From contig NZ_FOFD01000001.1 in assembly GCF_900110865.1 (NCBI RefSeq), positions 930,001 to 994,000 on the forward strand: a stretch of 64,000 nucleotides of DNA, read 5' to 3'. The translations under genes were made by a program, and so were the position numbers. The notes under the pieces were generated by a model. The model had not been told where the DNA came from, searched no databases, and was given only the letters and a program-made list of their open reading frames with translations. This DNA comes from Natrinema salaciae (GTDB lineage Archaea; Halobacteriota; Halobacteria; Halobacteriales; Natrialbaceae). The stretch's first letter is position 1. Every line of letters starts with the position of its first letter. Below, in pieces: positions 1-64,000 of the stretch.

Positions 1-210
1 GTCGGGTGCGTCGGCCGGCTCGAGGTCGCCGGTCGGGAGCCGGTCGGCGATGCCACGTTCCCGCAACCGCTCGTAGACGAGCGTCGGAAACGCGCCGCGG
101 GAGCCGCGAATCACGCTCCCGATCGTCGCGCCGGGAGTGGTTGCGATGGTCGTCACCCGTTCGTCGAGGCGACGGCGATACGGCGTATCACTGACGGAAT
201 GATCGGTCAT
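1..210 (-). CDS. Partial CDS, N-terminal 70 codons, unrecognised
   Basis: An open frame runs from an ATG at 210 down to the window edge, so only the first 70 residues are visible. It begins MTDHSVSDTPYRRRLDERV and stays open with haloarchaeal codon use. The opposite strand gives only arginine-rich shadow protein. I see no signal peptide, membrane segment or motif that names a family. The C-terminus lies outside the window. Confidence 0.6.
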   Translation of the reverse strand, partial: MTDHSVSDTPYRRRLDERVTTIATTPGATIGSVIRGSRGAFPTLVYERLRERGIADRLPTGDLEPADAPD

Positions 211-541
211 CGGTAGGGGCTGCAGTGGGGATTCGATCGGCGGTACGGATTCGCTGCGACGGCCGGCGAGCGGCCGGGATCGACTGCGGCTCGTCTCCGC
301 ATCGGACAGGCAAAACGTAACCTCGCTCACAGTTAAAATTTTACCCGGTTGATAGCTTCGGCGGCCGGCGCTGGAGAGTGCGCCGGACGGCCGCCTCGAC
401 TCCGTTCCCCGGCGTCACCGTCTACGGGCCGCGCCACAGCGGCCATCCCGCCCCGTTCGTCCTCGGCGTGGCCGCGGGATTCCACCCCCTATCGTTTCCT
501 CGATTGACGTATCTAATTTTTTTAGAAACTGATTAGGTATT
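211..541. promoter_or_regulatory. Intergenic region with two AT-rich boxes
   Basis: No gene is visible. A box reading TTAAAATTTTA near 333-343 could serve the leftward partial gene, though the leader would be long. A second box, AATTTTTTTA at about 514-524, sits about 27 bases before position 546 and fits a promoter for the rightward membrane protein. The rest is GC-rich and featureless. Confidence 0.4.
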
Positions 542-562
542 GTGGATGAGACTCGTTATCGA

Positions 563-1072
563 ATGTCTACCAGCGACAGGGGTACGGTGGAATCGGGGTA
601 CGTCTTCAATTCGGTGCTCTTCTACACGACCGTCGGTCTCGGACTCGGGGTGGCGATTCTCCTCCTCAGCGAGTTCGGCACGTCGCCGCTCGAGGCCACC
701 GAACTCGGCGTCCTGGCGGCCGAGCGAATCGAGCAGTTGAACACGGATCTGCTCCCGACGGCGGTCCTGGTCACGAGCGTCCTCGTCGCGATCGCAGCGC
801 CGATGCTTGGCTGCGTCACCGGCTTTCTGGCCGCCAGCCGCATTCCGAGACGCAATCGGGCGGTCGCCTACAGCGCGGCCGCCGCGTTCGTCGGCTCGTT
901 CGTCTTCGCGCTGGTCGTCGTCTCGCTGTGTGTCGCGGCGTTTACCGACGAGGCGACGGTGCTCACGCAACTCGAGGGCGTCGACGTCCAGGGCGTCGTC
1001 GTCAACGCCGTCCTCGTCAGTCTCGCCAGTACGATCCCCGCTGCCGGCACGACCTACAGCGCGTCGCGATGA
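563..1072 (+). CDS. Small integral membrane protein
   Basis: Predicted protein of 169 residues with three to four hydrophobic segments: near the N-terminus (SVLFYTTVGLGLGVAILLL), in the middle (two, with a short basic loop IPRRNR between them) and near the C-terminus. This indicates an integral membrane protein of unknown role. I start it at ATG 563, 17 bases after the transcription start expected from the box at 514-524. An in-frame GTG at 542 would instead give a nearly leaderless message. The basic loop should face the cytoplasm by the positive-inside rule. No catalytic or binding motif is visible. It is probably monocistronic, because the next gene converges on it. Confidence 0.7.
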   Translation: MSTSDRGTVESGYVFNSVLFYTTVGLGLGVAILLLSEFGTSPLEATELGVLAAERIEQLNTDLLPTAVLVTSVLVAIAAPMLGCVTGFLAASRIPRRNRAVAYSAAAAFVGSFVFALVVVSLCVAAFTDEATVLTQLEGVDVQGVVVNAVLVSLASTIPAAGTTYSASR

Positions 1073-1107
1073 GCGACGCGGGACGGGTCACGAGTTACAG
1101 GAACCGA

Positions 1108-2124
1108 TCACTCGGTGCTCGGCGTCCCGTCGTCGCCGACGACCGGCCACCCCTCGTCGTCCCACCGAATCGGGTCGATCGCGAGCACGCGCTCGGCCGG
1201 TTCGCCGGCGGCCACGGCGTCGTACAGCAGCCACCAGTCGCCGTCGTCGTCCCGGATCGTCGCGCCGTGTCCCGGGCCGCCGAACGCGTCGGTGTCGCGC
1301 AGGACGGCCGCGTCCGCGCGGTCGGCGTCGGGTTCCCGGCGGTCCGCCCCGCGCCGGTTCTCGTACGGGCCGAGAACGGACTTCGAGCGGCCGATCGCCA
1401 CCCCGGACGCGCCGTCGGCTCCGTCGTGCGGGCCCGTCGAACACCACAGGTAGTAGTAGCCGTTCGCCTCGAGGATCGTCGGTCTCCCCGCCCGCTCGCT
1501 CGCTATGCGGACCGTCGTGCCGGGGACGGGGTCCGTTCCGTCCGGGGTCAGTTCGACGCCGTAGATCCCGTCCCGGCTCCCCCACACCATGTAAGGCGTG
1601 TCGTCGACGACCGCCAGTTCCCCGCCGACGGCGCCAGTCACGCCCAACTCCGCCGCGCGGAACACCGGTCCCCGATCCGTGAACGGCCCCGCAGGATCGG
1701 ACGCGGTCGCGAGCGCGATCCCCGACTCCGCCCGACTCCCACCGGTCGAGTAGGCGTAGTACAGGTGGTACGTCCCGTCGTACCGAGCGACTGACGGGGC
1801 CCGCACTCCCGCACCGGACTCGTCGCGCCAGTCCGGCCGCGCCGCGAGGGCCGAGCCGACGGTGGTCCAGTCGACTAGCTCGTCCGATCTGACGACGGAG
1901 ACTGCACCGTCCGGCGTCGTCCCGTAGGCGTAGTAGGCGTCGCTGGTCCGGAGGACGCTCACGTCCCCGAACCCGACGGATTCCGTCGGATTTCCGTCGC
2001 GGTCGCCGCGTTCGTCGCCGTCCGTTGCCCCGGCGATGCAGACCGGCCCCGCGATGGCGACCGCACCCGAACACCCCCACCGCAATACCTCTCGTCTGCC
2101 AACTGCCACCCCACTGTTACGCAT
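1108..2124 (-). CDS. Tat-exported GH43-like five-bladed propeller protein
   Basis: A 338-residue protein. It begins with a Tat-type signal (RREVLRWG followed by a short hydrophobic stretch), so it is probably exported folded. The rest resembles glycoside hydrolase family 43 arabinanase/xylosidase propellers: repeated blades with YYAYGTT, YHLYYAYSTGG, PYMVWGSRDGIYGVELT and NGYYYLW. The first-blade Asp of the usual D-P-x-V motif may be present (GDVSVLR). The positions normally holding the catalytic acid (E-G-P before NGYYYL) read GRP, and the third-blade Asp is not evident (GGELAVVDD). It may therefore be a sugar-binding or inactive relative. It has its own promoter (2151-2176). No sugar transporter or other hydrolase is adjacent. 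Confidence 0.75.
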   Translation of the reverse strand: MRNSGVAVGRREVLRWGCSGAVAIAGPVCIAGATDGDERGDRDGNPTESVGFGDVSVLRTSDAYYAYGTTPDGAVSVVRSDELVDWTTVGSALAARPDWRDESGAGVRAPSVARYDGTYHLYYAYSTGGSRAESGIALATASDPAGPFTDRGPVFRAAELGVTGAVGGELAVVDDTPYMVWGSRDGIYGVELTPDGTDPVPGTTVRIASERAGRPTILEANGYYYLWCSTGPHDGADGASGVAIGRSKSVLGPYENRRGADRREPDADRADAAVLRDTDAFGGPGHGATIRDDDGDWWLLYDAVAAGEPAERVLAIDPIRWDDEGWPVVGDDGTPSTE

Positions 2125-2150
2125 TGTAACGTGAGAACAACTAGGCCCGT

Positions 2151-2176
2151 ACGTAATATAAGTTTCTCTTATACGT
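2151..2176 (-). promoter_or_regulatory. Promoter with perfect inverted repeat upstream of GH43-like gene
   Basis: TATAAG and CTTATA form a perfect 6-base inverted repeat separated by five bases. ACGT copies flank it at both ends. The AT-rich core lies about 27-40 bases upstream of the ATG at 2124 and likely contains the TATA box, so a protein bound here would block transcription. This is an inference from position and symmetry only. Confidence 0.5.
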
Positions 2177-2549
2177 GTAATTATAGCCGGCGTCTACGTG
2201 TGGATATCGTCGCGAGTCGGTCGCTCTCACCCCTCCTCTCGCGCTCACCCGACAGCGCCCCGTCAATATTAGATATTCAACAATTATTCGACGTGACGCT
2301 CGACCGACACTCGAGCGGCGGGTACCAGTCCGGCGGCACACCGAATCGTCCGGCAGTAGTATCCACTCCCTGCCGGCCGATCCGGATTCGGGAACGGGGT
2401 GGTGGGCACAGCGGGCACGCACCACCGAGGGGAGGCCCCGCTGGACCCCGTCCGGAGCAGCCGTTCGGCGGGGCTCGTGCTCGAGGGGCGGTCGCCGCCG
2501 AACACGCCGGGCGCGATGCTCCGTGCGGTCGACCACCGTTCAGAACCGC
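2177..2549. other. Intergenic region, no gene seen
   Basis: The stretch separates the GH43-like gene from the 3' end of the regulator gene. Open frames on both strands are arginine/proline-rich shadows without a plausible start or composition. A short AT-rich tract (2267-2290) is visible. I see no RNA gene or convincing terminator. Confidence 0.4.
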
Positions 2550-3083
2550 CTACTGCTTCCGATCCAGTAACGACGAGACGGCCTCGTAGTCGACGGACTT
2601 CCGGCGTTCGGTCCGCACGAGGTTCTCGTCGTTGATATCGAGGGCGAGCTCGTCGAGCTGTTCGGCGACGTGGGTGATGTCCTCGTGCTCGGCACCGACC
2701 GCCTTGATGTGGAGGTTCTCCTGCCCCGTCATCAGTTCCGTCACTTCGACGACCTGGGGGAACGCCATCGCCTCCTCGGCCACGGTGGCGCGTTTGCCGA
2801 TCCGAGCCGTACAGCTGAAATGGAAGGTGAGATCGAGCCCCGTCCGGCCGTGGTCGACGCTCGCCGCGTAGCCGGTGATGACGCCGGCCTCCTCCAATCG
2901 ATCCATCCGGTTGTGGACGGTGTTGTCGGAGACGCCGATCTCCTCCGCGAGTTCGATCGCCTTGTACCGAGCGTTCTCCTGCAAGAGATCGAGCAACTGT
3001 CTGTCGACGTCGTCGAGCTGGTAGGCCGTCACAGTCGACTTCGTCGTCCCGCAGCCTTTCATGTGTCGATACTCCACGTCCAC
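2550..3083 (-). CDS. Lrp/AsnC family transcriptional regulator
   Basis: Up to 177 residues. The N-terminal winged-helix region (LDDVDRQLLDLLQENARYKAIELAEEIGVSDNTVHNRMDRL, given here as its span 22-62) is the classic AsnC-type HTH. The C-terminal part (about 80-165) fits an Lrp effector/oligomerisation domain. These proteins usually bind palindromic sites near promoters and respond to amino acids. The start is uncertain: ATG 3083, or ATG 3062 seven codons later. Several residues before the HTH include a Cys (MKGCGTTKS). The gene is divergent from the HalOD1 gene, and an inverted repeat at 3217-3230 lies in their shared upstream region, so local autoregulation is plausible. Confidence 0.88.
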   Translation of the reverse strand: MDVEYRHMKGCGTTKSTVTAYQLDDVDRQLLDLLQENARYKAIELAEEIGVSDNTVHNRMDRLEEAGVITGYAASVDHGRTGLDLTFHFSCTARIGKRATVAEEAMAFPQVVEVTELMTGQENLHIKAVGAEHEDITHVAEQLDELALDINDENLVRTERRKSVDYEAVSSLLDRKQ

Positions 3084-3216
3084 CGGGGTGCAGGCTCGAG
3101 ATTCTCGACGACGAACGCGGACGGTGGAATATTCGTACGCAACGTCTCGACTCGCGTCGTAACTCGGGCCGGTCAGGAAATCACCACAATATGCAGGATA
3201 TGGTTCGAGTATCCAC

Positions 3217-3230
3217 TATAGAAATCTATA
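3217..3230. promoter_or_regulatory. Inverted repeat in divergent promoter region
   Basis: TATAGA, two bases, then TCTATA: a perfect 6-base inverted repeat between the divergent Lrp-like and HalOD1 genes. It lies about 35-50 bases before the HalOD1 TATA box. It is a candidate operator, possibly for the neighbouring Lrp-type protein. Confidence 0.4.
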
Positions 3231-3260
3231 CTACTTAGATTATCGAACTACACGGCGAGT

Positions 3261-3270
3261 CTTTTATAAG
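3261..3270 (+). promoter_or_regulatory. TATA box of HalOD1 gene
   Basis: CTTTTATAAG, centred about 26 bases before a GTG at 3292. That spacing is typical of leaderless haloarchaeal transcripts and helps choose the start of the downstream gene. Confidence 0.55.
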
Positions 3271-3291
3271 TGGCGAGTGCATGAATGTGCT

Positions 3292-3558
3292 GTGGACGAT
3301 CCACTGTACACATCCATCTCGACGGTCGAGTCGGACGACTCGGACGAACTCATCGAGGCAATCGTCGAGCAGATCGCCGACGCGGAGGGAGTGTCACCGC
3401 TGGAGTTGGTGCCCCTGGCGACGGTCATCGACCCGGAGGCGCTGTGTGCGCTCTGTCGGCGCGGGGCGAGCGAACGGATCGTGAAATTCCGATATCAGGG
3501 ACACCGGGTGCGCGTGTCCAGTGGCGATCAGGTTACGGTCGCGGTCGGGGACGGCTAA
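3292..3558 (+). CDS. HalOD1 domain protein
   Basis: About 88 residues from GTG 3292. I chose this start because it coincides with the transcription start predicted from the TATA box; an in-frame GTG at 3277 lies further upstream. The sequence (DELIEAIVEQIADAEG then LVPLATVIDPEALCAL, then a beta-rich tail ending VTVAVGDG) matches the stand-alone HalOD1 output domain common in haloarchaea. Its biochemical role is unknown; related domains are fused to signalling proteins. A stand-alone receiver gene follows about 200 bases downstream with its own promoter, so the two may act in the same signalling context, but that is only positional. Confidence 0.8.
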   Translation: MDDPLYTSISTVESDDSDELIEAIVEQIADAEGVSPLELVPLATVIDPEALCALCRRGASERIVKFRYQGHRVRVSSGDQVTVAVGDG

Positions 3559-3764
3559 GCTGTGATCGCGCCCGTCGCGGGGCGACAGTCGGCATCGGAC
3601 CGGTCGCCGGCGGCGGTCGTCGATCGGGCCGACGCGAGCGGGGATGGCGGCCTGCGATGGCGGCAAAGCTCCCGAAGCGGCCGTTTGCGGACGCCGTGAG
3701 GCCGCCGTTGCCGATCGGAAGACCGTACAGGTGGTGTTTTATTCGTGCGGTCGCATACACAAGT

Positions 3765-4232
3765 ATGGCGTCGTCAGACAGGACGAATGACGGTGATCTG
3801 GGGGAGGTGATAGACATCCTGTTGGTCGAGCCGAACCACGGCGACGTTCGGCTCTTCGAGGAGAGTTTCAAGGAGGGGAAGATCGTGAACGCGATCCACA
3901 CCGTCTCGGACGGCGAGGCGGCGCTCGATTTCGTCCACCAGTGCGGCGACTACGACGACGCGCCGGCACCGGATCTCATCCTGCTCGAGCCCCAACTCCC
4001 CGGGACGACCGGGATGGAGGTCCTGTCGGAGCTGAACGACGAGCCGGCGCTGAACGAGATCCCGGTCGCCGTCCTCACGAGTTCGGAGCTGGGCGCGGAC
4101 ATCGTGAAGTCCCACGGGCTCGAGGCGGAGGCGTACATTCGGAAGCCGGTGGAGGCCGACGAGTTCGTCGAGTTCGTCCACTCGATCGAGGAGTTCTGGT
4201 TCGCGATCGTCAAGGACGAGCCCGACGACTGA
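3765..4232 (+). CDS. Stand-alone receiver-domain protein with altered phosphosite
   Basis: A 155-residue single-domain response regulator. The fold is clear: ILLVEPNHGDVRLFEESF (first strand and helix), then LILLEPQLPGTTGMEVL, then the PVAVLTSS strand, then YIRKPV with the conserved Lys and cis-Pro. Two key positions differ from active receivers. The acidic pair E-D of the first loop is E-P, and the phosphoacceptor Asp is Glu (LLEPQLP). Glu at this place often mimics the phosphorylated state, so the protein may be permanently active or phosphorylation-independent. I start at ATG 3765 because a T-rich box at 3734-3742 predicts a leaderless message there. No histidine kinase is adjacent. Confidence 0.85.
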   Translation: MASSDRTNDGDLGEVIDILLVEPNHGDVRLFEESFKEGKIVNAIHTVSDGEAALDFVHQCGDYDDAPAPDLILLEPQLPGTTGMEVLSELNDEPALNEIPVAVLTSSELGADIVKSHGLEAEAYIRKPVEADEFVEFVHSIEEFWFAIVKDEPDD

Positions 4233-4289
4233 GGCCGGCGAACCCGGTCGTCGCGTCGGGTTCGGACGGGGCCGACCGATCGGGCCGGC

Positions 4290-4430
4290 CTACCCCACCC
4301 ACGTCCCGTCGGCGCGGAACGCGCTCCCGCAATCGTCGCAGCGCCACCAGCCCGTCAGCGGGTCGCGTTCGGGGATGGGCGCGCCGCAGTCGGGACACCG
4401 CGTCGGCCCCCCGGTTTCGGCGTCGGTCAT
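4290..4430 (-). CDS. Small zinc-ribbon protein, 46 aa
   Basis: A 46-residue protein starting MTDAETGGPTRCPDCGAPIP. Two C-x2-C knuckles (CPDC at 12-15, CDDC at 31-34) make a classic zinc ribbon, with WW just before the second knuckle. Its ATG overlaps the TGA of the upstream PadR-like gene (ATGA at 4427-4430), so the two are probably translated together. Such mini zinc ribbons are common in haloarchaea; most have no assigned function. Confidence 0.8.
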   Translation of the reverse strand: MTDAETGGPTRCPDCGAPIPERDPLTGWWRCDDCGSAFRADGTWVG

Positions 4431-4876
4431 CCGTCGCCGGCTTCGCGGGCGCTCGAGTCGCCGGCGCGATCGACCACGACGAGCCCGCAGGTCTCCGCGA
4501 GGCGCTCGGCGCGATCCAGTAGGAGCGCACAGGCCCCTGACGTGGCGACGTACTCGACCCGCCCCTCCTCGGCTCGCTCGCGTCGCTCGAGGAGGCGGTG
4601 CCCGACCAGGACGGTCAGCGTGGGGTAGAGGCGGTCGTGATCGAGGTTCGGATAGCGGTCCTCGAGTTCGCGGCCGATGCCGGCTTCGTCGCAGCGCTTG
4701 CCGTCGCGCTCGCAGCGGGCGACGGCCTCGAGACAGTCGCGCTGGAAGGCGGTGAGGTCGGCCCAGGTAGTACCCCCGTCGGCTCGGAGGAGGCCACCAT
4801 CGACCCGGAGTCGATCTGCGGACGATGCGTCTGCTCGAGCGGGGCTTTCAAGGTCCCACGAAGTGTCGTCGTGCAT
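4427..4876 (-). CDS. PadR-like winged-helix regulator
   Basis: About 149 residues from ATG 4876. The core LTAFQRDCLEAVARCERDGK and the segment with ELEDRYPNLDHDRLYPTLTVL match haloarchaeal PadR-family winged helices, in which the Y-P-x-L motif lies in the recognition region. A longer frame to 4951 adds a basic serine-rich stretch unlike haloarchaeal proteins. The start at 4876 is also supported because its first 60-70 bases recur at 5260-5325. The ATGA overlap couples it to the zinc-ribbon gene downstream. It is probably an autoregulator or local repressor; its target is unknown. Confidence 0.75.
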   Translation of the reverse strand: MHDDTSWDLESPARADASSADRLRVDGGLLRADGGTTWADLTAFQRDCLEAVARCERDGKRCDEAGIGRELEDRYPNLDHDRLYPTLTVLVGHRLLERRERAEEGRVEYVATSGACALLLDRAERLAETCGLVVVDRAGDSSAREAGDG

Positions 4877-5079
4877 GCTTCCGGAGGACGATTTTCGGGA
4901 GCGGTTCGCGGACCCGGTGTCACGACCACCGATCCGCACCTTTCCGGACATCTTCGATCAGCGCCGTGTGTCGCCCCCTACGGATCTATGAAGTCATGAA
5001 ATAATAAATCCATTGTATAACAGTTTAATTATACGATGATATACGCAATTCTTTGAAATCGGGGTTTCATAGTGGCGGT

Positions 5080-5217
5080 ATGACCGACGAGACGACGACG
5101 GTAACCGTTTCTACGGATACCTGGAAACGGCTTACCCTGCGGAAAGACCCCGGCGATAGCTTCGACGACGTAATCAGCGAACTCCTCGACGAGGTCGAAG
5201 GAGAACCCGACGAATAG
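5080..5217 (+). CDS. VapB-like small antitoxin family protein (DUF7557-like), 45 aa
   Basis: A 45-residue protein: MTDETTTVTVSTDTWKRLTL, then RKDPGDSFDDVISELLDE and a short acidic tail. The beta strand followed by two helices, with the W-x-x-L and D-S-F-D-D-V-I motifs, is the ribbon-helix-helix-like fold of haloarchaeal VapB-type proteins. Such genes often precede a PIN-domain toxin, but none follows here; the next genes are phiH1-repressor-like. It is either an orphan antitoxin or a free-standing regulator. An AT-rich tract upstream (about 5023-5046) could be its promoter. Confidence 0.7.
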   Translation: MTDETTTVTVSTDTWKRLTLRKDPGDSFDDVISELLDEVEGEPDE

Positions 5218-5259
5218 GGACTGCCAGCAACTGGACCGTCTTTCACAGTCGTTCTGCAT

Positions 5260-5325
5260 TCCTCGGTCTCGATCAGGATCTACTCGATCGGGGTTTTCGC
5301 GAGTCCGCGACGTGTCGTCGTGCAT
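5260..5325 (-). repeat. Degenerate copy of the PadR-like gene 5' end
   Basis: Read on the minus strand from 5325, the first codons are MHDDTS, then E, P, R, D and DR at matching spacings. This parallels the start of the PadR-like gene at 4876. The ATGCACGACGACAC block is identical in both, and similarity fades after about 66 bases. The frame continues without PadR features, so I read this as a partial duplication of a promoter plus gene start. Confidence 0.45.
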
Positions 5326-5542
5326 GGCTTTCGAGGGAGTTTTGCCGCTGATTGTAGGCTCGGCATTCTAGCACCGAGCCCTGTTCATCGGACCTGTGAG
5401 ACGCGAATCTGCACAGCCCATACCTAATGTTCATTCATTTGTATCTACTAATAGTTTGCTCAAATACCCCTTCCGTATGTCCATAGCAAACAAAAGGGAA
5501 ATAATCGTGGGGTATAGGCAGGTCAGAACGGTATTCAGGGTA

Positions 5543-5809
5543 ATGAGGTTGGATGCAGACTGGATGGTCAGAGCAGACGACCGGATCTTGGAATTTCTCA
5601 GAGACGAAGGACCTCACCCGCCCTCGAAAATGGAACGCGACGACCGGATCAAATTCGGTGCGGAATATATCGGACGACGGTGCAGAGACTATCTCCGTCC
5701 GCACGGGCTCGTGACGAATCTCGGAAACGGTGTCTACGCGATCACCGAAGACGGTGACGCGTACTTGGCGGGCGAATTAGATGTGAGTCAAATCGAACCT
5801 CGAGACTGA
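5543..5809 (+). CDS. phiH1-repressor-like winged-helix protein (copy 1)
   Basis: An 88-residue protein from ATG 5543 (MRLDADWMVRADDRILEFLR). It has the layout of haloarchaeal homologues of the phage phiH1 repressor: DDRILEFLRDEG opening helix, a DNA-recognition region (about 40-62), a wing (LGNGVYAITEDG) and the terminal motif YLAGELDVSQIE. A longer reading from 5396 adds non-conserved sequence. Copy 2 starts 404 bases downstream with the same length and closing motif. This family usually binds operators as a dimer and is frequent in proviruses and integrated elements. Confidence 0.78.
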   Translation: MRLDADWMVRADDRILEFLRDEGPHPPSKMERDDRIKFGAEYIGRRCRDYLRPHGLVTNLGNGVYAITEDGDAYLAGELDVSQIEPRD

Positions 5810-5946
5810 CTGATTCAATTGACAGTATTCTATCTGAGTCCGCCCCAATAAAATTGCTCACTATATGTTGAGAAATTACTCAATTAATAGTGAGTGGCAT
5901 TCAGTGCATCGACAGGCGTATTGATCCGTTCTCGTACTGGACGATC

Positions 5947-6213
5947 ATGCGTCGTCCCGGCGACTGGATGCAGATGCCCACCGACGAGCGAATTCTCGAG
6001 GCGCTCCATTCATCGGGCATGATCCTGTCGCCGGCCGTGATCGCGAAGAATATCGATCGCAGTCGAGAGGAAGTCACTCGGCGGCTGACCGTGCTTGTCG
6101 AGTATGGGTTCGTGACTCGAGTCGAACGAGGCTATTACGAGATCGACGAGTCCGGAGTGCAGTATCTCGACGGTGAGCTAGATGCCGACGATCTCGAGCC
6201 GCTCGAGGAGTGA
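5947..6213 (+). CDS. phiH1-repressor-like winged-helix protein (copy 2)
   Basis: An 88-residue protein starting MRRPGDWMQMPTDERILEAL. The helix-turn-helix is visible at SPAVIAKNIDRSREEVTRRL, followed by a wing (VERGYYEIDESG) and the closing motif YLDGELDADDLE. It shares length, start motif and end motif with copy 1 and with the gene at 16705. The alternative upstream GTG (5890) would add a Cys-containing extension not shared by the other copies. Its role is probably transcriptional repression; targets are unknown. Confidence 0.8.
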   Translation: MRRPGDWMQMPTDERILEALHSSGMILSPAVIAKNIDRSREEVTRRLTVLVEYGFVTRVERGYYEIDESGVQYLDGELDADDLEPLEE

Positions 6214-6406
6214 CTGAACTCGGAAGCGAGAATCAAGACACAAATAGCGGGTCAGATCCGCTGCGGTACGTACAGGGCAAGCAGGTAACGGAGTCGCAAT
6301 CAAGTTCACTGATCACTGTCAAAGGCGGCGTACGAGATACAAAGCGTACATTGACTATTGCGGAGTGTGCGGAGAATATAACCCGGACGGCCAGTCAACG
6401 AGACCT

Positions 6407-6958
6407 ATGGATAGTGAAAAAGAGAAGATGCTGAACGGGGAACTGTACGACGCCGACGACCCCGAGCTCGTGGCCGAACGGGAACGCGCACGTGACCTCA
6501 CGAGACGCTATAATCGCACGAACGAGCAAACCGAACGACGAGCACTGTTAGAGGAACTCCTCGGCTCTTGCGGCGAGGAATGCGAGATCGAACCGCCGTT
6601 TCGCTGTGACTACGGGTACAATATCCACGTCGGTGAGAACTTCTACGCGAACTTTGATTGCGTTATCTTGGACGTGTGTCGGGTGGACATCGGGCAGAAC
6701 TGTCAAATCGCACCGGGCGTCCATATTTATACAGCGACGCATCCGCTTGATGCGACCGAGCGAATCGAGGGGCCAGAGTACGGCAAACCGGTGACAGTCG
6801 GCGATAACGTCTGGATTGGAGGCCAAGCGATTCTCAATCCCGGCGTGACGGTTGGCGATAACTCCGTCGTTGCATCTGGGGCCGTCGTCACCACGGATGT
6901 TCCAGAAAAGGTCGTCGTCCAAGGGAATCCGGCAACAGTGGTAAAAGAACTGGATTGA
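6407..6958 (+). CDS. maa: Maltose/galactoside O-acetyltransferase-like, left-handed beta-helix
   Basis: A 183-residue hexapeptide-repeat acetyltransferase. The N-terminal mac domain ([20 protein letters not shown] and following helices) precedes beta-helix coils ([34 protein letters not shown]). The His in YTATHPLD matches the catalytic base of LacA/Maa enzymes. Late motifs [31 protein letters not shown] and QGNPATVV are typical. It should transfer an acetyl group from acetyl-CoA to a sugar hydroxyl in the cytoplasm; the true acceptor cannot be read from sequence. I start at ATG 6407, where family similarity begins. Length is normal for the family. It appears to be a single-gene unit. Confidence 0.88.
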
Positions 6959-7222
6959 GAGGCTCAGTTGAAATCTTTGAGGAAAACGGTTCAGCAGTAA
7001 AAATCACGCTATCAGCCGATACGAGAGCAAACGCGACCCTCGACCGCCACGTCACAACACCCCGAAAGTACGATCACCGCGCTGCCCCCACCCTCGAGCA
7101 CCACGACCCCGGACCCCGACGTGGCATCGAAGCCCGCCCCCAGTCCCGTGGCGGTCGATCGCCCGCCGCTCGAGCGCGACACTCGAAACCCCGACGCACG
7201 CTACCAGGCTACCCGACGGCCC

Positions 7223-7981
7223 TCAGCACTCCTCGGGAACGATATGGATCTGCCCCGAGACCGAATCGTCACCGATCGAGGCCGTCCACTCGTACTCGCC
7301 CTCCTCGAGTTTGTAGGCGAAGTACGGCTGCCTGTGTCTTCGGGGCTCGAACTCGAGGCGGGTCCGCTGCGTCTCGTCGCCGACCTCGAAGACCACCTCC
7401 CTCTCGACGGGCTCGTAGTGATAGCTGACGATCTCGAGGACGAGGAACCCGCCGGACCGCTCCTGCCCGTCGTAGAGCGTGTGGACGATCGGCTCGTCCC
7501 TGCCGCTTTTCGGGGAGATCAGGGAGAGGTGGAACCCCTCGTCCCGCTCCTCGTAGTCGTCGTCGGCCTCGACGACCAGCGTCCCGGTTTCGGTCGCCCC
7601 GCCCGCGGTGATCGTCCACTCGTGTTCGCCCGCCCCCAGGCTCCGCGGATGGACGAAGCCGAGCGTCTCGTCCTCGCTCTCGCCGGGACCGATCTCGAGC
7701 GGCCCCTCCTCGTCGGTGATGGCCCCGATCTCGAGGGAGACCGGAACCGAGACGGCTTCGTCGCCGTAGTTCCGCACGCAGAGCTCGAATTCCGTCGTGA
7801 AGTCGTCGATATGCGTAGTTTCCTCGACCGTCACGTCGACCTCGATGTCACCCCCGCTCGTGTCGGCCGTCTCGTCCTCGTTCGTGTCCTGCGTCCCCAC
7901 CGCGCTGGTCGGGACGACCAGACTGCCGGTCAGGAGTGTGGCGCTACTCGCGAGCATCGATCGCCGGTGCCGATCTGCCAT
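7223..7981 (-). CDS. Secreted beta-sandwich protein
   Basis: A 252-residue protein from ATG 7981 (an ATG at 8005 is also in frame). It opens MADRHRRSMLASSATLLTG with a hydrophobic core ending in an A-x-A-like site, so it is exported; the double Arg makes Tat possible. An acidic threonine-rich linker follows. Then come two or more beta-rich segments resembling CARDB/Ig-like modules (FELCVRNYGDEAVSVPVSLE, GEHEWTITAGG, GEYEWTASIGDD). It is probably a cell-surface or extracellular structural protein. No enzyme motif is seen. The upstream DNA contains decayed sequence, so the promoter is uncertain. Confidence 0.7.
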   Translation of the reverse strand: MADRHRRSMLASSATLLTGSLVVPTSAVGTQDTNEDETADTSGGDIEVDVTVEETTHIDDFTTEFELCVRNYGDEAVSVPVSLEIGAITDEEGPLEIGPGESEDETLGFVHPRSLGAGEHEWTITAGGATETGTLVVEADDDYEERDEGFHLSLISPKSGRDEPIVHTLYDGQERSGGFLVLEIVSYHYEPVEREVVFEVGDETQRTRLEFEPRRHRQPYFAYKLEEGEYEWTASIGDDSVSGQIHIVPEEC

Positions 7982-8210
7982 ATGGCTACAGAGGCCCGTT
8001 TCCATCTTTTCTATATGTTGGGTAAAAAACAGTATCTCACTGCAATTGGGACGGTCTGGGACGGGAACGCGTCGATTCCGCGCTCGGAAGCGATCCCACG
8101 CCGGACCGAAAGCGCAGTCGCTCGAGATAGATCTCCTCGAGGGCTGCCAAGTGGATGCTGTCCATGATCTTGCCCGTGATTTGCGAGTGGTAGCTGTCCC
8201 TGGAAACGTA

Positions 8211-8566
8211 TCACACCGCACTCCAAAGCATTCCGATCGCCTCACGAGCATCTCCCGCAGCGACATCGGCGATGTAATCCATGGCGTCGCTCGTGCTCGT
8301 TCCCGGCCGCAACTCAGCCTGGATACGGGCTTGAAGGATATCGGTCAATTGGACGTGCGAAAATCGGGCCAACGTAATCGTCTCTGCACTCAGGAGTCGG
8401 CTCCGAACGCGAGAGTATAGGTGACAAAGAGATGGCCTTCGTCGCTCGTGATCGCGACGATCGTCACGTTCGGAATGTCGCAGAGCGTTTGGAGAGCGGT
8501 GTCATCTTCGAAGATGTCAACTTCGTCGACGATCGCGATGACACGCTTGTCGCTCTCCGGAGCCGA
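8211..8566 (-). pseudogene. Remnant of Orc1/Cdc6-like AAA+ ATPase
   Basis: Minus-strand frames contain KRVIAIVDEVDIFEDDTAL (Walker B followed by a sensor region NVTIVAITSDE). After a frameshift near 8420 they contain LLSAETITLARF, LTDILQARIQAELRPG and YIADVAAGDAREAIGMLW. This order matches the central part of haloarchaeal Orc1/Cdc6-family ATPases (DEVDxLED, VAIT, AAAGDAR-AIG-L). The Walker A region is missing, an in-frame stop lies at 8567-8569, and a TGA at 8211-8213 follows. It is therefore a dead fragment, probably from a former replicon or element. Confidence 0.65.
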
Positions 8567-8731
8567 TCAATATCCGCAATCGGCCGCAGCGCATCAGCTA
8601 ACACCCAATTTTCGCGTCCCGATGATAGAGGTTGCTCAGAACGGAAGGCAGTTTGAGGGCTCGAGCACCGTCGATCATAGATAATGAGTGGAAACCAAGC
8701 AAGCAGTACGATGATACTTATTTGGATCCGA

Positions 8732-9601
8732 TCAACAGGAGTCGCTATGGATTGTATCGTGTTCAACTTCGGTATGAATTTCGTACTGGAACTGGTGGAC
8801 ATCGTAGGTTAATTCGATGGCTGAGGAAACGGTGGCATTGTGTCCGTAGTCAGTGGTAGTTACAGTTACTGATTGCCGATCGCCGAGATCGAGATAGACG
8901 TGATAGACCCAGTTGTAGTGAGCCTGTTCGACAGCGTGATTTGCCCAGTTCTCGAAATCAAATTCGAGGAAGAGGTTTGGACCACTGTTGTCACTCACGT
9001 TTTCATCAAGGTAGTTTGCAGCAAGTGTTCCACCGGTCCACAACACCGAACCGACAGTTCCACCAACGTAACCGGCTAAAAGACCAGCACTAGCCTGCAT
9101 GACATGGTCGCACGTTTCGCACGGATTTTCTAACGGATCCGTGGCATCTTTGTATGCGTAGGCTTTGGGGCTGTACCCAGCAGGCCTGGGTTCAACTGCA
9201 GGGTAGTCGTACCGATCTTCATTCCACTTGACTTCGAGTACCCCTTTTTGTATGTCGCGTGGTACCGATCCATTCTCATCTTCTGTAATCGCTGAACAAC
9301 CAATCGCCGTTACCCACTCATGTTTGTGTCGGTCAGAATCGAAACCCCGGTACCAGGTTTCGGCTTTCAGCGTTTGATTTATGACGATGTCATCAGGGTT
9401 ACCAAGAGTGTCACAGTTGTCGGATTTAACGCCGTAGTCGTGGTCGGGCTCTTCGTTGTGGTGGGCTACAGCAGGATCAGTCATAGTCCCTAGTGCACCA
9501 ATTCCTACTGTAGTTCCACCAATCGCCTTTAGAACCGATCGGCGGTTGCTTGTAGAACTATTACTACTATTTTCGCGGCCGTATTCAGGATCGTTCGCCA
9601 T
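8732..9601 (-). CDS. Tat-exported protein of unknown function
   Basis: A 289-residue protein. A Tat signal (SNRRSVLKAIGG with hydrophobic run to about residue 45) is followed by an exported domain with an HHNEE stretch after the cleavage region. A C-x2-C pair (CETC, about 160) precedes a glycine/alanine-rich hydrophobic segment (about 168-195), and the C-terminal part is beta-rich and rich in His and aromatic residues. I do not recognise a family. GC content is lower than most neighbours (many A/T third positions), suggesting acquisition. The ATG at 9601 is followed upstream by an AT-rich tract that may be its promoter. Confidence 0.7.
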   Translation of the reverse strand: MANDPEYGRENSSNSSTSNRRSVLKAIGGTTVGIGALGTMTDPAVAHHNEEPDHDYGVKSDNCDTLGNPDDIVINQTLKAETWYRGFDSDRHKHEWVTAIGCSAITEDENGSVPRDIQKGVLEVKWNEDRYDYPAVEPRPAGYSPKAYAYKDATDPLENPCETCDHVMQASAGLLAGYVGGTVGSVLWTGGTLAANYLDENVSDNSGPNLFLEFDFENWANHAVEQAHYNWVYHVYLDLGDRQSVTVTTTDYGHNATVSSAIELTYDVHQFQYEIHTEVEHDTIHSDSC

Positions 9602-9933
9602 CTGTAACTATCACTAATATCTAAACACTTAAGTTTTTCCAGTGTTGGATATTTCCAATAGCTCCGAGTATTGGTGGACAATCAGATTTCATCGTCACAG
9701 AGTTATTCCCGTTTTATCTATAGTCCGAACCAAAAGGAAATGTTTCTCCAAACCCTTGGTTGCACGTCAACGAAGTCCGATCCCCGATGTTACACGTCGA
9801 CCTCGAGCCGAGACGACCGCCGGAACGATCACGCCGGCAATCCGCTCCGTTTAGCCGACTTCTAGCCACGAAATGAAAATTGGTGTGAAGATACTCCGTG
9901 TAGTACGTCTTGCAGGGCGAGTGGATAACGGTC
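9602..9933. other. Intergenic region, no gene seen
   Basis: This lies between the Tat-exported protein's start and the 3' end of the universal stress protein gene. The first 40 bases are AT-rich and likely hold the leftward promoter. Rightward frames here lack haloarchaeal composition. I see nothing else I can support. Confidence 0.4.
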
Positions 9934-10812
9934 TTATGCTTCCGATGGAGATTCTCGAACCGTCAGTACTGGAATCGGCGAGGTCCGAATGAGATGTTCG
10001 GTGACGCTTCCAAGGAGATATCGATCAAAGCCAGTCCGGCCATGTGTGCCGACGACGACGAGGTCGATATCATGGGCTTCGATATACGCGCAGATCGCTT
10101 GGTGGATTGACCCGCCACTTTCAACCGTCTCGGAAACTGGGTCGACGCCAGCGTCTTCCGCGAACGACGACGCGCCTTCCAGGATGGTCTTGGCACTCTC
10201 CTCGAGCGACGGTAACTGGATATCACTCCGGACGTCGACGCCAAGGCTCGACGTAGTGATAACGGACAGAAGATGGAGGGCCGCGTCTTCCGTATCAGCG
10301 ATTTCGACTCCGACCGTGAGCGCCTCACGTGCACAGTCACTTCCGTCAGTTGGAACCAGCACATCGCGATACGGATAGGTGACCGATTCGCCGTTCGGTT
10401 TGAATGTCAACACAGGGGTGTCCGCACGTCGTACGACACGCTCGGTCGTACTGCCGAGCAGGAACCGCTTCAGACCGCGGCGGCCATGAGTCGGCATAGT
10501 GATGAGATCAACATTGCGCGATTCTGCATAGTCGATAATCGTACTGTAGGGAGTCCCCTGGCGGACCTCGGTGACCGTATCCACTCCCCGTTCTCGGGCA
10601 CGGTCTGTGGCGTCACGAACGATTTGGGCACCTTCTTGCTCAAGGACGTCAACGACATCCCCTTGCATCCGAACGACGCTGTCTTTCATCGTGTCTGCGA
10701 CGTGAAGGATGTGCACTGTCGAGTCGTGGGCGGCGGCGATCTCGAGGACATGGTCAAACGTGACCGACGCACCCTCGCTGCCATCAGTGGGAAAGAGGAT
10801 CTCGGTGTACAT
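9934..10812 (-). CDS. Tandem universal stress protein (UspA domains)
   Basis: A 292-residue protein with two UspA domains. Domain 1 starts MYTEILFPTDGSEGA and ends near residue 145. Domain 2 starts YRDVLVPTDGSDCAREAL. Each carries the ATP-binding G-x2-G-x9-G-(S/T) signature: GRRGLKRFLLGST and GRTGFDRYLLGSV. Asp in each PTDGS motif is the usual nucleotide contact. It is a soluble cytoplasmic protein. The ATG at 10812 is chosen because the fold begins there; the frame extends further upstream without support. The amphi-Trp gene ends 20 bases upstream on the same strand, so the two are probably one operon. Confidence 0.88.
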   Translation of the reverse strand: MYTEILFPTDGSEGASVTFDHVLEIAAAHDSTVHILHVADTMKDSVVRMQGDVVDVLEQEGAQIVRDATDRARERGVDTVTEVRQGTPYSTIIDYAESRNVDLITMPTHGRRGLKRFLLGSTTERVVRRADTPVLTFKPNGESVTYPYRDVLVPTDGSDCAREALTVGVEIADTEDAALHLLSVITTSSLGVDVRSDIQLPSLEESAKTILEGASSFAEDAGVDPVSETVESGGSIHQAICAYIEAHDIDLVVVGTHGRTGFDRYLLGSVTEHLIRTSPIPVLTVRESPSEA

Positions 10813-10832
10813 GGTGCAGTTTTGAACCGTAC

Positions 10833-11111
10833 TCACTCCTGCACGTCTAACGTCCCTTCCTCGGCGGTGTTCGCCTCTTGCCACCAGACGAGTTCGAACT
10901 CGATGCTCTGCTTTGCTTCCGTGTCCCCTTCGGACCAGTCTGATTCACCCTCGAGTTTGAACGTGACCGGCTCAGTCGGATCAAGCCGCACTTGCGTGCC
11001 GCCGAGTTCCAGCGTCACGTCACCATCACCATCCAACTGGTCAGCCATCTCGCGGAGATAGCTAGCGATTTCTGTCCGGGACCGTTGCTCTTCAGTTTCG
11101 AGTTCCCCCAT
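10833..11111 (-). CDS. Amphi-Trp domain protein (leftward copy)
   Basis: A 92-residue protein starting MGELETEEQRSRTEIASYLR. The R-x-E-I-A-x-Y-L-R helix, the GDVTLELGG strand and the closing SIEFELVWW strand are the amphi-Trp domain signature seen in small haloarchaeal proteins. Function is not established for the family. It is upstream of the UspA gene and divergent from a second amphi-Trp gene 176 bases away, so the pair may share regulatory sequence. Confidence 0.8.
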   Translation of the reverse strand: MGELETEEQRSRTEIASYLREMADQLDGDGDVTLELGGTQVRLDPTEPVTFKLEGESDWSEGDTEAKQSIEFELVWWQEANTAEEGTLDVQE

Positions 11112-11287
11112 GCAAACTGGTATGCCGACAAGGGGTATAAACTCGGAGGTGTATAGAGGTACTGAACGGTCTAGCAGACCGTCTCGGTTACCCGACTGAC
11201 TATCGGAGTAGTTTGTCAGGTACGTGACTGACACTGTTTCCGACAGAGAATGCGCTTATGGGTACAGGCGGAGTGTTGTTACTCTGT

Positions 11288-11575
11288 ATGCCCGAAGAAG
11301 TCCTGTTCAAATCAGAGAGCGGACAGACCCGAGAAGAGATCGCCTCGTATCTTCACAGTGTCGCCGACAAACTCGAGCAAGACAATGCAGTCACACTAAA
11401 ATCGGGTTCCGAGTCCGTGACGATGGAACCGCCAGCCCGCCCGACGTTTGAGGTCAAAGCCGAACGCGAAGGCCCGGCGGACGGGCCCGGTAAAGTGAGT
11501 ATCGAGTTCGAACTCGAATGGGACGAGAACGGCAGTGAAGGAGCCGACGAGAGCGGCCAGTTGGCAATTGAGTGA
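11288..11575 (+). CDS. Amphi-Trp domain protein (rightward copy)
   Basis: A 95-residue protein from ATG 11288 (MPEEVLFKSESGQTREEIAS). It has the same order of elements as the leftward copy: REEIASYLHSVADKLE helix, AVTLKSGSESVTM strands and a final VSIEFELEWDENG strand with a single Trp. An in-frame ATG at 11258 is less likely because the added residues are hydrophobic and unlike the family. An AT-rich box at about 11250-11258 could be the promoter. The two copies diverge from a common upstream region. Confidence 0.78.
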   Translation: MPEEVLFKSESGQTREEIASYLHSVADKLEQDNAVTLKSGSESVTMEPPARPTFEVKAEREGPADGPGKVSIEFELEWDENGSEGADESGQLAIE

Positions 11576-11793
11576 TCAGGCGACGTACCTAACGGTTCCT
11601 TCGTGAACGGCCCGCTGATGAATAATTTGTTGCGCTCTGTCTACGACTCGTCGTTGCCATCACCAACTACGAGCGAGGAAACGATCCGGGCTGTGAGATA
11701 TTATGAGATGGATTCTATGACACGCTCCAACAAAAGCAGCTTCAACCTACGAATCGATCTATTTCCTCCGCAATGGCTTTGAATACTCCCTCG

Positions 11794-11982
11794 TCATCGG
11801 CCGCCCTCCGCACTGTCCAAATCCTCTGCCTCGAGTCGTTTGTAAACCTCGATCGTCTCCTTGAGGTTACGGATCGCTGGGTCAAGTGTGAGCGGGTGGA
11901 TCAGTTGCCGGTTGAGAACCCGAACCTCAGAGAGGATTTCCTCGAGACGGGCGTGGACTGGATGCTCTGGTTCGGTCGTCAT
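11794..11982 (-). CDS. Small acidic helical protein, 62 aa
   Basis: A 62-residue protein (MTTEPEHPVHARLEEILSEV and following) predicted to be mostly helical, with heptad-like leucine/isoleucine spacing and a net acidic charge. Composition fits haloarchaeal coding better than the opposite strand. No family is recognised. It lies in a run of short genes and fragments between the stress cluster and the sodium transporter. Confidence 0.45.
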   Translation of the reverse strand: MTTEPEHPVHARLEEILSEVRVLNRQLIHPLTLDPAIRNLKETIEVYKRLEAEDLDSAEGGR

Positions 11983-12089
11983 GTTTCGGCCTCCGGATCG
12001 CTTCAGCGCTGAGACGGTCCGTCACCGCGAGAGCAGATCTGTCGGGCTCTGGGCCGGCAACTGCTTTCGCCTCAGCAAGCAGCCGCATC

Positions 12090-12308
12090 TCAGGTCCGCC
12101 TCTCGCTCGAGTTGCTCACCACGGAGACTCTCGTGTCGGTCTCTAACGGTTGATATGATAAGAGAACCTTCTCGAGGACTTCCTGTGCCTCGTCGACTGC
12201 CGAGACAGGTCGGTCAGCCCAGCCGCCACACTCCTGGTCGATGAACTGGATCCAGCGTCGGAGATCCTCGCCATCGACAGTGATCCGGATGATCGCCTTT
12301 CCAATCAC
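12090..12308 (-). CDS. Small hypothetical protein, 72 aa
   Basis: A 72-residue protein opening MIGKAIIRITVDGEDLRRWI. A beta-strand, a helix with one Cys-Gly-Gly turn, then a helix (EAQEVLEKVLLSYQPL) and a final strand are predicted. The composition looks real. Part of the same DNA reads as a different open frame on the other strand, which continues into the fragment at 12309-12506, so only one of the two can be fully genuine. I do not recognise it. Confidence 0.4.
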   Translation of the reverse strand: MIGKAIIRITVDGEDLRRWIQFIDQECGGWADRPVSAVDEAQEVLEKVLLSYQPLETDTRVSVVSNSSERRT

Positions 12309-12506
12309 GAAGCGGAAGTCGACAGGCTACGCGAGGAGCAGTTCGATGCCATGCTGAACGCGATGATTGCCTATCAACGGATCTTCAGCGACGTCTGTGA
12401 TATCGATATGAGTGAGTTCCGGAGCGATGACGTACCATCTACGAAGAGCATTTTAGAGTCGCGCGAGCGCCTTCGTGAATCGATTGATGATGTGGCGTCC
12501 TGTTGA
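12309..12506 (+). pseudogene. C-terminal fragment of an acidic helical protein
   Basis: A rightward frame reads VDRLREEQFDAMLNAM, YQRIFSDVCDIDMSEF and ESRERLRESIDDVAS before a TGA at 12504. The acidic, helical character looks like genuine haloarchaeal protein. It has no plausible start other than internal ATG 12351, and its upstream part overlaps the leftward gene. I interpret it as a truncated gene end. Confidence 0.35.
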
Positions 12507-12508
12507 AT

Positions 12509-12803
12509 TCCCCAGGGCGTTTCAGTGTGAGCGAACGAGGCGACGGCCGTGAGCCGAGGGAGAGGTATACCTTTCGTCGAAGCGAAGCGGTATCGAAGAT
12601 CCCGAGAGGTTGTCGGCACGAAGCGCCGACGCTCGAAGACCTTTGCCCCGCTGTCGTCGGACGGCGTTGACACCCGACTGGAAGCGATTCCTTCGGAATC
12701 GTCCAGTCCAGCAGGCTTCGCTCTCTCGAGATTTCGTTGAGGGCGCGACTCTGTCGCGCTCGTAGCGCAAACGTTCGGTTCGACTGAGCGACGTGTCTCA
12801 GTC
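12509..12803. other. Hairpin-rich intergenic region
   Basis: There is no protein-coding gene but at least four strong stem-loops. GTCGGC/GCCGAC lies near 12613-12631. A long hairpin at about 12677-12709 has arms GACTGGA plus CGATTCC and GGAATCG plus TCCAGTC around a TTC loop and a two-base bulge. GCGCGAC/GTCGCGC lies near 12743-12759. GACTGAG/CTCAGTC (about 12782-12803) overlaps the stop codon of the transporter gene and may terminate its transcript. The density suggests a structured RNA or mobile-element end. Confidence 0.5.
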
Positions 12804-14229
12804 AGTCCGTACTCTCGCTTGGTTGCGGTCGGTTTTCGGAGACGGAACGACGGGCCACGAAGACAAGTGCCATCAATGTCAGCAGCGCCGCGACCAACAA
12901 CAGTCCCGTTCCCGCTGACAGCCCGACCAGGGCCGCGACATCGGCGTAGAAGGTAAAGAGGAGAAACACTGGGAAGAGGGTCCCGATCGCGTATCGCCAC
13001 GGGACCACCAGTGGGCGCGAGAGCTGTCCCGAACCTTTGAGATACTCCTCAATCGCGACCGGACCGAGGACCCAAGCCGTGTACACCATGAACCCGGTCA
13101 GACCAAGTACCAAGAGTAGATCGACGAGGTGGTTCGCGAACAGCGTAAACACCGCGGGGCTGAACGCGTTCACGCCGCCGGTGAGTGTGATCAGCGCGAA
13201 TAGCCCCCAGGTCGCTGTCGACCGCTCGAGGCCGAACTCGTCAACCAGAAACGAGACCGGAATCTCGAGCATGCTGATCAGACTCGTCAGGGCTGCGAGG
13301 AGAACGATGAGGAAGAAGACCGCGCCGAGAAGTCGCCCGCCGGGCAGGCTCGCGAACGCGCCGGCGATCCCGATGAACAGGGCGCCGGGGCCGCCCTCAG
13401 TCGGTCCCGGCGCGAATGAGAACAGCAACGGGAACACCACGAGTCCGGCCAGGATGCCGATACCGAGATTGAACACAGCGATAGCCGAGGCGTCGAGGGG
13501 CAGCGAGCGGTCGTCGTCGACGTAGGAGGCGTAGGTAATCATCGTCCCGCTGCCGATCGAGAGAGTGAACAGCGCCTGGCCGGCGGCCGCTCCCAGTACC
13601 GATAGGAAGTTCTCCGCGAGGTAGGCACCGTCGAATGTGAGGTAGAACTCGTATCCCTGCGCGGCACCGGGTTGTCGGGCCGCCCAGATCGCGAGTCCGA
13701 CGAGCAACACGACGACGCCGGGTATCATCACCTTCGTCGTCGCCTCGATGCCGCGTCTGATCCCCGCGGCGACGATCAGAGACGTGGCCGCGAGGACGGC
13801 GAGTTGGTAGCCGAACGCTTCGGCACCGTAGCTGATCGCCGCGAAGTGAGTTTCGGGATCCACGAAATAGGCACCCGTCGCGCTCTCGAGGAAGTACCTG
13901 AGGATCCATCCGCCGACGACGCTGTAGAACGACATCAGTATGATCGAGGTGACGACACAGAGCACGCCCAACACCGTCCAGAAACGCGATCCGCCGAGCG
14001 ATTTGAACGCCCCCACTGGGTTCCGATTCGACCGTCGACCGATCACGAATGCGGCCAGCAATCCCGGCACCCCGACGCCGAGGACGATGAGTAGATACAA
14101 CAGTAGAAAGGCACTCCCACCGTTCTCCGCGGTCATCCAGGGAAATCGCCAGATGTTCCCCAGTCCGACCGCGCTTCCGACCGCGGCCAGGATAAATCCG
14201 GCGCGACTCGACCAACTCTCACGTACCAT
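12802..14229 (-). CDS. Sodium-dependent transporter, NSS/SNF family
   Basis: A 475-residue membrane protein with 11-12 predicted transmembrane helices. The N-terminal motif GSAVGLGNIWRFPW (residues 18-31) is diagnostic for neurotransmitter:sodium symporters; the unwound TM1 there binds Na+ and substrate. Later helices include the SIGSGTMITYASY region (TM6/7 area) and the NAFSPAVFTLFANHLVD region. It should import an amino acid or related solute driven by Na+. The substrate cannot be deduced. It starts at ATG 14229 with the family's usual N-terminus (SRAGFILAAVGSAVG). No partner small subunit is seen. The 3' hairpin at 12782-12803 probably ends the transcript. Confidence 0.92.
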   Translation of the reverse strand: MVRESWSSRAGFILAAVGSAVGLGNIWRFPWMTAENGGSAFLLLYLLIVLGVGVPGLLAAFVIGRRSNRNPVGAFKSLGGSRFWTVLGVLCVVTSIILMSFYSVVGGWILRYFLESATGAYFVDPETHFAAISYGAEAFGYQLAVLAATSLIVAAGIRRGIEATTKVMIPGVVVLLVGLAIWAARQPGAAQGYEFYLTFDGAYLAENFLSVLGAAAGQALFTLSIGSGTMITYASYVDDDRSLPLDASAIAVFNLGIGILAGLVVFPLLFSFAPGPTEGGPGALFIGIAGAFASLPGGRLLGAVFFLIVLLAALTSLISMLEIPVSFLVDEFGLERSTATWGLFALITLTGGVNAFSPAVFTLFANHLVDLLLVLGLTGFMVYTAWVLGPVAIEEYLKGSGQLSRPLVVPWRYAIGTLFPVFLLFTFYADVAALVGLSAGTGLLLVAALLTLMALVFVARRSVSENRPQPSESTD

Positions 14230-14432
14230 TCTGTCTCAGGGAACCGACTCGGCGCGCATAAGAATTGTTTATCACTGGCTCAGTTCATTCGCGGTGATAT
14301 GAAATCAGGTAATCTGAACACGACGCTTAACCAGATCAGTTCGCATGTGTATCTGCTGGTCTATTTACATCAACGGCACGCGGAATTTATGTGATCTGTT
14401 GTCTTCTACGGGGCTGTCTGAGAAACCCTCGG

Positions 14433-14704
14433 TTATGCTACTCCTCCGGATTCGGCTTCCTTGAGGTAGCGGTCTCGCCGATCGTAGATTCCACGGGCGG
14501 TCGATCGGTTCACGCCCGTTTCGCCGGCAATGTCCCTCCATGAACGGCCAGCCTCTCGGAGGCGGATCACTTCGAGGGCGGTCGTCCGTGATCGTCCCCA
14601 CGCTGTTCACGGGCCTCCATCGCGGCATGGGATTTCTTTATTTTCCGGCGTTTGGCGTCGCTCTCGACGTCGAATAGCCGACTCGCTGGAACGAAACCGA
14701 TCAT
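14433..14704 (-). pseudogene. Small HTH protein gene with apparent frameshift
   Basis: The ATG at 14704 opens MIGFVPASRLFDVESDAKRR and stops after 45 codons (14567). In the next frame the sequence continues as TTALEVIRLREAGRSWRDIA, then GETGVNRSTARGIYDRRDRY, a clear resolvase-type helix-turn-helix, to a TAA at 14433. A single indel near 14575-14590 joins the two. Alternatively a GTG inside the second frame starts a short HTH protein. The ATG overlaps the stop of the zinc-finger gene (ATGA), so the two formed an operon beside the integrase. Confidence 0.55.
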
Positions 14705-14940
14705 CGCTGCACCTCCTCGCCGTCGGTCAGTGACGGACAGACTCGGTTCGAGCCCGTCCGCTCGAGTCGGCGAGAACACCCCCGCTTGTGACCCGCTTCC
14801 GACTGGCCGTCGAGCAGGACAGTACACCGAGCACCGCACTCGTCACAGCGAAATTCGCGGCTTTTCGTCGGCAGCGGTGTGAGCCCCCGATTGATTCGGA
14901 GACGCTTCGCTTCCGTTTCGGAAAGCGTCACGCCGACCAC
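14701..14940 (-). CDS. Small zinc-finger protein, 79 aa
   Basis: A 79-residue protein. After a short N-terminal region (MVGVTLSETEAKRLRINRGL) comes FRCDECGARCTVLLDGQ followed by GHKRGC: a C-x2-C pair and a H/C pair that could bind zinc. It lies immediately upstream of, and overlaps by four bases, the HTH gene, and is 124 bases from the integrase start side. Small zinc proteins next to integrases are common in haloarchaeal elements and may help control excision, but that is an inference. Confidence 0.6.
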   Translation of the reverse strand: MVGVTLSETEAKRLRINRGLTPLPTKSREFRCDECGARCTVLLDGQSEAGHKRGCSRRLERTGSNRVCPSLTDGEEVQR

Positions 14941-15064
14941 CCCGTCAGGTATAGATTCCTTCTGACAGGTTTAATTCGTACGAAACCGCAATAATTAAGG
15001 TCAGAGTGGGGTCGGAGGGAATAAACTTGAGCTATTCTCGATGCTCCGTCGCTGACCGTAAGTG

Positions 15065-16153
15065 TCATTGGTCGATCTCCTCGTTGATGTCGCTCGGGTC
15101 GCTGTGCTTACAGAGGTCGATACCGTCGAAGTCCGTGATCCGACGTCGTAGCTCCGAGTCGAGATCGGGTCTGTCGTAGTACCGGCGGATCACGTCGGGG
15201 GTCGTAGCCGCACGATCGGCCACGTCCTGAACCGAGCGGCCAATGTTGAGCTGCCAGGTGATCGAACCGCGACGGACTGGATGGGGCGACGTCGACGACG
15301 GGCACTTGCTGCTGTCCTGCTGTTCCGTCCACTGGCATTTGTGACGCTCCTTCCCGTGGGGGCACGATTTCCGAACGCACGGGAGCGTCGCCTGGTAGAT
15401 CCAGTTCGTGATCGTGCTCTTGACCGGGCGGCCGCGCGCGCTGGCAAACAGTGGACGACGGCCGTGCTCGTCGTGCCTCTCGCTGCGATCGCGCTCGACG
15501 TATTCCTCGAGGATGCGATTCGGCGTCTCGGCGAGGACGACCTTCCGCTGATGGGCATCGCCCCGCTTGAGCCGAGTCCCGGTCTTCGGCCGATTCAGAA
15601 ACGTCAGCGTCCGCGCTTCGGGATCGTAGTCGTCGACGTCGAGTGCACGGATACAGGATCGACGGGCACCAGTGTGGCCGATGATCTCGAGGAGTGCGTG
15701 CCCTCGTTTCGATCGCCACTTGAGGGAATCGCGGTAGTATGCGAGCGTCTCGTTCAGCGTCTCCGGCCGGAAAATGTCCGAACTGGTCTGCTCACTGTCG
15801 GTGAGCTTCAGCGGCTCGATCGCTAGGTGCGTACCGACCTCGATATAGCCTTGCGATTCGAGCCACTTGAGCCAGCGACGCGCCTGTTTCTGCTTGCTCT
15901 GGACGGTGACGCGAGCGTAGTCCTGCGAGAGCAGGTAGTCTGTGAACCGCCCGACGCGCCACATCTCGAGGTCGTCGAGCGTCTCGAGGTCGGTCTCTTC
16001 TGCGAACGCCTCGAAGGTATCGAGACTCTTGCGGTAGGTCCGAGCCGTCTCGCCCTTCCAGTTCGGCTGGTTCCGACTGATGAACAACTGCATCGCCTCC
16101 TCGAGCTCGAGATCGGGCACATCGCCCGGGCCGGCAGTCTGAGGTGGGTTCAT
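15065..16153 (-). CDS. Tyrosine recombinase/integrase
   Basis: A 362-residue phage-type integrase. The N-terminal SAM-like core-binding domain (about 15-115, LFISRNQPNWKGETARTYRK) is followed by the catalytic domain. Visible catalytic residues are Arg in GHTGARRS (164-165), H-x-x-R in HPVR (291-294) and the nucleophile Tyr in RRYYDRP (325-326). An insertion before the H-x-x-R box carries Cys259, Cys264, His266, His271, Cys273 and Cys284, which could bind zinc. It would insert and excise an element at an att site. I see no tRNA gene or obvious att repeat next to it. The 14.4-17 kb region is a plausible element edge. Confidence 0.9.
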   Translation of the reverse strand: MNPPQTAGPGDVPDLELEEAMQLFISRNQPNWKGETARTYRKSLDTFEAFAEETDLETLDDLEMWRVGRFTDYLLSQDYARVTVQSKQKQARRWLKWLESQGYIEVGTHLAIEPLKLTDSEQTSSDIFRPETLNETLAYYRDSLKWRSKRGHALLEIIGHTGARRSCIRALDVDDYDPEARTLTFLNRPKTGTRLKRGDAHQRKVVLAETPNRILEEYVERDRSERHDEHGRRPLFASARGRPVKSTITNWIYQATLPCVRKSCPHGKERHKCQWTEQQDSSKCPSSTSPHPVRRGSITWQLNIGRSVQDVADRAATTPDVIRRYYDRPDLDSELRRRITDFDGIDLCKHSDPSDINEEIDQ

Positions 16154-16704
16154 CGTTCACCTCCCGATCTCCTGAATTCAGTTCGATTCGGTGGATTGCA
16201 TTCCGCACATTCTCGCCTACCTGGTCTCGAAAAAGAGGCGCATATTCGATCTACGGGCGTTTCTCTCGTCGTTTTGTCCCCATTCGGGGGTTCTCTGGTG
16301 ACAGTTGGTGACATGCGTGGCTCTCGGTCCGCGTTTCGGCGCTGAGAGTGCGGTTGCCTCGATGCCCGAGTGACGCATAGAAGCCTCTAACCGGAGACGA
16401 AGCTTTTTGCGTCTCAGGCCAGAAAGGGTAGATGGTCAGTCGATCCCTTTCTGACGCCGTTTTGGTGGGCAGCCTATCGTTCCTCAGTCCATGGGCCGAA
16501 TTCTTGGGGCCAGGCCAGGTTTATCGCAGGCTTTGTATTCAGGCTATTTGCCATTGGTAGTATTAAATATTGTGTATACACCACTGTGATTCAGCATATG
16601 CTTATCTGGCTACGGTCATGTGGCAGACGGCCGGATTCAAGCGCTTACAGAGGCTTTTTTGCCGATGCCACCACAGAGTACGGTAGTCACGTAGTCCAGT
16701 TACT
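16154..16704. other. Intergenic region upstream of integrase
   Basis: 550 bases without a convincing gene. There is a hairpin with arms GAGACG/CGTCTC near 16396-16418, an AT-rich tract (16558-16580) suited to a promoter, and no tRNA-like T-loop sequence. The region separates the leftward integrase from the rightward phiH1-like repressor, the usual place for a lysogeny-type control region. Confidence 0.4.
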
Positions 16705-17001
16705 ATGCGAGCACGAATAGCGTGGATTCAGATGAGCGATCTCGATATTCTGGAGTTTCTAGACGGCCACGAGCTGGACGACTTTCAGGCCCCGCCCGCG
16801 ACCATCGCCAAAAACATGGATCCGACCAAGGGGACCGTCCAGCAGCGCGTTCGAATTTTGAACGCCGCCGGACTCATCGAGAAGAAAGACGCAACCGGCG
16901 GGTACTACTGTATCACTGGCGTCGGTCGACGATATCTTCAAGGAGAGCTGTTGGATGAGGAGCGGGACCGACTCGAGCAGTTCGATCCGTCTAACGTATA
17001 A
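16705..17001 (+). CDS. phiH1-repressor-like winged-helix protein (copy 3)
   Basis: A 98-residue protein (MRARIAWIQMSDLDILEFLD). The HTH reads PPATIAKNMDPTKGTVQQRV, followed by a wing (ATGGYYCITGVG) and the family closing motif YLQGELLDEERDRLEQF. It is divergent from the integrase, matching the repressor-integrase layout of temperate elements. Relative to copies 1 and 2 it has a slightly longer tail. It probably represses integrase or transfer genes. Confidence 0.82.
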   Translation: MRARIAWIQMSDLDILEFLDGHELDDFQAPPATIAKNMDPTKGTVQQRVRILNAAGLIEKKDATGGYYCITGVGRRYLQGELLDEERDRLEQFDPSNV

Positions 17002-17671
17002 CATCTTTCCGCACGAGGGGGTCATAGAACTATTCCGGCAAGGCTGTTTCCATCCTTCATTCGACGGGTTAAATAGTGGGTGGATATGCGAACTGACCGC
17101 TGAGAGCCCTGCCAATTTCAGATGGTGTTTGAGAGTGGTGCTGACTACATAGCGCATATTCAGCATGGTATGACGAGCGAACACAAGCGGCGGACTGGTG
17201 AAGTATATCTGTGGTGATTCGCTCAAGAAGGGCCCGATGAACGAGCCGACTCGCATATATATTCACTTTATTCACTAACGCAATTTAGACGAATGATTGG
17301 GAAAGAGTAAGTCAGATCCTCGTTGCTCGGAGCCTCACTACCGTGCGTTCATCGACGCAGTAGACGAATTGGAACATACCGACCTCAACGCACTCCTTGA
17401 GTAGTTGGAGACCGAGCTGAAGGTCACGCCCTGTTCAACTATTGTAGTGGCCTTTTTTAGAATAAAGCTTTGGAAACGAATAAGTAGCAAGACAATAATC
17501 CTATTATGTTGATAATAGGATAAAATACTGGTTGGCAACAACTGAATCAACCTCTCTACCGTAAGACAGTCACAAATATATCCAGGAGACAGCTTACATC
17601 ACTACATTCAGAATTTACTCAATCTAAGATAATAGAAAAGGTTTATTGTATTGGAAATTACGAAATAGTGT
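17002..17671. other. AT-rich intergenic region
   Basis: A 670-base stretch with falling GC content. A rightward frame near 17338-17430 reads YRAFIDAVDELEHTDLNALL and is then stopped; it may be a gene fragment. The last 40 bases contain GGTTTATTG (17639-17647), about 27 bases upstream of the next ATG, a good promoter. No RNA gene is recognised. Confidence 0.4.
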
Positions 17672-18661
17672 ATGGTAAACCGGCACGGTAATTCCAGACG
17701 GAAGCTATTAAAGACCATCGGAGCAACAGGATCGCTACTAACAGTAGGCACAGGGCAAGTACTGGCAGCGGATACTGGAGAGGAATATCCAATGGTGAGT
17801 GGTGAGATTTATAATGGATCCGTTCAGGAAATTGCCTCATACACTGGTGGATTCAGTGGCATCCCTGGTGTAGCTAAACACCCATCACAAGATCGGGTTG
17901 CTTTCATTTCCCCCTATGGTGAAGGTGCACTTGATCTGTTTATCGCTGAAGGAATTCAATCACCCAACGATAAAGCAGATGCAGTATATCGGATCACGGA
18001 TGCACCGGAAGCAGGTGTCTATGCCCCAGAATGGCTTCAAGGGAATCATTTAGCATTCCAACAAAATTTTACTCGATATTCAGTTAATATACCACAAAAT
18101 TATCTTATTGAAGAAAAGACGGTGCTGGATGAGGATGTAACGGAAAATAAAACTGTTAGACCGGCCTTCTCAATACCGAATCTGCCTAAAGTACCTAACT
18201 CAATTCCCTTCAATCTCTGTGTCCCGTTTGGCAGATCAAAATGGTGTGTACAGGCGGATGATCTCGCTATTGGTCAACCAAAAGATTGTAATTCTGGGAT
18301 GACTCCGCCGCTTGCTTCGGCAACAGCTCATATTCAGAAAGAGGTTCTCGGTTTGGGGGGTTGGGATGTTGAAACCGATATTCAAATGTGGGTTGGTGTT
18401 GAAGAAGATCTTAATGGGGTTTGGTTCGGCGCCCCAGACGGCGAATGTGCTAGATACCAGATAGATCCTCCAGATCCAACTGCAGCGGTTGACGACATTG
18501 TTGATTCGCTTAATCAGGCTGGAGATGATGCAGCAGAGTGGATTGATGACCATGGGGGACCAAACAAAGGAACACACGCAAATGACTTTCTTGTTCTTGT
18601 CGTACTACTCATTATTGCACTCATTATTATAGCAGGATCGGCGACCGGTACTTGGGGATAA
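17672..18661 (+). CDS. Tat-exported, C-terminally anchored protein of unknown function
   Basis: A 329-residue protein with a Tat signal (NSRRKLLKTIGATGSLL) and a single C-terminal membrane helix (FLVLVVLLIIALIIIAGSA), so the middle is probably held outside the membrane. Several cysteines are spaced through the middle (CVPFGRSKWC, CNSG, ECARY). I recognise no family. The DNA is much AT-richer than the rest of the window (A/T third positions throughout), marking recent acquisition. The ATG at 17672 is leaderless relative to the box at 17639-17647. A four-helix membrane protein follows 37 bases downstream and is probably co-transcribed. Confidence 0.72.
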   Translation: MVNRHGNSRRKLLKTIGATGSLLTVGTGQVLAADTGEEYPMVSGEIYNGSVQEIASYTGGFSGIPGVAKHPSQDRVAFISPYGEGALDLFIAEGIQSPNDKADAVYRITDAPEAGVYAPEWLQGNHLAFQQNFTRYSVNIPQNYLIEEKTVLDEDVTENKTVRPAFSIPNLPKVPNSIPFNLCVPFGRSKWCVQADDLAIGQPKDCNSGMTPPLASATAHIQKEVLGLGGWDVETDIQMWVGVEEDLNGVWFGAPDGECARYQIDPPDPTAAVDDIVDSLNQAGDDAAEWIDDHGGPNKGTHANDFLVLVVLLIIALIIIAGSATGTWG

Positions 18662-18698
18662 TACTAGAACTTAATACCACGAATTCCAGTTATTTCCT

Positions 18699-19016
18699 AT
18701 GGACATACACAATAAAATACGCTTCCCGGAGGTTATTGGTTCGGTAGTTATTTTAGTTGGTGTCATTTTAACCTATGACCAATCACATCCGATAGCATAT
18801 AAGTTAATATCTTTGTCTCTTATAATCGTATCATTCCTAATTGCTCTTGAAGGTGTAGAAATCTATCAAGCATCACTCGCAATTGGTATTCCAGTTCTTA
18901 TTGCAGGTGGACTAATCATTTATGATGATACTCTCCCCCCATTATATGGGATTGTGACTATTGTAATTGCCATTTCGGCACTAATTCTGTATTCTAAACT
19001 ACCAAGAGACTCCTAA
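18699..19016 (+). CDS. Small four-helix membrane protein
   Basis: A 105-residue protein with four hydrophobic segments (EVIGSVVILVGVILTY, ISLSLIIVSFLIAL, ASLAIGIPVLIAGGLIIY, YGIVTIVIAISALILY) and short loops. It shares the low GC of the upstream exported protein, from which it is separated by 37 bases. No conserved motif is visible. The pair could be an AT-rich two-gene cassette of unknown purpose. Confidence 0.65.
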   Translation: MDIHNKIRFPEVIGSVVILVGVILTYDQSHPIAYKLISLSLIIVSFLIALEGVEIYQASLAIGIPVLIAGGLIIYDDTLPPLYGIVTIVIAISALILYSKLPRDS

Positions 19017-19051
19017 ACCCATATTTTATATGGTGAAAAGTCATTTTCCGT

Positions 19052-20107
19052 TCACGGATCTCGTTCTCGAAGTCGCTCGAGTCGTCGCTCTGTACTGGGA
19101 TGCGTCGTTACTATCCGGTTCAACCGGCTGGTAGGTAACGGTACGCCGCCAAAATCAGGCTGTTTCCGTGGAGGTTCAACGATCGCAAGCGGTGAAACCT
19201 CTGCACTTCTAAGATCAGTCGATGGTCGTTCGGCAAGTGTTGAATCGATTTTTTCGAGGGCAGTAGCCAGCGCAACCGGTTTCCCGGTGATAGCAATTGC
19301 GCCGCTGTCAGCGGTGAATTCTCGCGTCCGAGAGAGCGCTGTCCAACAGAGGACAGCGACGATCCAGACTGGAAGAACGAGGATCAGTCCAGCAGTGACA
19401 AGTGCATCCCCGAGATCAGCACGACTTGTGTGTCCGTGTTCGACACCGATAGTGGAGTTCGAGAGAAGACGAAAAACGCGCTGTGAGGACCCGACCGGTA
19501 ACGAGACGGCAGTCATTACCGCTGCGTCCCGATTTTGCACGTGAGCGATTTCGTGTGCAATGACCGCTTCGAGCTCGGACTGCTCGAGTAGCGTCACCAG
19601 TCCCTCACTCACCACGAGTCGTGCGGTTTGTGGCTTGAATCCTGTCGTGAACGAAACCGGCGCGTCCATTGGCGCGACGTAAACGTCCGGGACAGGCACT
19701 ACAGCTTGGTGAGCAACCAATTGGACAGTATCTATCAATTCGGAACGCTCCTCTCTTCGAGCCCGAGAAGCACCGACCGAACGGATCGTATGCACGGGTG
19801 CATCTCGTTCATGACGCACCAAGAGAATCAGCAGACAGATTCCTGCGCTACAGATGATCGGGACGAGGATTTCCGCTGCAGGAAGTGTTGCTGGTTGAAA
19901 CAAAAACTCATAGATGAGAAGCAAAAATAGAGTGATAATACTTCCTGCGACGACCGTCGTCAGAAGAGCCGTTACACTAAGTCCAAAGAGCAGTATCACC
20001 ATTAAACCATACAAATTGGTCCTTTCCCCGTTCGCGACCATGATTTGTTCTAGAGGCGTCTTCTCGACTTTCTTTCTTCGATTTCTCTGTGTGATGTTCA
20101 CCGTCAT
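19052..20107 (-). CDS. htpX: HtpX-like M48 family zinc metalloprotease
   Basis: A 351-residue membrane protease. Two N-terminal transmembrane helices (about 32-65 and 75-100) precede the catalytic domain. The zinc-binding motif HEIAH (about 184-188) and the third ligand Glu in TREFTADSGAI (about 268-275) define family M48. Further hydrophobic stretches follow HExxH (about 235-255), as in HtpX. It probably degrades damaged membrane proteins from the cytoplasmic side. GC content is moderate. It converges with the low-GC membrane gene, only 35 bases apart. The start ATG 20107 could be preceded by others, but the basic N-terminus looks complete. Confidence 0.87.
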   Translation of the reverse strand: MTVNITQRNRRKKVEKTPLEQIMVANGERTNLYGLMVILLFGLSVTALLTTVVAGSIITLFLLLIYEFLFQPATLPAAEILVPIICSAGICLLILLVRHERDAPVHTIRSVGASRARREERSELIDTVQLVAHQAVVPVPDVYVAPMDAPVSFTTGFKPQTARLVVSEGLVTLLEQSELEAVIAHEIAHVQNRDAAVMTAVSLPVGSSQRVFRLLSNSTIGVEHGHTSRADLGDALVTAGLILVLPVWIVAVLCWTALSRTREFTADSGAIAITGKPVALATALEKIDSTLAERPSTDLRSAEVSPLAIVEPPRKQPDFGGVPLPTSRLNRIVTTHPSTERRLERLRERDP

Positions 20108-20859
20108 TTCTTATATCACGCTCACCGCACGGTTGGCTTGATCTGCGTTCTAATGTAATTGCAATCTTCATTTTCTGGACGACTCAAAGCCTGTCTGCTG
20201 GCACCTCTATCTCGACGTGAGTGAGGCCCGAAGGTTCAATCACACCACATAATGGGATCATAGTCCAGCATATTACCCTCGTACCGTACACGGAGCTTAG
20301 ATTTTCAGTATTCCTCGAGACCAGGGCTCGAGCACACGATTGAAGACTCAATGTCGTCCTCCAACACCGCCAGTCCAGAGTTCGTCGACCTCGCGATCAG
20401 CACAGTGAATCAGACGAAGCACCACTACCGACTTATTCTCTCCAAGATCAACACCACCGTTGATCTCGCAACCATCGACCGAAACCGTATTTTGACTCAC
20501 CCGTAGTCGACCGATAGAATCGCCTCGACTCGGGGGAACTGTCCCAAGCAGTCACCGAGTAGCCATTGGTCGCCTTGAACAGACCGACACTGCTATCATC
20601 AATCGAGTTCCCCGGCGACTACGAGCCATGATCGTGTAGTAATTCGTTCGCCGGTCGAGTTCGTCTTTCTCGACGAGACCCTAGCACGCAGTTTTTGACA
20701 GCTATCAATGAACTCGACTGCCACACCGTTACCTGCTTGACCTGTATAACCGCTTGTTGGGTAGCTGTGAAGAGGATCAGAGAACCGTTCTATAACACCC
20801 CTCTTCCCGCACCACAATTCGCCACTCATTTTGCGAAGCGATTTGTATTGGAAACAAGC
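20108..20859. other. Intergenic region with possible decayed frames
   Basis: A 750-base stretch between two divergent genes. Rightward ATG 20351 opens a 51-codon frame (MSSSNTASPEFVDLAISTVN) and the opposite strand also stays open there; neither resembles a family I know. CTATAAC near 20790-20797 is the best promoter candidate for the methyltransferase fusion gene. The rest appears non-coding or degraded. Confidence 0.35.
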
Positions 20860-22215
20860 ATGCCGACTGAAGCCACCGTCTACCGGGTCCTCCTCGCCAT
20901 GGCCGACGACATCGACCAAGAGCGAACTATCGCAAGAGACGTTGTCATCGATTGGAACTCGACGACCGGCCGTACGCAGGACATTCACCTCGAGCCGGTA
21001 TCAGCCGTCCACGTCGATCTCGATAAGACCGACCTCGAGGAGGAGATCGACGCGGTCCTAGGGACGTTCTGGACGACCGTCGACGACACGAGAACAGGCG
21101 GAACGAGCCTCACTGATACGATACGACGGCTCGCACTCGAGGGTGATATACCGTCGATAATCGGGTTCTCAGAGCAGAACGTCCCCACGAGCAAACTCGA
21201 CCCGGAATCGTACACGGCTGTTCAGGACTTCAGGGAGGAGTGCCGGGAGACGGGCTACTTCACGTACGCAACCCAGGAGGAGTACGAGAGTAGGCTCCAG
21301 CAGTCACTCTCTCGGATGATGGACGAACTCCTCGCCGATCCGCGGAGACCGTTTCTGGAGCAGGCGGACCACGACGGACCGAGCGAGTACGACGTCGAGG
21401 TGGATCACGATCGACTGCAATTGTCCGCGGCGATCCACCGCGAACAGGACGTGCGGAACATCGATCGGATCGTGGACCAGCTTCAGGAGCGAGACATTGA
21501 GCCGCCGTATCGCGTGCTCGACGCGGGATGTGGCTACGGAACGGTCACGAAGAGCCGGTTTGGCAACGACGATCGCTTCGACGTGATCGCCATCGATCAG
21601 TCGCGAAACGCACTCGAGGTCGCCAAAGACCAGTACAACGCTCCGAACATCGAGTATCGCTGGCTCGACGTGAACAACCTCCCTGACGCCGACTTCGAGA
21701 CGTTCGATATAGTCTTCGCCGCCTACCTGTTTCACCACCTTGCGAACCAGGAATCCGTGCTATCGCTCCTCTGGGAGGCTGTTCGAGACGGTGGCTATCT
21801 GCTGGTCCGGAGTTGCGAAGACGGACAGCATCTGCACTACCCACCGGACGAGGATATGGAGTGGGTCGTCGAATTTACGGACGACATCCCGGGGAGCAGC
21901 GATCGCACCCACGGTCGACGACTCCCGACTCACATGAAGCGTCTCTCACCAGAACCCACGGACGTCTGGTTGGACCTGGAGAACTACCACACCGTGGGTT
22001 TGAGCAGTTCGGAACGGCGGGATTACTGGACGGTGTTTCACTCTAACCGTCTCCACTACGCGAAAACGCGAGCGGAACGTGCTGATGCTTCTATCGAAGA
22101 GAAGCGTCTCTATCAGCGGATGGCCGAAGCGATGGAAACACTCGAGCAGAAAATCACCGGGAACGAGCACGTCTTTGACGCAAAAAGTGTGCCAGTGGCC
22201 GTTGCCGTGAAATGA
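20860..22215 (+). CDS. DUF4062-like domain fused to SAM-dependent methyltransferase
   Basis: A 451-residue protein from ATG 20860. Residues 1 to about 160 follow the DUF4062 pattern: VLLAMADDIDQERTIARDVV, then DIHLEPVSAVHV, then VLGTFWTTVDD, GTSLTDTIRRL and a later strand before FSEQNVP. DUF4062 is TIR/SLOG-like and appears in signalling or conflict proteins. From about 215 a class I methyltransferase follows: VLDAGCGYGTVTK (motif I), VIAIDQS (acidic end of strand 2), FDIVFAAYLFHHL (motif IV region). The C-terminus is helical. The methyl acceptor is unknown. The combination suggests a small-molecule or nucleotide-linked defence role, but nothing proves it. It sits alone upstream of a toxin-antitoxin pair. 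Confidence 0.72.
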   Translation: MPTEATVYRVLLAMADDIDQERTIARDVVIDWNSTTGRTQDIHLEPVSAVHVDLDKTDLEEEIDAVLGTFWTTVDDTRTGGTSLTDTIRRLALEGDIPSIIGFSEQNVPTSKLDPESYTAVQDFREECRETGYFTYATQEEYESRLQQSLSRMMDELLADPRRPFLEQADHDGPSEYDVEVDHDRLQLSAAIHREQDVRNIDRIVDQLQERDIEPPYRVLDAGCGYGTVTKSRFGNDDRFDVIAIDQSRNALEVAKDQYNAPNIEYRWLDVNNLPDADFETFDIVFAAYLFHHLANQESVLSLLWEAVRDGGYLLVRSCEDGQHLHYPPDEDMEWVVEFTDDIPGSSDRTHGRRLPTHMKRLSPEPTDVWLDLENYHTVGLSSSERRDYWTVFHSNRLHYAKTRAERADASIEEKRLYQRMAEAMETLEQKITGNEHVFDAKSVPVAVAVK

Positions 22216-22593
22216 TTTCGTTCTAATTATTGGTGCCACTCTGGATTCCGTTACGTATCCAACCTCAAGGAGACCGAACTTGGAACGTTCATACAGAGGT
22301 CCATCATGATCGGAAACAGTCGGTCGTCCGATGAAAGCAGAGGGCCCTAAAATAGCCTAGTCGCCTGATGAATTCAAAGTATCTGACAGTCAATACGGGT
22401 GGACCACACATCGTTCAGTACAGAGCGCGTATCGGTCGGAGGGGAGTTCTCGAACTCGAGTGAGTTCCTTATTAGTCCAACAGACGTTACTACTAGGGGA
22501 ATCAGACGAACGAGCAGTCTGAGAGCGAGTAAACTGCTATTGTTCTTCCGACCAATAGTCTTATTGCATTGGTCCGTGTACCAATGGCCGAGG
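22216..22593. other. Intergenic region with toxin-antitoxin promoter
   Basis: No gene is supported. CTTATTGC near 22559-22567 lies about 27 bases before ATG 22594 and fits a leaderless promoter for the TumE-like gene. Longer rightward readings from 22399 lack haloarchaeal composition. The remaining sequence is plain. Confidence 0.4.
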
Positions 22594-22932
22594 ATGGCCT
22601 CACTGACCGGCGACGACCTCGATGGCGTAAGTGAGGGGAGGAAGTATCCCGACGGGACCGTTGTCCGCGTGTTTTGCATGCGGACAGACCGGGACGCATA
22701 CCCGTCTGGGTGGGCCTACAAACTCCACTACGGCGCGACGGAGCCCGATCCGCCCCAAACGCTTGACGATGGGACGATTCGTCGGTACGACAACTCGCAC
22801 GAGGATACGAAAGGGCACGAACTGCACGTCGCACCCGATCCCGACCCGGATATACTCACGTTCCCCGGAATGGTCGAACTCTGGGAACGGTTCTGGAGCG
22901 AGATCCCGAAATCCGAGTTCGAGGTCACGTGA
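22594..22932 (+). CDS. TumE-type toxin (DUF6516)
   Basis: A 112-residue protein (MASLTGDDLDGVSEGRKYPD). The motif block IRRYDNSHEDTKGHELHV and the end PGMVELWERFWSEIPK identify the DUF6516/TumE family. In TumE/TumA systems this protein is the toxin and the downstream HTH protein the antitoxin. The proposed toxic mechanism of the family is not visible in sequence. The gene is followed after 24 bases by the antitoxin gene. Start chosen at ATG 22594 from the promoter position and family length. Confidence 0.82.
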   Translation: MASLTGDDLDGVSEGRKYPDGTVVRVFCMRTDRDAYPSGWAYKLHYGATEPDPPQTLDDGTIRRYDNSHEDTKGHELHVAPDPDPDILTFPGMVELWERFWSEIPKSEFEVT

Positions 22933-22956
22933 GATCATCACACCACGGTGATACCC

Positions 22957-23406
22957 ATGAACGATACCACGCCGCCGCTGCACCCGATGGAGCGCGAACA
23001 GCTTCAGGCAGAATCAACCCTCGTCGTGACTGTAAAGTCGTCCAGTGAGTTTCAAGACGATGTCTCCGACGGTATCAAAGCGCTCGAACAGGGCGACGCG
23101 GTGGATTCTACGCCGACGCTCTCGTTCACCAGCTACGACGACCTCATGGAGACGCTAACACCGCGCGTCCTCGATCTCATCGAAGCCATCCGCCAGGAAG
23201 AACCATCTAGCATCAACGAGACCGCGCGGGTTGTTGACCGGGACGTGAAAAACGTCCACGAAGAACTCAGTCGACTCGCCCAGCTGGGTATCATCTTCTT
23301 CGAGGAAGATGGCCAGAGTAAGCGCCCGGTCGTCTGGTTCAACGAACTCGTCATCAACCTCCCGTTCGATCCAGATTCTGGCGATACGGCAGCCGTCGCA
23401 CCGTAG
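22957..23406 (+). CDS. TumA-type antitoxin, winged-HTH
   Basis: A 149-residue protein. The C-terminal half contains a winged helix (LIEAIRQEEPSSINETARVV, then VKNVHEELSRLAQLGIIFFE), as in the HVO_A0114-type regulators paired with TumE toxins. The N-terminal half (MEREQLQAESTLVVTVKSSS) likely binds the toxin. It probably represses its own operon and neutralises the toxin. The in-frame GTG 22948 is an alternative start. The arrangement toxin first, antitoxin second is usual for this family. Confidence 0.82.
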   Translation: MNDTTPPLHPMEREQLQAESTLVVTVKSSSEFQDDVSDGIKALEQGDAVDSTPTLSFTSYDDLMETLTPRVLDLIEAIRQEEPSSINETARVVDRDVKNVHEELSRLAQLGIIFFEEDGQSKRPVVWFNELVINLPFDPDSGDTAAVAP

Positions 23407-24134
23407 GTCTTAGGAGTTTTTTCACCGTCTTGGAAGTAATGGCTGGAAATTTGAGCAATCCCTTCTTACGGATTTGTCGAAACACTCAAAGAATGATGTT
23501 TTTGCTCCATCCAGCGGTCAATACAGCGACCACTTTTGCCGGTGGCATCGGCGAACGTGGGAGACGCTCGCCTTAACCCCCGGCAAAACCCGTTGATGCC
23601 GAAAGGCTGCCGTCGCGGGATTTCACCCTGATCCGGCGGACAACCGCTCGCTCCGCTCGCAGATGCTGCGCAGTACCGCAGTGTTCCATTCGTACGAATA
23701 GTGTTCGTCAGGTTCGCCGGAGCTGAATCACTCAGTACAGCGGTTGCACAGTTCAAAATCGTCTGTTACCTACGATCGGATAGCAGTTGCTGCAACTTCA
23801 TCGGCCCGCCCGATGAGTTCTGCATCTAACGTTGATGCCTCACTGTGGTTTGACTCGTATGAGAGAGCACGATATGTACAACACCACCCCCAATCTTGAC
23901 AACTGCGAACGATTGCGTTGAAGAGAGCAGGATACTAACCACATCTGATTTTTATTGATTTAAGTACTTACATAGTTTTATTATGTAGTGAATAGCAGTA
24001 TCTAATTGTGGCAGGCGATGGTCGACAGTAATGAAAATGCAGAACAGTTGTGCCACGAACTGATATCAAATTGCAGTGATATTCAATGAACGGAACTGGT
24101 GAAACCGCGAACCGTAACGCGAGAGGTAGCTGAT
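23407..24134. other. Intergenic region with possible mobile-element debris
   Basis: A 730-base stretch. A leftward frame (23466-23756) is open for 96 codons but is Ser/Ala/Arg-rich and matches nothing I know. Short GC-rich palindromes (CCGCTCGCTCCGCTCGC near 23644) resemble insertion-sequence flanks. From 23930 the DNA turns AT-rich, with TTTTATTGATTTAAG and TTTTATTATG tracts just before the transfer operon, the likely place for its promoter or control sites. Confidence 0.35.
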
Positions 24135-24419
24135 ATGGAAGGGAAAACAGTCACCACGTCGGTCTCTATACGACCGGCAGATGCGTTGTTTCTCAGTTGG
24201 GCAACCGGGATCAACGCGTCCGGACTCTTTCGGGAAGCACTGTCCGAGCAGATGGCGTACCGTAACATCGACCGCCAACGACTCGTCGAACTCGTCGAGC
24301 GAACGGTCCAAGACGGCAGTCGGGACTTCGACGAGTTGCGCGAACGGACGTCCTGTCTCGAGGATCTCGAGGCTTTACTCGATGGCCATGACCAGCCCAC
24401 ACCCTCGTGCGATGAGTAA
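24135..24419 (+). CDS. Ribbon-helix-helix-like regulator at head of transfer operon
   Basis: A 94-residue protein from ATG 24135 (MEGKTVTTSVSIRPADALFL). An N-terminal strand TTSVSIRP followed by two helices (GLFREALSEQMAYR) is a CopG/RHH-like arrangement; the tail is acidic. Its last bases overlap the ATG of the pilin-like gene (ATGAGTAA), so it is the first gene of the transfer operon and may autoregulate it. A GTG at 24099 would add 12 residues. Confidence 0.6.
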   Translation: MEGKTVTTSVSIRPADALFLSWATGINASGLFREALSEQMAYRNIDRQRLVELVERTVQDGSRDFDELRERTSCLEDLEALLDGHDQPTPSCDE

Positions 24420-24852
24420 GCATACTTCCTCCAGAGCTGTCGAATCGCTTAACGAGTCATCAACGACATCGGCATTCAGCAGAGTGCGGCCAGCGGCGTT
24501 GACTTTGGCAGCCGGCCTTATGCTCTGTCTCGTCGCCGTCACACCAGCGATGGCACAGAGCGGTGTCGGCGACGTCTACTGCGGGACCGGCGTCGAAACC
24601 GGGATCAACATCGTTTTCGGTGCCCTCGCAGGACTCGGCCTTCCGGCAACGGCCTTCTTCATCGGTCGATCAGGCCTCTCGTACATGCGAGCAGGCGGTA
24701 ATCCCGAGAAGAAGAACAAGGCCAAGGAGAAACTCGTTATGTCGGTGATCGGGTTCGGGATCATCGTCTTCGCGCTGATCTCGCCGGAGCTCATCGACAA
24801 GATCGGCAGCCAGATGGGATTCTCCTTCTCGGACTGTGTGAAGCCGTTGTGA
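24412..24852 (+). CDS. VirB2/TrbC-like pilin candidate
   Basis: A 146-residue protein. A long N-terminal region leads to a signal-like helix (AALTLAAGLMLCLVAVTPAMA) with an A-M-A site. Then come two hydrophobic segments (FGALAGLGLPATAFFIG; VIGFGIIVFALISPELI) separated by a basic loop (NPEKKNKAKEKL), the topology of VirB2/TrbC pilins. Cys residues lie after the cleavage site and at the C-terminus (DCVKPL). Its position at the head of a VirB6/VirB4/VirD4-like operon supports this. The pilus role is inferred from topology and context only. Confidence 0.65.
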   Translation: MSKHTSSRAVESLNESSTTSAFSRVRPAALTLAAGLMLCLVAVTPAMAQSGVGDVYCGTGVETGINIVFGALAGLGLPATAFFIGRSGLSYMRAGGNPEKKNKAKEKLVMSVIGFGIIVFALISPELIDKIGSQMGFSFSDCVKPL

Positions 24853-24885
24853 GGAGATGCGATTGCGTTCCTTCCCTCCACCATC

Positions 24886-26658
24886 ATGCCCTCCCCACGA
24901 ACGATCGCCGTCTTGGTCGGAGCATTGCTCGTCTGTAGTACCGCTTCGACTGTGATAGGAACGGCTTCCGTCGCGACCGCCAACGAGAGCGAATACGGGA
25001 CGACGATTCCAGACGACGGACCAGCGTACGGAGTCAACAGTAGCGACTTCTATCGACTCTGGTCGAACGATGTCGACGATGGCGGACTGTCAGAGGACGA
25101 GTTCGAGGACGGTGAAGTCGACCCTCGAGAGGGTGCCGAACGAGCGCTCGCCCGATCGACCGATATTCCGTTCGAACACCCGCCGAAAGCTGCCGAGGAC
25201 TGGACCCGAGGTGACTTCCAGGATTACAACTCCGGTGGATCTGAAGAGTCCGTCGCTCCCGCTGATGCCAACCTCACGGACGGGACCTACATCAAAGACG
25301 CGTTCGTGAGTATCGCTGCCGTCCAACCCTCGACGATCCTCCACGACACCAACGCGACGAACACGACCCAGTACGTCGCCCCGGACGGTGAGGTCCTGGC
25401 AGTGAGCGATTTCCGGGTAGCTCTCCCAGACGACGAGAAGACCGATAGGGAGCGCGTAGAGTGGTCGCTCGTCGATACGTCGATCGAGACGGTCACTCTC
25501 GAGGCCGACGGACAGACGCTGAGTACGGACGACGGCCACCGATCGATACTGGGGTATTCAAATCTCTCCGATTCGGTCACGCTCGAGGTCGAAGCCACGA
25601 TCTCCGCCGAGCTGGAAGCGGAAACAGAGAGTTGTACCGACTGGAACGCGAACTCAGAAGTCTGTGAGGAGTGGGAATCGTACGACGATACGATCTCCGT
25701 AGAGCAGACCGTCAGAGATACGCAGTCGGTCGTAGTGAACCAGCTGTCAAACGTCTCGGGGCGCCGGGTAAACTTCGAGGCGAAGTCGGATCGCGTCGGT
25801 GCGGCCGTCCACCCGGACACGGAATGGTCGACGATCACCGTCGACGGTGACATCCGGGCTCGCAGCAACTGGTGGTTCTACACGGCCGGGACGCCGGGGT
25901 GGGACGAGATGGTCACGCACAAAGCGAACGGGTCGACGACATCCGCGTCGTCGGTTCGTCCGGTCCAGGTCCACGCGTTTCCGAGTGAGGCTGAACCCCA
26001 CGTGCCGACGGAACTTGCGAACGGCACCGTTCCGCTCCGGATCGAGGAGACCTGGGGAGAGGAACGGACCGGGCCAGAGCTTCCGTCGGTGATCGACCTC
26101 GAGACGGCCAGCCCCTACACGAACGCGGACTCGGTCGCCCTCAGCTCGGAGACCCTCGACGAAGGTGCGCTCGAGGAGGTCACCGTCGACGGTATCGTCC
26201 GCGGACAATCCGAGACGGTAACGTTGAGTGAGCTGCAAGCGGTTCACGAAGCGAATCTCACGCTCACGGTCACGGAGGACAATTCGACTCACGCGACCGT
26301 TCGGGCGGAGGTGACGGATACGACGACCGGCGACCCGGTTTCGGGTGGTCGGGTCGAAATTGGCAATCAGTCCGTACCACTCGACCAGAACGGGACGGCT
26401 GTTATCACGGTCCAGAATCCGGGCCTCACCATCCGTGGCGAATACAACCCCGAAGGGTGGTGGCGAACCGACCAGCCCTACTCGTCGGCAGCGACCACTA
26501 CGATCGTCCCGCGCGAGTTCCTCGGCTTCCAGACGTTCGTCGATCTCGTCATCGTGACGCTACTGTGGTTCTTGCCCGTCGCGCTCCTCGCGTTCGGCGT
26601 CGACTACGTGACCAACGGCGAATTGCTCGGCCTCAAAAGACACTCAAGAGACAGGTAA
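24886..26658 (+). CDS. Large exported, C-terminally anchored transfer-operon protein
   Basis: A 590-residue protein: signal peptide (IAVLVGALLVCSTASTVIGTA region, residues 6-30), a long acidic extracellular part rich in N-x-(S/T) sequons and Thr/Ser, and a C-terminal membrane helix (DLVIVTLLWFLPVALLAFGV) followed by a short basic tail. A pair of Cys (CTDWNANSEVCEEW) could form a disulphide. The region 500-550 looks like a carboxypeptidase-regulatory-like beta sandwich (TTGDPVSGGRVEIGNQ). It is the third gene of the operon. It may be a surface adhesin or mating-pair component; no motif proves it. Confidence 0.72.
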   Translation: MPSPRTIAVLVGALLVCSTASTVIGTASVATANESEYGTTIPDDGPAYGVNSSDFYRLWSNDVDDGGLSEDEFEDGEVDPREGAERALARSTDIPFEHPPKAAEDWTRGDFQDYNSGGSEESVAPADANLTDGTYIKDAFVSIAAVQPSTILHDTNATNTTQYVAPDGEVLAVSDFRVALPDDEKTDRERVEWSLVDTSIETVTLEADGQTLSTDDGHRSILGYSNLSDSVTLEVEATISAELEAETESCTDWNANSEVCEEWESYDDTISVEQTVRDTQSVVVNQLSNVSGRRVNFEAKSDRVGAAVHPDTEWSTITVDGDIRARSNWWFYTAGTPGWDEMVTHKANGSTTSASSVRPVQVHAFPSEAEPHVPTELANGTVPLRIEETWGEERTGPELPSVIDLETASPYTNADSVALSSETLDEGALEEVTVDGIVRGQSETVTLSELQAVHEANLTLTVTEDNSTHATVRAEVTDTTTGDPVSGGRVEIGNQSVPLDQNGTAVITVQNPGLTIRGEYNPEGWWRTDQPYSSAATTTIVPREFLGFQTFVDLVIVTLLWFLPVALLAFGVDYVTNGELLGLKRHSRDR

Positions 26659-26666
26659 TAGTACGA

Positions 26667-27515
26667 ATGAACCAAAAGAAGATATTTCAGCACGGAATCG
26701 ACCGTAGAACGCTCCTCGCTAGCGTCACGAGCGGTATCACTGGCCTCGCGGGGTGTGCATCAGGTATCGACAGTGATCGCAACTCGAGTGACGCTGCGAA
26801 CGGTGAGAACGAGACGTTCCTGACGATCGAGTGGGACGGTCCCACGTTGATCGCGACGCTTGCGAGCGACGTCTCTGCCAGCCACGTCGACCTCGTCGAC
26901 TCGAACGGGGAGACGTTCAGACGAGATCACCCGCGAGACACGTCCGAGGTAGCCTACACCCTGCTCGGAGAAGGGAAAGACGGCTACCAGCCCGGAGAGT
27001 ATCGACTGGTCGCCTCCGACGGGGACTCGATCGTCGACGAAACCGCGCTGTCCCTCGAGCCCGAACTGACCATCACGGACCTCAAGCGCGCCGAGGACCA
27101 CCCGGACATGGAGTGGGACAAAGATTCTGGTGAGTGGGAAAACCGCGCAGCGCTCGAGATCGAGAACACGGGGACCGCCCCGTCGTTCCTCGAATCGGTC
27201 CAGTGGACGGATGCGCCGCTATCGTTAGTGAAGCAGCCGGAAGAGGTGGAATTCTACCACGACGTTCTCCTCCCGAACGGGGAATCGACGACGGTCTACT
27301 CGCCAGGTGCGATTTACCAGACGCAGGGCGTGGTCTCCGGCCGCGATCTCGAGTGTAGCGAACTCGATACTGTCGACCTCACCGCGACCGCTATCGTCCA
27401 GACAGGCGTGAACCCGTCGTACTCGCAGACAGTCGAGTACGGCGGATCACAGTATTCGTGTGAACTGTCCGTCGTCGACGGTGGCCCGGTCGACTCCAAC
27501 AGCGGAGGTGATTGA
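26667..27515 (+). CDS. Tat lipoprotein in transfer operon
   Basis: A 282-residue protein from ATG 26667. The signal DRRTLLASVTSGITGLAGCA contains Tat arginines and a lipobox ending LAGC, so it should be lipid-anchored outside the membrane. The rest is beta-rich (TFLTIEWDGPTLIATLA; AALEIENTGTAPSFLESV) and resembles Ig-like surface modules. The gene lies eight bases after the previous stop and overlaps the next gene region by a few bases. It could be the lipoprotein part of the mating channel, in the position of VirB7-like proteins, but there is no sequence similarity I can point to. Confidence 0.7.
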   Translation: MNQKKIFQHGIDRRTLLASVTSGITGLAGCASGIDSDRNSSDAANGENETFLTIEWDGPTLIATLASDVSASHVDLVDSNGETFRRDHPRDTSEVAYTLLGEGKDGYQPGEYRLVASDGDSIVDETALSLEPELTITDLKRAEDHPDMEWDKDSGEWENRAALEIENTGTAPSFLESVQWTDAPLSLVKQPEEVEFYHDVLLPNGESTTVYSPGAIYQTQGVVSGRDLECSELDTVDLTATAIVQTGVNPSYSQTVEYGGSQYSCELSVVDGGPVDSNSGGD

Positions 27516-27517
27516 CA

Positions 27518-28714
27518 GTGGGATGGCTCCAGGAGGAGGTCGAAAACGCGATCGAGAGCGTAATCACGAGCATCAAGGATGCGTTTCTCGGGTTTGCGGA
27601 CAGACTATTCACATCTCTTCTCGAACCGATCGTCGGCGTCGAGGCGCCCACATCGGACTCGCGGTACATCGTCGTCGGCGAACCGGATAACGCCCCGTGG
27701 GACGAACTCTACTCGGAGTTCTACATCGAGTACATCCTCCCGCTGACGATCATGCTGTTGACCGTCGCGCTCGCGTACATTGGGCTTCGGTCGGGATCGA
27801 TCAGCAATTACAAGCGAAAACGGCTGCTTCGACGTCTCGGTCTCGTGTTTATGGGCACGTTCGTTTGGTTCCCGCTCATTTCGCTACCGCTCCAGTTCGT
27901 CAACGACATCGGGATGGCATTGGCCCCGATCGAGGACATGTCCGGCGGGTTCGAGGAGATGATCAAGTCCGGGGTCGGTGGGGTCTTCGTCGTGCTGCTC
28001 GTTGTGGTCGTCTCGAACACCATCCTGTTCGTCGCAGCGTTCATCTTCGCCATGAGATGGCTGGGTATCGTCCTTCTGACGCTGCTGATGCCGCTTCTGG
28101 GCGTGCTATGGGCGATGGACGTCTGGCCGGTCTCACCGGCCTCGCAACTCGCTCGCCGTGCAGCAGCGATCTATCCGGGGCTCATCCTGGCCGGCATCCC
28201 TGCCGCGGTTCTCTTCCGAATCGGTTGGCAGATGGATCTCACCGTCAGCGTAGATGGACTCTTCAACCTGATACTGGGGCTCGCGCTCATCCCAGCAGCC
28301 TGCGTCGCGTCGATCATGACCGTCTACTGGTCCGCACCCGCGATGAAGTCCATCGCCCACAAGGGCGTGAAGGGCACGAATCCAGCGGCCGCTGGGACCG
28401 CCGCGAAGAGCGGTGTCGGAAAGAGCGTCCGCGGTGCGCGGAACGTACACCGGGGATACGCCCAGAACGGCGCCGGAGCGCTAACGAAGAGCGGACAGAC
28501 GACACTCGGCAGCGGTGGCTCGAAAGCCCACAAACTCGGCGCAGCGGCCCAGTCGGCGAAAGGCCACACTGTCCGCTACAACAACCTGCGAAAGTCCAGA
28601 ACGGGGAAAATGCGAGACAAGGCCAAGACGGACATCGGACGGTCGGCGAAGATAGCGAAAGCTCGGTCGAAGCAGACGTTCAGGAACACGAAAAACAAGG
28701 TTTCGCGGTGGTGA
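27518..28714 (+). CDS. VirB6/TrbL-like polytopic channel protein
   Basis: About 398 residues from GTG 27518 (TTG 27512 is also possible; neither is strongly favoured). The N-terminus contains an amphipathic segment (VGWLQEEVENAIESVITSIK). At least six transmembrane helices follow (for example ILPLTIMLLTVALAYIGL, VFVVLLVVVVSNTILFVA, IVLLTLLMPLLGVLWAM). A long basic, Gly/Ser/Lys-rich cytoplasmic tail (300-398) could contact DNA or ATPases. This is the layout of VirB6/TrbL inner-membrane channel proteins. It lies directly upstream of the VirB4-like ATPase, the usual gene order. Confidence 0.75.
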   Translation: MGWLQEEVENAIESVITSIKDAFLGFADRLFTSLLEPIVGVEAPTSDSRYIVVGEPDNAPWDELYSEFYIEYILPLTIMLLTVALAYIGLRSGSISNYKRKRLLRRLGLVFMGTFVWFPLISLPLQFVNDIGMALAPIEDMSGGFEEMIKSGVGGVFVVLLVVVVSNTILFVAAFIFAMRWLGIVLLTLLMPLLGVLWAMDVWPVSPASQLARRAAAIYPGLILAGIPAAVLFRIGWQMDLTVSVDGLFNLILGLALIPAACVASIMTVYWSAPAMKSIAHKGVKGTNPAAAGTAAKSGVGKSVRGARNVHRGYAQNGAGALTKSGQTTLGSGGSKAHKLGAAAQSAKGHTVRYNNLRKSRTGKMRDKAKTDIGRSAKIAKARSKQTFRNTKNKVSRW

Positions 28715-28719
28715 TATCC

Positions 28720-31700
28720 ATGAGTACGAATACGGACGATGGCAAGTACAGCGCGCGACGAATTCACCACACTCTGGGCGGGACGACCGCCTTCTTCCAC
28801 GGCTATTCCATCGACGAATTGCTGCTGTTCGTCAGCGTGGCGTTCGTCACGCTGGTCGGTGCCGCAGTGGTTCCGGCGGCGTTCACGATTCCGGTCATCG
28901 GCTTCGGACTCATGCTCGGAATCGTTCTGGCCGTTCTTCACAAGGTGAAGCCCTCCTACCTGTGGCTCACGGAGTGGATAGCCGCGCGACTCGGCTGGGC
29001 AGTCAAGAACAAGGAATATACTCACGGGGAGGACGACAGCGACGTCCGATACTTGACTCGCGTTGGCCGAGTCTACCCCCACGCTCTCGAGCGAACTGAT
29101 GGTGCGCTCGTCGGGGCGGTGAAGATCGAACCGGCGAACATGGCGCTCGAGGACGACGAGGCGTGGGCGAAAGCCGTCCGATCCCTCTCGGAGTTCGTCA
29201 ACGCGACCATCGATTTCCCGGTGAAGTTCTACATCACCAGCCGGGACGTGGACCAGGACGACGTCGTCCGCAACCACCAGCACCGACTCGGTGACGCCGA
29301 CGTCCGCTCGAGGCCGGTCCTCCGACGGCTACTCGAAGAGTTCATCGCCAGGAACACCGACGCAAACGGTGACGTCGACTCCGAACGGACGACCGTCCGC
29401 GAGTACTACGTCATCACCGCCGTTCGCGATAGCGACGTCGAGCAGTTCGACGAAACCGGTGATAGCGTGCTGGCGTACCTGGCCGACGTTCGTGTTCTCG
29501 GACGGGTGTTCAGCCGGTTCGAGTCCGACGGCCTCACCGAACCCGAACGCGAGCGACTCAAAGAGGAGGAGCTGGAATCTCGCCTCGCCCACCTTCGTCG
29601 CGGAGCCTCGTCTCTCTACCGTTGCTCGGTGAGCTCGGTCGACGCCTACGAACTCGCCCGTGTGACGACGGAGTACTGGACGGGACACACCGAAACGTAC
29701 GGAGATATTACGGATGCGATCGGCACGTTCCCCGTCGTCACCCACGGTATCAGCGAAAACGTGCCGTCGGACCCGCATCCGGACGACATCGTCGACACGA
29801 TGGACGACAGCAAGAACAGGAAAAGCGGTGCTCGAAGCGTCAGACACAACGAAGGGAGCACGGAGGATGACGAAGAGAGTGGGGAGGACAGCGAGTGGAA
29901 AGTCGGACTCGACGATCTCGACGGGGAGAGTGAGCCGTCGGAAGCGGACGACAAAACGGAAATCGCTACCGAGGAGCACCTCGATGACCCTTCGACGATC
30001 CACCAGTCGGTGATCGCGCCGTCGACGGTCGACTGGGAGACGACCTACGCAATCATCAACGACGAGACGTACGTTCGGACGTTCTGGGTCGAGCAGTTCC
30101 CGGAAGAGCCGCCGGACGGGATGTTCGAGAGGCTACTGCTGGAGACCGACTTACAGACGGACATTAGCATCCATCTCGATCCGTTCGATAGCCAGTCGGC
30201 CGAGGACATGATGGCCGAGTGGATTTCGGATCTGAAGGTCAACCAGCACGACTCGAACAGCCTGAAGGCGGAAGACCTCCAGGAAGATATCGACCGCGGG
30301 AAATTTATGCGGTCGCTCGTTCGGCAGAACAAGGCATCGTTCTACCGTGGCGGCATCTTCATCCGTCTCTCCGCCGAGAGCAAGCAGGAACTCGACAACG
30401 AGACGACGCGCCTTCGCTCGATCGTCAAGGACGCTCCGGCGAACAGTACGCTCAAGGTAGCCAACCGCTGGCAGGAGAAAGGGCTCGCGACCGTCTCGCC
30501 ACTCGGCCGAAACGAACTCGGTCGCGACCGAATGTCGACGATGACGAACCAGGCGGTGGGCGCGATGTTCCCCTTCTCGTCGAACTACATGATGATGGAC
30601 GAGGGCGTCGAGTACGGCTACCACGGCCACAACGGTTCACCGGTCCGGATCAACCCGTGGGAACTCGAGACCGGGCACAGTGAGCTCGTCGTCGGGATGC
30701 CCGGCGCCGGGAAGACGTTCGGGGCGATCATGCGGCACCTGCGGATGATGAAACGCCAGCAGGAGACGATGCTCGTGATGATCGATCCGGTCGGCGGATT
30801 CGAGGGTATCGCGGACGCGCTGAACGCGAAGACGATCACCGTCGGCGGAGATACGCGGTTGAACCCGTTGGAGATCCGCGAGTCACCTCGAGAACTCCTT
30901 GAGGCCAAGGACGGAACGTCGCCGCTCTCGGCGAAGAAAGACGAGGTGCTGGCCGTCCTCGAGAACTTCCTGACCGCCCGTGAGATCGATCTCGGTACCG
31001 AGACTGGCGTGCTGTCGTACGTCATCGACGAGGTGTACAGACAGGCCGGTGTCGTCGAGGACGATATCAGCACTCACACGCCGGAGAACTCGCCGACGAT
31101 GGCGGACGTCCACCGGGTTCTCGCCGACATCGCGGAGAACCCCGACGAGCACAACATCGCCGCATCCGAATCCGCTCGCGAGCGCGCAGCGCAGTACGCC
31201 GACGAACTCGCGATCGCGTTCCAGCCGTTCCGCGAGGGTGGTGCGTACGAGAACCTCTCGAAACGATCGGAGATAGACATTCTGGAAGGCGACAACAAGG
31301 TCGTCTATATCGACCTCGGGCAGATCGAAGGGACCGCCTCGGGGATCGACCGTCAGACGTTCCTGATGCAGTTGCTGCTGTCGACGGTCTACCAGCAGGC
31401 GAAGAAGACGGACAAGAACGTCGAACTCGCGATCGACGAGGCACACTACCTCTTCGAAGACCAGGCGAACCTCGATTTCCTCGAGACGGCGTTCCGTCAT
31501 CAGCGTCACGCCGGCCTCCGGATGGTGTTGCTGTCACAGACCGCTCAGGAGTTCTACGAGACGGACCAGGCCGAGAAGATACTCAGTATGTGCCCGATCA
31601 AGGTCTTCCACAAACTGCCGGACCTCGACGAGGAGACGGCTGATAAGATCGGCCTCACCCGTGAACAGCGCCAATTCGTCCGCGGAGCCGACGCAGGCAA

Positions 31701-32103
31701 AGAAGAACTCGGATACAGCCAGGGACTCGTTCGCGTCGAGGAACACGGGACGTACCCGCTCCACGTCGTCGCCGACGACTTCGAAAAGCGAGTGATCGAC
31801 TACGCGCCCGACGACAGGGCGATCATCGAGAATGCGATCAACGACGTCCCCGAGGAGTTAGTCGAGTTCGAACGGTTCGTCGAGAGCGAAGCGCAGGGGA
31901 ACGCGTTACAGAATCGATTCGGATTGACCGACGAGACGGTAGCACAGCTGGCTCAACACGACATCACGGCGGAAGACGTCGTGGACGCCGTCGTCTCGAA
32001 GACGCTCAAGGAGGAACGAACTCCAGTCGCCAGACCGGACGGCGGCGAGTCGATGGACGATGAACCAACCGAAAGCACACTGGACGAGGAAGATGCTATC
32101 TAA
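28720..32103 (+). CDS. VirB4/TraC-like conjugation ATPase
   Basis: A 1127-residue protein. Two N-terminal membrane helices (LLLFVSVAFVTLVGAAVV, IPVIGFGLMLGIVLAVLH) are followed by a VirB4-type N-terminal domain, a highly acidic low-complexity insert (about 360-430), and the P-loop ATPase domain. Walker A is GMPGAGKTFG (about 660) and Walker B LAIDEAH (about 904); MVLLSQTAQEF follows as in VirB4/HerA ATPases. It powers the type IV secretion channel. The membrane helices fused at the N-terminus correspond to a VirB3-VirB4 fusion as seen in some systems. It starts six bases after the previous stop. The 3' end overlaps the next gene. Confidence 0.88.
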   Translation: MSTNTDDGKYSARRIHHTLGGTTAFFHGYSIDELLLFVSVAFVTLVGAAVVPAAFTIPVIGFGLMLGIVLAVLHKVKPSYLWLTEWIAARLGWAVKNKEYTHGEDDSDVRYLTRVGRVYPHALERTDGALVGAVKIEPANMALEDDEAWAKAVRSLSEFVNATIDFPVKFYITSRDVDQDDVVRNHQHRLGDADVRSRPVLRRLLEEFIARNTDANGDVDSERTTVREYYVITAVRDSDVEQFDETGDSVLAYLADVRVLGRVFSRFESDGLTEPERERLKEEELESRLAHLRRGASSLYRCSVSSVDAYELARVTTEYWTGHTETYGDITDAIGTFPVVTHGISENVPSDPHPDDIVDTMDDSKNRKSGARSVRHNEGSTEDDEESGEDSEWKVGLDDLDGESEPSEADDKTEIATEEHLDDPSTIHQSVIAPSTVDWETTYAIINDETYVRTFWVEQFPEEPPDGMFERLLLETDLQTDISIHLDPFDSQSAEDMMAEWISDLKVNQHDSNSLKAEDLQEDIDRGKFMRSLVRQNKASFYRGGIFIRLSAESKQELDNETTRLRSIVKDAPANSTLKVANRWQEKGLATVSPLGRNELGRDRMSTMTNQAVGAMFPFSSNYMMMDEGVEYGYHGHNGSPVRINPWELETGHSELVVGMPGAGKTFGAIMRHLRMMKRQQETMLVMIDPVGGFEGIADALNAKTITVGGDTRLNPLEIRESPRELLEAKDGTSPLSAKKDEVLAVLENFLTAREIDLGTETGVLSYVIDEVYRQAGVVEDDISTHTPENSPTMADVHRVLADIAENPDEHNIAASESARERAAQYADELAIAFQPFREGGAYENLSKRSEIDILEGDNKVVYIDLGQIEGTASGIDRQTFLMQLLLSTVYQQAKKTDKNVELAIDEAHYLFEDQANLDFLETAFRHQRHAGLRMVLLSQTAQEFYETDQAEKILSMCPIKVFHKLPDLDEETADKIGLTREQRQFVRGADAGKEELGYSQGLVRVEEHGTYPLHVVADDFEKRVIDYAPDDRAIIENAINDVPEELVEFERFVESEAQGNALQNRFGLTDETVAQLAQHDITAEDVVDAVVSKTLKEERTPVARPDGGESMDDEPTESTLDEEDAI

Positions 32104-33268
32104 GCTCAACCGCGCCCTTTTCGGGGCACCGCAGTACGAGGCGACGCAGCTCGGGCTCGAGGAGCCGTACATCCAGCAGGCCGAGAGCGCCCCCGGGACC
32201 TTGCTCCGAATTCGGCCGTTCAAAGAGAACCAGGGCGTCGTCGACGGCGCCGGGCTGCTCCAGTCCGTCCACGACGTGACGACGAACTTCCGCGGGAAGA
32301 ATACGAGCGATCACCACTCGTTCGAGGTCTGGTACGACGAGGGGAAGATCAAGTTCTACATGCACGCCGCGACGGAGGCGGCCGCCGACAAGTTCCGACG
32401 GCGCGTCGGGAACAACTACGCCAACAGCGAGGTGTTCCCCGTTGAGAACGGCCACGCTTTCCCGGTGATCGAGCCCGGCGAGTACGTCGCCGGCGCGTGG
32501 ATGGAGATGGAGAAGATGCCGTACTATCCGATCCGTCACCACCACAGCGAGGGGTTCAAAGCGGATCCATACGGTGAGATCACCAGCGAGATGCTGTCGC
32601 TCGACGATAGCACGGTCGTTACGCAAGTCGTCTTCCGGCCTGCAAAACAGTCCTGGACCGACGGTGATCGGTTCAAACACAATAGCGTCGACGAGCTTGC
32701 CCACGCGCTTCGTCAGGGAACGTCCGTCGGCTGGCTCAACCCACAGACCAGACCCCCGAGCGCAAAGGACAAACAGGCCGCGAAGACGATCGAACAGCAA
32801 CGCGGTGAACAGGCGTTCCACGTCAATATCCGGGTTCTCGCTGCCTCAGCGGAGCAGGACGAAGCCGAGGCTCGAGCCCGTGGCGTTGCGGGAATGTTCA
32901 GGAAATACTACAACGCGATCACTGAGCAGGGGCTCAACGATAATCCAGTCTGGCATCGGAGAGAAGGGAAGCGAGCCAAGCAGCTCCGACGGTTCGTCCA
33001 CCGAATGAGTGACCGTGAGTGGATCGATCGGCGCATGATCATGACCGTCGACGAACTCGCCGGCGTTGCCCACATCCCGAATTCAGAGATCGAGACACCG
33101 AAGATCGATTGGCGGTACACTCAGCGTGGCGACCGTATACCAGCTGATGGTGTCCGATACGAGTCCGATGAATCTCCGACCGATGGACAGACGCTCGGCG
33201 TTCCGGACGAGACGGCGGCTACTGTTGCGGATCCCGTCCGAGAACAGGAGGGATACGATGGTCTTTGA
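32060..33268 (+). CDS. Transfer-operon protein paired with coupling ATPase (function unknown)
   Basis: A 402-residue soluble protein overlapping the VirB4-like gene by 44 bases (ATG 32060; ATG 32093 gives MLSKLNRALFG as an alternative). It resembles in length and position the N-terminal half of split VirD4/HerA-like coupling proteins. Features: NQGVVDGAGLLQSVHDVTTN, HSFEVWYDEGKIKFYMHA (alpha/beta region) and a helical part with EQQRGEQAFHVNIRVLA resembling the post-N domain of archaeal transfer ATPases. It overlaps the next gene by 11 bases, implying a complex with the ATPase. I recognise no named domain with certainty. Confidence 0.72.
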   Translation: MNQPKAHWTRKMLSKLNRALFGAPQYEATQLGLEEPYIQQAESAPGTLLRIRPFKENQGVVDGAGLLQSVHDVTTNFRGKNTSDHHSFEVWYDEGKIKFYMHAATEAAADKFRRRVGNNYANSEVFPVENGHAFPVIEPGEYVAGAWMEMEKMPYYPIRHHHSEGFKADPYGEITSEMLSLDDSTVVTQVVFRPAKQSWTDGDRFKHNSVDELAHALRQGTSVGWLNPQTRPPSAKDKQAAKTIEQQRGEQAFHVNIRVLAASAEQDEAEARARGVAGMFRKYYNAITEQGLNDNPVWHRREGKRAKQLRRFVHRMSDREWIDRRMIMTVDELAGVAHIPNSEIETPKIDWRYTQRGDRIPADGVRYESDESPTDGQTLGVPDETAATVADPVREQEGYDGL

Positions 33269-36200
33269 TCGGCTCTTCGGCCGTGATAGAGAGGCTGCCA
33301 GTGATAGGCAGCCTAGTGAGAAATCACCAACAGCTGATGTTTCCGATGAATCACTTCCTGTCCCCGTTTCAACCGATACCGAACGGACGGACCACGATGC
33401 TGCCACTGAGCCACCCTCCCAGAAGACAGATCCTAACGAGCAATACGACATCGTCGACCGGAACACGACCCGTGTCGGTGGGAAGCCAATCATCACGGAG
33501 ACAGTCGACGAGGGCACAGTCGCAGGTCCGTTCGTTCGAGAGATGTTCGAAGCCGGAATGGACAACTCACCGGCCCCTCTCTGGGTTGGCTACACTGAGG
33601 ATCCTCAGACTGGATTCCGTGAGGCACCGCTACGCTTCGAGTCGCTCTTTCGACACACCTGGATCGCCGGGACGACCGGATACGGAAAAACGACCGAACT
33701 CCTGAATATGATGGTCCAGTGGGCCTACGCTGGGTACGGCTTCACCTATTTCGATCCCAAAGGACGTGACTCTCGAGAACTACTCCGGATGCTCCCCGAG
33801 CACCGGCTTGAGGACGTCGTCTGGATCGAACCAGGGTCGACTACATACGAGAAGACGGTCGGGCTGAATTTCCTCGAGGCCCCCGAGTGTGAAACGACCG
33901 GGGAATTCGAAAACGAGGTCGAAAATCGGGTCGAGAACCTGAAAGCCGTGTTCGATACGTCCGACTACTGGGGCATCAACATGGAGGCGATCACTGAATC
34001 GATGGCTCGTGCGATGATGAAATCGGAGAAGCCGTTCTCGATCATCGATATGTACTTCACGTTGCTCAACGCCGAGCGACGCGAGGACTTCGCACTCGAC
34101 GTCGAGGATCCCTATCTCAGGGAATTCTGTCTTGAGATCGCGAATATGGAGGAGGAGACCATCCGGCCGCTTCTGAAACGCATCAAGTCCTGGGTCGAAA
34201 ACTCAGTCATTCGTCGGATCATTGCTCATCGCGAGAGTACGATCGACTTCCGTGATATCATCGATAACGACCGCATCGTCATCGTCCGAACACCCGTCGA
34301 GAACACAGACATCAAGAAGATGGTGACGCTCGGTGTGATGCGAAACCTGTGGTCGGCGATTCAGCGTCGGTCGTACGAGCTAGATACACCGCCGGATCCC
34401 TACTTCGTCCTCTGTGACGAGTTCGACGACATCGCGAGTGAGAACCTCAACATCGAGTCGATGCTCGCTCGAGCACGGTCGATGCGTCTCTCGGTGACCC
34501 TCGCGTCTCAGTATCCCTCACAGTTCGACGAGGACACGCTGAAGGCGATGCAGAACAACTGCGACAATCTGCTCACGTTCTCGGTCAACGATAGCGACGA
34601 CGCCGAGCTCTTGATGAAACGCTTCCGAGACTATACGGCGGAAGATTTGATCACGACTGACCAGTTCAAAGTGTGGACGCAGATCCCACTGTCGGATGGT
34701 CGGTACTCCGAACCCGTACTGATACGGACATTTCCACCGTATCCTCCCCTCAGAGGAACGGACGATGTCGACGAGATCATCGAACAGAGTCTCGAGCGGT
34801 ATGGGACGGATCCGCTGACGGACAGCGAAATCCTCCGTAATCTCATCTATCGCGAGTACAACGAAGCAGCCAGTCTCGATGCACTCACTGTCGATCGGGT
34901 GATGGCCGAAGCGATTCGTGCCGTCCAGTTGCGTGCGGACGTTCGTGACCAGAACGGCTGGGTACCTGTAACCGGTGTCGACGAGGAGGTACTCAATCGC
35001 CTCGAGAGTGAGGACACCACTGCGGAGCTTGCGACCGACACTGATCTCGAGGAGTTCCCTGACGTTCGCCAAGAGTCGCCACTGATCGATGTCGATCTTA
35101 GCGTTCGCGATGAAACGGTCGTGGTCCGGTTGACCGAGGAGGGCGAAGCGGTTGCTGAACCCGAGACTGGCACTGTACGGTCAGCAGGTGGATCGGAACA
35201 CGATGCACTGCTCTTCGATCTCGAGGATACATTGACGAAACTCGATTTCCGCGTCGAGATCCTCGAACAGGATGGAAGTGACAAGCCCGACGGGACGGCG
35301 GCCCATCCCGAGTTCGACGTCGAATTTGCCCTCGAGGCTGAAACGACGACACCGAATCGGCCGGCGAAGGTCCTCCAGAACCTCAAACGAGCCCAAGAGA
35401 CCGGTCGAATTCCGATGTTCGTTGTTCGGCCCGGTGAGGACGACTTGACCGAAGTAGCCACTCGGCTCGAGAACATTCTCGAGCCGCCGATACGAGAGAT
35501 GGCCGATGGAACCGAACAGTTCTACAATACGGACGATCTCGTCACTTTCGGCGGCGGAGCGGTTTCCCGTGGCGGTGTAACGGCTGTGCGACCAGAGACT
35601 GATTCACAGCGGACTGTCTGGACGCGTACTGATGATGAACGGATCCTTTCGGATGGGGAGACGGAATTCATTCGGATATCGTCCGGAGTTGGGTTCTCAA
35701 AAGATTCGGTGCCAGCCTACTATAGCTACGATCGAGAGACGGACCAGTACACTGTGTACGAGCGCGGTGAGACACACGTCTATGATACGTCGGATGACTT
35801 CGACGCTGAGTGGACGACTATTAAACGCCCGTTCGTCCCAGATTCCGAGTTCCCAGATCCAGAGTACGACCGAGATAGTTACGCAATAGTGATCCTGGCA
35901 GAAGACGGCTCTGCTCACCTCTATCGTGACGGGAAGACGGCGGCGCTGTCGAACGCTCTCGAGACACTTACAGAGCAAAATACTGGCATAGCCAGTGAAA
36001 CACAGTCAACTACTGAGCAAGAGTCCCGAGAGCCTGACGATGACGTCGAACTCGACCCGGATAGCGATGGTGTCGGTGTTTTCGCTGATCGGTATCTCGT
36101 TCCAGATTCCGACGGGGCGATTCCGAAGGACGATCTCTATCAGGCGTATTCGACATGGGTGGCCAAACATGGTCTCGATAGTACCAACAACGTCTGGTTT

Positions 36201-36341
36201 GCACGGAAGCTTAGCGATCATCTCGATGTCGGAACTGACCGCAGACGAGTCGATGGTGACCGTGTCAACTTCTATACCGGTATCGCACTCACGGAAGACG
36301 GTGAGCGTCTTTGCGAAGCAGCAACGGAGGGAGACGAATGA
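33258..36341 (+). CDS. VirD4/TraD-like coupling ATPase with C-terminal winged helix
   Basis: A 1027-residue protein starting at ATG 33258, preceded at good spacing by GGAGG (33247-33251), one of the few clear Shine-Dalgarno sites here. Walker A GTTGYGKTTEL (about 137) and Walker B YFVLCDEFDD (about 381) lie in a FtsK/HerA-VirD4 core. The SQYPSQFDEDTLKAMQNN segment is typical of coupling proteins. There is no transmembrane helix, so it may use the partner protein for membrane docking. The C-terminal 100 residues (DDLYQAYSTWVAKHGL, FARKLSDHLDVGTDRR) look like the winged helix found at the end of plasmid/phage primases. It should recruit DNA to the channel. Confidence 0.87.
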   Translation: MVFDRLFGRDREAASDRQPSEKSPTADVSDESLPVPVSTDTERTDHDAATEPPSQKTDPNEQYDIVDRNTTRVGGKPIITETVDEGTVAGPFVREMFEAGMDNSPAPLWVGYTEDPQTGFREAPLRFESLFRHTWIAGTTGYGKTTELLNMMVQWAYAGYGFTYFDPKGRDSRELLRMLPEHRLEDVVWIEPGSTTYEKTVGLNFLEAPECETTGEFENEVENRVENLKAVFDTSDYWGINMEAITESMARAMMKSEKPFSIIDMYFTLLNAERREDFALDVEDPYLREFCLEIANMEEETIRPLLKRIKSWVENSVIRRIIAHRESTIDFRDIIDNDRIVIVRTPVENTDIKKMVTLGVMRNLWSAIQRRSYELDTPPDPYFVLCDEFDDIASENLNIESMLARARSMRLSVTLASQYPSQFDEDTLKAMQNNCDNLLTFSVNDSDDAELLMKRFRDYTAEDLITTDQFKVWTQIPLSDGRYSEPVLIRTFPPYPPLRGTDDVDEIIEQSLERYGTDPLTDSEILRNLIYREYNEAASLDALTVDRVMAEAIRAVQLRADVRDQNGWVPVTGVDEEVLNRLESEDTTAELATDTDLEEFPDVRQESPLIDVDLSVRDETVVVRLTEEGEAVAEPETGTVRSAGGSEHDALLFDLEDTLTKLDFRVEILEQDGSDKPDGTAAHPEFDVEFALEAETTTPNRPAKVLQNLKRAQETGRIPMFVVRPGEDDLTEVATRLENILEPPIREMADGTEQFYNTDDLVTFGGGAVSRGGVTAVRPETDSQRTVWTRTDDERILSDGETEFIRISSGVGFSKDSVPAYYSYDRETDQYTVYERGETHVYDTSDDFDAEWTTIKRPFVPDSEFPDPEYDRDSYAIVILAEDGSAHLYRDGKTAALSNALETLTEQNTGIASETQSTTEQESREPDDDVELDPDSDGVGVFADRYLVPDSDGAIPKDDLYQAYSTWVAKHGLDSTNNVWFARKLSDHLDVGTDRRRVDGDRVNFYTGIALTEDGERLCEAATEGDE

Positions 36342-36682
36342 GAGTCAATACCATCGTCCTCGATCGGCCCTTTTCCAGGGTATGGGAAGACTGGATTCGC
36401 TCAATACAGATCGGGTTGATGGAGTTTGCGTCAGATTCTGGGTTTTCTGTCCACGGTAGTTGTCCCTCGAGGACCTGTTGCTTTGCGAGTGTCCAGCGTA
36501 AAAACCAGGGGACTGCGGCGTTGTCCAGGGTAGATGGAGGTCGAAATCCAACTAGTATAGAGCAGGCTTCACCTGCAGAAACAGGGTGCTCGAGGGGGAG
36601 TTGTGAGACGATTTCTCTCGGACCGCTGGTGAGGCATAGACGGTCGAACAAAATGGCATCAAACAGAGGTCATACTAAATGA
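36338..36682 (+). CDS. Small basic protein bridging coupling ATPase and primase genes
   Basis: A 114-residue frame (MRVNTIVLDRPFSRVWEDWI). It overlaps the upstream stop by ATGA at 36338-36341 and the downstream ATG by ATGA at 36679-36682, and has a GGAGGGA site just upstream. That double coupling argues it is translated. Yet its composition is basic and Ser/Cys/Arg-rich, unlike the acidic neighbours, and no domain is evident. It could be a fast-evolving DNA-binding protein or a gene drifting out of use. Confidence 0.5.
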   Translation: MRVNTIVLDRPFSRVWEDWIRSIQIGLMEFASDSGFSVHGSCPSRTCCFASVQRKNQGTAALSRVDGGRNPTSIEQASPAETGCSRGSCETISLGPLVRHRRSNKMASNRGHTK

Positions 36683-37986
36683 CAGGTAGTGGAACAGGTC
36701 CCCTCGAAATAGGTAGTATTCCAACGGCGTTGCAGGAACACGAGCAGTGGATTTGTTGGCGCACACAGGAGCGGGATGGGAAGGCGACCAAGGTACCAAT
36801 TGTGCCGGGGACTGGTGACTACGCCTCAGCGACAGACCCTGGGACATGGCGATCGTTCGACGATGCACTCGAGTATTACCAGCGCGGCGACGCTGCTGGT
36901 ATCGGCTTCGTGTTTACCCAGGAGGATCCATTCGTTGGAGTCGATCTCGACGACTGCCGCGATCCAGAAACGGGAGCTCCAAATGACGCAGCTCGAGAAA
37001 TCATCGTCGAGCTCGATTCGTTCACTGAGGTATCACCGTCAGGAACGGGCTATCACGTTCTCATCCGTGGGTCGATCCCCGGTGATCGAAGCCGGCGTGG
37101 ACCAGTCGAAATGTACGAGACAGCGCGATTCTTCACCGTCACTGGCGATCACGTCAATGCGACACCCGCTCGAGTCATCGAACGAGACGGCGCGCTCGAG
37201 GCAGTCTACAACGAGTATATCGGCGAAACCGAGTCACCTCGAAACAAGGACCGAGTGGATGCGCAGCAGGACGCTCCGTCGGAGAGTGAGAGCGGCGACG
37301 GGGTCACGCTCGAGGACGAGGAACTCCTTGAGCGAGCGCGGAACGCGACGAACGGCGAGAAGTTCGAGCGGTTGTGGCGTGGCTCGACTGCCGGCTACGA
37401 GAGCCAGTCAGAAGCGGACATGGCGCTATGTTGCTTACTGGCGTTCTGGACTGGTGGTGACGCCGCTCGAGTCGATCGACTCTTTCGGCAGTCGGGGCTG
37501 CTCCGAGACAAGTGGGACGAGGTCCACTACGCGGACGGGTCGACCTACGGAGAGAAGACGGTCGAACGAGCAATCGCGAGTACGGACGACGTCTACGATC
37601 CGACCCAGTCTCGGTCGGACGACGAGGGTCGAACCACGAAAACGGAGGCCCAACAGACGGATACCTCATCCGGACAGCCCGTAGCTCGAGACGACCAGGG
37701 ATCCGAACCAATTGTCGGTGGCTCCACTGGCGCACGCGTTGCCCATTTAACCGAGAAGAATCAGCTTCTGACGGACCGGATAGCTGAACTCGAGAATGCT
37801 CTCGAGCAGAAGAACGAACGAATCCAGAACCTCGAGGAGGAAGTTGAACGCCTGGAAGCAGTGCTCTTGAATCGAGAGTCCGTGCTGGATGAGCGCGTGG
37901 AGTCTTCTGACGAACATAAAGATGGAATGGGAACGACGTCCGTCTGGGCCCAGGCGAAACAACTGTTTCGATCGAATTCTGATTGA
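36679..37986 (+). CDS. NrS-1-type primase-polymerase with coiled-coil tail
   Basis: A 435-residue protein. Residues 1-190 carry the PrimPol-like pattern of the phage NrS-1 polymerase family: IPTALQEHEQWICWR, GIGFVFTQEDPFVGVDLDDC (metal-binding Asp89/Asp91), SPSGTGYHVLIRG (119-131) and ARFFTVTGDHV. A second domain (about 235-310, QSEADMALCCLLAFWTGGDA, VDRLFRQSGLLRDKWDEV) is the helix-bundle domain of this family. The end (355-410) is a coiled coil (LTDRIAELENALEQKNERIQ). It probably primes DNA synthesis, for instance on the transferred strand. No separate helicase follows it. Confidence 0.82.
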   Translation: MTGSGTGPLEIGSIPTALQEHEQWICWRTQERDGKATKVPIVPGTGDYASATDPGTWRSFDDALEYYQRGDAAGIGFVFTQEDPFVGVDLDDCRDPETGAPNDAAREIIVELDSFTEVSPSGTGYHVLIRGSIPGDRSRRGPVEMYETARFFTVTGDHVNATPARVIERDGALEAVYNEYIGETESPRNKDRVDAQQDAPSESESGDGVTLEDEELLERARNATNGEKFERLWRGSTAGYESQSEADMALCCLLAFWTGGDAARVDRLFRQSGLLRDKWDEVHYADGSTYGEKTVERAIASTDDVYDPTQSRSDDEGRTTKTEAQQTDTSSGQPVARDDQGSEPIVGGSTGARVAHLTEKNQLLTDRIAELENALEQKNERIQNLEEEVERLEAVLLNRESVLDERVESSDEHKDGMGTTSVWAQAKQLFRSNSD

Positions 37987-38020
37987 ACTGCTCGTATTTT
38001 CCGTGCCAAAAGAATGAGAT

Positions 38021-38791
38021 ATGAAATACCCTATTGAGAAGAGCGTCGTCAGTCTGAAGTACATGGACTTCGAACTAGCGACCATGACTTCTGATCGTGA
38101 CTGTATTCGTCCGGATGGCGGAATCGACGCGCTCGATCCACCGCCAATTGACATCATGGATGAGGAGACACTCGAACCAGAGGCGCTGGCCCAAAACGCA
38201 TCTCGGCTCGAAACGGTTGTGACTCTCCTCAATCAGCCGGCTCTGGCCCGCGTCTATGTTTACGTGTGCTATTGGGGCCCGGTTTCGCCACCGAAGATCA
38301 TGGAGGAGTTAGACCTCTCGAAATCAACGGTATACGAGTACGTCGATCGGCTGGTGGACCTTGGGCTCGTCGATCGCGACGATTCGACGCGTCCCCAGCA
38401 GCTCACTGCGGAACCCATCATCATCGTCGAGCAGTACGTTCCGATCGTCATTACACCGACAGTCCTCCACGCGCTTGCACTCCAAGAAATCGACGAGGAC
38501 GTCGAATACTTCATCGATCGCTACGGGTTCGGGAAGCTCATCGCCGCGTTACGCGGTGCCGGGCTCCACTTTGCTGGGGAGACGACCCAACGAATGGTCG
38601 CCAGCGATATCGACGTTCGAGAGACAGAGGCGATGATGATCGTATACGCCCTCCAACCGGCGCTGGCCGCTGGCCAAGAGCACGATCCGTTCTTCGAACA
38701 CCTGTTCCCGGATGTCCGCGATCGGATTGAACTCCCCAATCTCGGTACCACGGACGATGCGCCAGGACACTCGTCGGCCGCTGAGGAGTGA
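38021..38791 (+). CDS. DUF7437-like winged-HTH regulator
   Basis: A 256-residue protein; start ATG 38021, with ATG 38084 (MTSDRDC) as an alternative. A winged helix lies at about 80-130 (PALARVYVYVCYWGPVSPPK, LDLSKSTVYEYVDRLVDLGL). A C-terminal effector-like domain follows (VPIVITPTVLHALALQEIDE, AGETTQRMVASDIDVRETEA). The pattern matches the DUF7437 haloarchaeal regulators carried on plasmids. A broken homologue lies at 42505-43085. The PIN-domain gene starts ten bases downstream, so the two are likely one transcript and may be functionally linked. Confidence 0.78.
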   Translation: MKYPIEKSVVSLKYMDFELATMTSDRDCIRPDGGIDALDPPPIDIMDEETLEPEALAQNASRLETVVTLLNQPALARVYVYVCYWGPVSPPKIMEELDLSKSTVYEYVDRLVDLGLVDRDDSTRPQQLTAEPIIIVEQYVPIVITPTVLHALALQEIDEDVEYFIDRYGFGKLIAALRGAGLHFAGETTQRMVASDIDVRETEAMMIVYALQPALAAGQEHDPFFEHLFPDVRDRIELPNLGTTDDAPGHSSAAEE

Positions 38792-38800
38792 GCAGATCAA

Positions 38801-39331
38801 ATGGGTCGAGATACTCCGCTTTCCTCCGATATAGATCTCATCGTCGACGCGAACATCTTCTTCGCCATCGGGCATCCTTCGAATCCGAAGTTCGCACGAT
38901 TTCGGAACGAAGTCGAAAGAGTCGGCGTCGTCTGCAAACTCCCTCGACGCGTCATTGGTGAACTTGGTGGACCAGAGACAGACCGTGTCAGAACAGCGCT
39001 TAATGAGGGATGGGCCGAAATCATCGATGCGCCAGTACCGACAGACGGTGATGCCGTCGCGGCAAGTGATATCGCGAGGCGGACAATTGCGAGCGAAACT
39101 GGCCAAGCCGAACATGCGGTCGAAAAAACTGACACTATTATTGCAGGATTGGTCGTTCAGTATGTTAGAGATCACACGGCAACTGACGTTGTCGTGCTCA
39201 CCGACGATAGGCCGGCCAGAAAAGGCATCGAAAACGCAGTTGATGCACAGGGGTACACGGATGCGATCAGTGTCTACGGATTAACGGATATTCTTGGAGA
39301 TGAGTCCGGCGATTCAATGCGATTGATCTAG
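38801..39331 (+). CDS. PIN-domain nuclease-like protein
   Basis: A 176-residue protein. LIVDANIFFAIG (first acidic residue), AVEKTDTIIAGLVVQYV (central acidic residue) and VVVLTDDRPARKG (late Asp pair) are the metal-binding positions of PIN-domain ribonucleases. It could be a toxin. The adjacent upstream gene encodes a DUF7437-like HTH protein rather than a usual VapB antitoxin, so the pairing is unusual. It is a cytoplasmic protein. Start ATG 38801 follows the upstream stop by ten bases. Confidence 0.78.
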   Translation: MGRDTPLSSDIDLIVDANIFFAIGHPSNPKFARFRNEVERVGVVCKLPRRVIGELGGPETDRVRTALNEGWAEIIDAPVPTDGDAVAASDIARRTIASETGQAEHAVEKTDTIIAGLVVQYVRDHTATDVVVLTDDRPARKGIENAVDAQGYTDAISVYGLTDILGDESGDSMRLI

Positions 39332-39506
39332 TCGGAAGATTTGAGGACAATCTCGATTGATGGCCAAGAAGTGATCTAAAGAAGATCTCAGGTGGACAGT
39401 AGAGCCACATTCGTGGAACAGACTCAAGGAGCGAATCAGAAGAAACAGAGATCGCTCGTTCCAGTAAGAAACTGCTTTCCTCCACCAACAATCTGCTCTC
39501 GAAGCT
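39332..39506. other. Short intergenic region before repeat element (a)
   Basis: No gene. It ends in a T-rich run that forms the upstream part of the palindromic element. A+T content is somewhat raised. Confidence 0.3.
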
Positions 39507-39535
39507 GTTTTTTCGCGCCTGACGGGTGAGGCGCG
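39507..39535 (+). repeat. Palindromic GGGTG element, copy a
   Basis: A T-run is followed by arms CGCGCCT (39514-39520) and AGGCGCG (39529-39535) around GACGGGTG. It lies 23 bases upstream of ATG 39559. The arms differ from the other copies but still pair perfectly, while GGGTG is retained. Confidence 0.7.
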
Positions 39536-39558
39536 ACCCCCGTGCTTCGAGAGAACCC

Positions 39559-40194
39559 ATGAGTACAGATCGACCGATCCAGAGCAAGCAACACCAGGAC
39601 CACCAACATGATTGCAATGACATCAGTGACCGAGAGCGACGCTATCCCGGCGACGTTGCTCGACTAAACGGGCACGAACTCGTCGCTATCGACGAGTGGC
39701 TTCCAGGCACGGAACCAACACCGTACGAGATCGACCTCACCGATGGTTTTGAGTACCGCACGCGGTACTGGCGCTGCCGCAACTGCGGCCAAGAACGAAA
39801 TCGTCGTGATGAGTTCATCGAGCACTGTGAGACGCCAGATCAACCAACTATACTCGAGGCCGGTGGCTACTCGATCGAGGATTCGCGAACCCGGCGTGCA
39901 TTGAGCGAGGAGATGGACGTCCGGTTCGCCAGGGTGGGATCCATCTACGAGGTCGTTAGCGAGAGCGGGAACACTTACGAGGTTGACGTTGAGACGGAGA
40001 CGTGTACCTGTCAAGATTGGGAACAACGCCAGCCGACCGGTGGTTGTAAGCATCTCAGACGTGTTGATCTCGAGATCCGAACTGGGATCACACCCGTTCC
40101 GGATGGGACATTCAATCGAGAAACCGTGAGGTCAACTGGTCGTCCGCTTGAGAAGGTTTGTCTCCCCCAAGAGGGGTGCGGGGGGCTCGACTGA
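39559..40194 (+). CDS. SWIM zinc-finger family protein
   Basis: A 211-residue protein from ATG 39559. A C-x2-C zinc finger (RCRNCGQERNRRDEFIEHC) precedes a SWIM-type motif near residues 140-170: YEVDVETETCTCQDWEQRQ then GGCKHLRRVDLE (C-x-C-x10-C-x-H). SWIM fingers bind nucleic acid or protein and occur in haloarchaeal plasmid genes. Its last codons (VCLPQEGCGGLD) are encoded by repeat copy b, so its natural C-terminus may have been altered by that element. Copy a provides its promoter region. Confidence 0.75.
   Translation: MSTDRPIQSKQHQDHQHDCNDISDRERRYPGDVARLNGHELVAIDEWLPGTEPTPYEIDLTDGFEYRTRYWRCRNCGQERNRRDEFIEHCETPDQPTILEAGGYSIEDSRTRRALSEEMDVRFARVGSIYEVVSESGNTYEVDVETETCTCQDWEQRQPTGGCKHLRRVDLEIRTGITPVPDGTFNRETVRSTGRPLEKVCLPQEGCGGLD
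40155..40185 (+). repeat. Palindromic GGGTG element, copy b
   Basis: The T-rich GGTTTGTCT is followed by CCCCC (40164-40168), AAGAGGGGTGC and GGGGGG (40180-40185). It sits inside the last codons of the SWIM gene and about 28 bases before the first ATG (40213) of the small-gene cluster. Confidence 0.65.
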
Positions 40195-40212
40195 AGCCCG
40201 CCGTAGCAATCC

Positions 40213-40290
40213 ATGCGAACAACTGATGTAGCAACAGCGTCGCCAGACGCGGAAACGACTCAGTTCCTGAAGCGAGGTATCGTCAGATGA
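40213..40290 (+). CDS. Micro-ORF, 25 aa, head of small-gene cluster
   Basis: A 25-codon frame (MRTTDVATASPDAETTQFLK) whose TGA overlaps the next ATG (ATGA at 40287-40290). It follows repeat copy b at the distance seen for the other first genes. It could be a leader peptide or the remnant of a longer gene. No domain. Confidence 0.35.
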   Translation: MRTTDVATASPDAETTQFLKRGIVR

Positions 40291-40442
40291 CCGACCGCAA
40301 CGCGTGTCGGATGCCGAGTTGTTCGGCACTCACTCGCGATCAGGCAGGATACGCTGGCCGATTCTGTTCGGACAGTTGTGAGGTCTGATACGACCACCTG
40401 CAGGCGGACGCTCGAGACGCGGCTCAGGGGGCTGAATCCTGA
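40287..40442 (+). pseudogene. Mini zinc-finger gene with in-frame TGA
   Basis: The frame opens MTDRNACRMPSCSALTRDQA and contains C-x3-C pairs (CRMPSC, FCSDSC). A TGA at 40386 interrupts it after 33 codons, but the same frame continues sensibly (YDHLQADARDAAQGAES) to 40442, where a TGA overlaps the next ATG. A CGA-to-TGA change would explain the stop. The 33-residue zinc finger might still be made. Confidence 0.55.
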
Positions 40443-40642
40443 TGCTCGAGCAGATCGACCACTGCGATAAGCGGTTCACGATCGATGACGACGATGTCGT
40501 CGACGACGGGAGAATCGACCGCTGTCGTTGGGCGGTCGCCCTCGAACGGCAGGCCCAGGAAGAGCGCCGCGAACTCGAGTGGGAGAAAGCGGTGGCTGGT
40601 CCAGCTGGTGCGAATCCCGACGTCGAGGTGCTCGAACGATGA
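40442..40642 (+). CDS. Small acidic protein, 66 aa
   Basis: A 66-residue protein (MLEQIDHCDKRFTIDDDDVV). Beta then helix prediction, acidic, with a helix RWAVALERQAQEERRELEWE. It is linked to both neighbours by overlapping start/stop codons (TGATG upstream, ATGA downstream). No recognised family. It belongs to a run of coupled small plasmid genes. Confidence 0.6.
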   Translation: MLEQIDHCDKRFTIDDDDVVDDGRIDRCRWAVALERQAQEERRELEWEKAVAGPAGANPDVEVLER

Positions 40643-40942
40643 CGCCAGAGGAGCCCAACTCACAGGGCGCCCCTGAGTTCGACCGAACTCTCGGTGTCGG
40701 CGATTTGGTCCACGACTCGAAGTACGGTGATCAGAGGTATCACCTAGGACGTAGTGCCGTGAATGGCGGGAAGATTTCCGTGAACGATCTCTATAAGGTA
40801 CTCCATGAGGTCGAACAGACTCTGAGAGATCGACGAACAACTTCCTGAACCACTGACGCTCAACAGGTCACTCGCTGAACTACGCGCCACTGCAGACGCA
40901 GACGCTCGGCTTGATTCTGAACACCGCAATAGTGGGGACTAA
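40639..40942 (+). pseudogene. Small gene with frameshift near 40825
   Basis: The first frame opens MTPEEPNSQGAPEFDRTLGV and GDLVHDSKYGDQRYHLGRSA, then VLHEVEQTL, and stops at 40848. The next frame supplies a fitting continuation EIDEQLPEPLTLNRSLAELR and an acidic end (TADADARLDSEHRNSGD) to a TAA at 40942. One indel around 40825 joins them into a protein of about 100 residues. Family unknown. The N-terminal 69 residues may still be produced. Confidence 0.5.
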
Positions 40943-40987
40943 GTCACCGTACGTAGCGTAGCCGATTGTCGGTAGATCCCTGTCCCC

Positions 40988-41076
40988 TCGGAAGTGTATG
41001 TCTTCTTCGACACTTCTGCAGAAGGCGACTAAATTAACCAACACTTCGAACTCTTTCCCACACTGCGTTGGTTAAC
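40988..41076. repeat. Cluster of inverted repeats
   Basis: Three symmetric elements lie in 90 bases. GAAGTGT/ACACTTC (40991-41016). The perfect palindrome CTTCTGCAGAAG (41013-41024). TTAACCAAC (41034-41042) mirrored by GTTGGTTAA (41067-41075). They lie in the gap between the small-gene cluster and the nuclease-like gene and could be operators, a replication site or an element end. Confidence 0.5.
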
Positions 41077-41210
41077 ACTGTGCTGACTGAATCATTTCCT
41101 TCCACCCCTACTCGCCACCTAGTCCCTTGAGTTAGCGTTCCCTGGCGGCCAGTCGACACAGACACCCGTCGTAACAGGATTTATCGGACTTCTGTCCGTC
41201 GAGAGCCAGT

Positions 41211-41756
41211 ATGGTCGTCATTGAGCACGTCACCCGATTAAGCGAACGGCGCACGCAAACCACGTCCGAGACGTTTCCAGATGGTGCGTTGGCGTCGATT
41301 CGGTCGGCCGTCGAGGGCGTCCCGGCAAGCGTCTTTGACGGCTCGACGAAACGCAAAGAGATCAGTGGGTTCGACGCCGCGATTGCCGACGGACTCCCAC
41401 AATACGAGTACGAAGGGGATGCCGCCGGCGGCTACAACCCGAACTGCAAGCTCTGGTCGCATCAGGGATTTAACTACAGCGTTGACCTCTACGACGCCGA
41501 CGCCCGCATCGCTATCGAGGTCGAGAAGACCGAACGGAAGAACGTCAGCGACGGCCTGCTCAAGTTCCAGAAAGGGTACCGCACCCAGAAGGACGGCCGG
41601 CCGAAGATCGAGTTCGGCTGTCTGGTGGTGCCGGTAAACTACCTCGGCCGACATAACCTGTACCAGCACAGTCTGACAAAACTCGACTTCATGAAGGGCG
41701 TCTTGTTCATTGACGATGTCGCCGTCATCGGATATCGCGATCCCCGACCTGACTGA
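41211..41756 (+). CDS. Putative PD-(D/E)xK nuclease-like protein
   Basis: A 181-residue protein from ATG 41211, about 27 bases after a GGATTTATCG box (41175-41184), so probably leaderless. The stretch FNYSVDLYDADARIAIEVEK contains D then E-x-E-K at the spacing of restriction-enzyme-like cores, and a helix LLKFQKGYRTQKDGRP and strand EFGCLVVPVNYL follow. This is consistent with a restriction endonuclease-type fold, but the family is not certain and no methyltransferase is next to it. It lies among plasmid-type genes. Confidence 0.6.
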   Translation: MVVIEHVTRLSERRTQTTSETFPDGALASIRSAVEGVPASVFDGSTKRKEISGFDAAIADGLPQYEYEGDAAGGYNPNCKLWSHQGFNYSVDLYDADARIAIEVEKTERKNVSDGLLKFQKGYRTQKDGRPKIEFGCLVVPVNYLGRHNLYQHSLTKLDFMKGVLFIDDVAVIGYRDPRPD

Positions 41757-41829
41757 CGCTGTCCCTCCTGACTGTTTGTCGGCGCCAGGAGGCGTGCAGC
41801 GCGCGACAGCATGCGCGGCGTGACTCACC

Positions 41830-42120
41830 ATGCCTGGCCCTGATCCTCACGACGACACGAGTACCGCCTACGAACAGTTCGAGAAAGCGCAGCTCGCCCA
41901 GGACCGCGACACCGCCGGCGTCGACACGGCGGCCGTCGACGACGCGACTGCCCAACGCCAGGTCAGCGACCTCGCCGACGCGGACGTCGTCACTCCGGTT
42001 CCCGAGGACCGCATTCTGGTTCACGAGCCGAGCGGCACCGCGTTCGACTCATCGACGCAGCTGGCCGTCTTCCACCGTGGCTGGACGGCTCGCTGCGACG
42101 CCGACGCGGAGGGCGAGTGA
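41830..42120 (+). CDS. Small acidic haloarchaeal protein, 96 aa
   Basis: A 96-residue protein (MPGPDPHDDTSTAYEQFEKA). The N-terminal half is helical and very acidic; the end reads ILVHEPSGTAFDSSTQLAVF then HRGWTARC. It resembles small plasmid-borne proteins of haloarchaea that I cannot name with confidence. Its TGA overlaps the ATG of the zinc-ribbon gene. Confidence 0.65.
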   Translation: MPGPDPHDDTSTAYEQFEKAQLAQDRDTAGVDTAAVDDATAQRQVSDLADADVVTPVPEDRILVHEPSGTAFDSSTQLAVFHRGWTARCDADAEGE

Positions 42121-42455
42121 TGCAGCAAACCCTCGTCGGCTGTGCGTTCTGCGACGCCCCGCCTGGTACCGAAACTGGCGAAGCGCACACCTGGGGACAG
42201 GACGAGCGGGTCACCCACCCGATCTGCGTCGACTGTGCTATCCAGGTGGAGCCGGATCCCGACGAGCGCGATCACGTCGCGTGTGACGGCTGTGGGCTGG
42301 TCGTCGACACGCTCGCAGCGTTCACGCGATTCCGGGTCGAGCTCGGGCATCTGGAAGGCCAGTTGCAGCTGTGCGCCCGCTGTAACCCCGGTGGCCTAGC
42401 CACCTACTGGACGCGCAACCTCGAGGACCACCTCGTCACGACACCGGTGGAGTGA
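42120..42455 (+). CDS. Double zinc-ribbon protein (DUF7558-like)
   Basis: A 111-residue protein from ATG 42120 (GTG 42117 is an alternative). It contains four Cys pairs: CAFC, CVDC, CDGC and CARC, forming two zinc ribbons, and ends in a helix (LATYWTRNLEDHL). It is coupled to the upstream gene by TGATG. Proteins of this type recur on haloarchaeal plasmids near replication and regulatory genes; the role is unknown. Confidence 0.7.
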   Translation: MQQTLVGCAFCDAPPGTETGEAHTWGQDERVTHPICVDCAIQVEPDPDERDHVACDGCGLVVDTLAAFTRFRVELGHLEGQLQLCARCNPGGLATYWTRNLEDHLVTTPVE

Positions 42456-42504
42456 CCCAAACACTCTCTACTGTTTCGGTGGAAACTGTAATTGAGAACG
42501 ACCC

Positions 42505-43085
42505 GTGTCACGCACCTCAAATCGCGCCGACGGCGACATCGTCCGCGACTTCCTGTCGGTCGCGGACCTCCTCGAGGGGCCACCGCTGGCCCAGCTGTAC
42601 TCGTATCTCGCCCGGGAGGGCGAGGCGACCGTCCAGGACGTGATGGACGATCTCGAGCTCGCCCAGGGGACCGCCTACAGCTACGTCAACCGGCTCGTCG
42701 ACGCCGGCGTCGTCGATGCCACCGACGACGAGCAGCCTCGGTGGTACGCCGCCTGGGAGATCGACCTGACCGTGACGACGTCCGCCGGCGACCGCGAGTA
42801 CACGATTACGCCAGCCCTCATCGACGCCGTCGGGCGACGTGAGACGAACGCCGACATCGACACGTACATCGACCGCCACAGTGTCGCGGCCTCGCGACGG
42901 CGCTCACCTACGCCGTAGCCCGCGAACGCGGCGAGGTGACCCACCGGCTGATGGCGGAGGACCTCGATATCTCGCCGTTGGCTGCGGAGATGATCCTGCA
43001 GGCACCCCGGCCCGTCGTCCACGAGCACTATGAGATCGAGGCGTCGGGCGTGTCGCTCGACGGGTTGGACGTCGACGACGCGTGA
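42505..43085 (+). pseudogene. DUF7437-like regulator gene with one-base frameshift
   Basis: The frame from GTG 42505 encodes a winged helix like that of the gene at 38021 (LLEGPPLAQLYSYLAREGEA, LELAQGTAYSYVNRLVDAGV, TITPALIDAVGRRE). Around 42890 the frame is lost. In the next frame it resumes as ALATALTYAVARERGEVTHR and LMAEDLDISPLAAEMILQ and ends at 43085. A single lost C near 42892 explains it. The gene is probably inactive or makes a truncated HTH protein. Confidence 0.72.
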
Positions 43086-43685
43086 GGGCGACGGTGACTT
43101 GGTGACGTTCGTGCACGGCTTCCGGTTCATCGAAGATATTTGTCGGACGACAGCTAACGTTAATTCGGTTCCAGGTTTCGTGCGTCGAGTTCACCGGCGA
43201 GGTACTGCTCGACGTCTTGACTGACGAAGAGCCGTGTTCAGCGGACCAGTAGCGAAGTCACGGTCGATGTCTCAGACCATCCCTGAAAGCCTGCGCCCGC
43301 TCGGCATACCGCGACCGCCACTGCGCGCCTCGTGCCCGCGGTGCTTACGGGGTCGAGGGACGACCGAGACGGCCGCGCCCTTTCTGAGCCCGACCAGAGC
43401 GGTCGCTGATTCAACGAGTGATGTAGCCGATTGACTAGTGATACGTAACGGCCCGCCCCGCTCGCCGCTGCCGCCCTCCGCGTCGCTCGCGACCGACCAT
43501 TCCGGGCATGCGGGCGCTCTCCACACCGCCCGCGCCCGTTCCGGGCTAAAGTGTATGTGCCCTCGGCGCCAGCGGGTAAGCGCGAGGAGTTGCGCGGCGT
43601 AGCTGCTCACCCCCCACGCTTACTCCGCTGGCCGCTCGCTCCGGCCGGGTCGGTGCGCGGTGCTGGTTGGGGATACTTCACTCAA

Positions 43686-43741
43686 GCGCGCTCTCGCTCG
43701 CGCCCTGTAGGGCGCTCGCGAAGGCGCGAACGAGAGCGCGC
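43686..43741. other. Large perfect-stem hairpin
   Basis: Arms GCGCGCTCTCG (43686-43696) and CGAGAGCGCGC (43731-43741) pair over 11 bases. The loop itself contains further pairable GC-rich sequence (GCGCC/GGGCGC). It lies about 95 bases before the RPA-like gene. Confidence 0.65.
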
Positions 43742-43773
43742 AGATGATTCTGTAGATCGTAGTCGTCGGAAAA

Positions 43774-43833
43774 CCGCGATGTAAGGGCATCGCGGTGTCG
43801 GGCGCTGAGCGCCTTCAGGAGCTAGTGAACTCC
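43774..43833 (+). promoter_or_regulatory. Structured leader before RPA-like gene
   Basis: Three consecutive stem-loops: CCGCGATG/CATCGCGG (43774-43795), GGCGC/GCGCC (43801-43813) and GGAG/CTCC (43818-43833), the last ending one base before ATG 43835. The final stem contains GGAG, which could act as a masked ribosome-binding site. It could be a translational control leader. Confidence 0.5.
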
Positions 43834-43834
43834 A

Positions 43835-44722
43835 ATGTCAAGTAAGAACGTCTTCGGTAATGAGGTTTCGGTCAATGAACAGGCATCCGAAAAAGTGGAC
43901 GAAGCAGCGGTCGATGAAGATGGCTTTGAGGTGGTCAATGAGACGCCGGAGTTCCAGGCGACGGTGCAGATGGAGGTGCAGGCAAAGGTCGATGCAAACC
44001 ACCCGGACGGGATGGTTGAGACCACCGAAGAGCGAATCCACGGTGCGACCCTCGAACAGGAAGAGCGCATTCGGGCGCGAGAGGCCGAGCTGGAGCGCAT
44101 CAGAGCCCAGGCGGAGCTGGGGACGCAAGAAGGGCGGGAGAAGCGGACGCGAGATATCGCGGCGAAGCGGAGCGCTGAGCGGCGTGCTGAGTTCCAGAAG
44201 CGGGCGGCGAGCGTGGACCCGTGGGCGGACCCAGAGCGGAACGATCCTCGTGCAGAACTCACGCAGGAGCAGTTGGCAGCGGTGAACAAGCAATCGATGC
44301 GGCTGTCCGGGAAACTGGATGGGTGGTCGCGAGCGGCGATTGGTCGGCGGCTGGGTGAAGCCGTGGTCGGTGGGAAGGACCTGATGAGCGCGGTCGTCGC
44401 GGTGTTCGAGGAACTGGAGACGGCGCCGGGACAGGTGGTTCCCATCGGGAAACTTGAGGGCGTCAATCGCAAAGAGGTGAGCATCGAAGGTACTGTGACG
44501 CAACTGTGGGAGCCGTCAAGTCCGAGCATTGCTCAGGTCGGTCTCATCGAAGATGAGAGCGGGCGCACGAAGTTCACGAGCTGGAAAGCGTCCGATGTCC
44601 CGTGGATCGAAGAGGGCGAACGAGTTCGCATTCACGGAGCGGCGAAGAACTGGTACAACGGGCGCGTCTCGGTGGCTCTGACCGGCTGGACCACGGTCCA
44701 CTTCTCCGAGCGCGGTCGGTAG
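43835..44722 (+). CDS. RPA-like OB-fold DNA-binding protein
   Basis: A 295-residue protein. The N-terminal half is helical and charged, with a long coiled region (TTEERIHGATLEQEERIRAR and following). The C-terminal 90 residues form an OB fold: VSIEGTVTQLWEPSSPSIAQ, VGLIEDESGRTKFTSWKASD, GERVRIHGAAKNWYNGRVSV. This matches the single-stranded DNA-binding replication protein A-type proteins carried by haloarchaeal plasmids. It likely coats single-stranded DNA during transfer or replication. It has a long structured leader. Confidence 0.78.
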   Translation: MSSKNVFGNEVSVNEQASEKVDEAAVDEDGFEVVNETPEFQATVQMEVQAKVDANHPDGMVETTEERIHGATLEQEERIRAREAELERIRAQAELGTQEGREKRTRDIAAKRSAERRAEFQKRAASVDPWADPERNDPRAELTQEQLAAVNKQSMRLSGKLDGWSRAAIGRRLGEAVVGGKDLMSAVVAVFEELETAPGQVVPIGKLEGVNRKEVSIEGTVTQLWEPSSPSIAQVGLIEDESGRTKFTSWKASDVPWIEEGERVRIHGAAKNWYNGRVSVALTGWTTVHFSERGR

Positions 44723-44889
44723 TGGGAAGAATAGCCAGTCGGTGCAGGCTTCTTTTTTGCTGTGTGCCGGACCAACCCAAACCCCGCCGCCCCACCCTCC
44801 GCTCCGTGCTCGCTTCGCTGCGCGCGCAGCTACGACCTCCGATGCGGTTTATCTGGCGCCATGGGTGCCGGCGCAATTAGACCGCCAAG
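44723..44889. other. Short intergenic region
   Basis: It holds a T-run (44752-44758) after the RPA-like gene that may end transcription, followed by GC-rich sequence without a gene. Confidence 0.3.
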
Positions 44890-45288
44890 TGACAGAGACA
44901 TGGCGAATGTAACCACTGCGACGCGACATTCGAGACGGTCAACGGTCTCGGTGGCCAGACCTCGATCGGACGTGACGAACTCACAACAGAACTCCAACGG
45001 CTCGCCGATCACCTCTGTCGACCACCGACCCGTGCTGAGATGGAAGCAGACGGGACCTTTTCGTACTGCCCACCAAAATGAATTCGGCTCGTGGAGCGGT
45101 GCGCTCCGCTCAATCGATTTCCAGCAGTGCAAGAAGCCCAGGTTCCAGATGAGGTTCTCCTAGAAGCGATTCGGAACCTTGCTGATGAACTCGGACGCGT
45201 CCCCACCGCGCTGGAGATGGACGTGAAAGGTGCTCCCTCAGTAGGTACGCAAGTCCTGCACAGAGTCTTTGGTCCCCTCAATGGGTGA
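44890..45288 (+). pseudogene. HNH-repeat (homing-endonuclease-associated) protein remnant
   Basis: Three frames together give one protein: a finger-like HGECNHCDATFETVNGLGG, then ELQRLADHLCRPPTRAEMEA (first repeat), NEFGSWSGALRSIDF, and a second repeat VLLEAIRNLADELGRVPTAL ending VFGPLNG. The repeat pattern (L-x-x-L-A-x-x-L-x-R-x-P-T) is the homing-endonuclease-associated repeat. Frameshifts lie near 45077 (A-run) and near 45120. No start codon is in frame upstream. Confidence 0.6.
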
Positions 45289-45292
45289 GGGG
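45267..45292 (+). repeat. Palindromic GGGTG element, copy c
   Basis: CTTTGGT leads to CCCCTC (45274-45279), AATGGGT, GAGGGG (45287-45292). The element overlaps the stop of the HNH-repeat remnant and is followed 42 bases later by a truncated TFB start. Confidence 0.68.
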
Positions 45293-45334
45293 TTCACCGT
45301 GCTGGCGAATCTCCAGAAAAACCAGTGGCAAAAC

Positions 45335-45385
45335 ATGGCGATAAGAGATATCTACAAAACGAGCTTCGACGAGAATGAGCGCTAA
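45335..45385 (+). pseudogene. Truncated TFB gene start
   Basis: Sixteen codons (MAIRDIYKTSFDENER) then TAA. They match the start of the TFB gene at 47382 (MATRDIYESGFDEDIQ) in 9 of 16 positions, including RDIY and FDE. The same palindromic element lies upstream in both. I read this as the 5' stump of a second TFB gene whose remainder was replaced by the GmrSD gene. Confidence 0.6.
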
Positions 45386-45437
45386 CTCGATTCGGGTCTT
45401 CGCGTTTTTCTCGTAGAGACGGAAGTTGAGTGGACGC

Positions 45438-47123
45438 TCACTCTGATCCCTCTGAATTGTCCTCAGTTAGGACTGAATCGGCAGGCAGGTTCAACAGGTA
45501 AGCAGACTTCTTAATCAAGTAATTGCGGTGTGCCTGAATCGCTTCTGGAGACCAACCACCATAGTTTCCGCGAGCTACTCGCAGTGCTAAGTCAAAACTC
45601 GAACGCGGTTTACCCCGCCTCCCCTGATAGATAGCAGCTTTCTCATCGAATGGCTTCTGAGCTGCCTTTGCATTGAGATCGTACTGTAGAGGAATCAAAT
45701 TCCCAAGCGTGTTTCTCAGCTGACTTGCCTCCTCTCTACTGAAATTGTCTTCCCAGTAATCGTATTTTTCCATCGCAGAACCGTACGATTTGGGAAGCAC
45801 GTGTTCTATGTGCATTCCACCGCCTCTCTTTTTGATCTGCTCAACCTTCTGGGAGTCACTTAGACTGTATTCAATAGCAACCAGCAGGCTCTTGTGCCAC
45901 TTCTCATCTCCATATACATTATCAGAATACAGGCCGTCCCGAACCCTTTCCGGAATATTATCACGTTTTCTCTTACTCTCGATGTAGTCCTTGATCTCCT
46001 CCAAACTGGCCTCGTCACGAAGCAGAGTCAAGATCTTGATCGAGGGTATTTTGATTTTTTCGCTAGTATAATCTCCAATCCAGTAGGAATAATAAAACCC
46101 GATTAGCTCATCACGCAACTCGTCAAAGTAATCAACACCGTCCTTCTTAGCAGCAATAAGAATTGTTTTCCAATACAGAGTATGTGACAGATTTTCCAAG
46201 ATGAAGATCTCTTTGGAACCCGAGTTTTCGATCCCGTTATAGTTGTCCACGAAGCTCCGAATATCGTTGACAATTTCTTTAGGATCCTTTCCCTCAAACT
46301 CAGATTTTAGCTCCTGATATCTCGTTTCCTGTGCCTTAGACTGCTGGAGATACAGTCGGTACATCCCAAGAATGCTGTCTAGGGTATCATAATCATCATC
46401 GACCTTCGTAGTGATGTCCTGCCAAACCTCGATCACATCGTCCTTGTCTTCGTCATCCTTCAAATTGCTCAGCAGATAGCTCTTAGTGAGATCAGAGACC
46501 GTCAAATCTTTTCCACGAGTGTTGATAGTCTGGAAAAGCCTGACAGCATGTGCAAGATTATCGCTGATAATTCTAATTAGTTCGATATTCTGATCGACGA
46601 ACTCAAAGAAGTCGTTGAGATCTTCGTCTCTATCCCCGAACTTGACCTCCAGACAATCTATCAGGATTTCGGCAGCCTCGGTGTACCTGTTTTTCTCATC
46701 CAAGTCTATCGACTTGAGTACTGACTGTTCAAGATCAGTTTGCTTACTGGTCCTCAACCGCGGTTTCTCCAACGCCTGTTCATGGACTCTTCTCTGAACC
46801 CGTCTCTTGTTCCTATCGCTCAAGTAATCGTGGAAATGGTCGTTGAAAATCGCATAGAGAATTATTAGAGAGGTCATCCTCTGCTGTCCATCCAGTATAT
46901 CATAACGTGAATCACCGTCCTCCTTCACCAAAATGACAGAGCCGAGATAGTAGGGACTGTCTCGGTCCTCATTCCACGATTCATAGAGGTCATCAACTAA
47001 CTGCTCAATATGCGATCTCTCCCAGCTATACGGCCGCTGATACCGAGGAATTTGATACAAGTCATCCTCACCATCAAACAGATCCCGGCACTTCACCGGA
47101 TCCGGTTTGAAACTATGCTGCAT
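45438..47123 (-). CDS. GmrSD-type modification-dependent restriction enzyme (DUF262-DUF1524)
   Basis: A 561-residue single-chain protein. The N-terminal DUF262 domain shows YQIPRYQRPYSWERSHIEQL, YYLGSVILV and the nucleotide-binding DILDGQQRMTSLIIL; INTRGKDLTVSDLTKSYLL is also typical. The C-terminal DUF1524 nuclease contains an HNH-like HIEHVLPKSYG, RNTLGNLIPLQ and AKAAQKPFDEK. GmrSD-like enzymes cut modified (for example glucosylated) phage DNA using NTP. Its DNA is markedly AT-richer than the flanks. It is a lone leftward gene between two TFB starts, indicating a defence cargo insertion. It probably targets foreign DNA bearing base modifications, which is notable beside a DNA-modification island. 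Confidence 0.87.
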   Translation of the reverse strand: MQHSFKPDPVKCRDLFDGEDDLYQIPRYQRPYSWERSHIEQLVDDLYESWNEDRDSPYYLGSVILVKEDGDSRYDILDGQQRMTSLIILYAIFNDHFHDYLSDRNKRRVQRRVHEQALEKPRLRTSKQTDLEQSVLKSIDLDEKNRYTEAAEILIDCLEVKFGDRDEDLNDFFEFVDQNIELIRIISDNLAHAVRLFQTINTRGKDLTVSDLTKSYLLSNLKDDEDKDDVIEVWQDITTKVDDDYDTLDSILGMYRLYLQQSKAQETRYQELKSEFEGKDPKEIVNDIRSFVDNYNGIENSGSKEIFILENLSHTLYWKTILIAAKKDGVDYFDELRDELIGFYYSYWIGDYTSEKIKIPSIKILTLLRDEASLEEIKDYIESKRKRDNIPERVRDGLYSDNVYGDEKWHKSLLVAIEYSLSDSQKVEQIKKRGGGMHIEHVLPKSYGSAMEKYDYWEDNFSREEASQLRNTLGNLIPLQYDLNAKAAQKPFDEKAAIYQGRRGKPRSSFDLALRVARGNYGGWSPEAIQAHRNYLIKKSAYLLNLPADSVLTEDNSEGSE

Positions 47124-47324
47124 TATACAAACCAGATCAAACTACAGTTCTTTAATCATTTCCACAAAGTCCCCAACACATATTCTGACCGGGCGAAAGC
47201 ACAGAATCCCCTATATCGATAGTAACTGTTCGGGGGTGCATTCCCGAACGGTATTTGAGGAGCTCAGTGCAGGTATCGTCGAAGGTTCAATTTATCAATC
47301 GGCCCAAACCAGCTCGCCCGCGGT

Positions 47325-47354
47325 TGTTTATTCCCCCTGAGAGGGGTGCGGGGT
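47325..47354 (+). repeat. Palindromic GGGTG element, copy d
   Basis: GTTTATT is followed by CCCCC (47333-47337), TGAGAGGGGTG and CGGGG. It lies 28 bases before ATG 47382. The T-rich part could be a TATA box, placing the palindrome between it and the transcription start. Confidence 0.7.
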
Positions 47355-47381
47355 GCAGACGAGACGCCTCGCAAACTACCA

Positions 47382-48305
47382 ATGGCGACGAGAGACATCT
47401 ACGAAAGCGGATTCGACGAAGACATCCAGACGACTACAACTGCTTGCCCCGATTGTGGTGGCAGTATTCGACGGACCGGCCATGAAACGACCTGTGAGGA
47501 CTGTGGACTCATCCTCGAAGAGAGCCGACTCGATCGAGGGCCCGATTGGGGGCGAAGTAACGGGCAGCAATCGAAGAAACGGACTGGCGCACCACTGACG
47601 CCGACGCGTCACGATCGCGGTCTGTCCACTGAAATCGGCTATCACCGAGATGGGAACGGAAACACGCTTTCGGGCCAGAAGCGACGACAACTGAACCGAC
47701 TGCGTCGTGAACAGTCTCGAGCACAGTGGCAGTCGAAAGCGGAACGGAACCTGGCGTATGGCCTCAGTGAAGTCCGGCGGATCGTCGCTCGCCTCGGTCT
47801 GGCGGAGAGTATCCGTGACCAGGCGTGCACGCTCTTCCGACGGGCCTAATCCGAGGGGCTCTGTCACGGTCGATCGCTCGAGGCGGTAGCCGCAGCCAGT
47901 GTCTATGCAACAACTCGGTGTAACGGGCTCGGGCGATCACGGGCAGAAATCGCTGCCAGTGCTCGCTGTGATCAAGGGAGACTCACCAACGCCTACGATG
48001 CGATAAACGTTGATCTCGAGTTGCCGACACAGCCAATATCGGCAACCGATCGGATTCCAAAACTAGCAACAGAGCTCGAGGTTCCGGACCAAGTCCGTCG
48101 ACGGGCAGTTGAGCTCGCACAGCGAGCGAGTGAAGCTGGACTCACCGTTGGCCGTCGGCCGAGTGGCGTCGCAGCAGGGTGTCTGTATCTCGCCGCTGAG
48201 CAAGCTGGACTGTGTCTCTCACAGCGCCAGATCGCCGATACTGCAGGAACATCGCCGAATACACTTCGAAATCGACGGGACGAGCTACTCGAGCTCGACG
48301 CCTGA
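47382..48305 (+). pseudogene. tfb: Transcription factor B (TFB) paralogue with in-frame TAA
   Basis: A 307-codon reading frame with one internal stop. The N-terminus has a zinc ribbon (CPDC at 22-25, CEDC at 38-41). Then follow TEIGYHRDGNGNTLSGQKRR (B-finger/linker), and a first cyclin fold (AYGLSEVRRIVARLGLAESI). A TAA at codon 156 (47847-47849) interrupts within that fold; the frame continues unbroken as SEGLCHGRSLEAVAAASVYA, CDQGRLTNAYDAINVDLE and a second cyclin fold to 48305. A CAA-to-TAA change explains it. If not read through, only the zinc ribbon and half a fold are made. TFB paralogues select promoters in haloarchaea. Confidence 0.8.
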
Positions 48306-48367
48306 TCCGATCGGAAAGAACCGGATAATGTGGGTAGCGAGGCTCCGCTCGAACGGTGACTCGTGTA

Positions 48368-48396
48368 GGTTTTTTCACCCCCTGAGGGGTGAGGGG
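48368..48396 (+). repeat. Palindromic GGGTG element, copy e
   Basis: GGTTTTTT is followed by CACCCCCT (48376-48383), GAGGGGTG and AGGGG (48392-48396). It lies 34 bases before the ArdC gene ATG (48431). It offers two alternative hairpins. Confidence 0.72.
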
Positions 48397-48430
48397 CGTT
48401 CTCAGAAGTGAGCGTCCGTCATCGAAACCA

Positions 48431-49369
48431 ATGACTACGAGCGACTGTTCGCAGGTGTCCTTCGAAAACTCGGACACCAGACGCGATGAGATGCACAGCG
48501 CGATGGAAGCCTGGGCCGAAGAACTCGTCGAGGAAGTCGACGACGCAGTCTCGAGTGAGCAGTTCCAGGAGTGGCTCAATATGCAGAGTCGCTTCCACGA
48601 CTACTCCTACCGAAATACGCTCTTGATCAACCGGCAGTGTCCGCATGCGATTCGCGTCGCCGGCTATCGGACTTGGCAGACCGAATTCGATCGCCATGTG
48701 AAAGAAGGCGAAAACGCGATCTGGATCTGGGCACCGATCATCGCGAAACAGTGCCCTGAATGTGAAAACTCGCCCTCATACCACGGGCGAAGCGACTGTG
48801 AATACGATGAGACGCCACCTGAAGAGTGGTCGAAAGGTCTTGTCGGCTTTCGGCCAGCACCAGTGTTCGACATTTCCCAGACTAAAGGAGAGCCACTGCC
48901 CGAACTTGAGACCGAAGCGACTGGAGATGCCGATGAACTGTTATCAGTACTCCTCGAAGCGGCCTCGATACTCGACATGAATGTGGAAGTCGTCTCCCAA
49001 CCAGAGTGGACTCACGGCGATGCCAAGGGCGTCTGTCAGTATCGGTCTCCTGCAGAGCGACCACTACTCGAGATTCGAGCTCGTGAGAACAACGCTGATC
49101 TCGCTGTGACGCTCGTCCACGAATACGCTCACGCACTCCTACACAGTGGCACCGACGACAAGACCGAGCGCTCGAAACGCGAACTCGAGGCAGAGGCAGT
49201 CGGCTACATCGTCGGACGGTACTTCGGGATAGATACGAGCGGGTCGGCGTTCTATCTGGCCGCATGGGAAGGTGACGAGCCAGAGGTGATCTTCGACCGG
49301 CTTGAGCGGATCAGTTCGACTGCCCAAGAGATCATCGACGTCGTCAACAAGGTGACCGACGATGAGTGA
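48431..49369 (+). CDS. ArdC-like antirestriction/ssDNA-binding metalloprotease-fold protein
   Basis: A 312-residue protein. Residues 20-110 form the ArdC N-terminal ssDNA-binding region (WLNMQSRFHDYSYRNTLLIN, VAGYRTWQTEFDRHVKEGE, AIWIWAPI). A zinc-ribbon-like insert follows (CPECENSPSYHGRSDC). The C-terminal zincin has HEYAH at 230-234 and a later Glu (RELEAEAVGYIVGRYFG). ArdC proteins are carried by conjugative plasmids and protect incoming DNA from host restriction. Its promoter region carries copy e. The HalOD1 gene overlaps its end by eight bases. Confidence 0.85.
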   Translation: MTTSDCSQVSFENSDTRRDEMHSAMEAWAEELVEEVDDAVSSEQFQEWLNMQSRFHDYSYRNTLLINRQCPHAIRVAGYRTWQTEFDRHVKEGENAIWIWAPIIAKQCPECENSPSYHGRSDCEYDETPPEEWSKGLVGFRPAPVFDISQTKGEPLPELETEATGDADELLSVLLEAASILDMNVEVVSQPEWTHGDAKGVCQYRSPAERPLLEIRARENNADLAVTLVHEYAHALLHSGTDDKTERSKRELEAEAVGYIVGRYFGIDTSGSAFYLAAWEGDEPEVIFDRLERISSTAQEIIDVVNKVTDDE

Positions 49370-49580
49370 TCGACCGCTCCTGGTCGAGATCATCAATGCA
49401 CTCGAAGAACAGGGCCTTGACCGGGACGAGTACCAACTCCAACAGGTGATTGATGTCGAAGCCCTCGAACGACTTGTAGACTCAACGGGCCCACACACTG
49501 ATCTCGAGATTTGGTTCTCAATTGGTGAGCTCCGTGTAATAGTAACACCATCCGATGTCGCCGTAATCAAGGTGTCGTAA
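49362..49580 (+). CDS. HalOD1 domain protein, coupled to ArdC
   Basis: A 72-residue stand-alone HalOD1 protein (MSDRPLLVEIINALEEQGLD, then VIDVEALERLVDS, then a beta end LEIWFSIGELRVIVTPSDVA). Its ATG overlaps the end of the ArdC gene by eight bases (ATGAGTGA), so it is translationally coupled. It is distinct from the HalOD1 protein at 3292. Its role is unknown. Confidence 0.78.
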   Translation: MSDRPLLVEIINALEEQGLDRDEYQLQQVIDVEALERLVDSTGPHTDLEIWFSIGELRVIVTPSDVAVIKVS

Positions 49581-50067
49581 CGGGAGTGCGCCGAGTCAGA
49601 CTAACAGTCAGTCCAATTCTCAGTAACCGCTCGGTGCAGTTTGTGTGGTGCCAGACCGGTCGACTACGACAGAACGTGCGACGCTCTCGGAGTTCGCTAC
49701 GAACCAGACGACTGACTCGATGCCAGCCAGTCAGCTATTGACCGCTGAGATCGTGACGATGACAGCTGACAGGCGGGTTGCAATCTCTCAAGTGAAAGCT
49801 ATTATCGTCCACTTTTGCCAGCTTAAATATTTCTATCATTAGATTGTGTGGATTCTTACTAGACTAGTATATCGTTTTTATTCACCCAGAAGGGTGAGGT
49901 GATAAAGTGAATTCACATAGTGGTTCAGGAACTGAAATCATCAGAACTCGAGTGGGATATCAGTATCAGAGCTAGACGGAGTACTCATTATCAACCCAAA
50001 TAGCAGTTCAAAGTCCATGACTCACCATCAACTATATACAAGTGCACCAACGATCAGGGATAAGAGC
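49581..50067. other. Intergenic region with element f and promoter of the Dpd-like operon
   Basis: GC content drops sharply from about 49800. Palindromic element f lies at 49873-49902. CTATATACAA at 50030-50039 is centred about 30 bases before ATG 50068 and is the best TATA box for the DUF6884/DpdA operon, pointing to a leaderless start. No gene is supported in between. Confidence 0.5.
49873..49902 (+). repeat. Palindromic GGGTG element, copy f
   Basis: CGTTTTTAT leads to TCACC (49882-49886), CAGAAGGGTGA and GGTGA (49898-49902). It is the most divergent copy, with AT-containing arms that still pair. It lies upstream of the DpdA-like operon, farther from the start than other copies. Confidence 0.62.
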
Positions 50068-50529
50068 ATGTCGACGCTACTTATTCAATCTTGCTCAAAG
50101 TCTAAAAAACAGACAGATGAGCCCATCTCTGCTATGGAATTGTACTCGGGATACTTCTTCAAAATCATAAAAAAGTCGAGAAGAGAAGAGACGGTAAATT
50201 CAAACATTGATGTGGGAATTCTGTCTGCAAAATATGGATTTGTCAAGTCTGATGAAAAGATAACCGCTTATGATCGCCAGATGAACTCTGAACGGGCAAT
50301 GGAAATTGGATCAACAATGAGAGAAGAACTTCGAAATTACATATCACACGAGGGCTATGACCGAATTATCATCAATGCTGGAAAGGAATACCGGAAGGCG
50401 ATAAATGGATTCGATGATGGCCTGTCTGTTGACATATACGAGATTACTGGTGATGGCCTTGGGTTAAAAGGCCGATCGCTGAAAAGATTCTTGAGAGGAG
50501 ATGAATCCGGTATTATGAGGGTGAACTAA
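50068..50529 (+). CDS. DUF6884-like protein, partner of DpdA-like enzyme
   Basis: A 153-residue protein from ATG 50068 (MSTLLIQSCSKSKKQTDEPI). Conserved features include C-S-K-S-K near the N-terminus, MELYSGYFFKII, GILSAKYGFVKSDEKITAYD and a late strand YDRIIINAGKEYRKAI, the pattern of DUF6884 proteins. These often neighbour TGT-like DNA-modifying genes. Its stop overlaps the ATG of the DpdA-like gene (TAATG), so they are surely co-expressed. Biochemical role not established here; ATG 50017 gives a longer N-terminus. Low GC relative to the window. Confidence 0.72.
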   Translation: MSTLLIQSCSKSKKQTDEPISAMELYSGYFFKIIKKSRREETVNSNIDVGILSAKYGFVKSDEKITAYDRQMNSERAMEIGSTMREELRNYISHEGYDRIIINAGKEYRKAINGFDDGLSVDIYEITGDGLGLKGRSLKRFLRGDESGIMRVN

Positions 50530-51767
50530 TGTCCGAATCAGTTATATCATCTATCGATTTCGAGGTGACTTCGACGGCTGGAGATGCTCGAGCAGGGTCA
50601 TTATCAATCAGAGATACAGTAATTGAAACCCCTAATCTCTTCCCCGTGCTGAATTTCTACGGAGGAGGGACGATAAATAGCAACTACGGAGGCGGAATTC
50701 ATCGGACTGTCAAGGAATTCATGATCGGCCATGAGCGGATTAACGGCGGTGATTATTCCAAGTTCTTTGATGGAGTAATGACATCCGTTTCGTCACTGAC
50801 TGACTACAATATTACCAGAGAAAGGTATGATGATTATGTGTCACAGCCAATCAAAGAGCGTGATGTGTTTTCTCCCTTTTCTGGCATATTATTTATTGAT
50901 TCTGGGGGATTCAAATTCCTCAGCAGTGATGAGCTTGATGGGAGCAATTTCCAGATTGAAATAGATCAAGAGAAAGTTTATGAGATCCAGCAGAAGCTGG
51001 GTGCGGATATAATTGTCAATCTTGACCGACCGATTTCGCCTGACGATACGCATAACCAGCGTATCGAAAAAGCCCAGCAAACTGGAAAGAACATCGCGAA
51101 GTTCCTTGAACTTTCATCTGATTTTCGTGGGGCCCGATACCTAACACTTCACGGATACAACTATTCGATGATGGATGAATTTCTTACTGAAATTACTCGC
51201 TATACTAGCGCTGAAACGCTTCGATCAGCTTTTGATGGAATCGCCCTTGGAAGTCTTGTTCCGAAGAAGGATGATCGGAACGCGCTGATTGATGCCGTTA
51301 TTGACTGTCGTGCCGTTCTCGAAGATTGGGGATTTGAGGAATTACCGCTTCATGTTCTTGGAATCTCGAGCCGAGCAATTCCACTTCTCGTCGCACTCGG
51401 AGTAGATACCTTCGACTCGTCAACATACCTTCAAACTGCAATAAACGGAGGGTATTGTACGTCGCTGATGGAGACAGTAGACGTCTCCGAAGCAAATCCT
51501 AAACAGTGTGACTGTCCAGTCTGTTCGTCAGAATACTTGAGAGAGTGGATGCTAGGAGATGCACCATACCAAAAAGATATGCTGGGAGCAGTTGCGATGC
51601 ATAACTTAATAATTCAGAAACGTTCGATCTTCGAAATACGCGACCGAGTCAGACGCGGTGAGACGGAACCACTAATTGAGTACATCGAATCAACCGTGGC
51701 ACAAGATAAGCCAACGAGAGAACACGCGCATCGGGTTGTCAACCATTCGCTTGGAGGGTACTTCTAA
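50529..51767 (+). CDS. dpdA: DpdA-like 7-deazaguanine DNA base-exchange enzyme (TGT family)
   Basis: A 412-residue TGT-fold protein. Signature pieces in order: FIDSGGF (123-128) like the DSGGFQ of tRNA-guanine transglycosylases, IVNLDRPIS, GIALGSLVPKK (active-site loop), GVDTFDSSTY with likely nucleophile Asp296, and the zinc site C327-x-C329-x2-C332 with His358 (CDCPVC, AMHN). It lacks the PUA domain of archaeal tRNA enzymes, and its context is DNA-processing genes, as for DpdA proteins that place 7-deazaguanines in DNA. Substrate would be preQ0 made by the host archaeosine pathway; no synthesis genes are in the window. It overlaps both neighbours by one base (TAATG). Confidence 0.82.
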   Translation: MSESVISSIDFEVTSTAGDARAGSLSIRDTVIETPNLFPVLNFYGGGTINSNYGGGIHRTVKEFMIGHERINGGDYSKFFDGVMTSVSSLTDYNITRERYDDYVSQPIKERDVFSPFSGILFIDSGGFKFLSSDELDGSNFQIEIDQEKVYEIQQKLGADIIVNLDRPISPDDTHNQRIEKAQQTGKNIAKFLELSSDFRGARYLTLHGYNYSMMDEFLTEITRYTSAETLRSAFDGIALGSLVPKKDDRNALIDAVIDCRAVLEDWGFEELPLHVLGISSRAIPLLVALGVDTFDSSTYLQTAINGGYCTSLMETVDVSEANPKQCDCPVCSSEYLREWMLGDAPYQKDMLGAVAMHNLIIQKRSIFEIRDRVRRGETEPLIEYIESTVAQDKPTREHAHRVVNHSLGGYF

Positions 51768-53332
51768 TGAGAAAAAATCCAAAAGTCAACGAAGTAAACG
51801 AATTTCTTGAGATTGCCAGCGATTTCGAAGATCCACTCGAGGTAATCCGAGAATCACTATCGAACGCATACGACGCAAACGCTTCGAACGTCGAAATTGA
51901 AATCAGAAGCCGTGAGATGGGGTCTGATATCATTATCGATGACGACGGCGACGGGATGAATCAGCGCGACCTCGAGTCATTTTTCGACTTAGGGAATTCT
52001 CGAAAGACAGATTCGATTGGGTACAAGGGCCACGGTACGAAAATCTTCTACAAGAGTGATCGCATCGTCGTCAATACTGCTTCTGATGAGGCGAACCTCC
52101 GTGCAGAGATGGACAAGCCTTGGGAGAAGCTTAACCAGAGAGAGCTTCCGCAGTATGAGGTAACCGAAACTCCAGTTAGGAAAGGGAACACTGGTACGAG
52201 GATTCGAATTCGAAACTTCCGATCCGGACAAGGCTTCGATCCAGAATCACTCACCTATAATAAGATTGAACACTACCTGAAGTGGAAAACGATTGCTGGA
52301 TCGACGGCATATCTGTTCGATGACGAAGATCGGGAGATGGACATCACCGTAAAGTTGGGTGATGAAATCGACGATTCCAGGCCAAAGCTCGAAACGACAA
52401 CTCGGTTCAAATTCCCCGAGGAACAACTCGAGCCAGATCGGTCGTCCGAGTTCCCAGCCGAACGGATGTGCAAGCACTACAAACCAACTGAAATTGAAGT
52501 AGAATACGAGGGTGGGACAACGACGTTACAGATCGTTGGTATGGTCGGTGGGAAAGCCGCCCGAAACGAGCTACCGACCTACGGTAAACACTCCGCACAG
52601 TTCGGTGTCTGGCTAGCGAAAGATCACATCAAGGTTGAGCGATTGAACGAGGCAATTTCGCATGACAACGAGTTCCTCCACTTCTTCTTCGTTGTCAACT
52701 GCCAATACATTGAACTCTCAGCAAACCGAGAGTCTATCCGGAATAAATCCAGTCCTGTGTACCAACGGCTTACAGAGGAAGCCGAATATTACCTCTCCAA
52801 GGTCGCTCAGGATCCATGGTTCAAGGAGTATCTCGAGACCCGGCGGGATGCCGAAATCAAGCGTCGTGCCCGAAACCGCCGAAGCTCGTTGAAAGACCGA
52901 CGAGAACGCATCGAATCAGGGCAAGCGCTTGAGCCGACCAACCGGACGGAAGTCTTGCTCACACTCGAGCGTGCCAACAGCAAATCAGATGCTTCGACGA
53001 TCACTGTCGAGGATTTCGACCCCAACGCCGACGTTCACGCAATAGTGAGACAAGGTGGTAAACTCAGAAACGCAGCTGTACATCATTCGCTGACGGATCA
53101 CTTCGAAGATGATCTTACATTCGAGGAAGTCGATCTCATCATCTGCTGGGAGTATGGCGATCCCACGACGCTGCGTGAGTACGAACGAACGGGCTATCTT
53201 GGTGGCGAGGTTGAGTTCCAGCTCGAGAATGATGGGCTCGTCTACGAAGACGATGGACAGTCTTTCATCGAAATTCTCTGCCTGAATCAAGAATCCGATA
53301 AAGTGACCCAGCAAGCGGTCATCAGCGACTAA
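51767..53332 (+). CDS. GHKL-type ATPase (HSP90/MORC-like) of the DNA-modification operon
   Basis: A 521-residue protein. Bergerat-fold motifs are clear: E29-x3-N33-x2-D36 (ESLSNAYDA), D-x-G-x-G at 58-63 (DDDGDG) and GYKGHG at 85-90. The next region (GNTGTRIRIRNFRSGQGF) and YGKHSAQFGVWLAKDHIKVE fit a S5-like transducer as in MORC-like or topoisomerase-like ATPases. A basic helical segment (EIKRRARNRRSSLKDRRERI) could bind DNA, and the C-terminus is an alpha/beta domain (VDLIICWEYGD) that may be nuclease-like. ATP-driven dimer closing on DNA is the family mechanism. It is coupled by TAATG to the DpdA-like gene. Confidence 0.8.
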   Translation: MRKNPKVNEVNEFLEIASDFEDPLEVIRESLSNAYDANASNVEIEIRSREMGSDIIIDDDGDGMNQRDLESFFDLGNSRKTDSIGYKGHGTKIFYKSDRIVVNTASDEANLRAEMDKPWEKLNQRELPQYEVTETPVRKGNTGTRIRIRNFRSGQGFDPESLTYNKIEHYLKWKTIAGSTAYLFDDEDREMDITVKLGDEIDDSRPKLETTTRFKFPEEQLEPDRSSEFPAERMCKHYKPTEIEVEYEGGTTTLQIVGMVGGKAARNELPTYGKHSAQFGVWLAKDHIKVERLNEAISHDNEFLHFFFVVNCQYIELSANRESIRNKSSPVYQRLTEEAEYYLSKVAQDPWFKEYLETRRDAEIKRRARNRRSSLKDRRERIESGQALEPTNRTEVLLTLERANSKSDASTITVEDFDPNADVHAIVRQGGKLRNAAVHHSLTDHFEDDLTFEEVDLIICWEYGDPTTLREYERTGYLGGEVEFQLENDGLVYEDDGQSFIEILCLNQESDKVTQQAVISD

Positions 53333-53339
53333 GTCGATA

Positions 53340-53440
53340 GGTGAGGTACCAAGTGCGGTGGTTGGGTTGCCTTCGTAGCGGACGTGATTGTCGTAGAGGT
53401 AACCGAACAGGTTGACCAGATCACTCGCACCGTCGAAATT
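53340..53440 (-). pseudogene. Possible end of a DDE-type transposase (minus strand)
   Basis: The minus strand reads NFDGASDLVNLFGYLYDNHV then GNPTTALGTSPIDL, resembling the last residues of some integrase-core transposases (Y-x-N-H near ALG-x-x-P). It is very short and could be chance. It lies directly after the ATPase gene. Confidence 0.3.
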
Positions 53441-53491
53441 ACATTCATATAATAACAAATAATATTCGATATTTTCTAAGACAATCTTCGC

Positions 53492-53785
53492 GTGAGAACA
53501 CACCGACGGAACGCGCGTGTCCTCGCGGCGTTTCTGCACCAATGGTGCCGCGGTCGCCCGCTGGAGCGGGCTGACTGCGGCCCCTGGTACGACTGGCCGC
53601 TCGAACTCCTCGCCTGCGACTACGAGCGCGAAACCTGGGGAAATCGCTCGCTCATCGAAGTCTGGTTCGGAATCTTCGAATACCGAACCAGGCGCTTTTG
53701 GCACCGATTTCCCCACGATAGCACAACTGAATCAACTAGATCGTGGCTCACAGCTTTCGCAACCCACCACAATACGACGGTCTAA
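53492..53785 (+). pseudogene. C-terminal remnant of IS6-like transposase
   Basis: The frame contains GPWYDWPLELLACDYERETW, GNRSLIEVWFGIFEYRTRRF and FWHRFPHDSTTESTRSWLTA, the C-terminal part of an IS6-type DDE transposase (the Glu in NRSLIE is the last catalytic residue). The N-terminal catalytic aspartates are absent. It is debris between the DpdA-like operon and the first helicase gene. Confidence 0.7.
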
Positions 53786-53844
53786 CCTTGACATCCTCCA
53801 GGAATTACCAGAATCTATTAGTGAGGTCGTAGCAACGAAAGGGT

Positions 53845-56800
53845 ATGGATTATGCTGACAGACATACGGATTTTTCTCGATTCGATGCATCTCTTCAAAC
53901 CCTTCTGCAAGGCATCGTTTTCAATAGGCAACGGTGGGGGGACGAGGACGATGCTGCATTGGTGACGGACGCGATCAAATATCACCAGCGTCCCGTTAAG
54001 CGCCCGGACCGTCGACCCTACACCGGGGGAGACGAGTATATCCGTGAGGTCTTGGAGGAAATTCTCGGCTTTGACGAAACTATTCCGTTTCAGGAACGCT
54101 GTTGGGAGCGGCTGAACGAGATGCGGACTGCCCGGACGGAAGAAACTTCATCACAGGCTGCTATTCTGTCAGCGCCGACCGGGTTCGGGAAGACAGAGGG
54201 ATTCGCCGGCCCCATTTTCCACGATTTAGCGACAAACCAGGGCCGAGGCTTCGGTAAAATCGTCATCGTCTATCCTCGTAACGCACTACTTGAGGATCAA
54301 CTTGAACGGTTCCTTGTGACGATGGAAGAAATGCGGTCACAGTACGGGTCGGACATCTCTATTGGTATTTACAATGGTGACGTCCCACAGGACAACAGCG
54401 GCATCAAATACTCATCGCTGGTGGATTGGGGTGAATTCCGGATCGCACAATGGACTGGAGGAGATGAGCCGGTCCCGCTCGAATTCACTTATGACGATGC
54501 TGATAAGACATATACGCTCGAAGCGCAATCGCTCGAAGGGCCTACTTTTGATGAATCTCAAATTAAACTCTCTCGGAAGTCGGTCCGCGGTGGCAACGGC
54601 GGGAATCCTCCTGATATCCTCTTAACCACCATCAATTCGCTTGAAAATTTTGCGGTCAAGCCTAATTACGATATTATCGACGCATATCGGACGTTTGTCT
54701 TCGACGAGGTGCATCTGTACCGCGGCACGTACGGAGCCCACGCATCGAATGTCATTCGCAATACCAAGCGGTCGATCGAAGAGCGTGTCGATGACGAGAC
54801 GGGGTTACTGTTCGTCGGGTCAAGTGCGACAATTGACAAACCGAAATCGTTCGGGAGCGACATTTTCGATATCGATCGCGGCGATATCTCGGTTATCGGA
54901 ACGGATTCAGGAGATATGCAGGATTCCGATGACACGGAGCACTTCCACTTTGTCACGTCGAATGAGGACGTCGCTACAAGTTCCACGTTTATTCAGCAGA
55001 TTCTGTTGTTTGCGCACGGTCTTCTCGAAGAACGGAACGGCCGTCCACGAAAGAAGGCGCTTGCATTCATCGATAGTGTCAGCCAAGTAAACCAACGCCA
55101 CTTTCAAATCCGCGATTTTGAAAACGCTTCACGATGGCAGTACCACGATGAAGACGAGGATGATTGGGCGGCTGTCGCCACTGAAACGCCATACCTCAAC
55201 TCCGATCCAGTCGGGACAACTCCCGGTCACGAGTTAATTGATGACGACCTCACGACGCAACCCACATCCGCCGACCTGCGTCTTCGGGCAGACGAATTCG
55301 GCGATACTGATCTAATTTTGAGTACGTCACTGTTGGAGGTGGGAATTGATATACCTGCTATCAAGGTCATTAGCCAGTACCGAGCCCCGTGGGAGATGTC
55401 GCAGTTCGTGCAGCGAATTGGCCGAGCTTCACGGAAGGAAGGGAACGATGCTCACTTCCTTATCGTCCTGGGAGATGATGCCGGTGATCGAAGTCTCTTC
55501 CACCGGGCTGATACCTTCCTTGACCCAGAAATTACCACGCCACTGAACGTCGACAACGAGATTCTGGAATGGATCCATGACCAATTGTACGAGGCATTCG
55601 AAACCGTCTATCGGATCCGGAGTGCGGCAAATCAACCATCACTAAATCGGCAACGAGAACTGTTTATTGAACACTTCCTCCAAAATTCCTCCGAAGAATC
55701 TTTCGAGGACTTTGCTAACTTTATTTTTGGACCGTCTAGTGAACTCTCAACATTGCTCCGACAGAAAGTTGTTGCTCCGAATTCCCTGCAGGATCTTGAA
55801 TCAGTTCAACAAACATATAATGTGCTCGACCATATCCAACAAGACGCGCTATTGTCCAATGTAGCCTCGCTGGTGAGGGAACCAGCCCCTCGCGTAACTC
55901 TCCAAACAGGAAGCCTGAACGGTCTGTCTCAGAGAGTCAACAGTGCCATTCAGAGGACTATCTCAGAGGCAGAGACAGTCATGGATAAGGCCACTCCTCA
56001 GAATCAGTCTGCGGAGGATACAGTTGAAGACGTTCGTGAGAAGCTCGGCCGAGCATCGGACATCTTGGAGGACGAGCAGTACGATCGTCGCGACCGATAC
56101 GACCAGCTTGATGACCTGTTCAACGAAATCAACAGCGAATTAGTCGGCGTCGCCGATAACCTCGAGGGGGTTACCAAGTCCTTTCCCTTCGACTTGGGTC
56201 TGGAAGAAGTCATCGCTGCCGCGCAGGAAGCACGCACCATTCGTAGCGACGACGACATCGAAGAGAAACGCCAGCGATGGCAGCGGATCTATTTCCTGAA
56301 ACGGTCGCTACAAGAGTACTACTGTTTCGAGAATCAACGATTCGAAGACGGAAGGGTATATGGCCACCTCATGGTGCCCGCAATCAAAGCTCTTCTACGG
56401 GCAATCTATTTCTACCATCGCGCGGGTAACCTCGGTAATCAGCGTGCAGAGCTTGAGCCGCCACACTTCGTTCCCACGTCGTATTTCGGCGAAGCTGGCG
56501 AGACATTTTCGGTAGTCCCGGAAGACGAAGGGAGCGAAATTGGGGAGGACGACAGTGTCGATGCACTCTATGAGAACCGATTCAAAAGCGATGACGACGA
56601 TGAAGATGAAGTTGAGCAAGGGGACGTCCCGCTGACGAAGCTCTTTTTCGAGTATGCTCCCTATATGTCAAAGTACCTCTCTGACGGGTCTCTGCAGATG
56701 TTCAATCCTCCTGTTGAGGAGGCACCCATTGATGCTACAGAAGACTACTACTTCGATGTCTCCGGCCTCTCTACTGAACCCGGGGAAGAAGTAATTACAC

Positions 56801-58059
56801 CAAGTACGCTGCCTGTCAAAAGCGTCACCGACCAATCTGGTGATCAGGCTCGTGCTATCGTTTGGTACTGTGAGGAGTCTCTCTATGTTGGGCGCGATAC
56901 GTGGGACGCCGGTCCGGAGGGATCGGATACGATGGCTTATGGGCAACTCCATTCGAATCCACAAGTCGGAACCTCGTTTGAGCCTGAACGTGAGGTTACA
57001 GACGAATTAGGGGTGGAGTATATCTCTGCAAACGTTCGGCTGGACAGTGTCGACCTCACTATTACCCCAGCATATCCGATGGGAGACCCGACTGGCGATG
57101 GTACGACGCCGTTCCGGACCGATCGCGACAATCAACAAGAGGTCGACATAGGCTTCAAGCAGCCACTTGGGTTCACGCTCAACACCCGGGGAGCTATCTG
57201 GAACTTGGACGAGTTCATTGACATTCTCGTTGGCGACGAGGTCTTTGAGCGCGAATTCGCACGTCATAATCCGGACGCCGACATTGAAGAAGTCGCCCAC
57301 TATACTGCAGCCCATTTCTTGCTCGAGATTATCTCTGACATCAGTGGCGTTAACCAGGCACAGCTCCTCTATGGGGTCGACATCGAGAATCACCGAGTCG
57401 CTGTCTTCGAGCACGCTGAAGGTGGGCAAGGCATCGTCGACCTCTTTGAGCAGGTACGCACCCGAACGGATCACGAACGCATGTTGCGTGCCATCAACCG
57501 GGTAGCGGCGAATCCCCAGCTAATCAACGGCTCACTCTGGGCTGACGAGGACTTTGTCCAGGCTGTTCAAGACGATGATCAGGACCAGATTGATCAGTAT
57601 GTTCGAGACAGAGTTGTGGTCGCGACGGACAGAATTGTAGACGATGTCAAAGAACAAGTTCACCACACTGTCGACCAGCTTGATGAGTTTGCCGACGTGA
57701 CCGGTGTGCCTCAGGACGTCGCTTATGAGATACGCTACATGGCTGCCCAAATGCAGTTCGAGGATGGAAAACACGACCCAATCGATACATTGGTGGCTAA
57801 CACGCCGGACAGCGTTCTGGCAGAAGAACTCCGGAATCTCATAGTGGACCCTGATGTCGACGACTGCGTGGAGAACCTCCACCTCGCGTACAGTATTGTC
57901 GAAGATCAGAGCGCTGTGTTGAGTAACGTCGTGCTTGAGCGACTTCACGATTACGTGACCGAACAGACGAACAATGACGACTGGGATGAGGAAGTCTTAG
58001 GCCGTGAGGCGCTTCCGGGGGCAATCATCGATGGTTCGAACATTTTCCATTCACTCTGA
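53845..58059 (+). CDS. DEAD/DEAH helicase with DUF1998-like region (module 1, DpdJ/DrmA-like)
   Basis: A 1404-residue helicase. Walker A SAPTGFGKTE (about 109-118), DEVH box (FVFDEVHLYRG, about 286), LLEVGIDIP and QRIGRASRKEG (motif VI, about 522). Middle part is helical; the C-terminal region contains HYTAAHFLLEIISDISGVNQ and FEHAEGGQGIVDLFE (about 1189), resembling DUF1998 regions of DISARM DrmA and Dpd-type helicases. Cys/His clusters found in the paralogue at 59204 are gone (WTGGD in place of CWCG; CEES in place of CPEC). The last 29 bases overlap the phospholipase-D gene. Probably an ATP-driven DNA translocase for defence. Confidence 0.85.
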   Translation: MDYADRHTDFSRFDASLQTLLQGIVFNRQRWGDEDDAALVTDAIKYHQRPVKRPDRRPYTGGDEYIREVLEEILGFDETIPFQERCWERLNEMRTARTEETSSQAAILSAPTGFGKTEGFAGPIFHDLATNQGRGFGKIVIVYPRNALLEDQLERFLVTMEEMRSQYGSDISIGIYNGDVPQDNSGIKYSSLVDWGEFRIAQWTGGDEPVPLEFTYDDADKTYTLEAQSLEGPTFDESQIKLSRKSVRGGNGGNPPDILLTTINSLENFAVKPNYDIIDAYRTFVFDEVHLYRGTYGAHASNVIRNTKRSIEERVDDETGLLFVGSSATIDKPKSFGSDIFDIDRGDISVIGTDSGDMQDSDDTEHFHFVTSNEDVATSSTFIQQILLFAHGLLEERNGRPRKKALAFIDSVSQVNQRHFQIRDFENASRWQYHDEDEDDWAAVATETPYLNSDPVGTTPGHELIDDDLTTQPTSADLRLRADEFGDTDLILSTSLLEVGIDIPAIKVISQYRAPWEMSQFVQRIGRASRKEGNDAHFLIVLGDDAGDRSLFHRADTFLDPEITTPLNVDNEILEWIHDQLYEAFETVYRIRSAANQPSLNRQRELFIEHFLQNSSEESFEDFANFIFGPSSELSTLLRQKVVAPNSLQDLESVQQTYNVLDHIQQDALLSNVASLVREPAPRVTLQTGSLNGLSQRVNSAIQRTISEAETVMDKATPQNQSAEDTVEDVREKLGRASDILEDEQYDRRDRYDQLDDLFNEINSELVGVADNLEGVTKSFPFDLGLEEVIAAAQEARTIRSDDDIEEKRQRWQRIYFLKRSLQEYYCFENQRFEDGRVYGHLMVPAIKALLRAIYFYHRAGNLGNQRAELEPPHFVPTSYFGEAGETFSVVPEDEGSEIGEDDSVDALYENRFKSDDDDEDEVEQGDVPLTKLFFEYAPYMSKYLSDGSLQMFNPPVEEAPIDATEDYYFDVSGLSTEPGEEVITPSTLPVKSVTDQSGDQARAIVWYCEESLYVGRDTWDAGPEGSDTMAYGQLHSNPQVGTSFEPEREVTDELGVEYISANVRLDSVDLTITPAYPMGDPTGDGTTPFRTDRDNQQEVDIGFKQPLGFTLNTRGAIWNLDEFIDILVGDEVFEREFARHNPDADIEEVAHYTAAHFLLEIISDISGVNQAQLLYGVDIENHRVAVFEHAEGGQGIVDLFEQVRTRTDHERMLRAINRVAANPQLINGSLWADEDFVQAVQDDDQDQIDQYVRDRVVVATDRIVDDVKEQVHHTVDQLDEFADVTGVPQDVAYEIRYMAAQMQFEDGKHDPIDTLVANTPDSVLAEELRNLIVDPDVDDCVENLHLAYSIVEDQSAVLSNVVLERLHDYVTEQTNNDDWDEEVLGREALPGAIIDGSNIFHSL

Positions 58060-58501
58060 AGAGATTGCCAAATTCCTCGGGACGGCCTTCCTCAACGCGG
58101 ATCAAATGGCCGTCGTGTCCCCATGGGTCAGTGATATCACCGTTCGATTCCCTGACTCTGACCGCATCTCGGACCAGAGGCTTCGGTTTTCCGAAACTGT
58201 TCAGATACTTGATGTCGATCTCGAGGTGTTCGTGGACCCAAACCAGAATCATCACAACAGACGGAAACCGACCTCGCTTCTCCCGCGGATTAGTGACCAC
58301 GTGTCGATTCACGAAGTTGACGGGCTGCATGCGAAAGCAATCGTGACTGACAGGGTACTCTATCAAGGGTCAGCAAACATGACGTATAACGGACTGAACG
58401 TCAATATCGAGTTGTGCGATATTCGAGAAAACGAGTATGGGGATGTCGACCAGTTTCTTGAACATCAGCTGGGAATTTCTCCGGATCGGCAGTCCATCTG
58501 A
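58031..58501 (+). CDS. Phospholipase-D-like nuclease (module 1, DpdK/DrmC-like)
   Basis: A 156-residue PLD-fold protein starting MVRTFSIHSEEIAKFLGTAF. The HKD motif is visible: LHAKAIVTDRVLYQGSANMT (H-x-K-x4-D then G-S-x-N). One motif per chain means a dimer builds the active site. VVSPWVSDITVRFPD matches the N-terminal core of the paralogue at 58780. It overlaps the helicase by 29 bases, the same as module 2. Associated phospholipase D-like proteins in DISARM and Dpd loci act with their helicase; here it likely cleaves or binds DNA. Confidence 0.83.
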   Translation: MVRTFSIHSEEIAKFLGTAFLNADQMAVVSPWVSDITVRFPDSDRISDQRLRFSETVQILDVDLEVFVDPNQNHHNRRKPTSLLPRISDHVSIHEVDGLHAKAIVTDRVLYQGSANMTYNGLNVNIELCDIRENEYGDVDQFLEHQLGISPDRQSI

Positions 58502-58516
58502 GGTCGTGAAACGACC
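58502..58516 (+). terminator. Hairpin just after module 1
   Basis: GGTCGT and ACGACC separated by GAA, starting one base after the stop of the phospholipase-D gene. Archaeal terminators usually need a T-rich tail, present weakly downstream (ATCATATTTTAGATT), so this is only a probable terminator. Confidence 0.4.
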
Positions 58517-58779
58517 CTCGGGAATAATCATATTTTAGATTGAGTCTACAATGAAACGATCATCTCCTCGCGGACACTCGACTGGGAAGGGACCGCTGGG
58601 ACGTCCTACTAAATCTCAACAACAAAGGGTTTCAACAGACCCATCTGACTCAAATCGCTAACGGCTATTAACAACATCTTGTATGAATTTCTCCATATAT
58701 GATATAATCTCACGGGGACGTAGCGGAGTAGACGTGCTTCACTCCCACCCACAAAAGGACAAGGAGCGCTGCTTTCTGT
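58517..58779. other. Gap between convergent modules
   Basis: Roughly 260 AT-richer bases between the two phospholipase-D gene ends. No gene is supported. ATTTTAGATT near 58530 and TTCTGTTTAAAAATC near 58778 are AT-rich runs usable for termination from either side. Confidence 0.35.
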
Positions 58780-59232
58780 TTAAAAATCAGAACAGTAGAT
58801 GTCAAGCTCTGCCTCGAGATACGCTTCGATACTCTCGTATTCGTTCTCGATGACTTCACAGAGTTCGCGGTTGAGAGAGAAGCCACCTCGAGTGATGTTT
58901 GCAGAACCCAGGTACACGTATTCGTCACAGATCACGGCTTTCGCATGAAGATCGTCGAGTTCGATGAGAGTAACGTGGTCTGGCAGTCTGCGACGAAGAT
59001 AGTCGTTGTGCGATTCGCCTTCCTTGACGATGATCATCACTTCCGTCTCTGGCAGCTGGCGGAGAGCCTCGGATAGACGAAGCGTACGCTCTTCGAGAGC
59101 GTTCGTGACCGGGAACTTGAGCTCAACGTCACTCATCCACGGCGAAACGATCGCGACCCGTTGGGCATGGACGAGCGTGTACCCGATGAAATACGCGAGG
59201 CTGTTAGAAGTCAATGAAAACGCTTGTACCAT
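58780..59232 (-). CDS. Phospholipase-D-like nuclease (module 2)
   Basis: A 150-residue protein starting MVQAFSLTSNSLAYFIGYTL, homologous to the module 1 protein along its whole length (VAIVSPWMSDVELKFP; LHAKAVICDEYVYLGSANIT with H-x-K-x4-D). Its start overlaps the end of the module 2 helicase by 29 bases, exactly as in module 1. The HKD motif is intact. It presumably acts with the adjacent helicase. The C-terminus (LEAELDIYCSDF) differs from module 1 in length. Confidence 0.83.
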   Translation of the reverse strand: MVQAFSLTSNSLAYFIGYTLVHAQRVAIVSPWMSDVELKFPVTNALEERTLRLSEALRQLPETEVMIIVKEGESHNDYLRRRLPDHVTLIELDDLHAKAVICDEYVYLGSANITRGGFSLNRELCEVIENEYESIEAYLEAELDIYCSDF

Positions 59233-62200
59233 CTATCTCACCTGCAGGCGGAAGCTCTCGATCAAACATGGCGCTGGTCGCGTTTTCAGAAGGGACTGTA
59301 GTAAGGATGAAATCACGGAGTGCCTCGAGCACCACATAGCTTAACGAGTCCTTCTGATCGTGTCCGGATATACATTCCGAGAGATGGAGGTTCTCGACGC
59401 AGCCGTCGATATCCGGCGAATAAAACATAGTCTCGACGCGGTCGACGTCATCGATATCGACCTCGAGGGCCGATACTTCGTCTTCCGGGAATTCGTCTGC
59501 ACCGCCGACCTGCTCACGTGCAACGACGTGTTTGGTTCGGATTGCTTCGGCTAGAGTCACTCCCTCGTCAGCTTCGAACTGACGACAGCGATCGACGGTC
59601 GAAATGATTTCCTCCTCGACTCGGTCGACAACGTCGTCGTAGAGGACCTCGAGATGAGATTCGATTAGGCCCCGTATCTGATCGTCCGCGGCATTTTCTG
59701 CGATAACCTCGTCGACGAAATCCTCATCGGCCCATAGCCGTTCGGCGATCACCTGCTCGTTGTACGTGAGCCGCGTAATCGCCTCGAGGACGGAACCGGG
59801 ATCAGTCCGTAGTTCTTCGTATACCAGGTCCACGATCCCCTGTCCACCTTCTGAGCGTTCGAAGACGTAGACCTCGCCTTTCTCCTCGTCGAAGCCATAG
59901 AGCAACATCGTGGGATTGACGCTGCTCACGTCTGCAGTCAGCTGTAAGTAGAAGTGAGCTGCCGTGTGATAGAGCAAGTGCTGGTAGTCTACTTCGTCGA
60001 GGTCCTTGTACTGGGCCACTTCAGCCCGAAAACCGTCTTCGATACTCTCGAGGAATGGTTCGATATCGAAGATGAGACCTCTCGTTTCGAGCTGGAAACC
60101 CAGTGGTGTGTCCGGACTCGAGATTTCGCGCTGGAAGCGTTCTTTCGAACTGTCAAAATGATAGCCGATGTCTGGACCCATTGGCTTCGCAGGTTTGATG
60201 TCAAGCGTTACTCCAGCGAGTTCGATAGCGGCCGTGAAGTCTGCGAGCGTCAACGTGCCCGTAGACTCCTCTGCAACCCGTTCCGTGACTCGCGTGTTGA
60301 CGTTCGCGGTCGAGTGGATTTTGCCGTATTCACGGTCGTCGTGGCGGAGACACACATCGAGGTCAGTGAGGATCTGGAGACACTCGGGGCAGTACCGGAC
60401 GATGTTGAGCGCCCGATCGCCCGTGAGATCAGTGATTTCGCTCGTGCGTATCGTATCCGGAACGAGCATTCCATCCCGCTCTTCTCCCGAGATGTCTTTC
60501 TTGAACTCGAATTCCACGCCGTCTTCAGTCACCCTCGTGTGTGGCAAGAACGCTTGCATCACACCCGAGTCTGACTGGTACTCGCTTCTGTACGGAGCGT
60601 ACGTGCTTACAAGCTGGTCAATTGACTCTTCAGTTCCTTCATGGTCGTTCTCTCCACGGAAGACGGTAACGTATCGTCCAGTATCTCCGTAATAGTTGGG
60701 TGGGACGTACCAGACTTCTCTGGCGAGACGATCGCCGTCGACTCGCAGATAACGGTCGACGTAGTACGCTGCCCTCAGCAGATGTTTGACCGCGAACACG
60801 CTGAGATAGGGTGTATAGTAGTCGACGTATTCTTCGAGTTCGCTTAGAGCGGATTGCAGGTAATATACGCGTCGCTGAGTGCGGTAGAATTTAGCCAGCC
60901 TATCATCGGACGAGAGTGCGTCGAGTTGATCGACCGCTTGCTGAACCGCCTGGAGCTCATCCATGTTCACCGTTGGCACTGACCGGTCAGCCGCAGTGTT
61001 AGCAGCGGTCCGGAGGTGGATGAGATCGCCAGTACAACGGAAGACGTCCGCAAGAAGGACGGAGAAGTGCTCTACCCGCTCCGAAGGGGATCCTTCGGCC
61101 GACGAAGCTCTCTGACGGATGTTCTCGAGTGTGTCTCGTAGTTCGCGAGCGTTCTCTTCGTAGTTGGATTCTCCCGCTTCGCGAAGCACCGATTCATACC
61201 CCCCGGTCTGACCCAGGAAGGCCTTTACCAGCGTCAGAATTTCCTCCTGAACGTCATCGAGGTGTGAGTCGATGGCGCTCGATCCTCGGACGATTTCACC
61301 ACCGTCGACGTCGAAGTAGCCTTCGATGTCTTCAAACTCGTCCTCGAGCTCTCGAACGTGTCTCGCGAGATCCGCACGGACCTCTTGAACGATCTCTTTC
61401 GATAACAGTGATTCACTCGTGACCTCAATGTCGAACTCTTCTTCGAAGAAAGCACTCGGCTCATCGATCATGTGGTAGACGCGATCGAAGCCGAGGTCGT
61501 CGACGAGATACCCATCGAGAAACGCAAGATGGCTCTCACGCGATGTGATGTACTGATGGCGGTTTTCCCTGACCTCTGAGGCACGGTTGTAGTACTTTCG
61601 GAGACACTTGTGGATCCACTCGACGACGCTGTTGTCCGTTTTCAAAGGAGTTCGAATCTCTGATCCGAGGAACCGATCGGCCCGATAGAACATGTTAGCG
61701 TCTCCGGTGAGATTCGAGAGGAAGACGACGATGTGTGCATCCATTCCCGGTTCTCTCGCTGCTCGACCCGCTCGCTGGAGAAACGACGAAAGGTTCCATG
61801 GCGTTCGATACTGGGTAACGATTTTGATCTCTCCGACGTCGATTCCAACCTCGAGGAACGATGTTGACAGGAGGACATCGCTCTTCGATGCCGACTCAGA
61901 GTCAAATCCTGCATCCGAGTAGACTGGCATGAGCGACAATGGTTCGTCGATGAACGCGTGATCCATCTGATCGGCAAGCCACGGCCAGTCGTCGGTCGCC
62001 TCACGATCAGTGTGATACCGCCATAGTTCGCGCTCTCTATCGGCATCTTCGAGCTGGATCCGTTTTTGATTCACCTGCGAGATACTGTCGATGAACCCCA
62101 GGAGCTTGCTGCGATCACCGTCTTCGTCCTCGAGAAGGCTGTGACCCAGCATCATGTGCTGCTGGATGGACATTGGAGCCGCACCGGGTCCATCGCTATC

Positions 62201-63292
62201 TGCGAGCAGGAAGTAGTAGTGTTCGTAGTCGTCGTGATCCTCATCGAAGTCAGACGCGGGCGGTTCTTTCGTTTCGATGTTGTCAGATGAAACGTCAAAA
62301 AGACGTTTTCCGAACCTATTCGCATTATCGATTGTTGCACTCGATCCTAACCACAGGATCGGATCGTCAGATGCGTCGTTTACGTTCTTGATTACGTTGG
62401 CTGCATGCGATCCCCGTAGCTGGGTGTAGAGGTGAACCTCGTCAAGAACGATCGTGTCGATCAGGTCGACCAGCGGGTAATTCGGTTTGAGAGCGAAGCC
62501 CTCGAGAGACTCGAGGGTCGTGAGGATAATATTCGGCTGGTTGTTCGAGACGAGTTCCTTTCGAGCGAGAACCAGATCCCGGTCGGTGAACGTGTGCTCT
62601 TCAGGGTGTTGCTCACACCGCAGTTCGTAGGACCTGGATGAGCCGTGGAATTCCAATGCGTTCGATCCGTCCCCACACCAGCAGTTCGTCAGTCTGAACC
62701 GAGGAGGAACCTGTGATTGATCGAAGAAGCGCCCATTGCCGGAAACATCTCCGAGTTCGTATGGCTGTCGGCCGACGTAGACGCCTGCTGAGAGTTCGTC
62801 ACCGGTTTTTTCACGGATGGTATGGATGTGCTCGAGGATACGCCCGAGTTGGTCCTGGAGTAGTGCTCGGCTTGGATAGACAATCGCAACGGACTCTTGG
62901 CGTCCGTCGCGAAGAAGTTGATAGAGTGGTCCGAGGAACGCTTCGGTCTTCCCGAATCCAGTGGGAGCCGAGAAGATCGCGGCTTTGGTCCGACCATCCT
63001 CTCGTTGGGCACGCTCAAGAGTGTCGACCGTTTGCCAGCTGTTGATCTGGAAGTCTAGTGGATCGAAGCCGAAAATATCGATGATATCGTTGACGAACTG
63101 GTTGTCGCCGTCATACGGTGTCGTTTGACGACGCTTCTGTTGCTGCGAGGCGTATTTCAATGCACTGGTGAGGAACGCTGCATCATCCTGTTCAGTGTCG
63201 AACAGTTGGCGATTATGGAGGAAAGACTGGATGAGCGGCCTGACCTCTGGCTTTAGACGATTTGGATCAGTGTTCCGATCGATATGTTTCAT
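59204..63292 (-). CDS. DEAD/DEAH helicase with DUF1998-like region (module 2)
   Basis: A 1362-residue paralogue of the module 1 helicase. Walker A SAPTGFGKTE (about 108-117), DEVH (IVLDEVHLYTQ, about 283), LEVGIDVG and QRAGRAAREPG (about 507). The C-terminal part has HTAAHFYLQLTADVSSVNPT and FERSEGGQGIVDL. Unlike module 1 it keeps two Cys/His sets: CWCGDG (near 200) with CEQH later, and CPEC (near 967) with CLRH, likely zinc ribbons. Flanks and length are otherwise parallel. Both copies may form separate complexes with their own phospholipase-D partner, or one may regulate the other. Confidence 0.85.
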   Translation of the reverse strand: MKHIDRNTDPNRLKPEVRPLIQSFLHNRQLFDTEQDDAAFLTSALKYASQQQKRRQTTPYDGDNQFVNDIIDIFGFDPLDFQINSWQTVDTLERAQREDGRTKAAIFSAPTGFGKTEAFLGPLYQLLRDGRQESVAIVYPSRALLQDQLGRILEHIHTIREKTGDELSAGVYVGRQPYELGDVSGNGRFFDQSQVPPRFRLTNCWCGDGSNALEFHGSSRSYELRCEQHPEEHTFTDRDLVLARKELVSNNQPNIILTTLESLEGFALKPNYPLVDLIDTIVLDEVHLYTQLRGSHAANVIKNVNDASDDPILWLGSSATIDNANRFGKRLFDVSSDNIETKEPPASDFDEDHDDYEHYYFLLADSDGPGAAPMSIQQHMMLGHSLLEDEDGDRSKLLGFIDSISQVNQKRIQLEDADRERELWRYHTDREATDDWPWLADQMDHAFIDEPLSLMPVYSDAGFDSESASKSDVLLSTSFLEVGIDVGEIKIVTQYRTPWNLSSFLQRAGRAAREPGMDAHIVVFLSNLTGDANMFYRADRFLGSEIRTPLKTDNSVVEWIHKCLRKYYNRASEVRENRHQYITSRESHLAFLDGYLVDDLGFDRVYHMIDEPSAFFEEEFDIEVTSESLLSKEIVQEVRADLARHVRELEDEFEDIEGYFDVDGGEIVRGSSAIDSHLDDVQEEILTLVKAFLGQTGGYESVLREAGESNYEENARELRDTLENIRQRASSAEGSPSERVEHFSVLLADVFRCTGDLIHLRTAANTAADRSVPTVNMDELQAVQQAVDQLDALSSDDRLAKFYRTQRRVYYLQSALSELEEYVDYYTPYLSVFAVKHLLRAAYYVDRYLRVDGDRLAREVWYVPPNYYGDTGRYVTVFRGENDHEGTEESIDQLVSTYAPYRSEYQSDSGVMQAFLPHTRVTEDGVEFEFKKDISGEERDGMLVPDTIRTSEITDLTGDRALNIVRYCPECLQILTDLDVCLRHDDREYGKIHSTANVNTRVTERVAEESTGTLTLADFTAAIELAGVTLDIKPAKPMGPDIGYHFDSSKERFQREISSPDTPLGFQLETRGLIFDIEPFLESIEDGFRAEVAQYKDLDEVDYQHLLYHTAAHFYLQLTADVSSVNPTMLLYGFDEEKGEVYVFERSEGGQGIVDLVYEELRTDPGSVLEAITRLTYNEQVIAERLWADEDFVDEVIAENAADDQIRGLIESHLEVLYDDVVDRVEEEIISTVDRCRQFEADEGVTLAEAIRTKHVVAREQVGGADEFPEDEVSALEVDIDDVDRVETMFYSPDIDGCVENLHLSECISGHDQKDSLSYVVLEALRDFILTTVPSENATSAMFDRELPPAGEIDGTSVFIDF

Positions 63293-63591
63293 GTGATAAA
63301 GATGCGAGTTACTTCGTTGTGTTCAATGCGACTGTATGAACGTTTCCCTCGTCGGTGAACCGCCCCAGGGCATTCGCCTCGGCCGCCTGTAAAAAGAATA
63401 AGCGGCTGTGTTGAATCGCCATACGGAGTTGGATTTCGCTGTTTGACAGCCTGCTTGATGTTATAGACGCCGCATCAAGGTGGTTTCACGGAACTCTCGT
63501 CACCAGAGTATGAATAGAAGGAGAATGTGCCGTGTTCAGATCTCTCAGATCGTAACTGCAATGTACTGACCAGCCGACCCGATGTGGCCGG
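63293..63591. other. Intergenic region upstream of module 2
   Basis: No gene is supported. It should contain the promoter of the leftward helicase; an AT-rich stretch is near 63293-63320. Some GC-rich sequence further on lacks structure that I can name. Confidence 0.35.
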
Positions 63592-63990
63592 TCACTCCAG
63601 CGGCCCGACCACCTCCTCCAGACTGGCCCCTAGTCGGTAGCCCAGCACTTCGTTGACCCGCTCGTATCTGAGCGCGTATCGCATAACTTTCCGAATGAAG
63701 CGGGCGTTTTCCTCGATCGTCTCGATGGTCGCCGGGAACGACAGGAAGTTGAAGGCCTCTTTGTTGTACTTGTACAACAGCCAGACTAGGTGCGGATAGC
63801 CCCGAACGAGGTGGAACTCGGCGGTGAAGCTGTCTGCAGTCAGGCCGGTGAAGTCATCAACGAGGGACAGTCCGCCCGTCCGGACGATCCTGTACACGCC
63901 GCTCGGCGTCGGGACGTCCTCGACGCGGTCGAGGGCGTCTTCGTAGATAGCGAACCTCGATTTAAGGATCCGCCTGAGGTGTCTGTTCAT
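63592..63990 (-). CDS. Hypothetical protein, 132 aa
   Basis: A complete 132-residue frame ending near the window edge (MNRHLRRILKSRFAIYEDAL). It is helical and basic at the N-terminus, with aromatic-rich stretches in the middle (FHLVRGYPHLVWLLYKYN; FNFLSFPATIETIEE). I recognise no family. It is on the same strand as module 2, separated by 299 bases. It could belong to the defence island or to the next region; the sequence beyond is not available. Confidence 0.6.
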   Translation of the reverse strand: MNRHLRRILKSRFAIYEDALDRVEDVPTPSGVYRIVRTGGLSLVDDFTGLTADSFTAEFHLVRGYPHLVWLLYKYNKEAFNFLSFPATIETIEENARFIRKVMRYALRYERVNEVLGYRLGASLEEVVGPLE

Positions 63991-64000
63991 CTTCCGTTGT

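Follow-up and report, generated by a model that had tools for sequence, protein, structure and literature searches.

Gene content of the locus

The window, i.e. the whole stretch of 64 kb that was analysed (G000:C1:930001-994000), is part of a 4.86-Mb haloarchaeal genome. At the locus studied here, a core gene for an OB-fold, presumably DNA-binding protein (43835-44722, plus strand) is followed by a conserved GC-rich sequence (44784-44839, plus strand). The OB-fold assignment comes from a Pfam match that is weak and below the curated cut-off, and relatives are annotated as OB-fold or DNA-binding proteins. Downstream lies a decayed gene with in-frame stops and homing-endonuclease-associated repeats (about 44860-45270, plus strand); its part 44947-45221 matches the region of an intact Halorubrum gene whose ORF carries Pfam HNH_repeat (E 8e-62). 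An Rfam search of 44600-48600 gave no match, and a tRNA search of the 64-kb window found none.

Two TFB starts had been predicted here, each with a palindromic GGGTG element in front, and both were found as described (ATG at 45335 and 47382). The first element occupies 45274-45292 (plus strand) in a leader that resembles those of type-B TFB genes. The second is at 47333-47335, within the predicted promoter of the second TFB (47327-47353, plus strand), where it follows a TATA-like TTTATT. Similar leaders had also been noted; the two share the element but are in other respects of different TFB leader types. A third element (48376-48396, plus strand; pattern at 48376-48378) precedes an ArdC/ImmA-IrrE-like gene (48431-49369, plus strand), which Pfam and the comparison of loci identify as a conserved partner of type-A TFB genes. 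Farther to the right, PADLOC and Pfam point to a Dpd-like cluster (50017-63292) with genes for a DUF6884/DpdC-like protein, a TGT/DpdA-like protein, a HATPase, two DpdJ-like helicases and a DpdK-like PLD protein; one helicase and PLD pair is on the opposite strand.

The GmrSD gene and its recurring unit

The AT-rich leftward gene between the two TFB starts was correctly recognized as GmrSD. It is encoded on the minus strand (45438-47123), its GC content is 0.453 against 0.57-0.62 in the neighbouring genes, and the single chain contains both GmrSD_N (Pfam E 5.4e-35, DGQQR motif in the translation) and GmrSD_C of the HNH type (Pfam E 2.8e-18, HIEHVLPKS in the translation, an E-H motif). Most likely, it is an ordinary modification-dependent type IV restriction enzyme; the activity expected of such enzymes is cleavage of modified (glucosyl-HMC) DNA. 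Since dN/dS between the copies in the window and in the loci G159 and L129 is 0.072-0.084, the gene has been maintained under purifying selection.

Among 292 genomes, an even draw from a larger group of the class, five have a GmrSD match, the window's own genome included; the closest, G159 (92% protein identity), comes from another family of the same order. A scan of GTDB contigs gave two loci, L129 of Halorubrum salinum (92%) and L130 of Halosimplex salinum (74%), and no close GmrSD was found in a plasmid collection, where the best match had 47%. The predicted virus-defence gene of the window is thus also found in another archaeal family.

In the window, G159 and L129 the gene is part of a recurring unit that consists of a TFB fragment, a transposase remnant, GmrSD, and a TFB promoter with the TFB start. 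The window is 88% identical to G159 over 45384-47423 and 85% identical to L129 over 45367-47773. To the left of GmrSD, a TFB fragment fused to the same transposase remnant runs from codon 6 to about 64 in G159 and from codon 24 to about 64 in L129. To the right, both have a leader of the window type and a TFB start, and an OB gene is found farther upstream in each. The Halosimplex GmrSD has neither TFB nor OB gene nearby. The order of stump, cargo and TFB occurs in two of the 57 TFB loci that we tabulated (window and G159), and L129, which was examined separately, is the third case.

The left TFB fragment and the transposase remnant

The ORF that starts with ATG 45335 has 16 codons (MAIRDIYKTSFDENER followed by a stop) and had been described as a TFB stump. 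The stretch 45234-45373, which runs from the last part of the decayed gene through the leader to TFB codon 13, is 85% identical to Natrinema G023:C3 (E 1.9e-38), where the TFB body continues directly. For the 39 coding bases of this type-B fragment (45335-45373, plus strand), 34 are identical to the TFB start of G023:C3; elsewhere in the window, 31 match at the second TFB start and at most 23 at every other place. A chance match, which would have spoken against the original prediction, is thereby ruled out. However, TFB sequence accounts for no more than about 13 of the 16 codons. From about 45366 on, the sequence matches DNA adjoining a transposase ORF in L015 (85% over 68 bp, 45366-45433, sense on the minus strand), so the remaining codons and the stop derive from the transposase remnant. 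The ORF beside the matched DNA in L015 has a DDE_5 match below the curated cut-off, and we take the remnant to be of the IS701 type.

The left junction is thus a fusion of TFB and transposase remnant, rather than a crossover between two TFB genes. In all three loci with the unit, the join lies at a GACGAG-like microhomology. The shorter stump of the window can best be accounted for by a deletion that occurred later, between short repeats of the GACGAG kind at codons 12-13 and about 63. We also considered a breakpoint separate from that of G159 and L129, but the deletion between the two copies would be simpler. If a circle with a TFB 5' end had integrated in the Campbell manner, stump and TFB body should derive from a single gene. 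This is less attractive, since the stump in the window is of type B and the body of type A, and a further exchange would be needed.

TFB stumps without cargo had been named as possible evidence against cargo exchange. There is one such case, L083, in which a 45-codon TFB stump lies next to an empty slot, and a stump alone is therefore not diagnostic of cargo exchange.

A mosaic TFB gene at the right junction

The second TFB gene (47382-48305, plus strand; protein start MATRDIYESGFDEDIQ...) is not one intact gene. It is split by an in-frame stop at 47847-47849, a position with a sense codon in relatives, into a part with the zinc ribbon (47382-47846) and a part with the TFIIB repeat (47850-48305). 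Intact copies are present in relatives. Because the TFB has decayed in the window and in several relatives, its function is not needed for the slot described below.

Natrinema plasmid TFBs fall into two types, A (MATRDIYTT.FDEDVQTT...) and B (MATRDIYE..FDEDVRTESS...). We examined the sites that separate the GmrSD unit, as represented by G159 and L129 where they agree, from 26 TFB-A loci; of 31 loci first classed as A, five were omitted (L075, L087, L098 and L100, which are truncated or disrupted, and L086, which was reclassed as B). In the leader, the window is unit-like at 11 sites, A-like at three and different from both at five. TFB bases +0 to +27 are unit-like at all four sites. The picture is reversed further downstream, where the window is A-like at 12 sites, unit-like at one and different at two between +42 and +120, and A-like at 18 of 20 sites (two unit-like) between +120 and +330. 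As the informative sites switch from unit-like to A-like, the crossover can be placed in TFB codons 9-15 (47406-47426, plus strand). Downstream, 47382-49938 is 92% identical to the Natrinema TFB-A/ArdC block in L004.

Another case is L065 (G004:C84). Compared with L071 and L078, its TFB-B gene is near-identical over the first 54 bases, which in L065 and L071 are the same at every position, and the leaders are unrelated. L065 shows that leaders were also swapped a second time where a TFB gene begins.

A variable slot between OB-fold and TFB genes

The original prediction regarded the interval between the two TFB starts as a site of cargo exchange. For comparison with related loci, 63 matches to TFB starts were collected from the genus; six were unlike TFB starts and were dropped, leaving 57 (two in the window and 55 fetched). 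An OB-fold homologue is present in 26 of 29 Natrinema genomes. Upstream of 30 of 56 TFB starts (the 55 and the second one of the window), an OB gene lies on the same strand within 18 kb. Seven of these 30 slots, the window included in the total, are empty, with 41-55 bp between the edges, and 23 are filled with 0.4-17.7 kb whose contents are mostly unrelated between loci (the slots of L064 and L089 were read for their last 6 kb only). Shared flanks, unrelated contents and empty sites are what characterizes a cargo hotspot. The slot as such was borne out: in related elements, the corresponding position is taken by other cargo. Its left border had been misplaced: the slot is wider than the TFB-to-TFB interval and extends from the OB-fold gene to the TFB promoter.

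The cargo includes genes for SIR2-like, QueC/QatC-like (two loci), SMC/LmuB-like ATPase, PD-(D/E)XK and MazE/PIN proteins, and further genes for EF-1alpha, cation efflux, an amidohydrolase, IS4 and an integrase. Several matches are thus defence-like, alongside many non-defence genes. A tyrosine recombinase gene lies inside one slot. The EF-1alpha (tuf) gene is carried on the Natrinema versiforme plasmid pNVE500 (L109:4102-5373 / L128:2557-3828).

In 13 loci, one of them in the window, the conserved GC-rich stretch at the left edge ends at 44837-44839, and homology between loci stops there. A chromosomal copy of the OB flank in Natrinema salinisoli is 97% identical up to exactly this edge. We had considered the stump as left border, and rejected it since the homology edge lies at the flank of the OB gene. 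A 32-mer pattern from the left border has 12 matches in the genus, all of them just 3' of OB genes or OB fragments. Most copies of the stretch, in the window and in the OB 3' flanks of relatives, contain the palindrome GCTGCGCGCGCAGC. The stretch may be a terminator, a transfer origin or a recombination site. On the Natrinema salinisoli chromosome, G018:C1:782012-786367 contains a remnant of the mobile element seen in the window, with an end region and an integrase fragment near the OB gene; it matches 14651-15635 and 43757-44839 of the window at 93-97% identity.

At the right edge, identity within TFB-A loci and within TFB-B loci falls to background about 60 bases 5' of the ATG (comparisons without L067, L081, L083 and G159, and in the pair tests also without L107, which has too little upstream DNA). 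Among 117 same-type TFB pairs that are 88% or more identical in the first ~450 bp of the coding sequence, 76 have unrelated upstream DNA (47 of 84 A pairs and 29 of 33 B pairs), although the pairs share blocks and the counts are not independent. Homology extends into the leader in 66 of the 76, and for 65 of these it stops between -31 and -80. There are 13 mutually unrelated upstream blocks among 29 A loci and 15 among 22 B loci. In the extreme, pairs with up to 95% identity in the coding sequence and fully identical leaders have unrelated DNA directly upstream.

Probable exchange of the slot contents

We consider it probable (roughly 0.72) that a family of haloarchaeal conjugative-type plasmids and integrated elements has a cargo slot, seen here in one of its states, which is exchanged by recombination in the flanking genes, with one join of the insertion-sequence type. 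The slot would lie between the core OB-fold gene on the left and the plasmid TFB promoter on the right, often with the ArdC-like gene next. Since the OB flank and the TFB leader and start are homologous between different elements, recombination there may swap the intervening DNA, so that the cargo is replaced and the flanks stay. On the right, the exchange would take place where the elements are homologous, in the TFB leader and the 5' part of the coding sequence. In the window, the GmrSD unit, also present in Halorubrum, was probably joined in this way to a resident Natrinema TFB-A/ArdC block at TFB codons 9-15, and the left TFB fragment with its scrap of transposase would be left over from an earlier join of the insertion-sequence type, which is part of the unit. 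The predicted recombination at duplicated TFB 5' regions thus fits the second TFB and fails at the left junction. It should be noted that TFB pieces flank the cargo on both sides in the window, G159 and L129 only; the other filled Natrinema slots lack this arrangement, which speaks against slot exchange, as do the stump of L083 next to an empty slot and the Halosimplex GmrSD with no TFB or OB gene nearby.

Insertion-sequence traffic alone could also be imagined: carried by a transposase-bearing element, GmrSD would have entered a TFB gene, of which adjacent deletions spared just the stump, and the second TFB would be a mere neighbour. The microhomology joins between stump and transposase remnant are in keeping with this, as are the IS genes in some slots. 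We nevertheless think it improbable, since it explains neither the switch from unit-type to TFB-A sequence within the second TFB nor the empty and alternative slots with the same edges.

The GGGTG element and the slot edges

In the 64-kb window, the element pattern has five matches where 0.18 are expected, one of which, at 1580, looks like a chance match. In the form TTTATYNCCCCN(3-8)GGTGNNGGG it was found 42 times in 17 of 29 genomes, and a reversed control gave no match. Besides its position in front of TFB genes, similar elements lie 5' of the ArdC-like gene, of a gene in L031 and of an HNH-like gene in L032, and on plasmids of other genera they precede HNH, DUF6166 and TFB genes. A variant with compensating arms (GCGCC/GGCGC, 39511-39534) occurs at the start of an ORF (39526-40194) for which a Pfam search gave no match and which we take to be SWIM-like.

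The suggestion that the element marks the site of cargo exchange did not hold up. Site-specific recombination at the element would account for conserved TFB and ArdC modules that start at the element in many loci, and for near-identical copies in front of unrelated genes. On the other hand, the element is found just 3' of a TATA-like box, as expected of a promoter element, the slot's left edge bears another conserved sequence and no paired element, and the crossover in the window lies away from it, in TFB codons 9-15. Across the loci compared there was no sign of the element acting as an exchange site, and we regard this explanation as very unlikely; in its strong sense it was rejected because the element is a likely promoter feature of unrelated genes. 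We read it instead as a predicted promoter or operator element common to plasmid genes. More speculatively, and with considerable doubt, promoters of the TATA-plus-palindrome kind might form a regulon read by element-encoded TFBs (TFB, ArdC-like and HNH/DUF6166 genes), with promoter and TFB start serving in addition as a homology handle by which cargo, defence genes among it, passes between elements in different families of haloarchaea. If the regulon exists, mobile elements bring their own initiation factor for the genes expressed first.

The sharp homology edge at -60 could just be the limit of a selected promoter, and functional constraint may contribute to the slot edges. That constraint is the whole explanation, with a conserved promoter and OB flank and between them neutral intergenic space drifting by indels, is the least probable reading: the edges do coincide with the hairpin-like stretch downstream of OB and with the TFB promoter, but slow drift would not give edges as abrupt as those beside identical TFB leaders and the 97% identical OB flank.

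Comparison with known systems

With this slot, an accessory-gene hotspot has been mapped on archaeal mobile elements; its edges are clear, some of its alleles are empty, and there is traffic across families. It is also a clear instance of a gene for a general transcription factor as recombination anchor. Reading OB-to-TFB slots across haloarchaeal plasmids should quickly bring to light archaeal defence genes that are so far unknown, as many ORFs in the slots are matched by neither Pfam nor PADLOC. Among open-licence papers, we found no description of a haloarchaeal OB-to-TFB slot and none linking GmrSD with haloarchaea or haloarchaeal plasmids with ArdC.

Integron gene cassettes are interchangeable cargo at a fixed place. 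Unlike in integrons, no cassette-end repeats were seen at the slot and its two edges differ from each other; integron-like recombination sites at both ends of the cargo were not seen, as the 32-mer of the left edge occurs only after OB genes or fragments and the right edge is a promoter.

ArdC is a leading-region gene. The ArdC-like gene on this conjugative-type element can be compared with the leading-region anti-defence genes of bacterial plasmids (PMC11541004).

Both the GmrSD family and hotspots of variable defence cargo are already known (PMC4619093 and PMC9122126). Single-chain GmrSD enzymes combine GmrSD_N, which has DGQQR, and GmrSD_C, which has an E-H motif of the HNH type, and the family is said to ride mobile elements in defence islands (PMC4619093). 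The window's GmrSD agrees with them in having both domains and motifs in one chain; this member is haloarchaeal and lies beside a TFB promoter. P2-like phages and P4-like satellites have hotspots of variable genes that include antiviral systems (PMC9122126), and the slot is similar in placing such genes on mobile elements. Unlike these hotspots, it is carried by conjugative-type plasmids and integrated elements of archaea, has a gene for a general transcription factor as its right anchor, and holds cargo that goes beyond antiviral genes.

What the first reader, a model, noticed from the sequence alone, without database searches (positions are those of the whole stretch)
50068..63292. Apparent archaeal DNA 7-deazaguanine modification/defence island with two helicase-PLD modules
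Seen: a DUF6884-like protein, a TGT-fold enzyme with IDSGGF, a DTFD nucleophile region and CDCPVC zinc site, and a GHKL ATPase are joined by one-base start/stop overlaps. Near them lie two helicase plus phospholipase-D pairs. Known: bacterial dpd clusters combine DpdA, a DpdJ-type helicase and a DpdK-type PLD protein; DISARM also pairs a DUF1998 helicase with a PLD protein. Inference: this is an archaeal variant in which a DpdA-like enzyme modifies DNA and the helicase/PLD complexes act on unmodified DNA. The GHKL ATPase in place of the usual extra dpd genes, and the doubling of the restriction-like part, may define a new subtype.
Basis: partly seen in the sequence, partly recalled or inferred. 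Interest (0 to 1): 0.88.

Follow-up and report, generated by a model that had tools for sequence, protein, structure and literature searches.

The report
Haloarchaeal DNA-base-swapping defence island (BRIGADE)
A salt-loving archaeon carries a gene island that probably replaces some guanines in its own DNA with a modified base and destroys DNA lacking that mark; this kind of system was named BRIGADE in a 2025 preprint, but the make-up of its marking machinery is described in more detail here.

Summary
The seven genes are real and at the stated coordinates. They are part of an island that runs about 24 kb past the window: a second base-exchange enzyme with an archaeosine-synthase-like domain, a DUF1998 (YprA/ARMADA-like) helicase and its module. 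The core (DUF6884, TGT, GHKL) recurs as abutting genes in 44 of 44 intact loci and in 43 of 391 haloarchaeal genomes (one copy degenerate). It co-occurs almost exclusively with the second TGT (37 of 38 genomes) and the Dpd-branch helicases (28 of 29). In 15 loci genes for the precursor preQ0 lie alongside. It is not canonical Dpd: the DpdA, DpdJ and DpdK curated cut-offs all fail. It fits BRIGADE Type I, predicted for haloarchaea in a 2025 preprint, so the proposed new subtype is not new. Not mentioned in that preprint's main text (its supplement was not readable): the paired TGTs, each with a YaaA/ArcS-fold partner; the TGT-ArcS fusion; and the GHKL protein as a MORC-like ATPase whose nuclease-like tail lost its ExK site. 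The modified base itself is unproven.

The parts
50068..50529 (+). DUF6884 protein (153 aa), YaaA/DpdC/ArcS-fold; predicted to convert the nitrile of DNA-bound preQ0
   Evidence: Pfam DUF6884 7e-15; PADLOC DpdC 5e-7, 17/17 family members match DpdC; AlphaFold model pLDDT 92.7, best PDB matches AF0587 Z 10.6 (rmsd 3.3, 122 aligned) and YaaA Z 9.8 (rmsd 3.8, 150 aligned), next row 6.7
50529..51767 (+). core TGT (412 aa), predicted DNA guanine transglycosylase; both catalytic Asp and the CxCxxC/H zinc site intact, no PUA hit
   Evidence: Pfam TGT 3e-29; conserved D124, D166, D293, C/C/C/H in essentially all of 44 members; own clade, 100/100
51767..53332 (+). GHKL ATPase (521 aa), MORC/MutL-like clamp ATPase with a C-terminal PD-(D/E)xK-like domain lacking ExK
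   Evidence: AlphaFold pLDDT 80.9, VIA-align best MORC3/MORC2 Z 19-20 (rmsd 3.6, about 300 aligned) over residues 1-360; ExK present in bacterial kin, absent in the haloarchaeal members shown
53845..58059 (+). HelA, Dpd-branch-like YprA helicase (1404 aa), no DUF1998 cysteines
   Evidence: PADLOC DpdJ 7e-52, NCBIfam DpdJ 149 bits; no CxxC
58031..58501 (+). PLDa, single-HKD phospholipase-D-family nuclease, 29-nt overlap with HelA
   Evidence: NCBIfam DpdK 57 bits; HAKAIVTDRVLYQGSAN motif
58780..59232 (-). PLDb, single-HKD phospholipase-D-family nuclease, 29-nt overlap with HelB
   Evidence: NCBIfam DpdK 53 bits; HAKAVICDEYVYLGSAN motif; 38% identical to PLDa
59204..63292 (-). HelB, Dpd-branch-like YprA helicase (1362 aa)
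   Evidence: NCBIfam DpdJ 138 bits; 32.5% identical to HelA over its full length; 28 of 29 genomes with a relative also carry the core

Best explanation
The locus is a BRIGADE-type modification-restriction island. Modification: host-made preQ0 (in some relatives made by in-island FolE/QueD/QueE/QueC) is exchanged for guanine in the cell's DNA by two TGT-family enzymes, the core TGT in the window and a TGT-ArcS fusion about 24 kb downstream. Their paired YaaA/ArcS-fold domains (the separate DUF6884 protein and the fused DUF5591 domain) then convert the nitrile, giving an amide (dADG) or an archaeosine-like product. The MORC-like GHKL ATPase, encoded with the core TGT, works as an ATP-driven DNA clamp that loads or licenses the modification enzymes and no longer cuts. 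Restriction: YprA-family helicases (the two DpdJ-like ones here and an ARMADA-like one with its STAND/AAA-type module downstream) translocate on DNA lacking the mark, and the PLD nucleases encoded in overlapping frames cut it. Shown: gene content, linkage, co-occurrence, catalytic residues, predicted folds. Inferred: DNA as substrate, the product base, the clamp role, and cutting of unmodified DNA.
For: The triad abuts in 44/44 intact loci. Core carriers number 43/391 genomes in 26/86 genera. Of genomes with the second TGT 37/38, with HelA/B 28/29 and with ATP973 26/30 also have the core; Fisher p about 1e-44, 1e-30 and 1e-25, uncorrected for phylogeny. Modules sit upstream or downstream in both orientations, so linkage survives rearrangement. 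queC and queE lie in 15 loci, queD in 13, folE in 5 (chance about 2e-13 if a genome has two queC copies). Both TGT families keep the catalytic Asp pair and zinc ligands and fall outside tRNA TgtA (98/99; AU for core+tgtA p=0.04). The genome has a separate tgtA and ArcS for tRNA. The ArcS motif PCX3KPYX2SX2H (defined from memory, seen in the host's own ArcS) is in 33/36 second TGTs, with DUF5591 at 82 bits. DpdC (17/17), DpdJ and DpdK are the best known matches, or among them, for the other parts.
Against: No nucleoside data. The core TGT scores closest to arcTGT models, and all curated Dpd cut-offs fail. Tree support for the placement is moderate, with long branches. In 10 of 15 genomes the in-island queC is the only queC, so it need not be a dedicated copy. 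12 of 45 loci have the second TGT but neither helicase module within reach, so the restriction partner is variable or absent. Co-occurrence tests ignore shared ancestry.
Confidence: 0.72

Rival explanations
1. The TGTs modify RNA (tRNA or another structured RNA) and merely travel within a defence island; the helicase/PLD modules act on their own.
For: The core TGT's best curated models are arcTGT (113 bits); the second TGT carries an ArcS motif and ArcS acts on tRNA (PMC11298593).
Against: No PUA hit in either TGT; the host keeps separate tgtA and ArcS; own clade outside tgtA; near-exclusive co-occurrence with nuclease-helicase modules; base-pocket Gln of tRNA TGTs is His in 98% of core and all fusion proteins, as in phage 9g DpdA.
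Confidence: 0.12
2. The modification marks invading DNA rather than protecting self, so the mark is the target of modification-dependent nucleases of the island (for example the GmrSD-like DUF262/DUF1524 genes nearby).
For: DUF262/DUF1524 proteins in 14 loci, directly downstream of GHKL in several, and one at window 45438-47123; GmrSD-like GrwAB restricts phages with 7-deazaguanine DNA (PMC12137116).
Against: The bacterial Dpd precedent is protective (PMC6884629, citing the original work); no evidence of target selection; DUF262 genes are common in defence islands.
Confidence: 0.06
3. The island is a patchwork: DUF6884-TGT-GHKL with TGT-ArcS is one system, and the helicase/PLD and YprA modules are independent defence systems co-located in a hotspot.
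For: 12 loci have the second TGT but no helicase module within 20 kb, 5 have the core alone; modules vary in order and strand; CRISPR, GIY-YIG-like and DUF262 genes also cluster there.
Against: Genome-wide, the helicases occur without the core in 1 of 29 genomes and ATP973 in 4 of 30, more exclusive than expected for hotspot neighbours.
Confidence: 0.1

Closest known systems
BRIGADE Type I (Bell et al. 2025 preprint, PMC12458937)
   Same: Restricted to halophilic archaea; two kinds of YprA helicase, one ARMADA-like with DUF1998 and one DpdJ-like without it; PLD nuclease without 4-helix bundle; predicted 7-deazaguanine cluster.
   Different: This locus has two Dpd-branch helicase/PLD pairs plus the ARMADA-like helicase. 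The preprint's main text does not mention TGT, DpdA, GHKL or MutL; its supplement could not be read here. The core also occurs without any YprA module nearby.
Bacterial Dpd (DpdA-K)
   Same: TGT-family enzyme, YaaA-fold DpdC-like protein, helicase plus single-HKD PLD pair resembling DpdJ/DpdK.
   Different: TGT is not DpdA (20 vs cut-off 200 bits), no DpdB or DpdD-I found, GHKL ATPase present, a second TGT fused to an ArcS-like domain; DpdJ 149/138 vs 800, DpdK 57/53 vs 100 bits.
Prokaryotic MORC/paraMORC restriction systems and GHKL-Shedu (PMC2292703, PMC12137116)
   Same: GHKL ATPase next to SF2 helicases and nucleases, including HKD domains; GHKL fused to a PD-(D/E)xK-like domain in the bacterial kin.
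   Different: Haloarchaeal members have lost the ExK residues and are fixed in an operon with a TGT rather than a methyltransferase.
BREX-related capture (BRC) systems with TGT (PMC12839542)
   Same: A TGT proposed to mark DNA inside a composite defence locus.
   Different: BRC has PglZ, DUF6079 (BrxC-like), DUF4007, HerA and GNAT; none was hit among the 14 island proteins scanned.
Archaeal tRNA archaeosine pathway (TgtA, ArcS)
   Same: Same two enzyme folds and catalytic residues; ArcS-type motif in the second TGT.
   Different: No PUA hit, separate clades, and the host retains its own TgtA and ArcS elsewhere.

Membership tests
BRIGADE Type I | One ARMADA-like YprA helicase and one Dpd-like YprA helicase (by profile affinity and domain content) | tested here: met
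   P0013 best DruE/SngC with MZB (DUF1998) and nine CxxC; P0004/P0007 best DpdJ with no DUF1998 cysteines
BRIGADE Type I | Placement of the helicases in the published YprA tree | not tested
   Reference sequences were not retrieved
BRIGADE Type I | PLD or PD-(D/E)xK nuclease without 4-helix bundle | tested here: met
   Two 150-156 aa single-HKD proteins with no N-terminal extension
BRIGADE Type I | 7-deazaguanine biosynthetic cluster | tested here: met
   TGT, DpdC-like DUF6884 and TGT-ArcS in the island; preQ0 genes in 15 sister loci; in this genome the strong QueC hit is on another contig
BRIGADE Type I | Halophilic archaeal host | tested here: met
   Same genus code as genomes whose loci match Natrinema salsiterrestre and N. 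mahii
Bacterial Dpd | DpdA (NF041059, cut-off 200 bits) | tested here: not met
   P0002 20.4 bits; P0008 not listed; haloarchaeal plasmid DpdA scores 275-280
Bacterial Dpd | DpdC | tested here: inconclusive
   17/17 DUF6884 members match PADLOC DpdC models weakly, best 6e-8; YaaA fold
Bacterial Dpd | DpdJ and DpdK equivalogs | tested here: not met
   149/138 bits vs 800 and 57/53 bits vs 100, although best known matches
Bacterial Dpd | DpdB and DpdD-I | tested here: not met
   No supported match among the 14 proteins; DpdH 3e-5 on P0010 was not reproduced by homologues
tRNA TgtA (archaeosine TGT) | TIGR00432 cut-off 350 bits and PUA domain | tested here: not met
   112.6 bits, no PUA hit; the true tgtA lies elsewhere
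ArcS | DUF5591 with PCX3KPYX2SX2H motif (P0008) | tested here: met
   DUF5591 82 bits; motif in 33/36; motif definition recalled, seen in host ArcS
ArcS | Curated ArcS cut-off 440 bits and PUA | tested here: not met
   118.8 bits, no PUA hit
DISARM | DrmA equivalog and DrmMI/MII methyltransferase | tested here: not met
   DrmA models score far below cut-offs; no methyltransferase hit among the 14 scanned proteins
GHKL-Shedu / paraMORC nuclease | Intact PD-(D/E)xK catalytic residues | tested here: not met
   E-x-K replaced in the haloarchaeal rows shown, kept in nearly all bacterial rows

The most novel reading that the evidence does not exclude
The DUF6884-TGT-MORC core plus the TGT-ArcS fusion is a portable archaeal DNA-marking unit, broader than BRIGADE, which combines with exchangeable restriction modules (YprA/PLD, nuclease-helicase, GmrSD-like, GIY-YIG). 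It writes an archaeosine-type base (dG+ or a lysine adduct) into cellular DNA. A pair of unlike TGTs, each with its own nitrile-converting domain, and a nuclease-dead MORC-like clamp replace DpdA/B/C.
Probability: 0.35. Interest if true: 0.82.

Novelty: new member of a known kind. Interest (0 to 1): 0.62.

Why it matters
In the library searched, no report was found of a 7-deazaguanine base in the chromosomal DNA of an archaeon; known cases are bacterial genomes and viruses. If this island works as inferred, haloarchaea mark their own DNA with a tRNA-type hypermodified base. That makes it testable, in genetically tractable hosts, whether archaeosine chemistry was moved from tRNA to DNA by losing the PUA domain and fusing TGT to ArcS. 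It also gives a concrete role to test for a MORC-like ATPase that lost its nuclease site.

Tried and rejected
Viral contigs searched with the core TGT gave nothing; phage records gave only marginal TGT hits. The Aeromonas TGT hit H3 looks like an ordinary chromosomal tgt, dismissed. Weak DpdH similarity of P0010 (3e-5) was not reproduced by three diverged homologues. Bacterial relatives of the GHKL protein (about 30% identity) are not next to a TGT or DUF6884, so the operon was not found outside haloarchaea; some sit near DNA methyltransferases. x230, x296 and x302 have no family. In the structural comparison of the GHKL model, only residues 1-360 were effectively tested. The idea that in-island queC is always an extra copy was tested and failed: it is the sole copy in 10 of 15 genomes. 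The DpdA histidine 196 (PMC6884629) is present in both TGT families but also in archaeal TgtA, so it does not discriminate. Two first-choice papers on bacterial Dpd are not held.
Full report
What is there. The window is G000:C1:930001-994000 of a haloarchaeon with the same genus code as the genomes matching Natrinema salsiterrestre and N. mahii. G+C drops to 0.44-0.55 across the island, from up to 0.69 elsewhere in the window. The island does not stop at 63292. Downstream, outside the window, lie a 230-aa protein, a 973-aa STAND/AAA-like ATPase, 296- and 302-aa unknowns, a 1575-aa helicase with an MZB (DUF1998) domain, a 1527-aa nuclease-helicase-like protein, and a 665-aa second TGT at C1:1015308-1017302.

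Conservation. The GHKL protein was found in 43 of 391 haloarchaeal genomes from 26 of 86 genera, a patchy distribution; one copy (G039) is degenerate. Reading about 40 kb around the others plus two plasmid loci and this one, every intact locus (44 of 44) has DUF6884, TGT and GHKL in that order, same strand and practically abutting. Orthologues of the second TGT occur in 38 genomes, 37 of which have the core. HelA/HelB relatives occur in 29, 28 with the core. The 973-aa ATPase occurs in 30, 26 with the core. The modules lie up- or downstream in both orientations, so the linkage has survived reshuffling. These tests are not corrected for phylogeny. Unbiased clustering of neighbours brought out preQ0 biosynthesis genes in the loci: queC 15, queE 15, queD 13, folE 5. 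In 10 of those 15 genomes the in-island queC is the only one. In this genome the strong QueC match is on another contig.

The base-exchange enzymes. Both TGT families keep the general-acid Asp, the base-binding Asp, the nucleophile Asp and the zinc ligands in essentially all members. Canonical archaeal TgtA forms its own clade (98/99). The core TGT forms another (100/100), and with the fusion TGT and a short plasmid TGT makes a set separated from TgtA and DpdA (SH-aLRT 99 without the longest branches). Joining core TGT to TgtA or to DpdA is weakly disfavoured (AU p 0.040 and 0.045), and long branches make this moderate evidence. A base-pocket Gln invariant in the tRNA TGTs examined is His in 98% of core and all fusion TGTs; phage 9g DpdA also has His there, while haloarchaeal DpdA has Gln. 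Neither TGT has a PUA hit. The host keeps its own tRNA TgtA and ArcS.

The converting domains. The DUF6884 protein matches DpdC models in 17 of 17 family members. Its predicted structure (pLDDT 92.7) is closest to AF0587 (Z 10.6) and YaaA (Z 9.8), well above the next row at 6.7. AF0587 is also what the fusion's C-terminal domain matches by sequence. That domain is DUF5591 (82 bits) and carries the ArcS motif in 33 of 36. So each TGT travels with one YaaA/ArcS-fold domain, one separate and one fused. Whether the product is the amide (as for DpdC), a lysine adduct or archaeosine (as for ArcS with RaSEA, PMC11298593) is open.

The GHKL protein. Its first 360 residues fold like MORC3/MORC2, MutL and topoisomerase VI-B (Z about 18-20). 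Bacterial relatives at about 30% identity are not linked to TGTs. Their C-terminal segment reads GID...E[FL]K, a PD-(D/E)xK pattern, while the haloarchaeal members shown have lost the E and K. GHKL-nuclease fusions are known as paraMORC3/GHKL-Shedu, and MORC-type ATPases with helicases and HKD nucleases were described in 2008 (PMC12137116, PMC2292703). The inference that the haloarchaeal protein is a nuclease-dead clamp serving the modification enzymes rests on this and is untested.

Restriction side. HelA and HelB are closest to DpdJ and lack DUF1998 cysteines; the PLDs are closest to DpdK. HelA and HelB share 32.5% identity, so they are old relatives rather than a recent duplication. The downstream 1575-aa helicase is closest to Druantia DruE and has DUF1998. 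This combination matches the published definition of BRIGADE Type I, reported only from halophilic archaea.

Verdict. The functional reading is well supported by comparative genomics but has no chemical proof. The claim of a new subtype fails against PMC12458937. The composition of the modification core (paired unlike TGTs, ArcS fusion, disarmed MORC-like ATPase) and its occurrence with other restriction partners are the parts that may be new; the preprint's supplement could not be read, so priority cannot be settled here.

Noticed in passing
L009 8381-10585 and 11992-15076; L010 8814-14872; L011 863-6857 and 11992-15076: Other haloarchaeal plasmids carry a genuine DpdA (275-280 bits in L009 and L010), in L010/L011 apparently fused to a YaaA/DpdC-like C-terminus, near a 344-aa TGT, a 300-aa unknown and a BrxD-like ATPase; L011 also has queC, folE, queE and queD nearby. 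A second, distinct archaeal 7-deazaguanine system.
   Followed up: partly
window 45438-47123 (-): DUF262/DUF1524 (GmrSD-like) protein upstream of the core; 14 loci have a protein of this type (829 aa), directly downstream of GHKL in loci such as G028, G370 and G340.
   Followed up: partly
G082, G086, G335, G143 and others, 1-4 kb after GHKL: A 197-aa protein resembling GIY-YIG nucleases lies on the opposite strand after the core in many of 13 loci; possible alternative effector.
   Followed up: no
G033, G268, G357, G015, G009, G354, G378, G295, G260: Proteins resembling type I-B CRISPR-Cas components lie 2-20 kb from the core in several genomes.
   Followed up: no
L008 7378-9192 (CP031298.1, Natrinema thermotolerans plasmid): Core broken: DUF6884 and the first 94 residues of the TGT (97% identical) end next to an IS1595 transposase.
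   Followed up: no
G039:C3:176607-177441: Degenerate GHKL copy with an internal stop and no TGT or DUF6884 found beside it.
   Followed up: no
L229, L237, L200: Bacterial GHKL-PD-(D/E)xK relatives sit beside apparent C5 or N-type DNA methyltransferases in some genomes, suggesting a restriction-modification role.
   Followed up: partly
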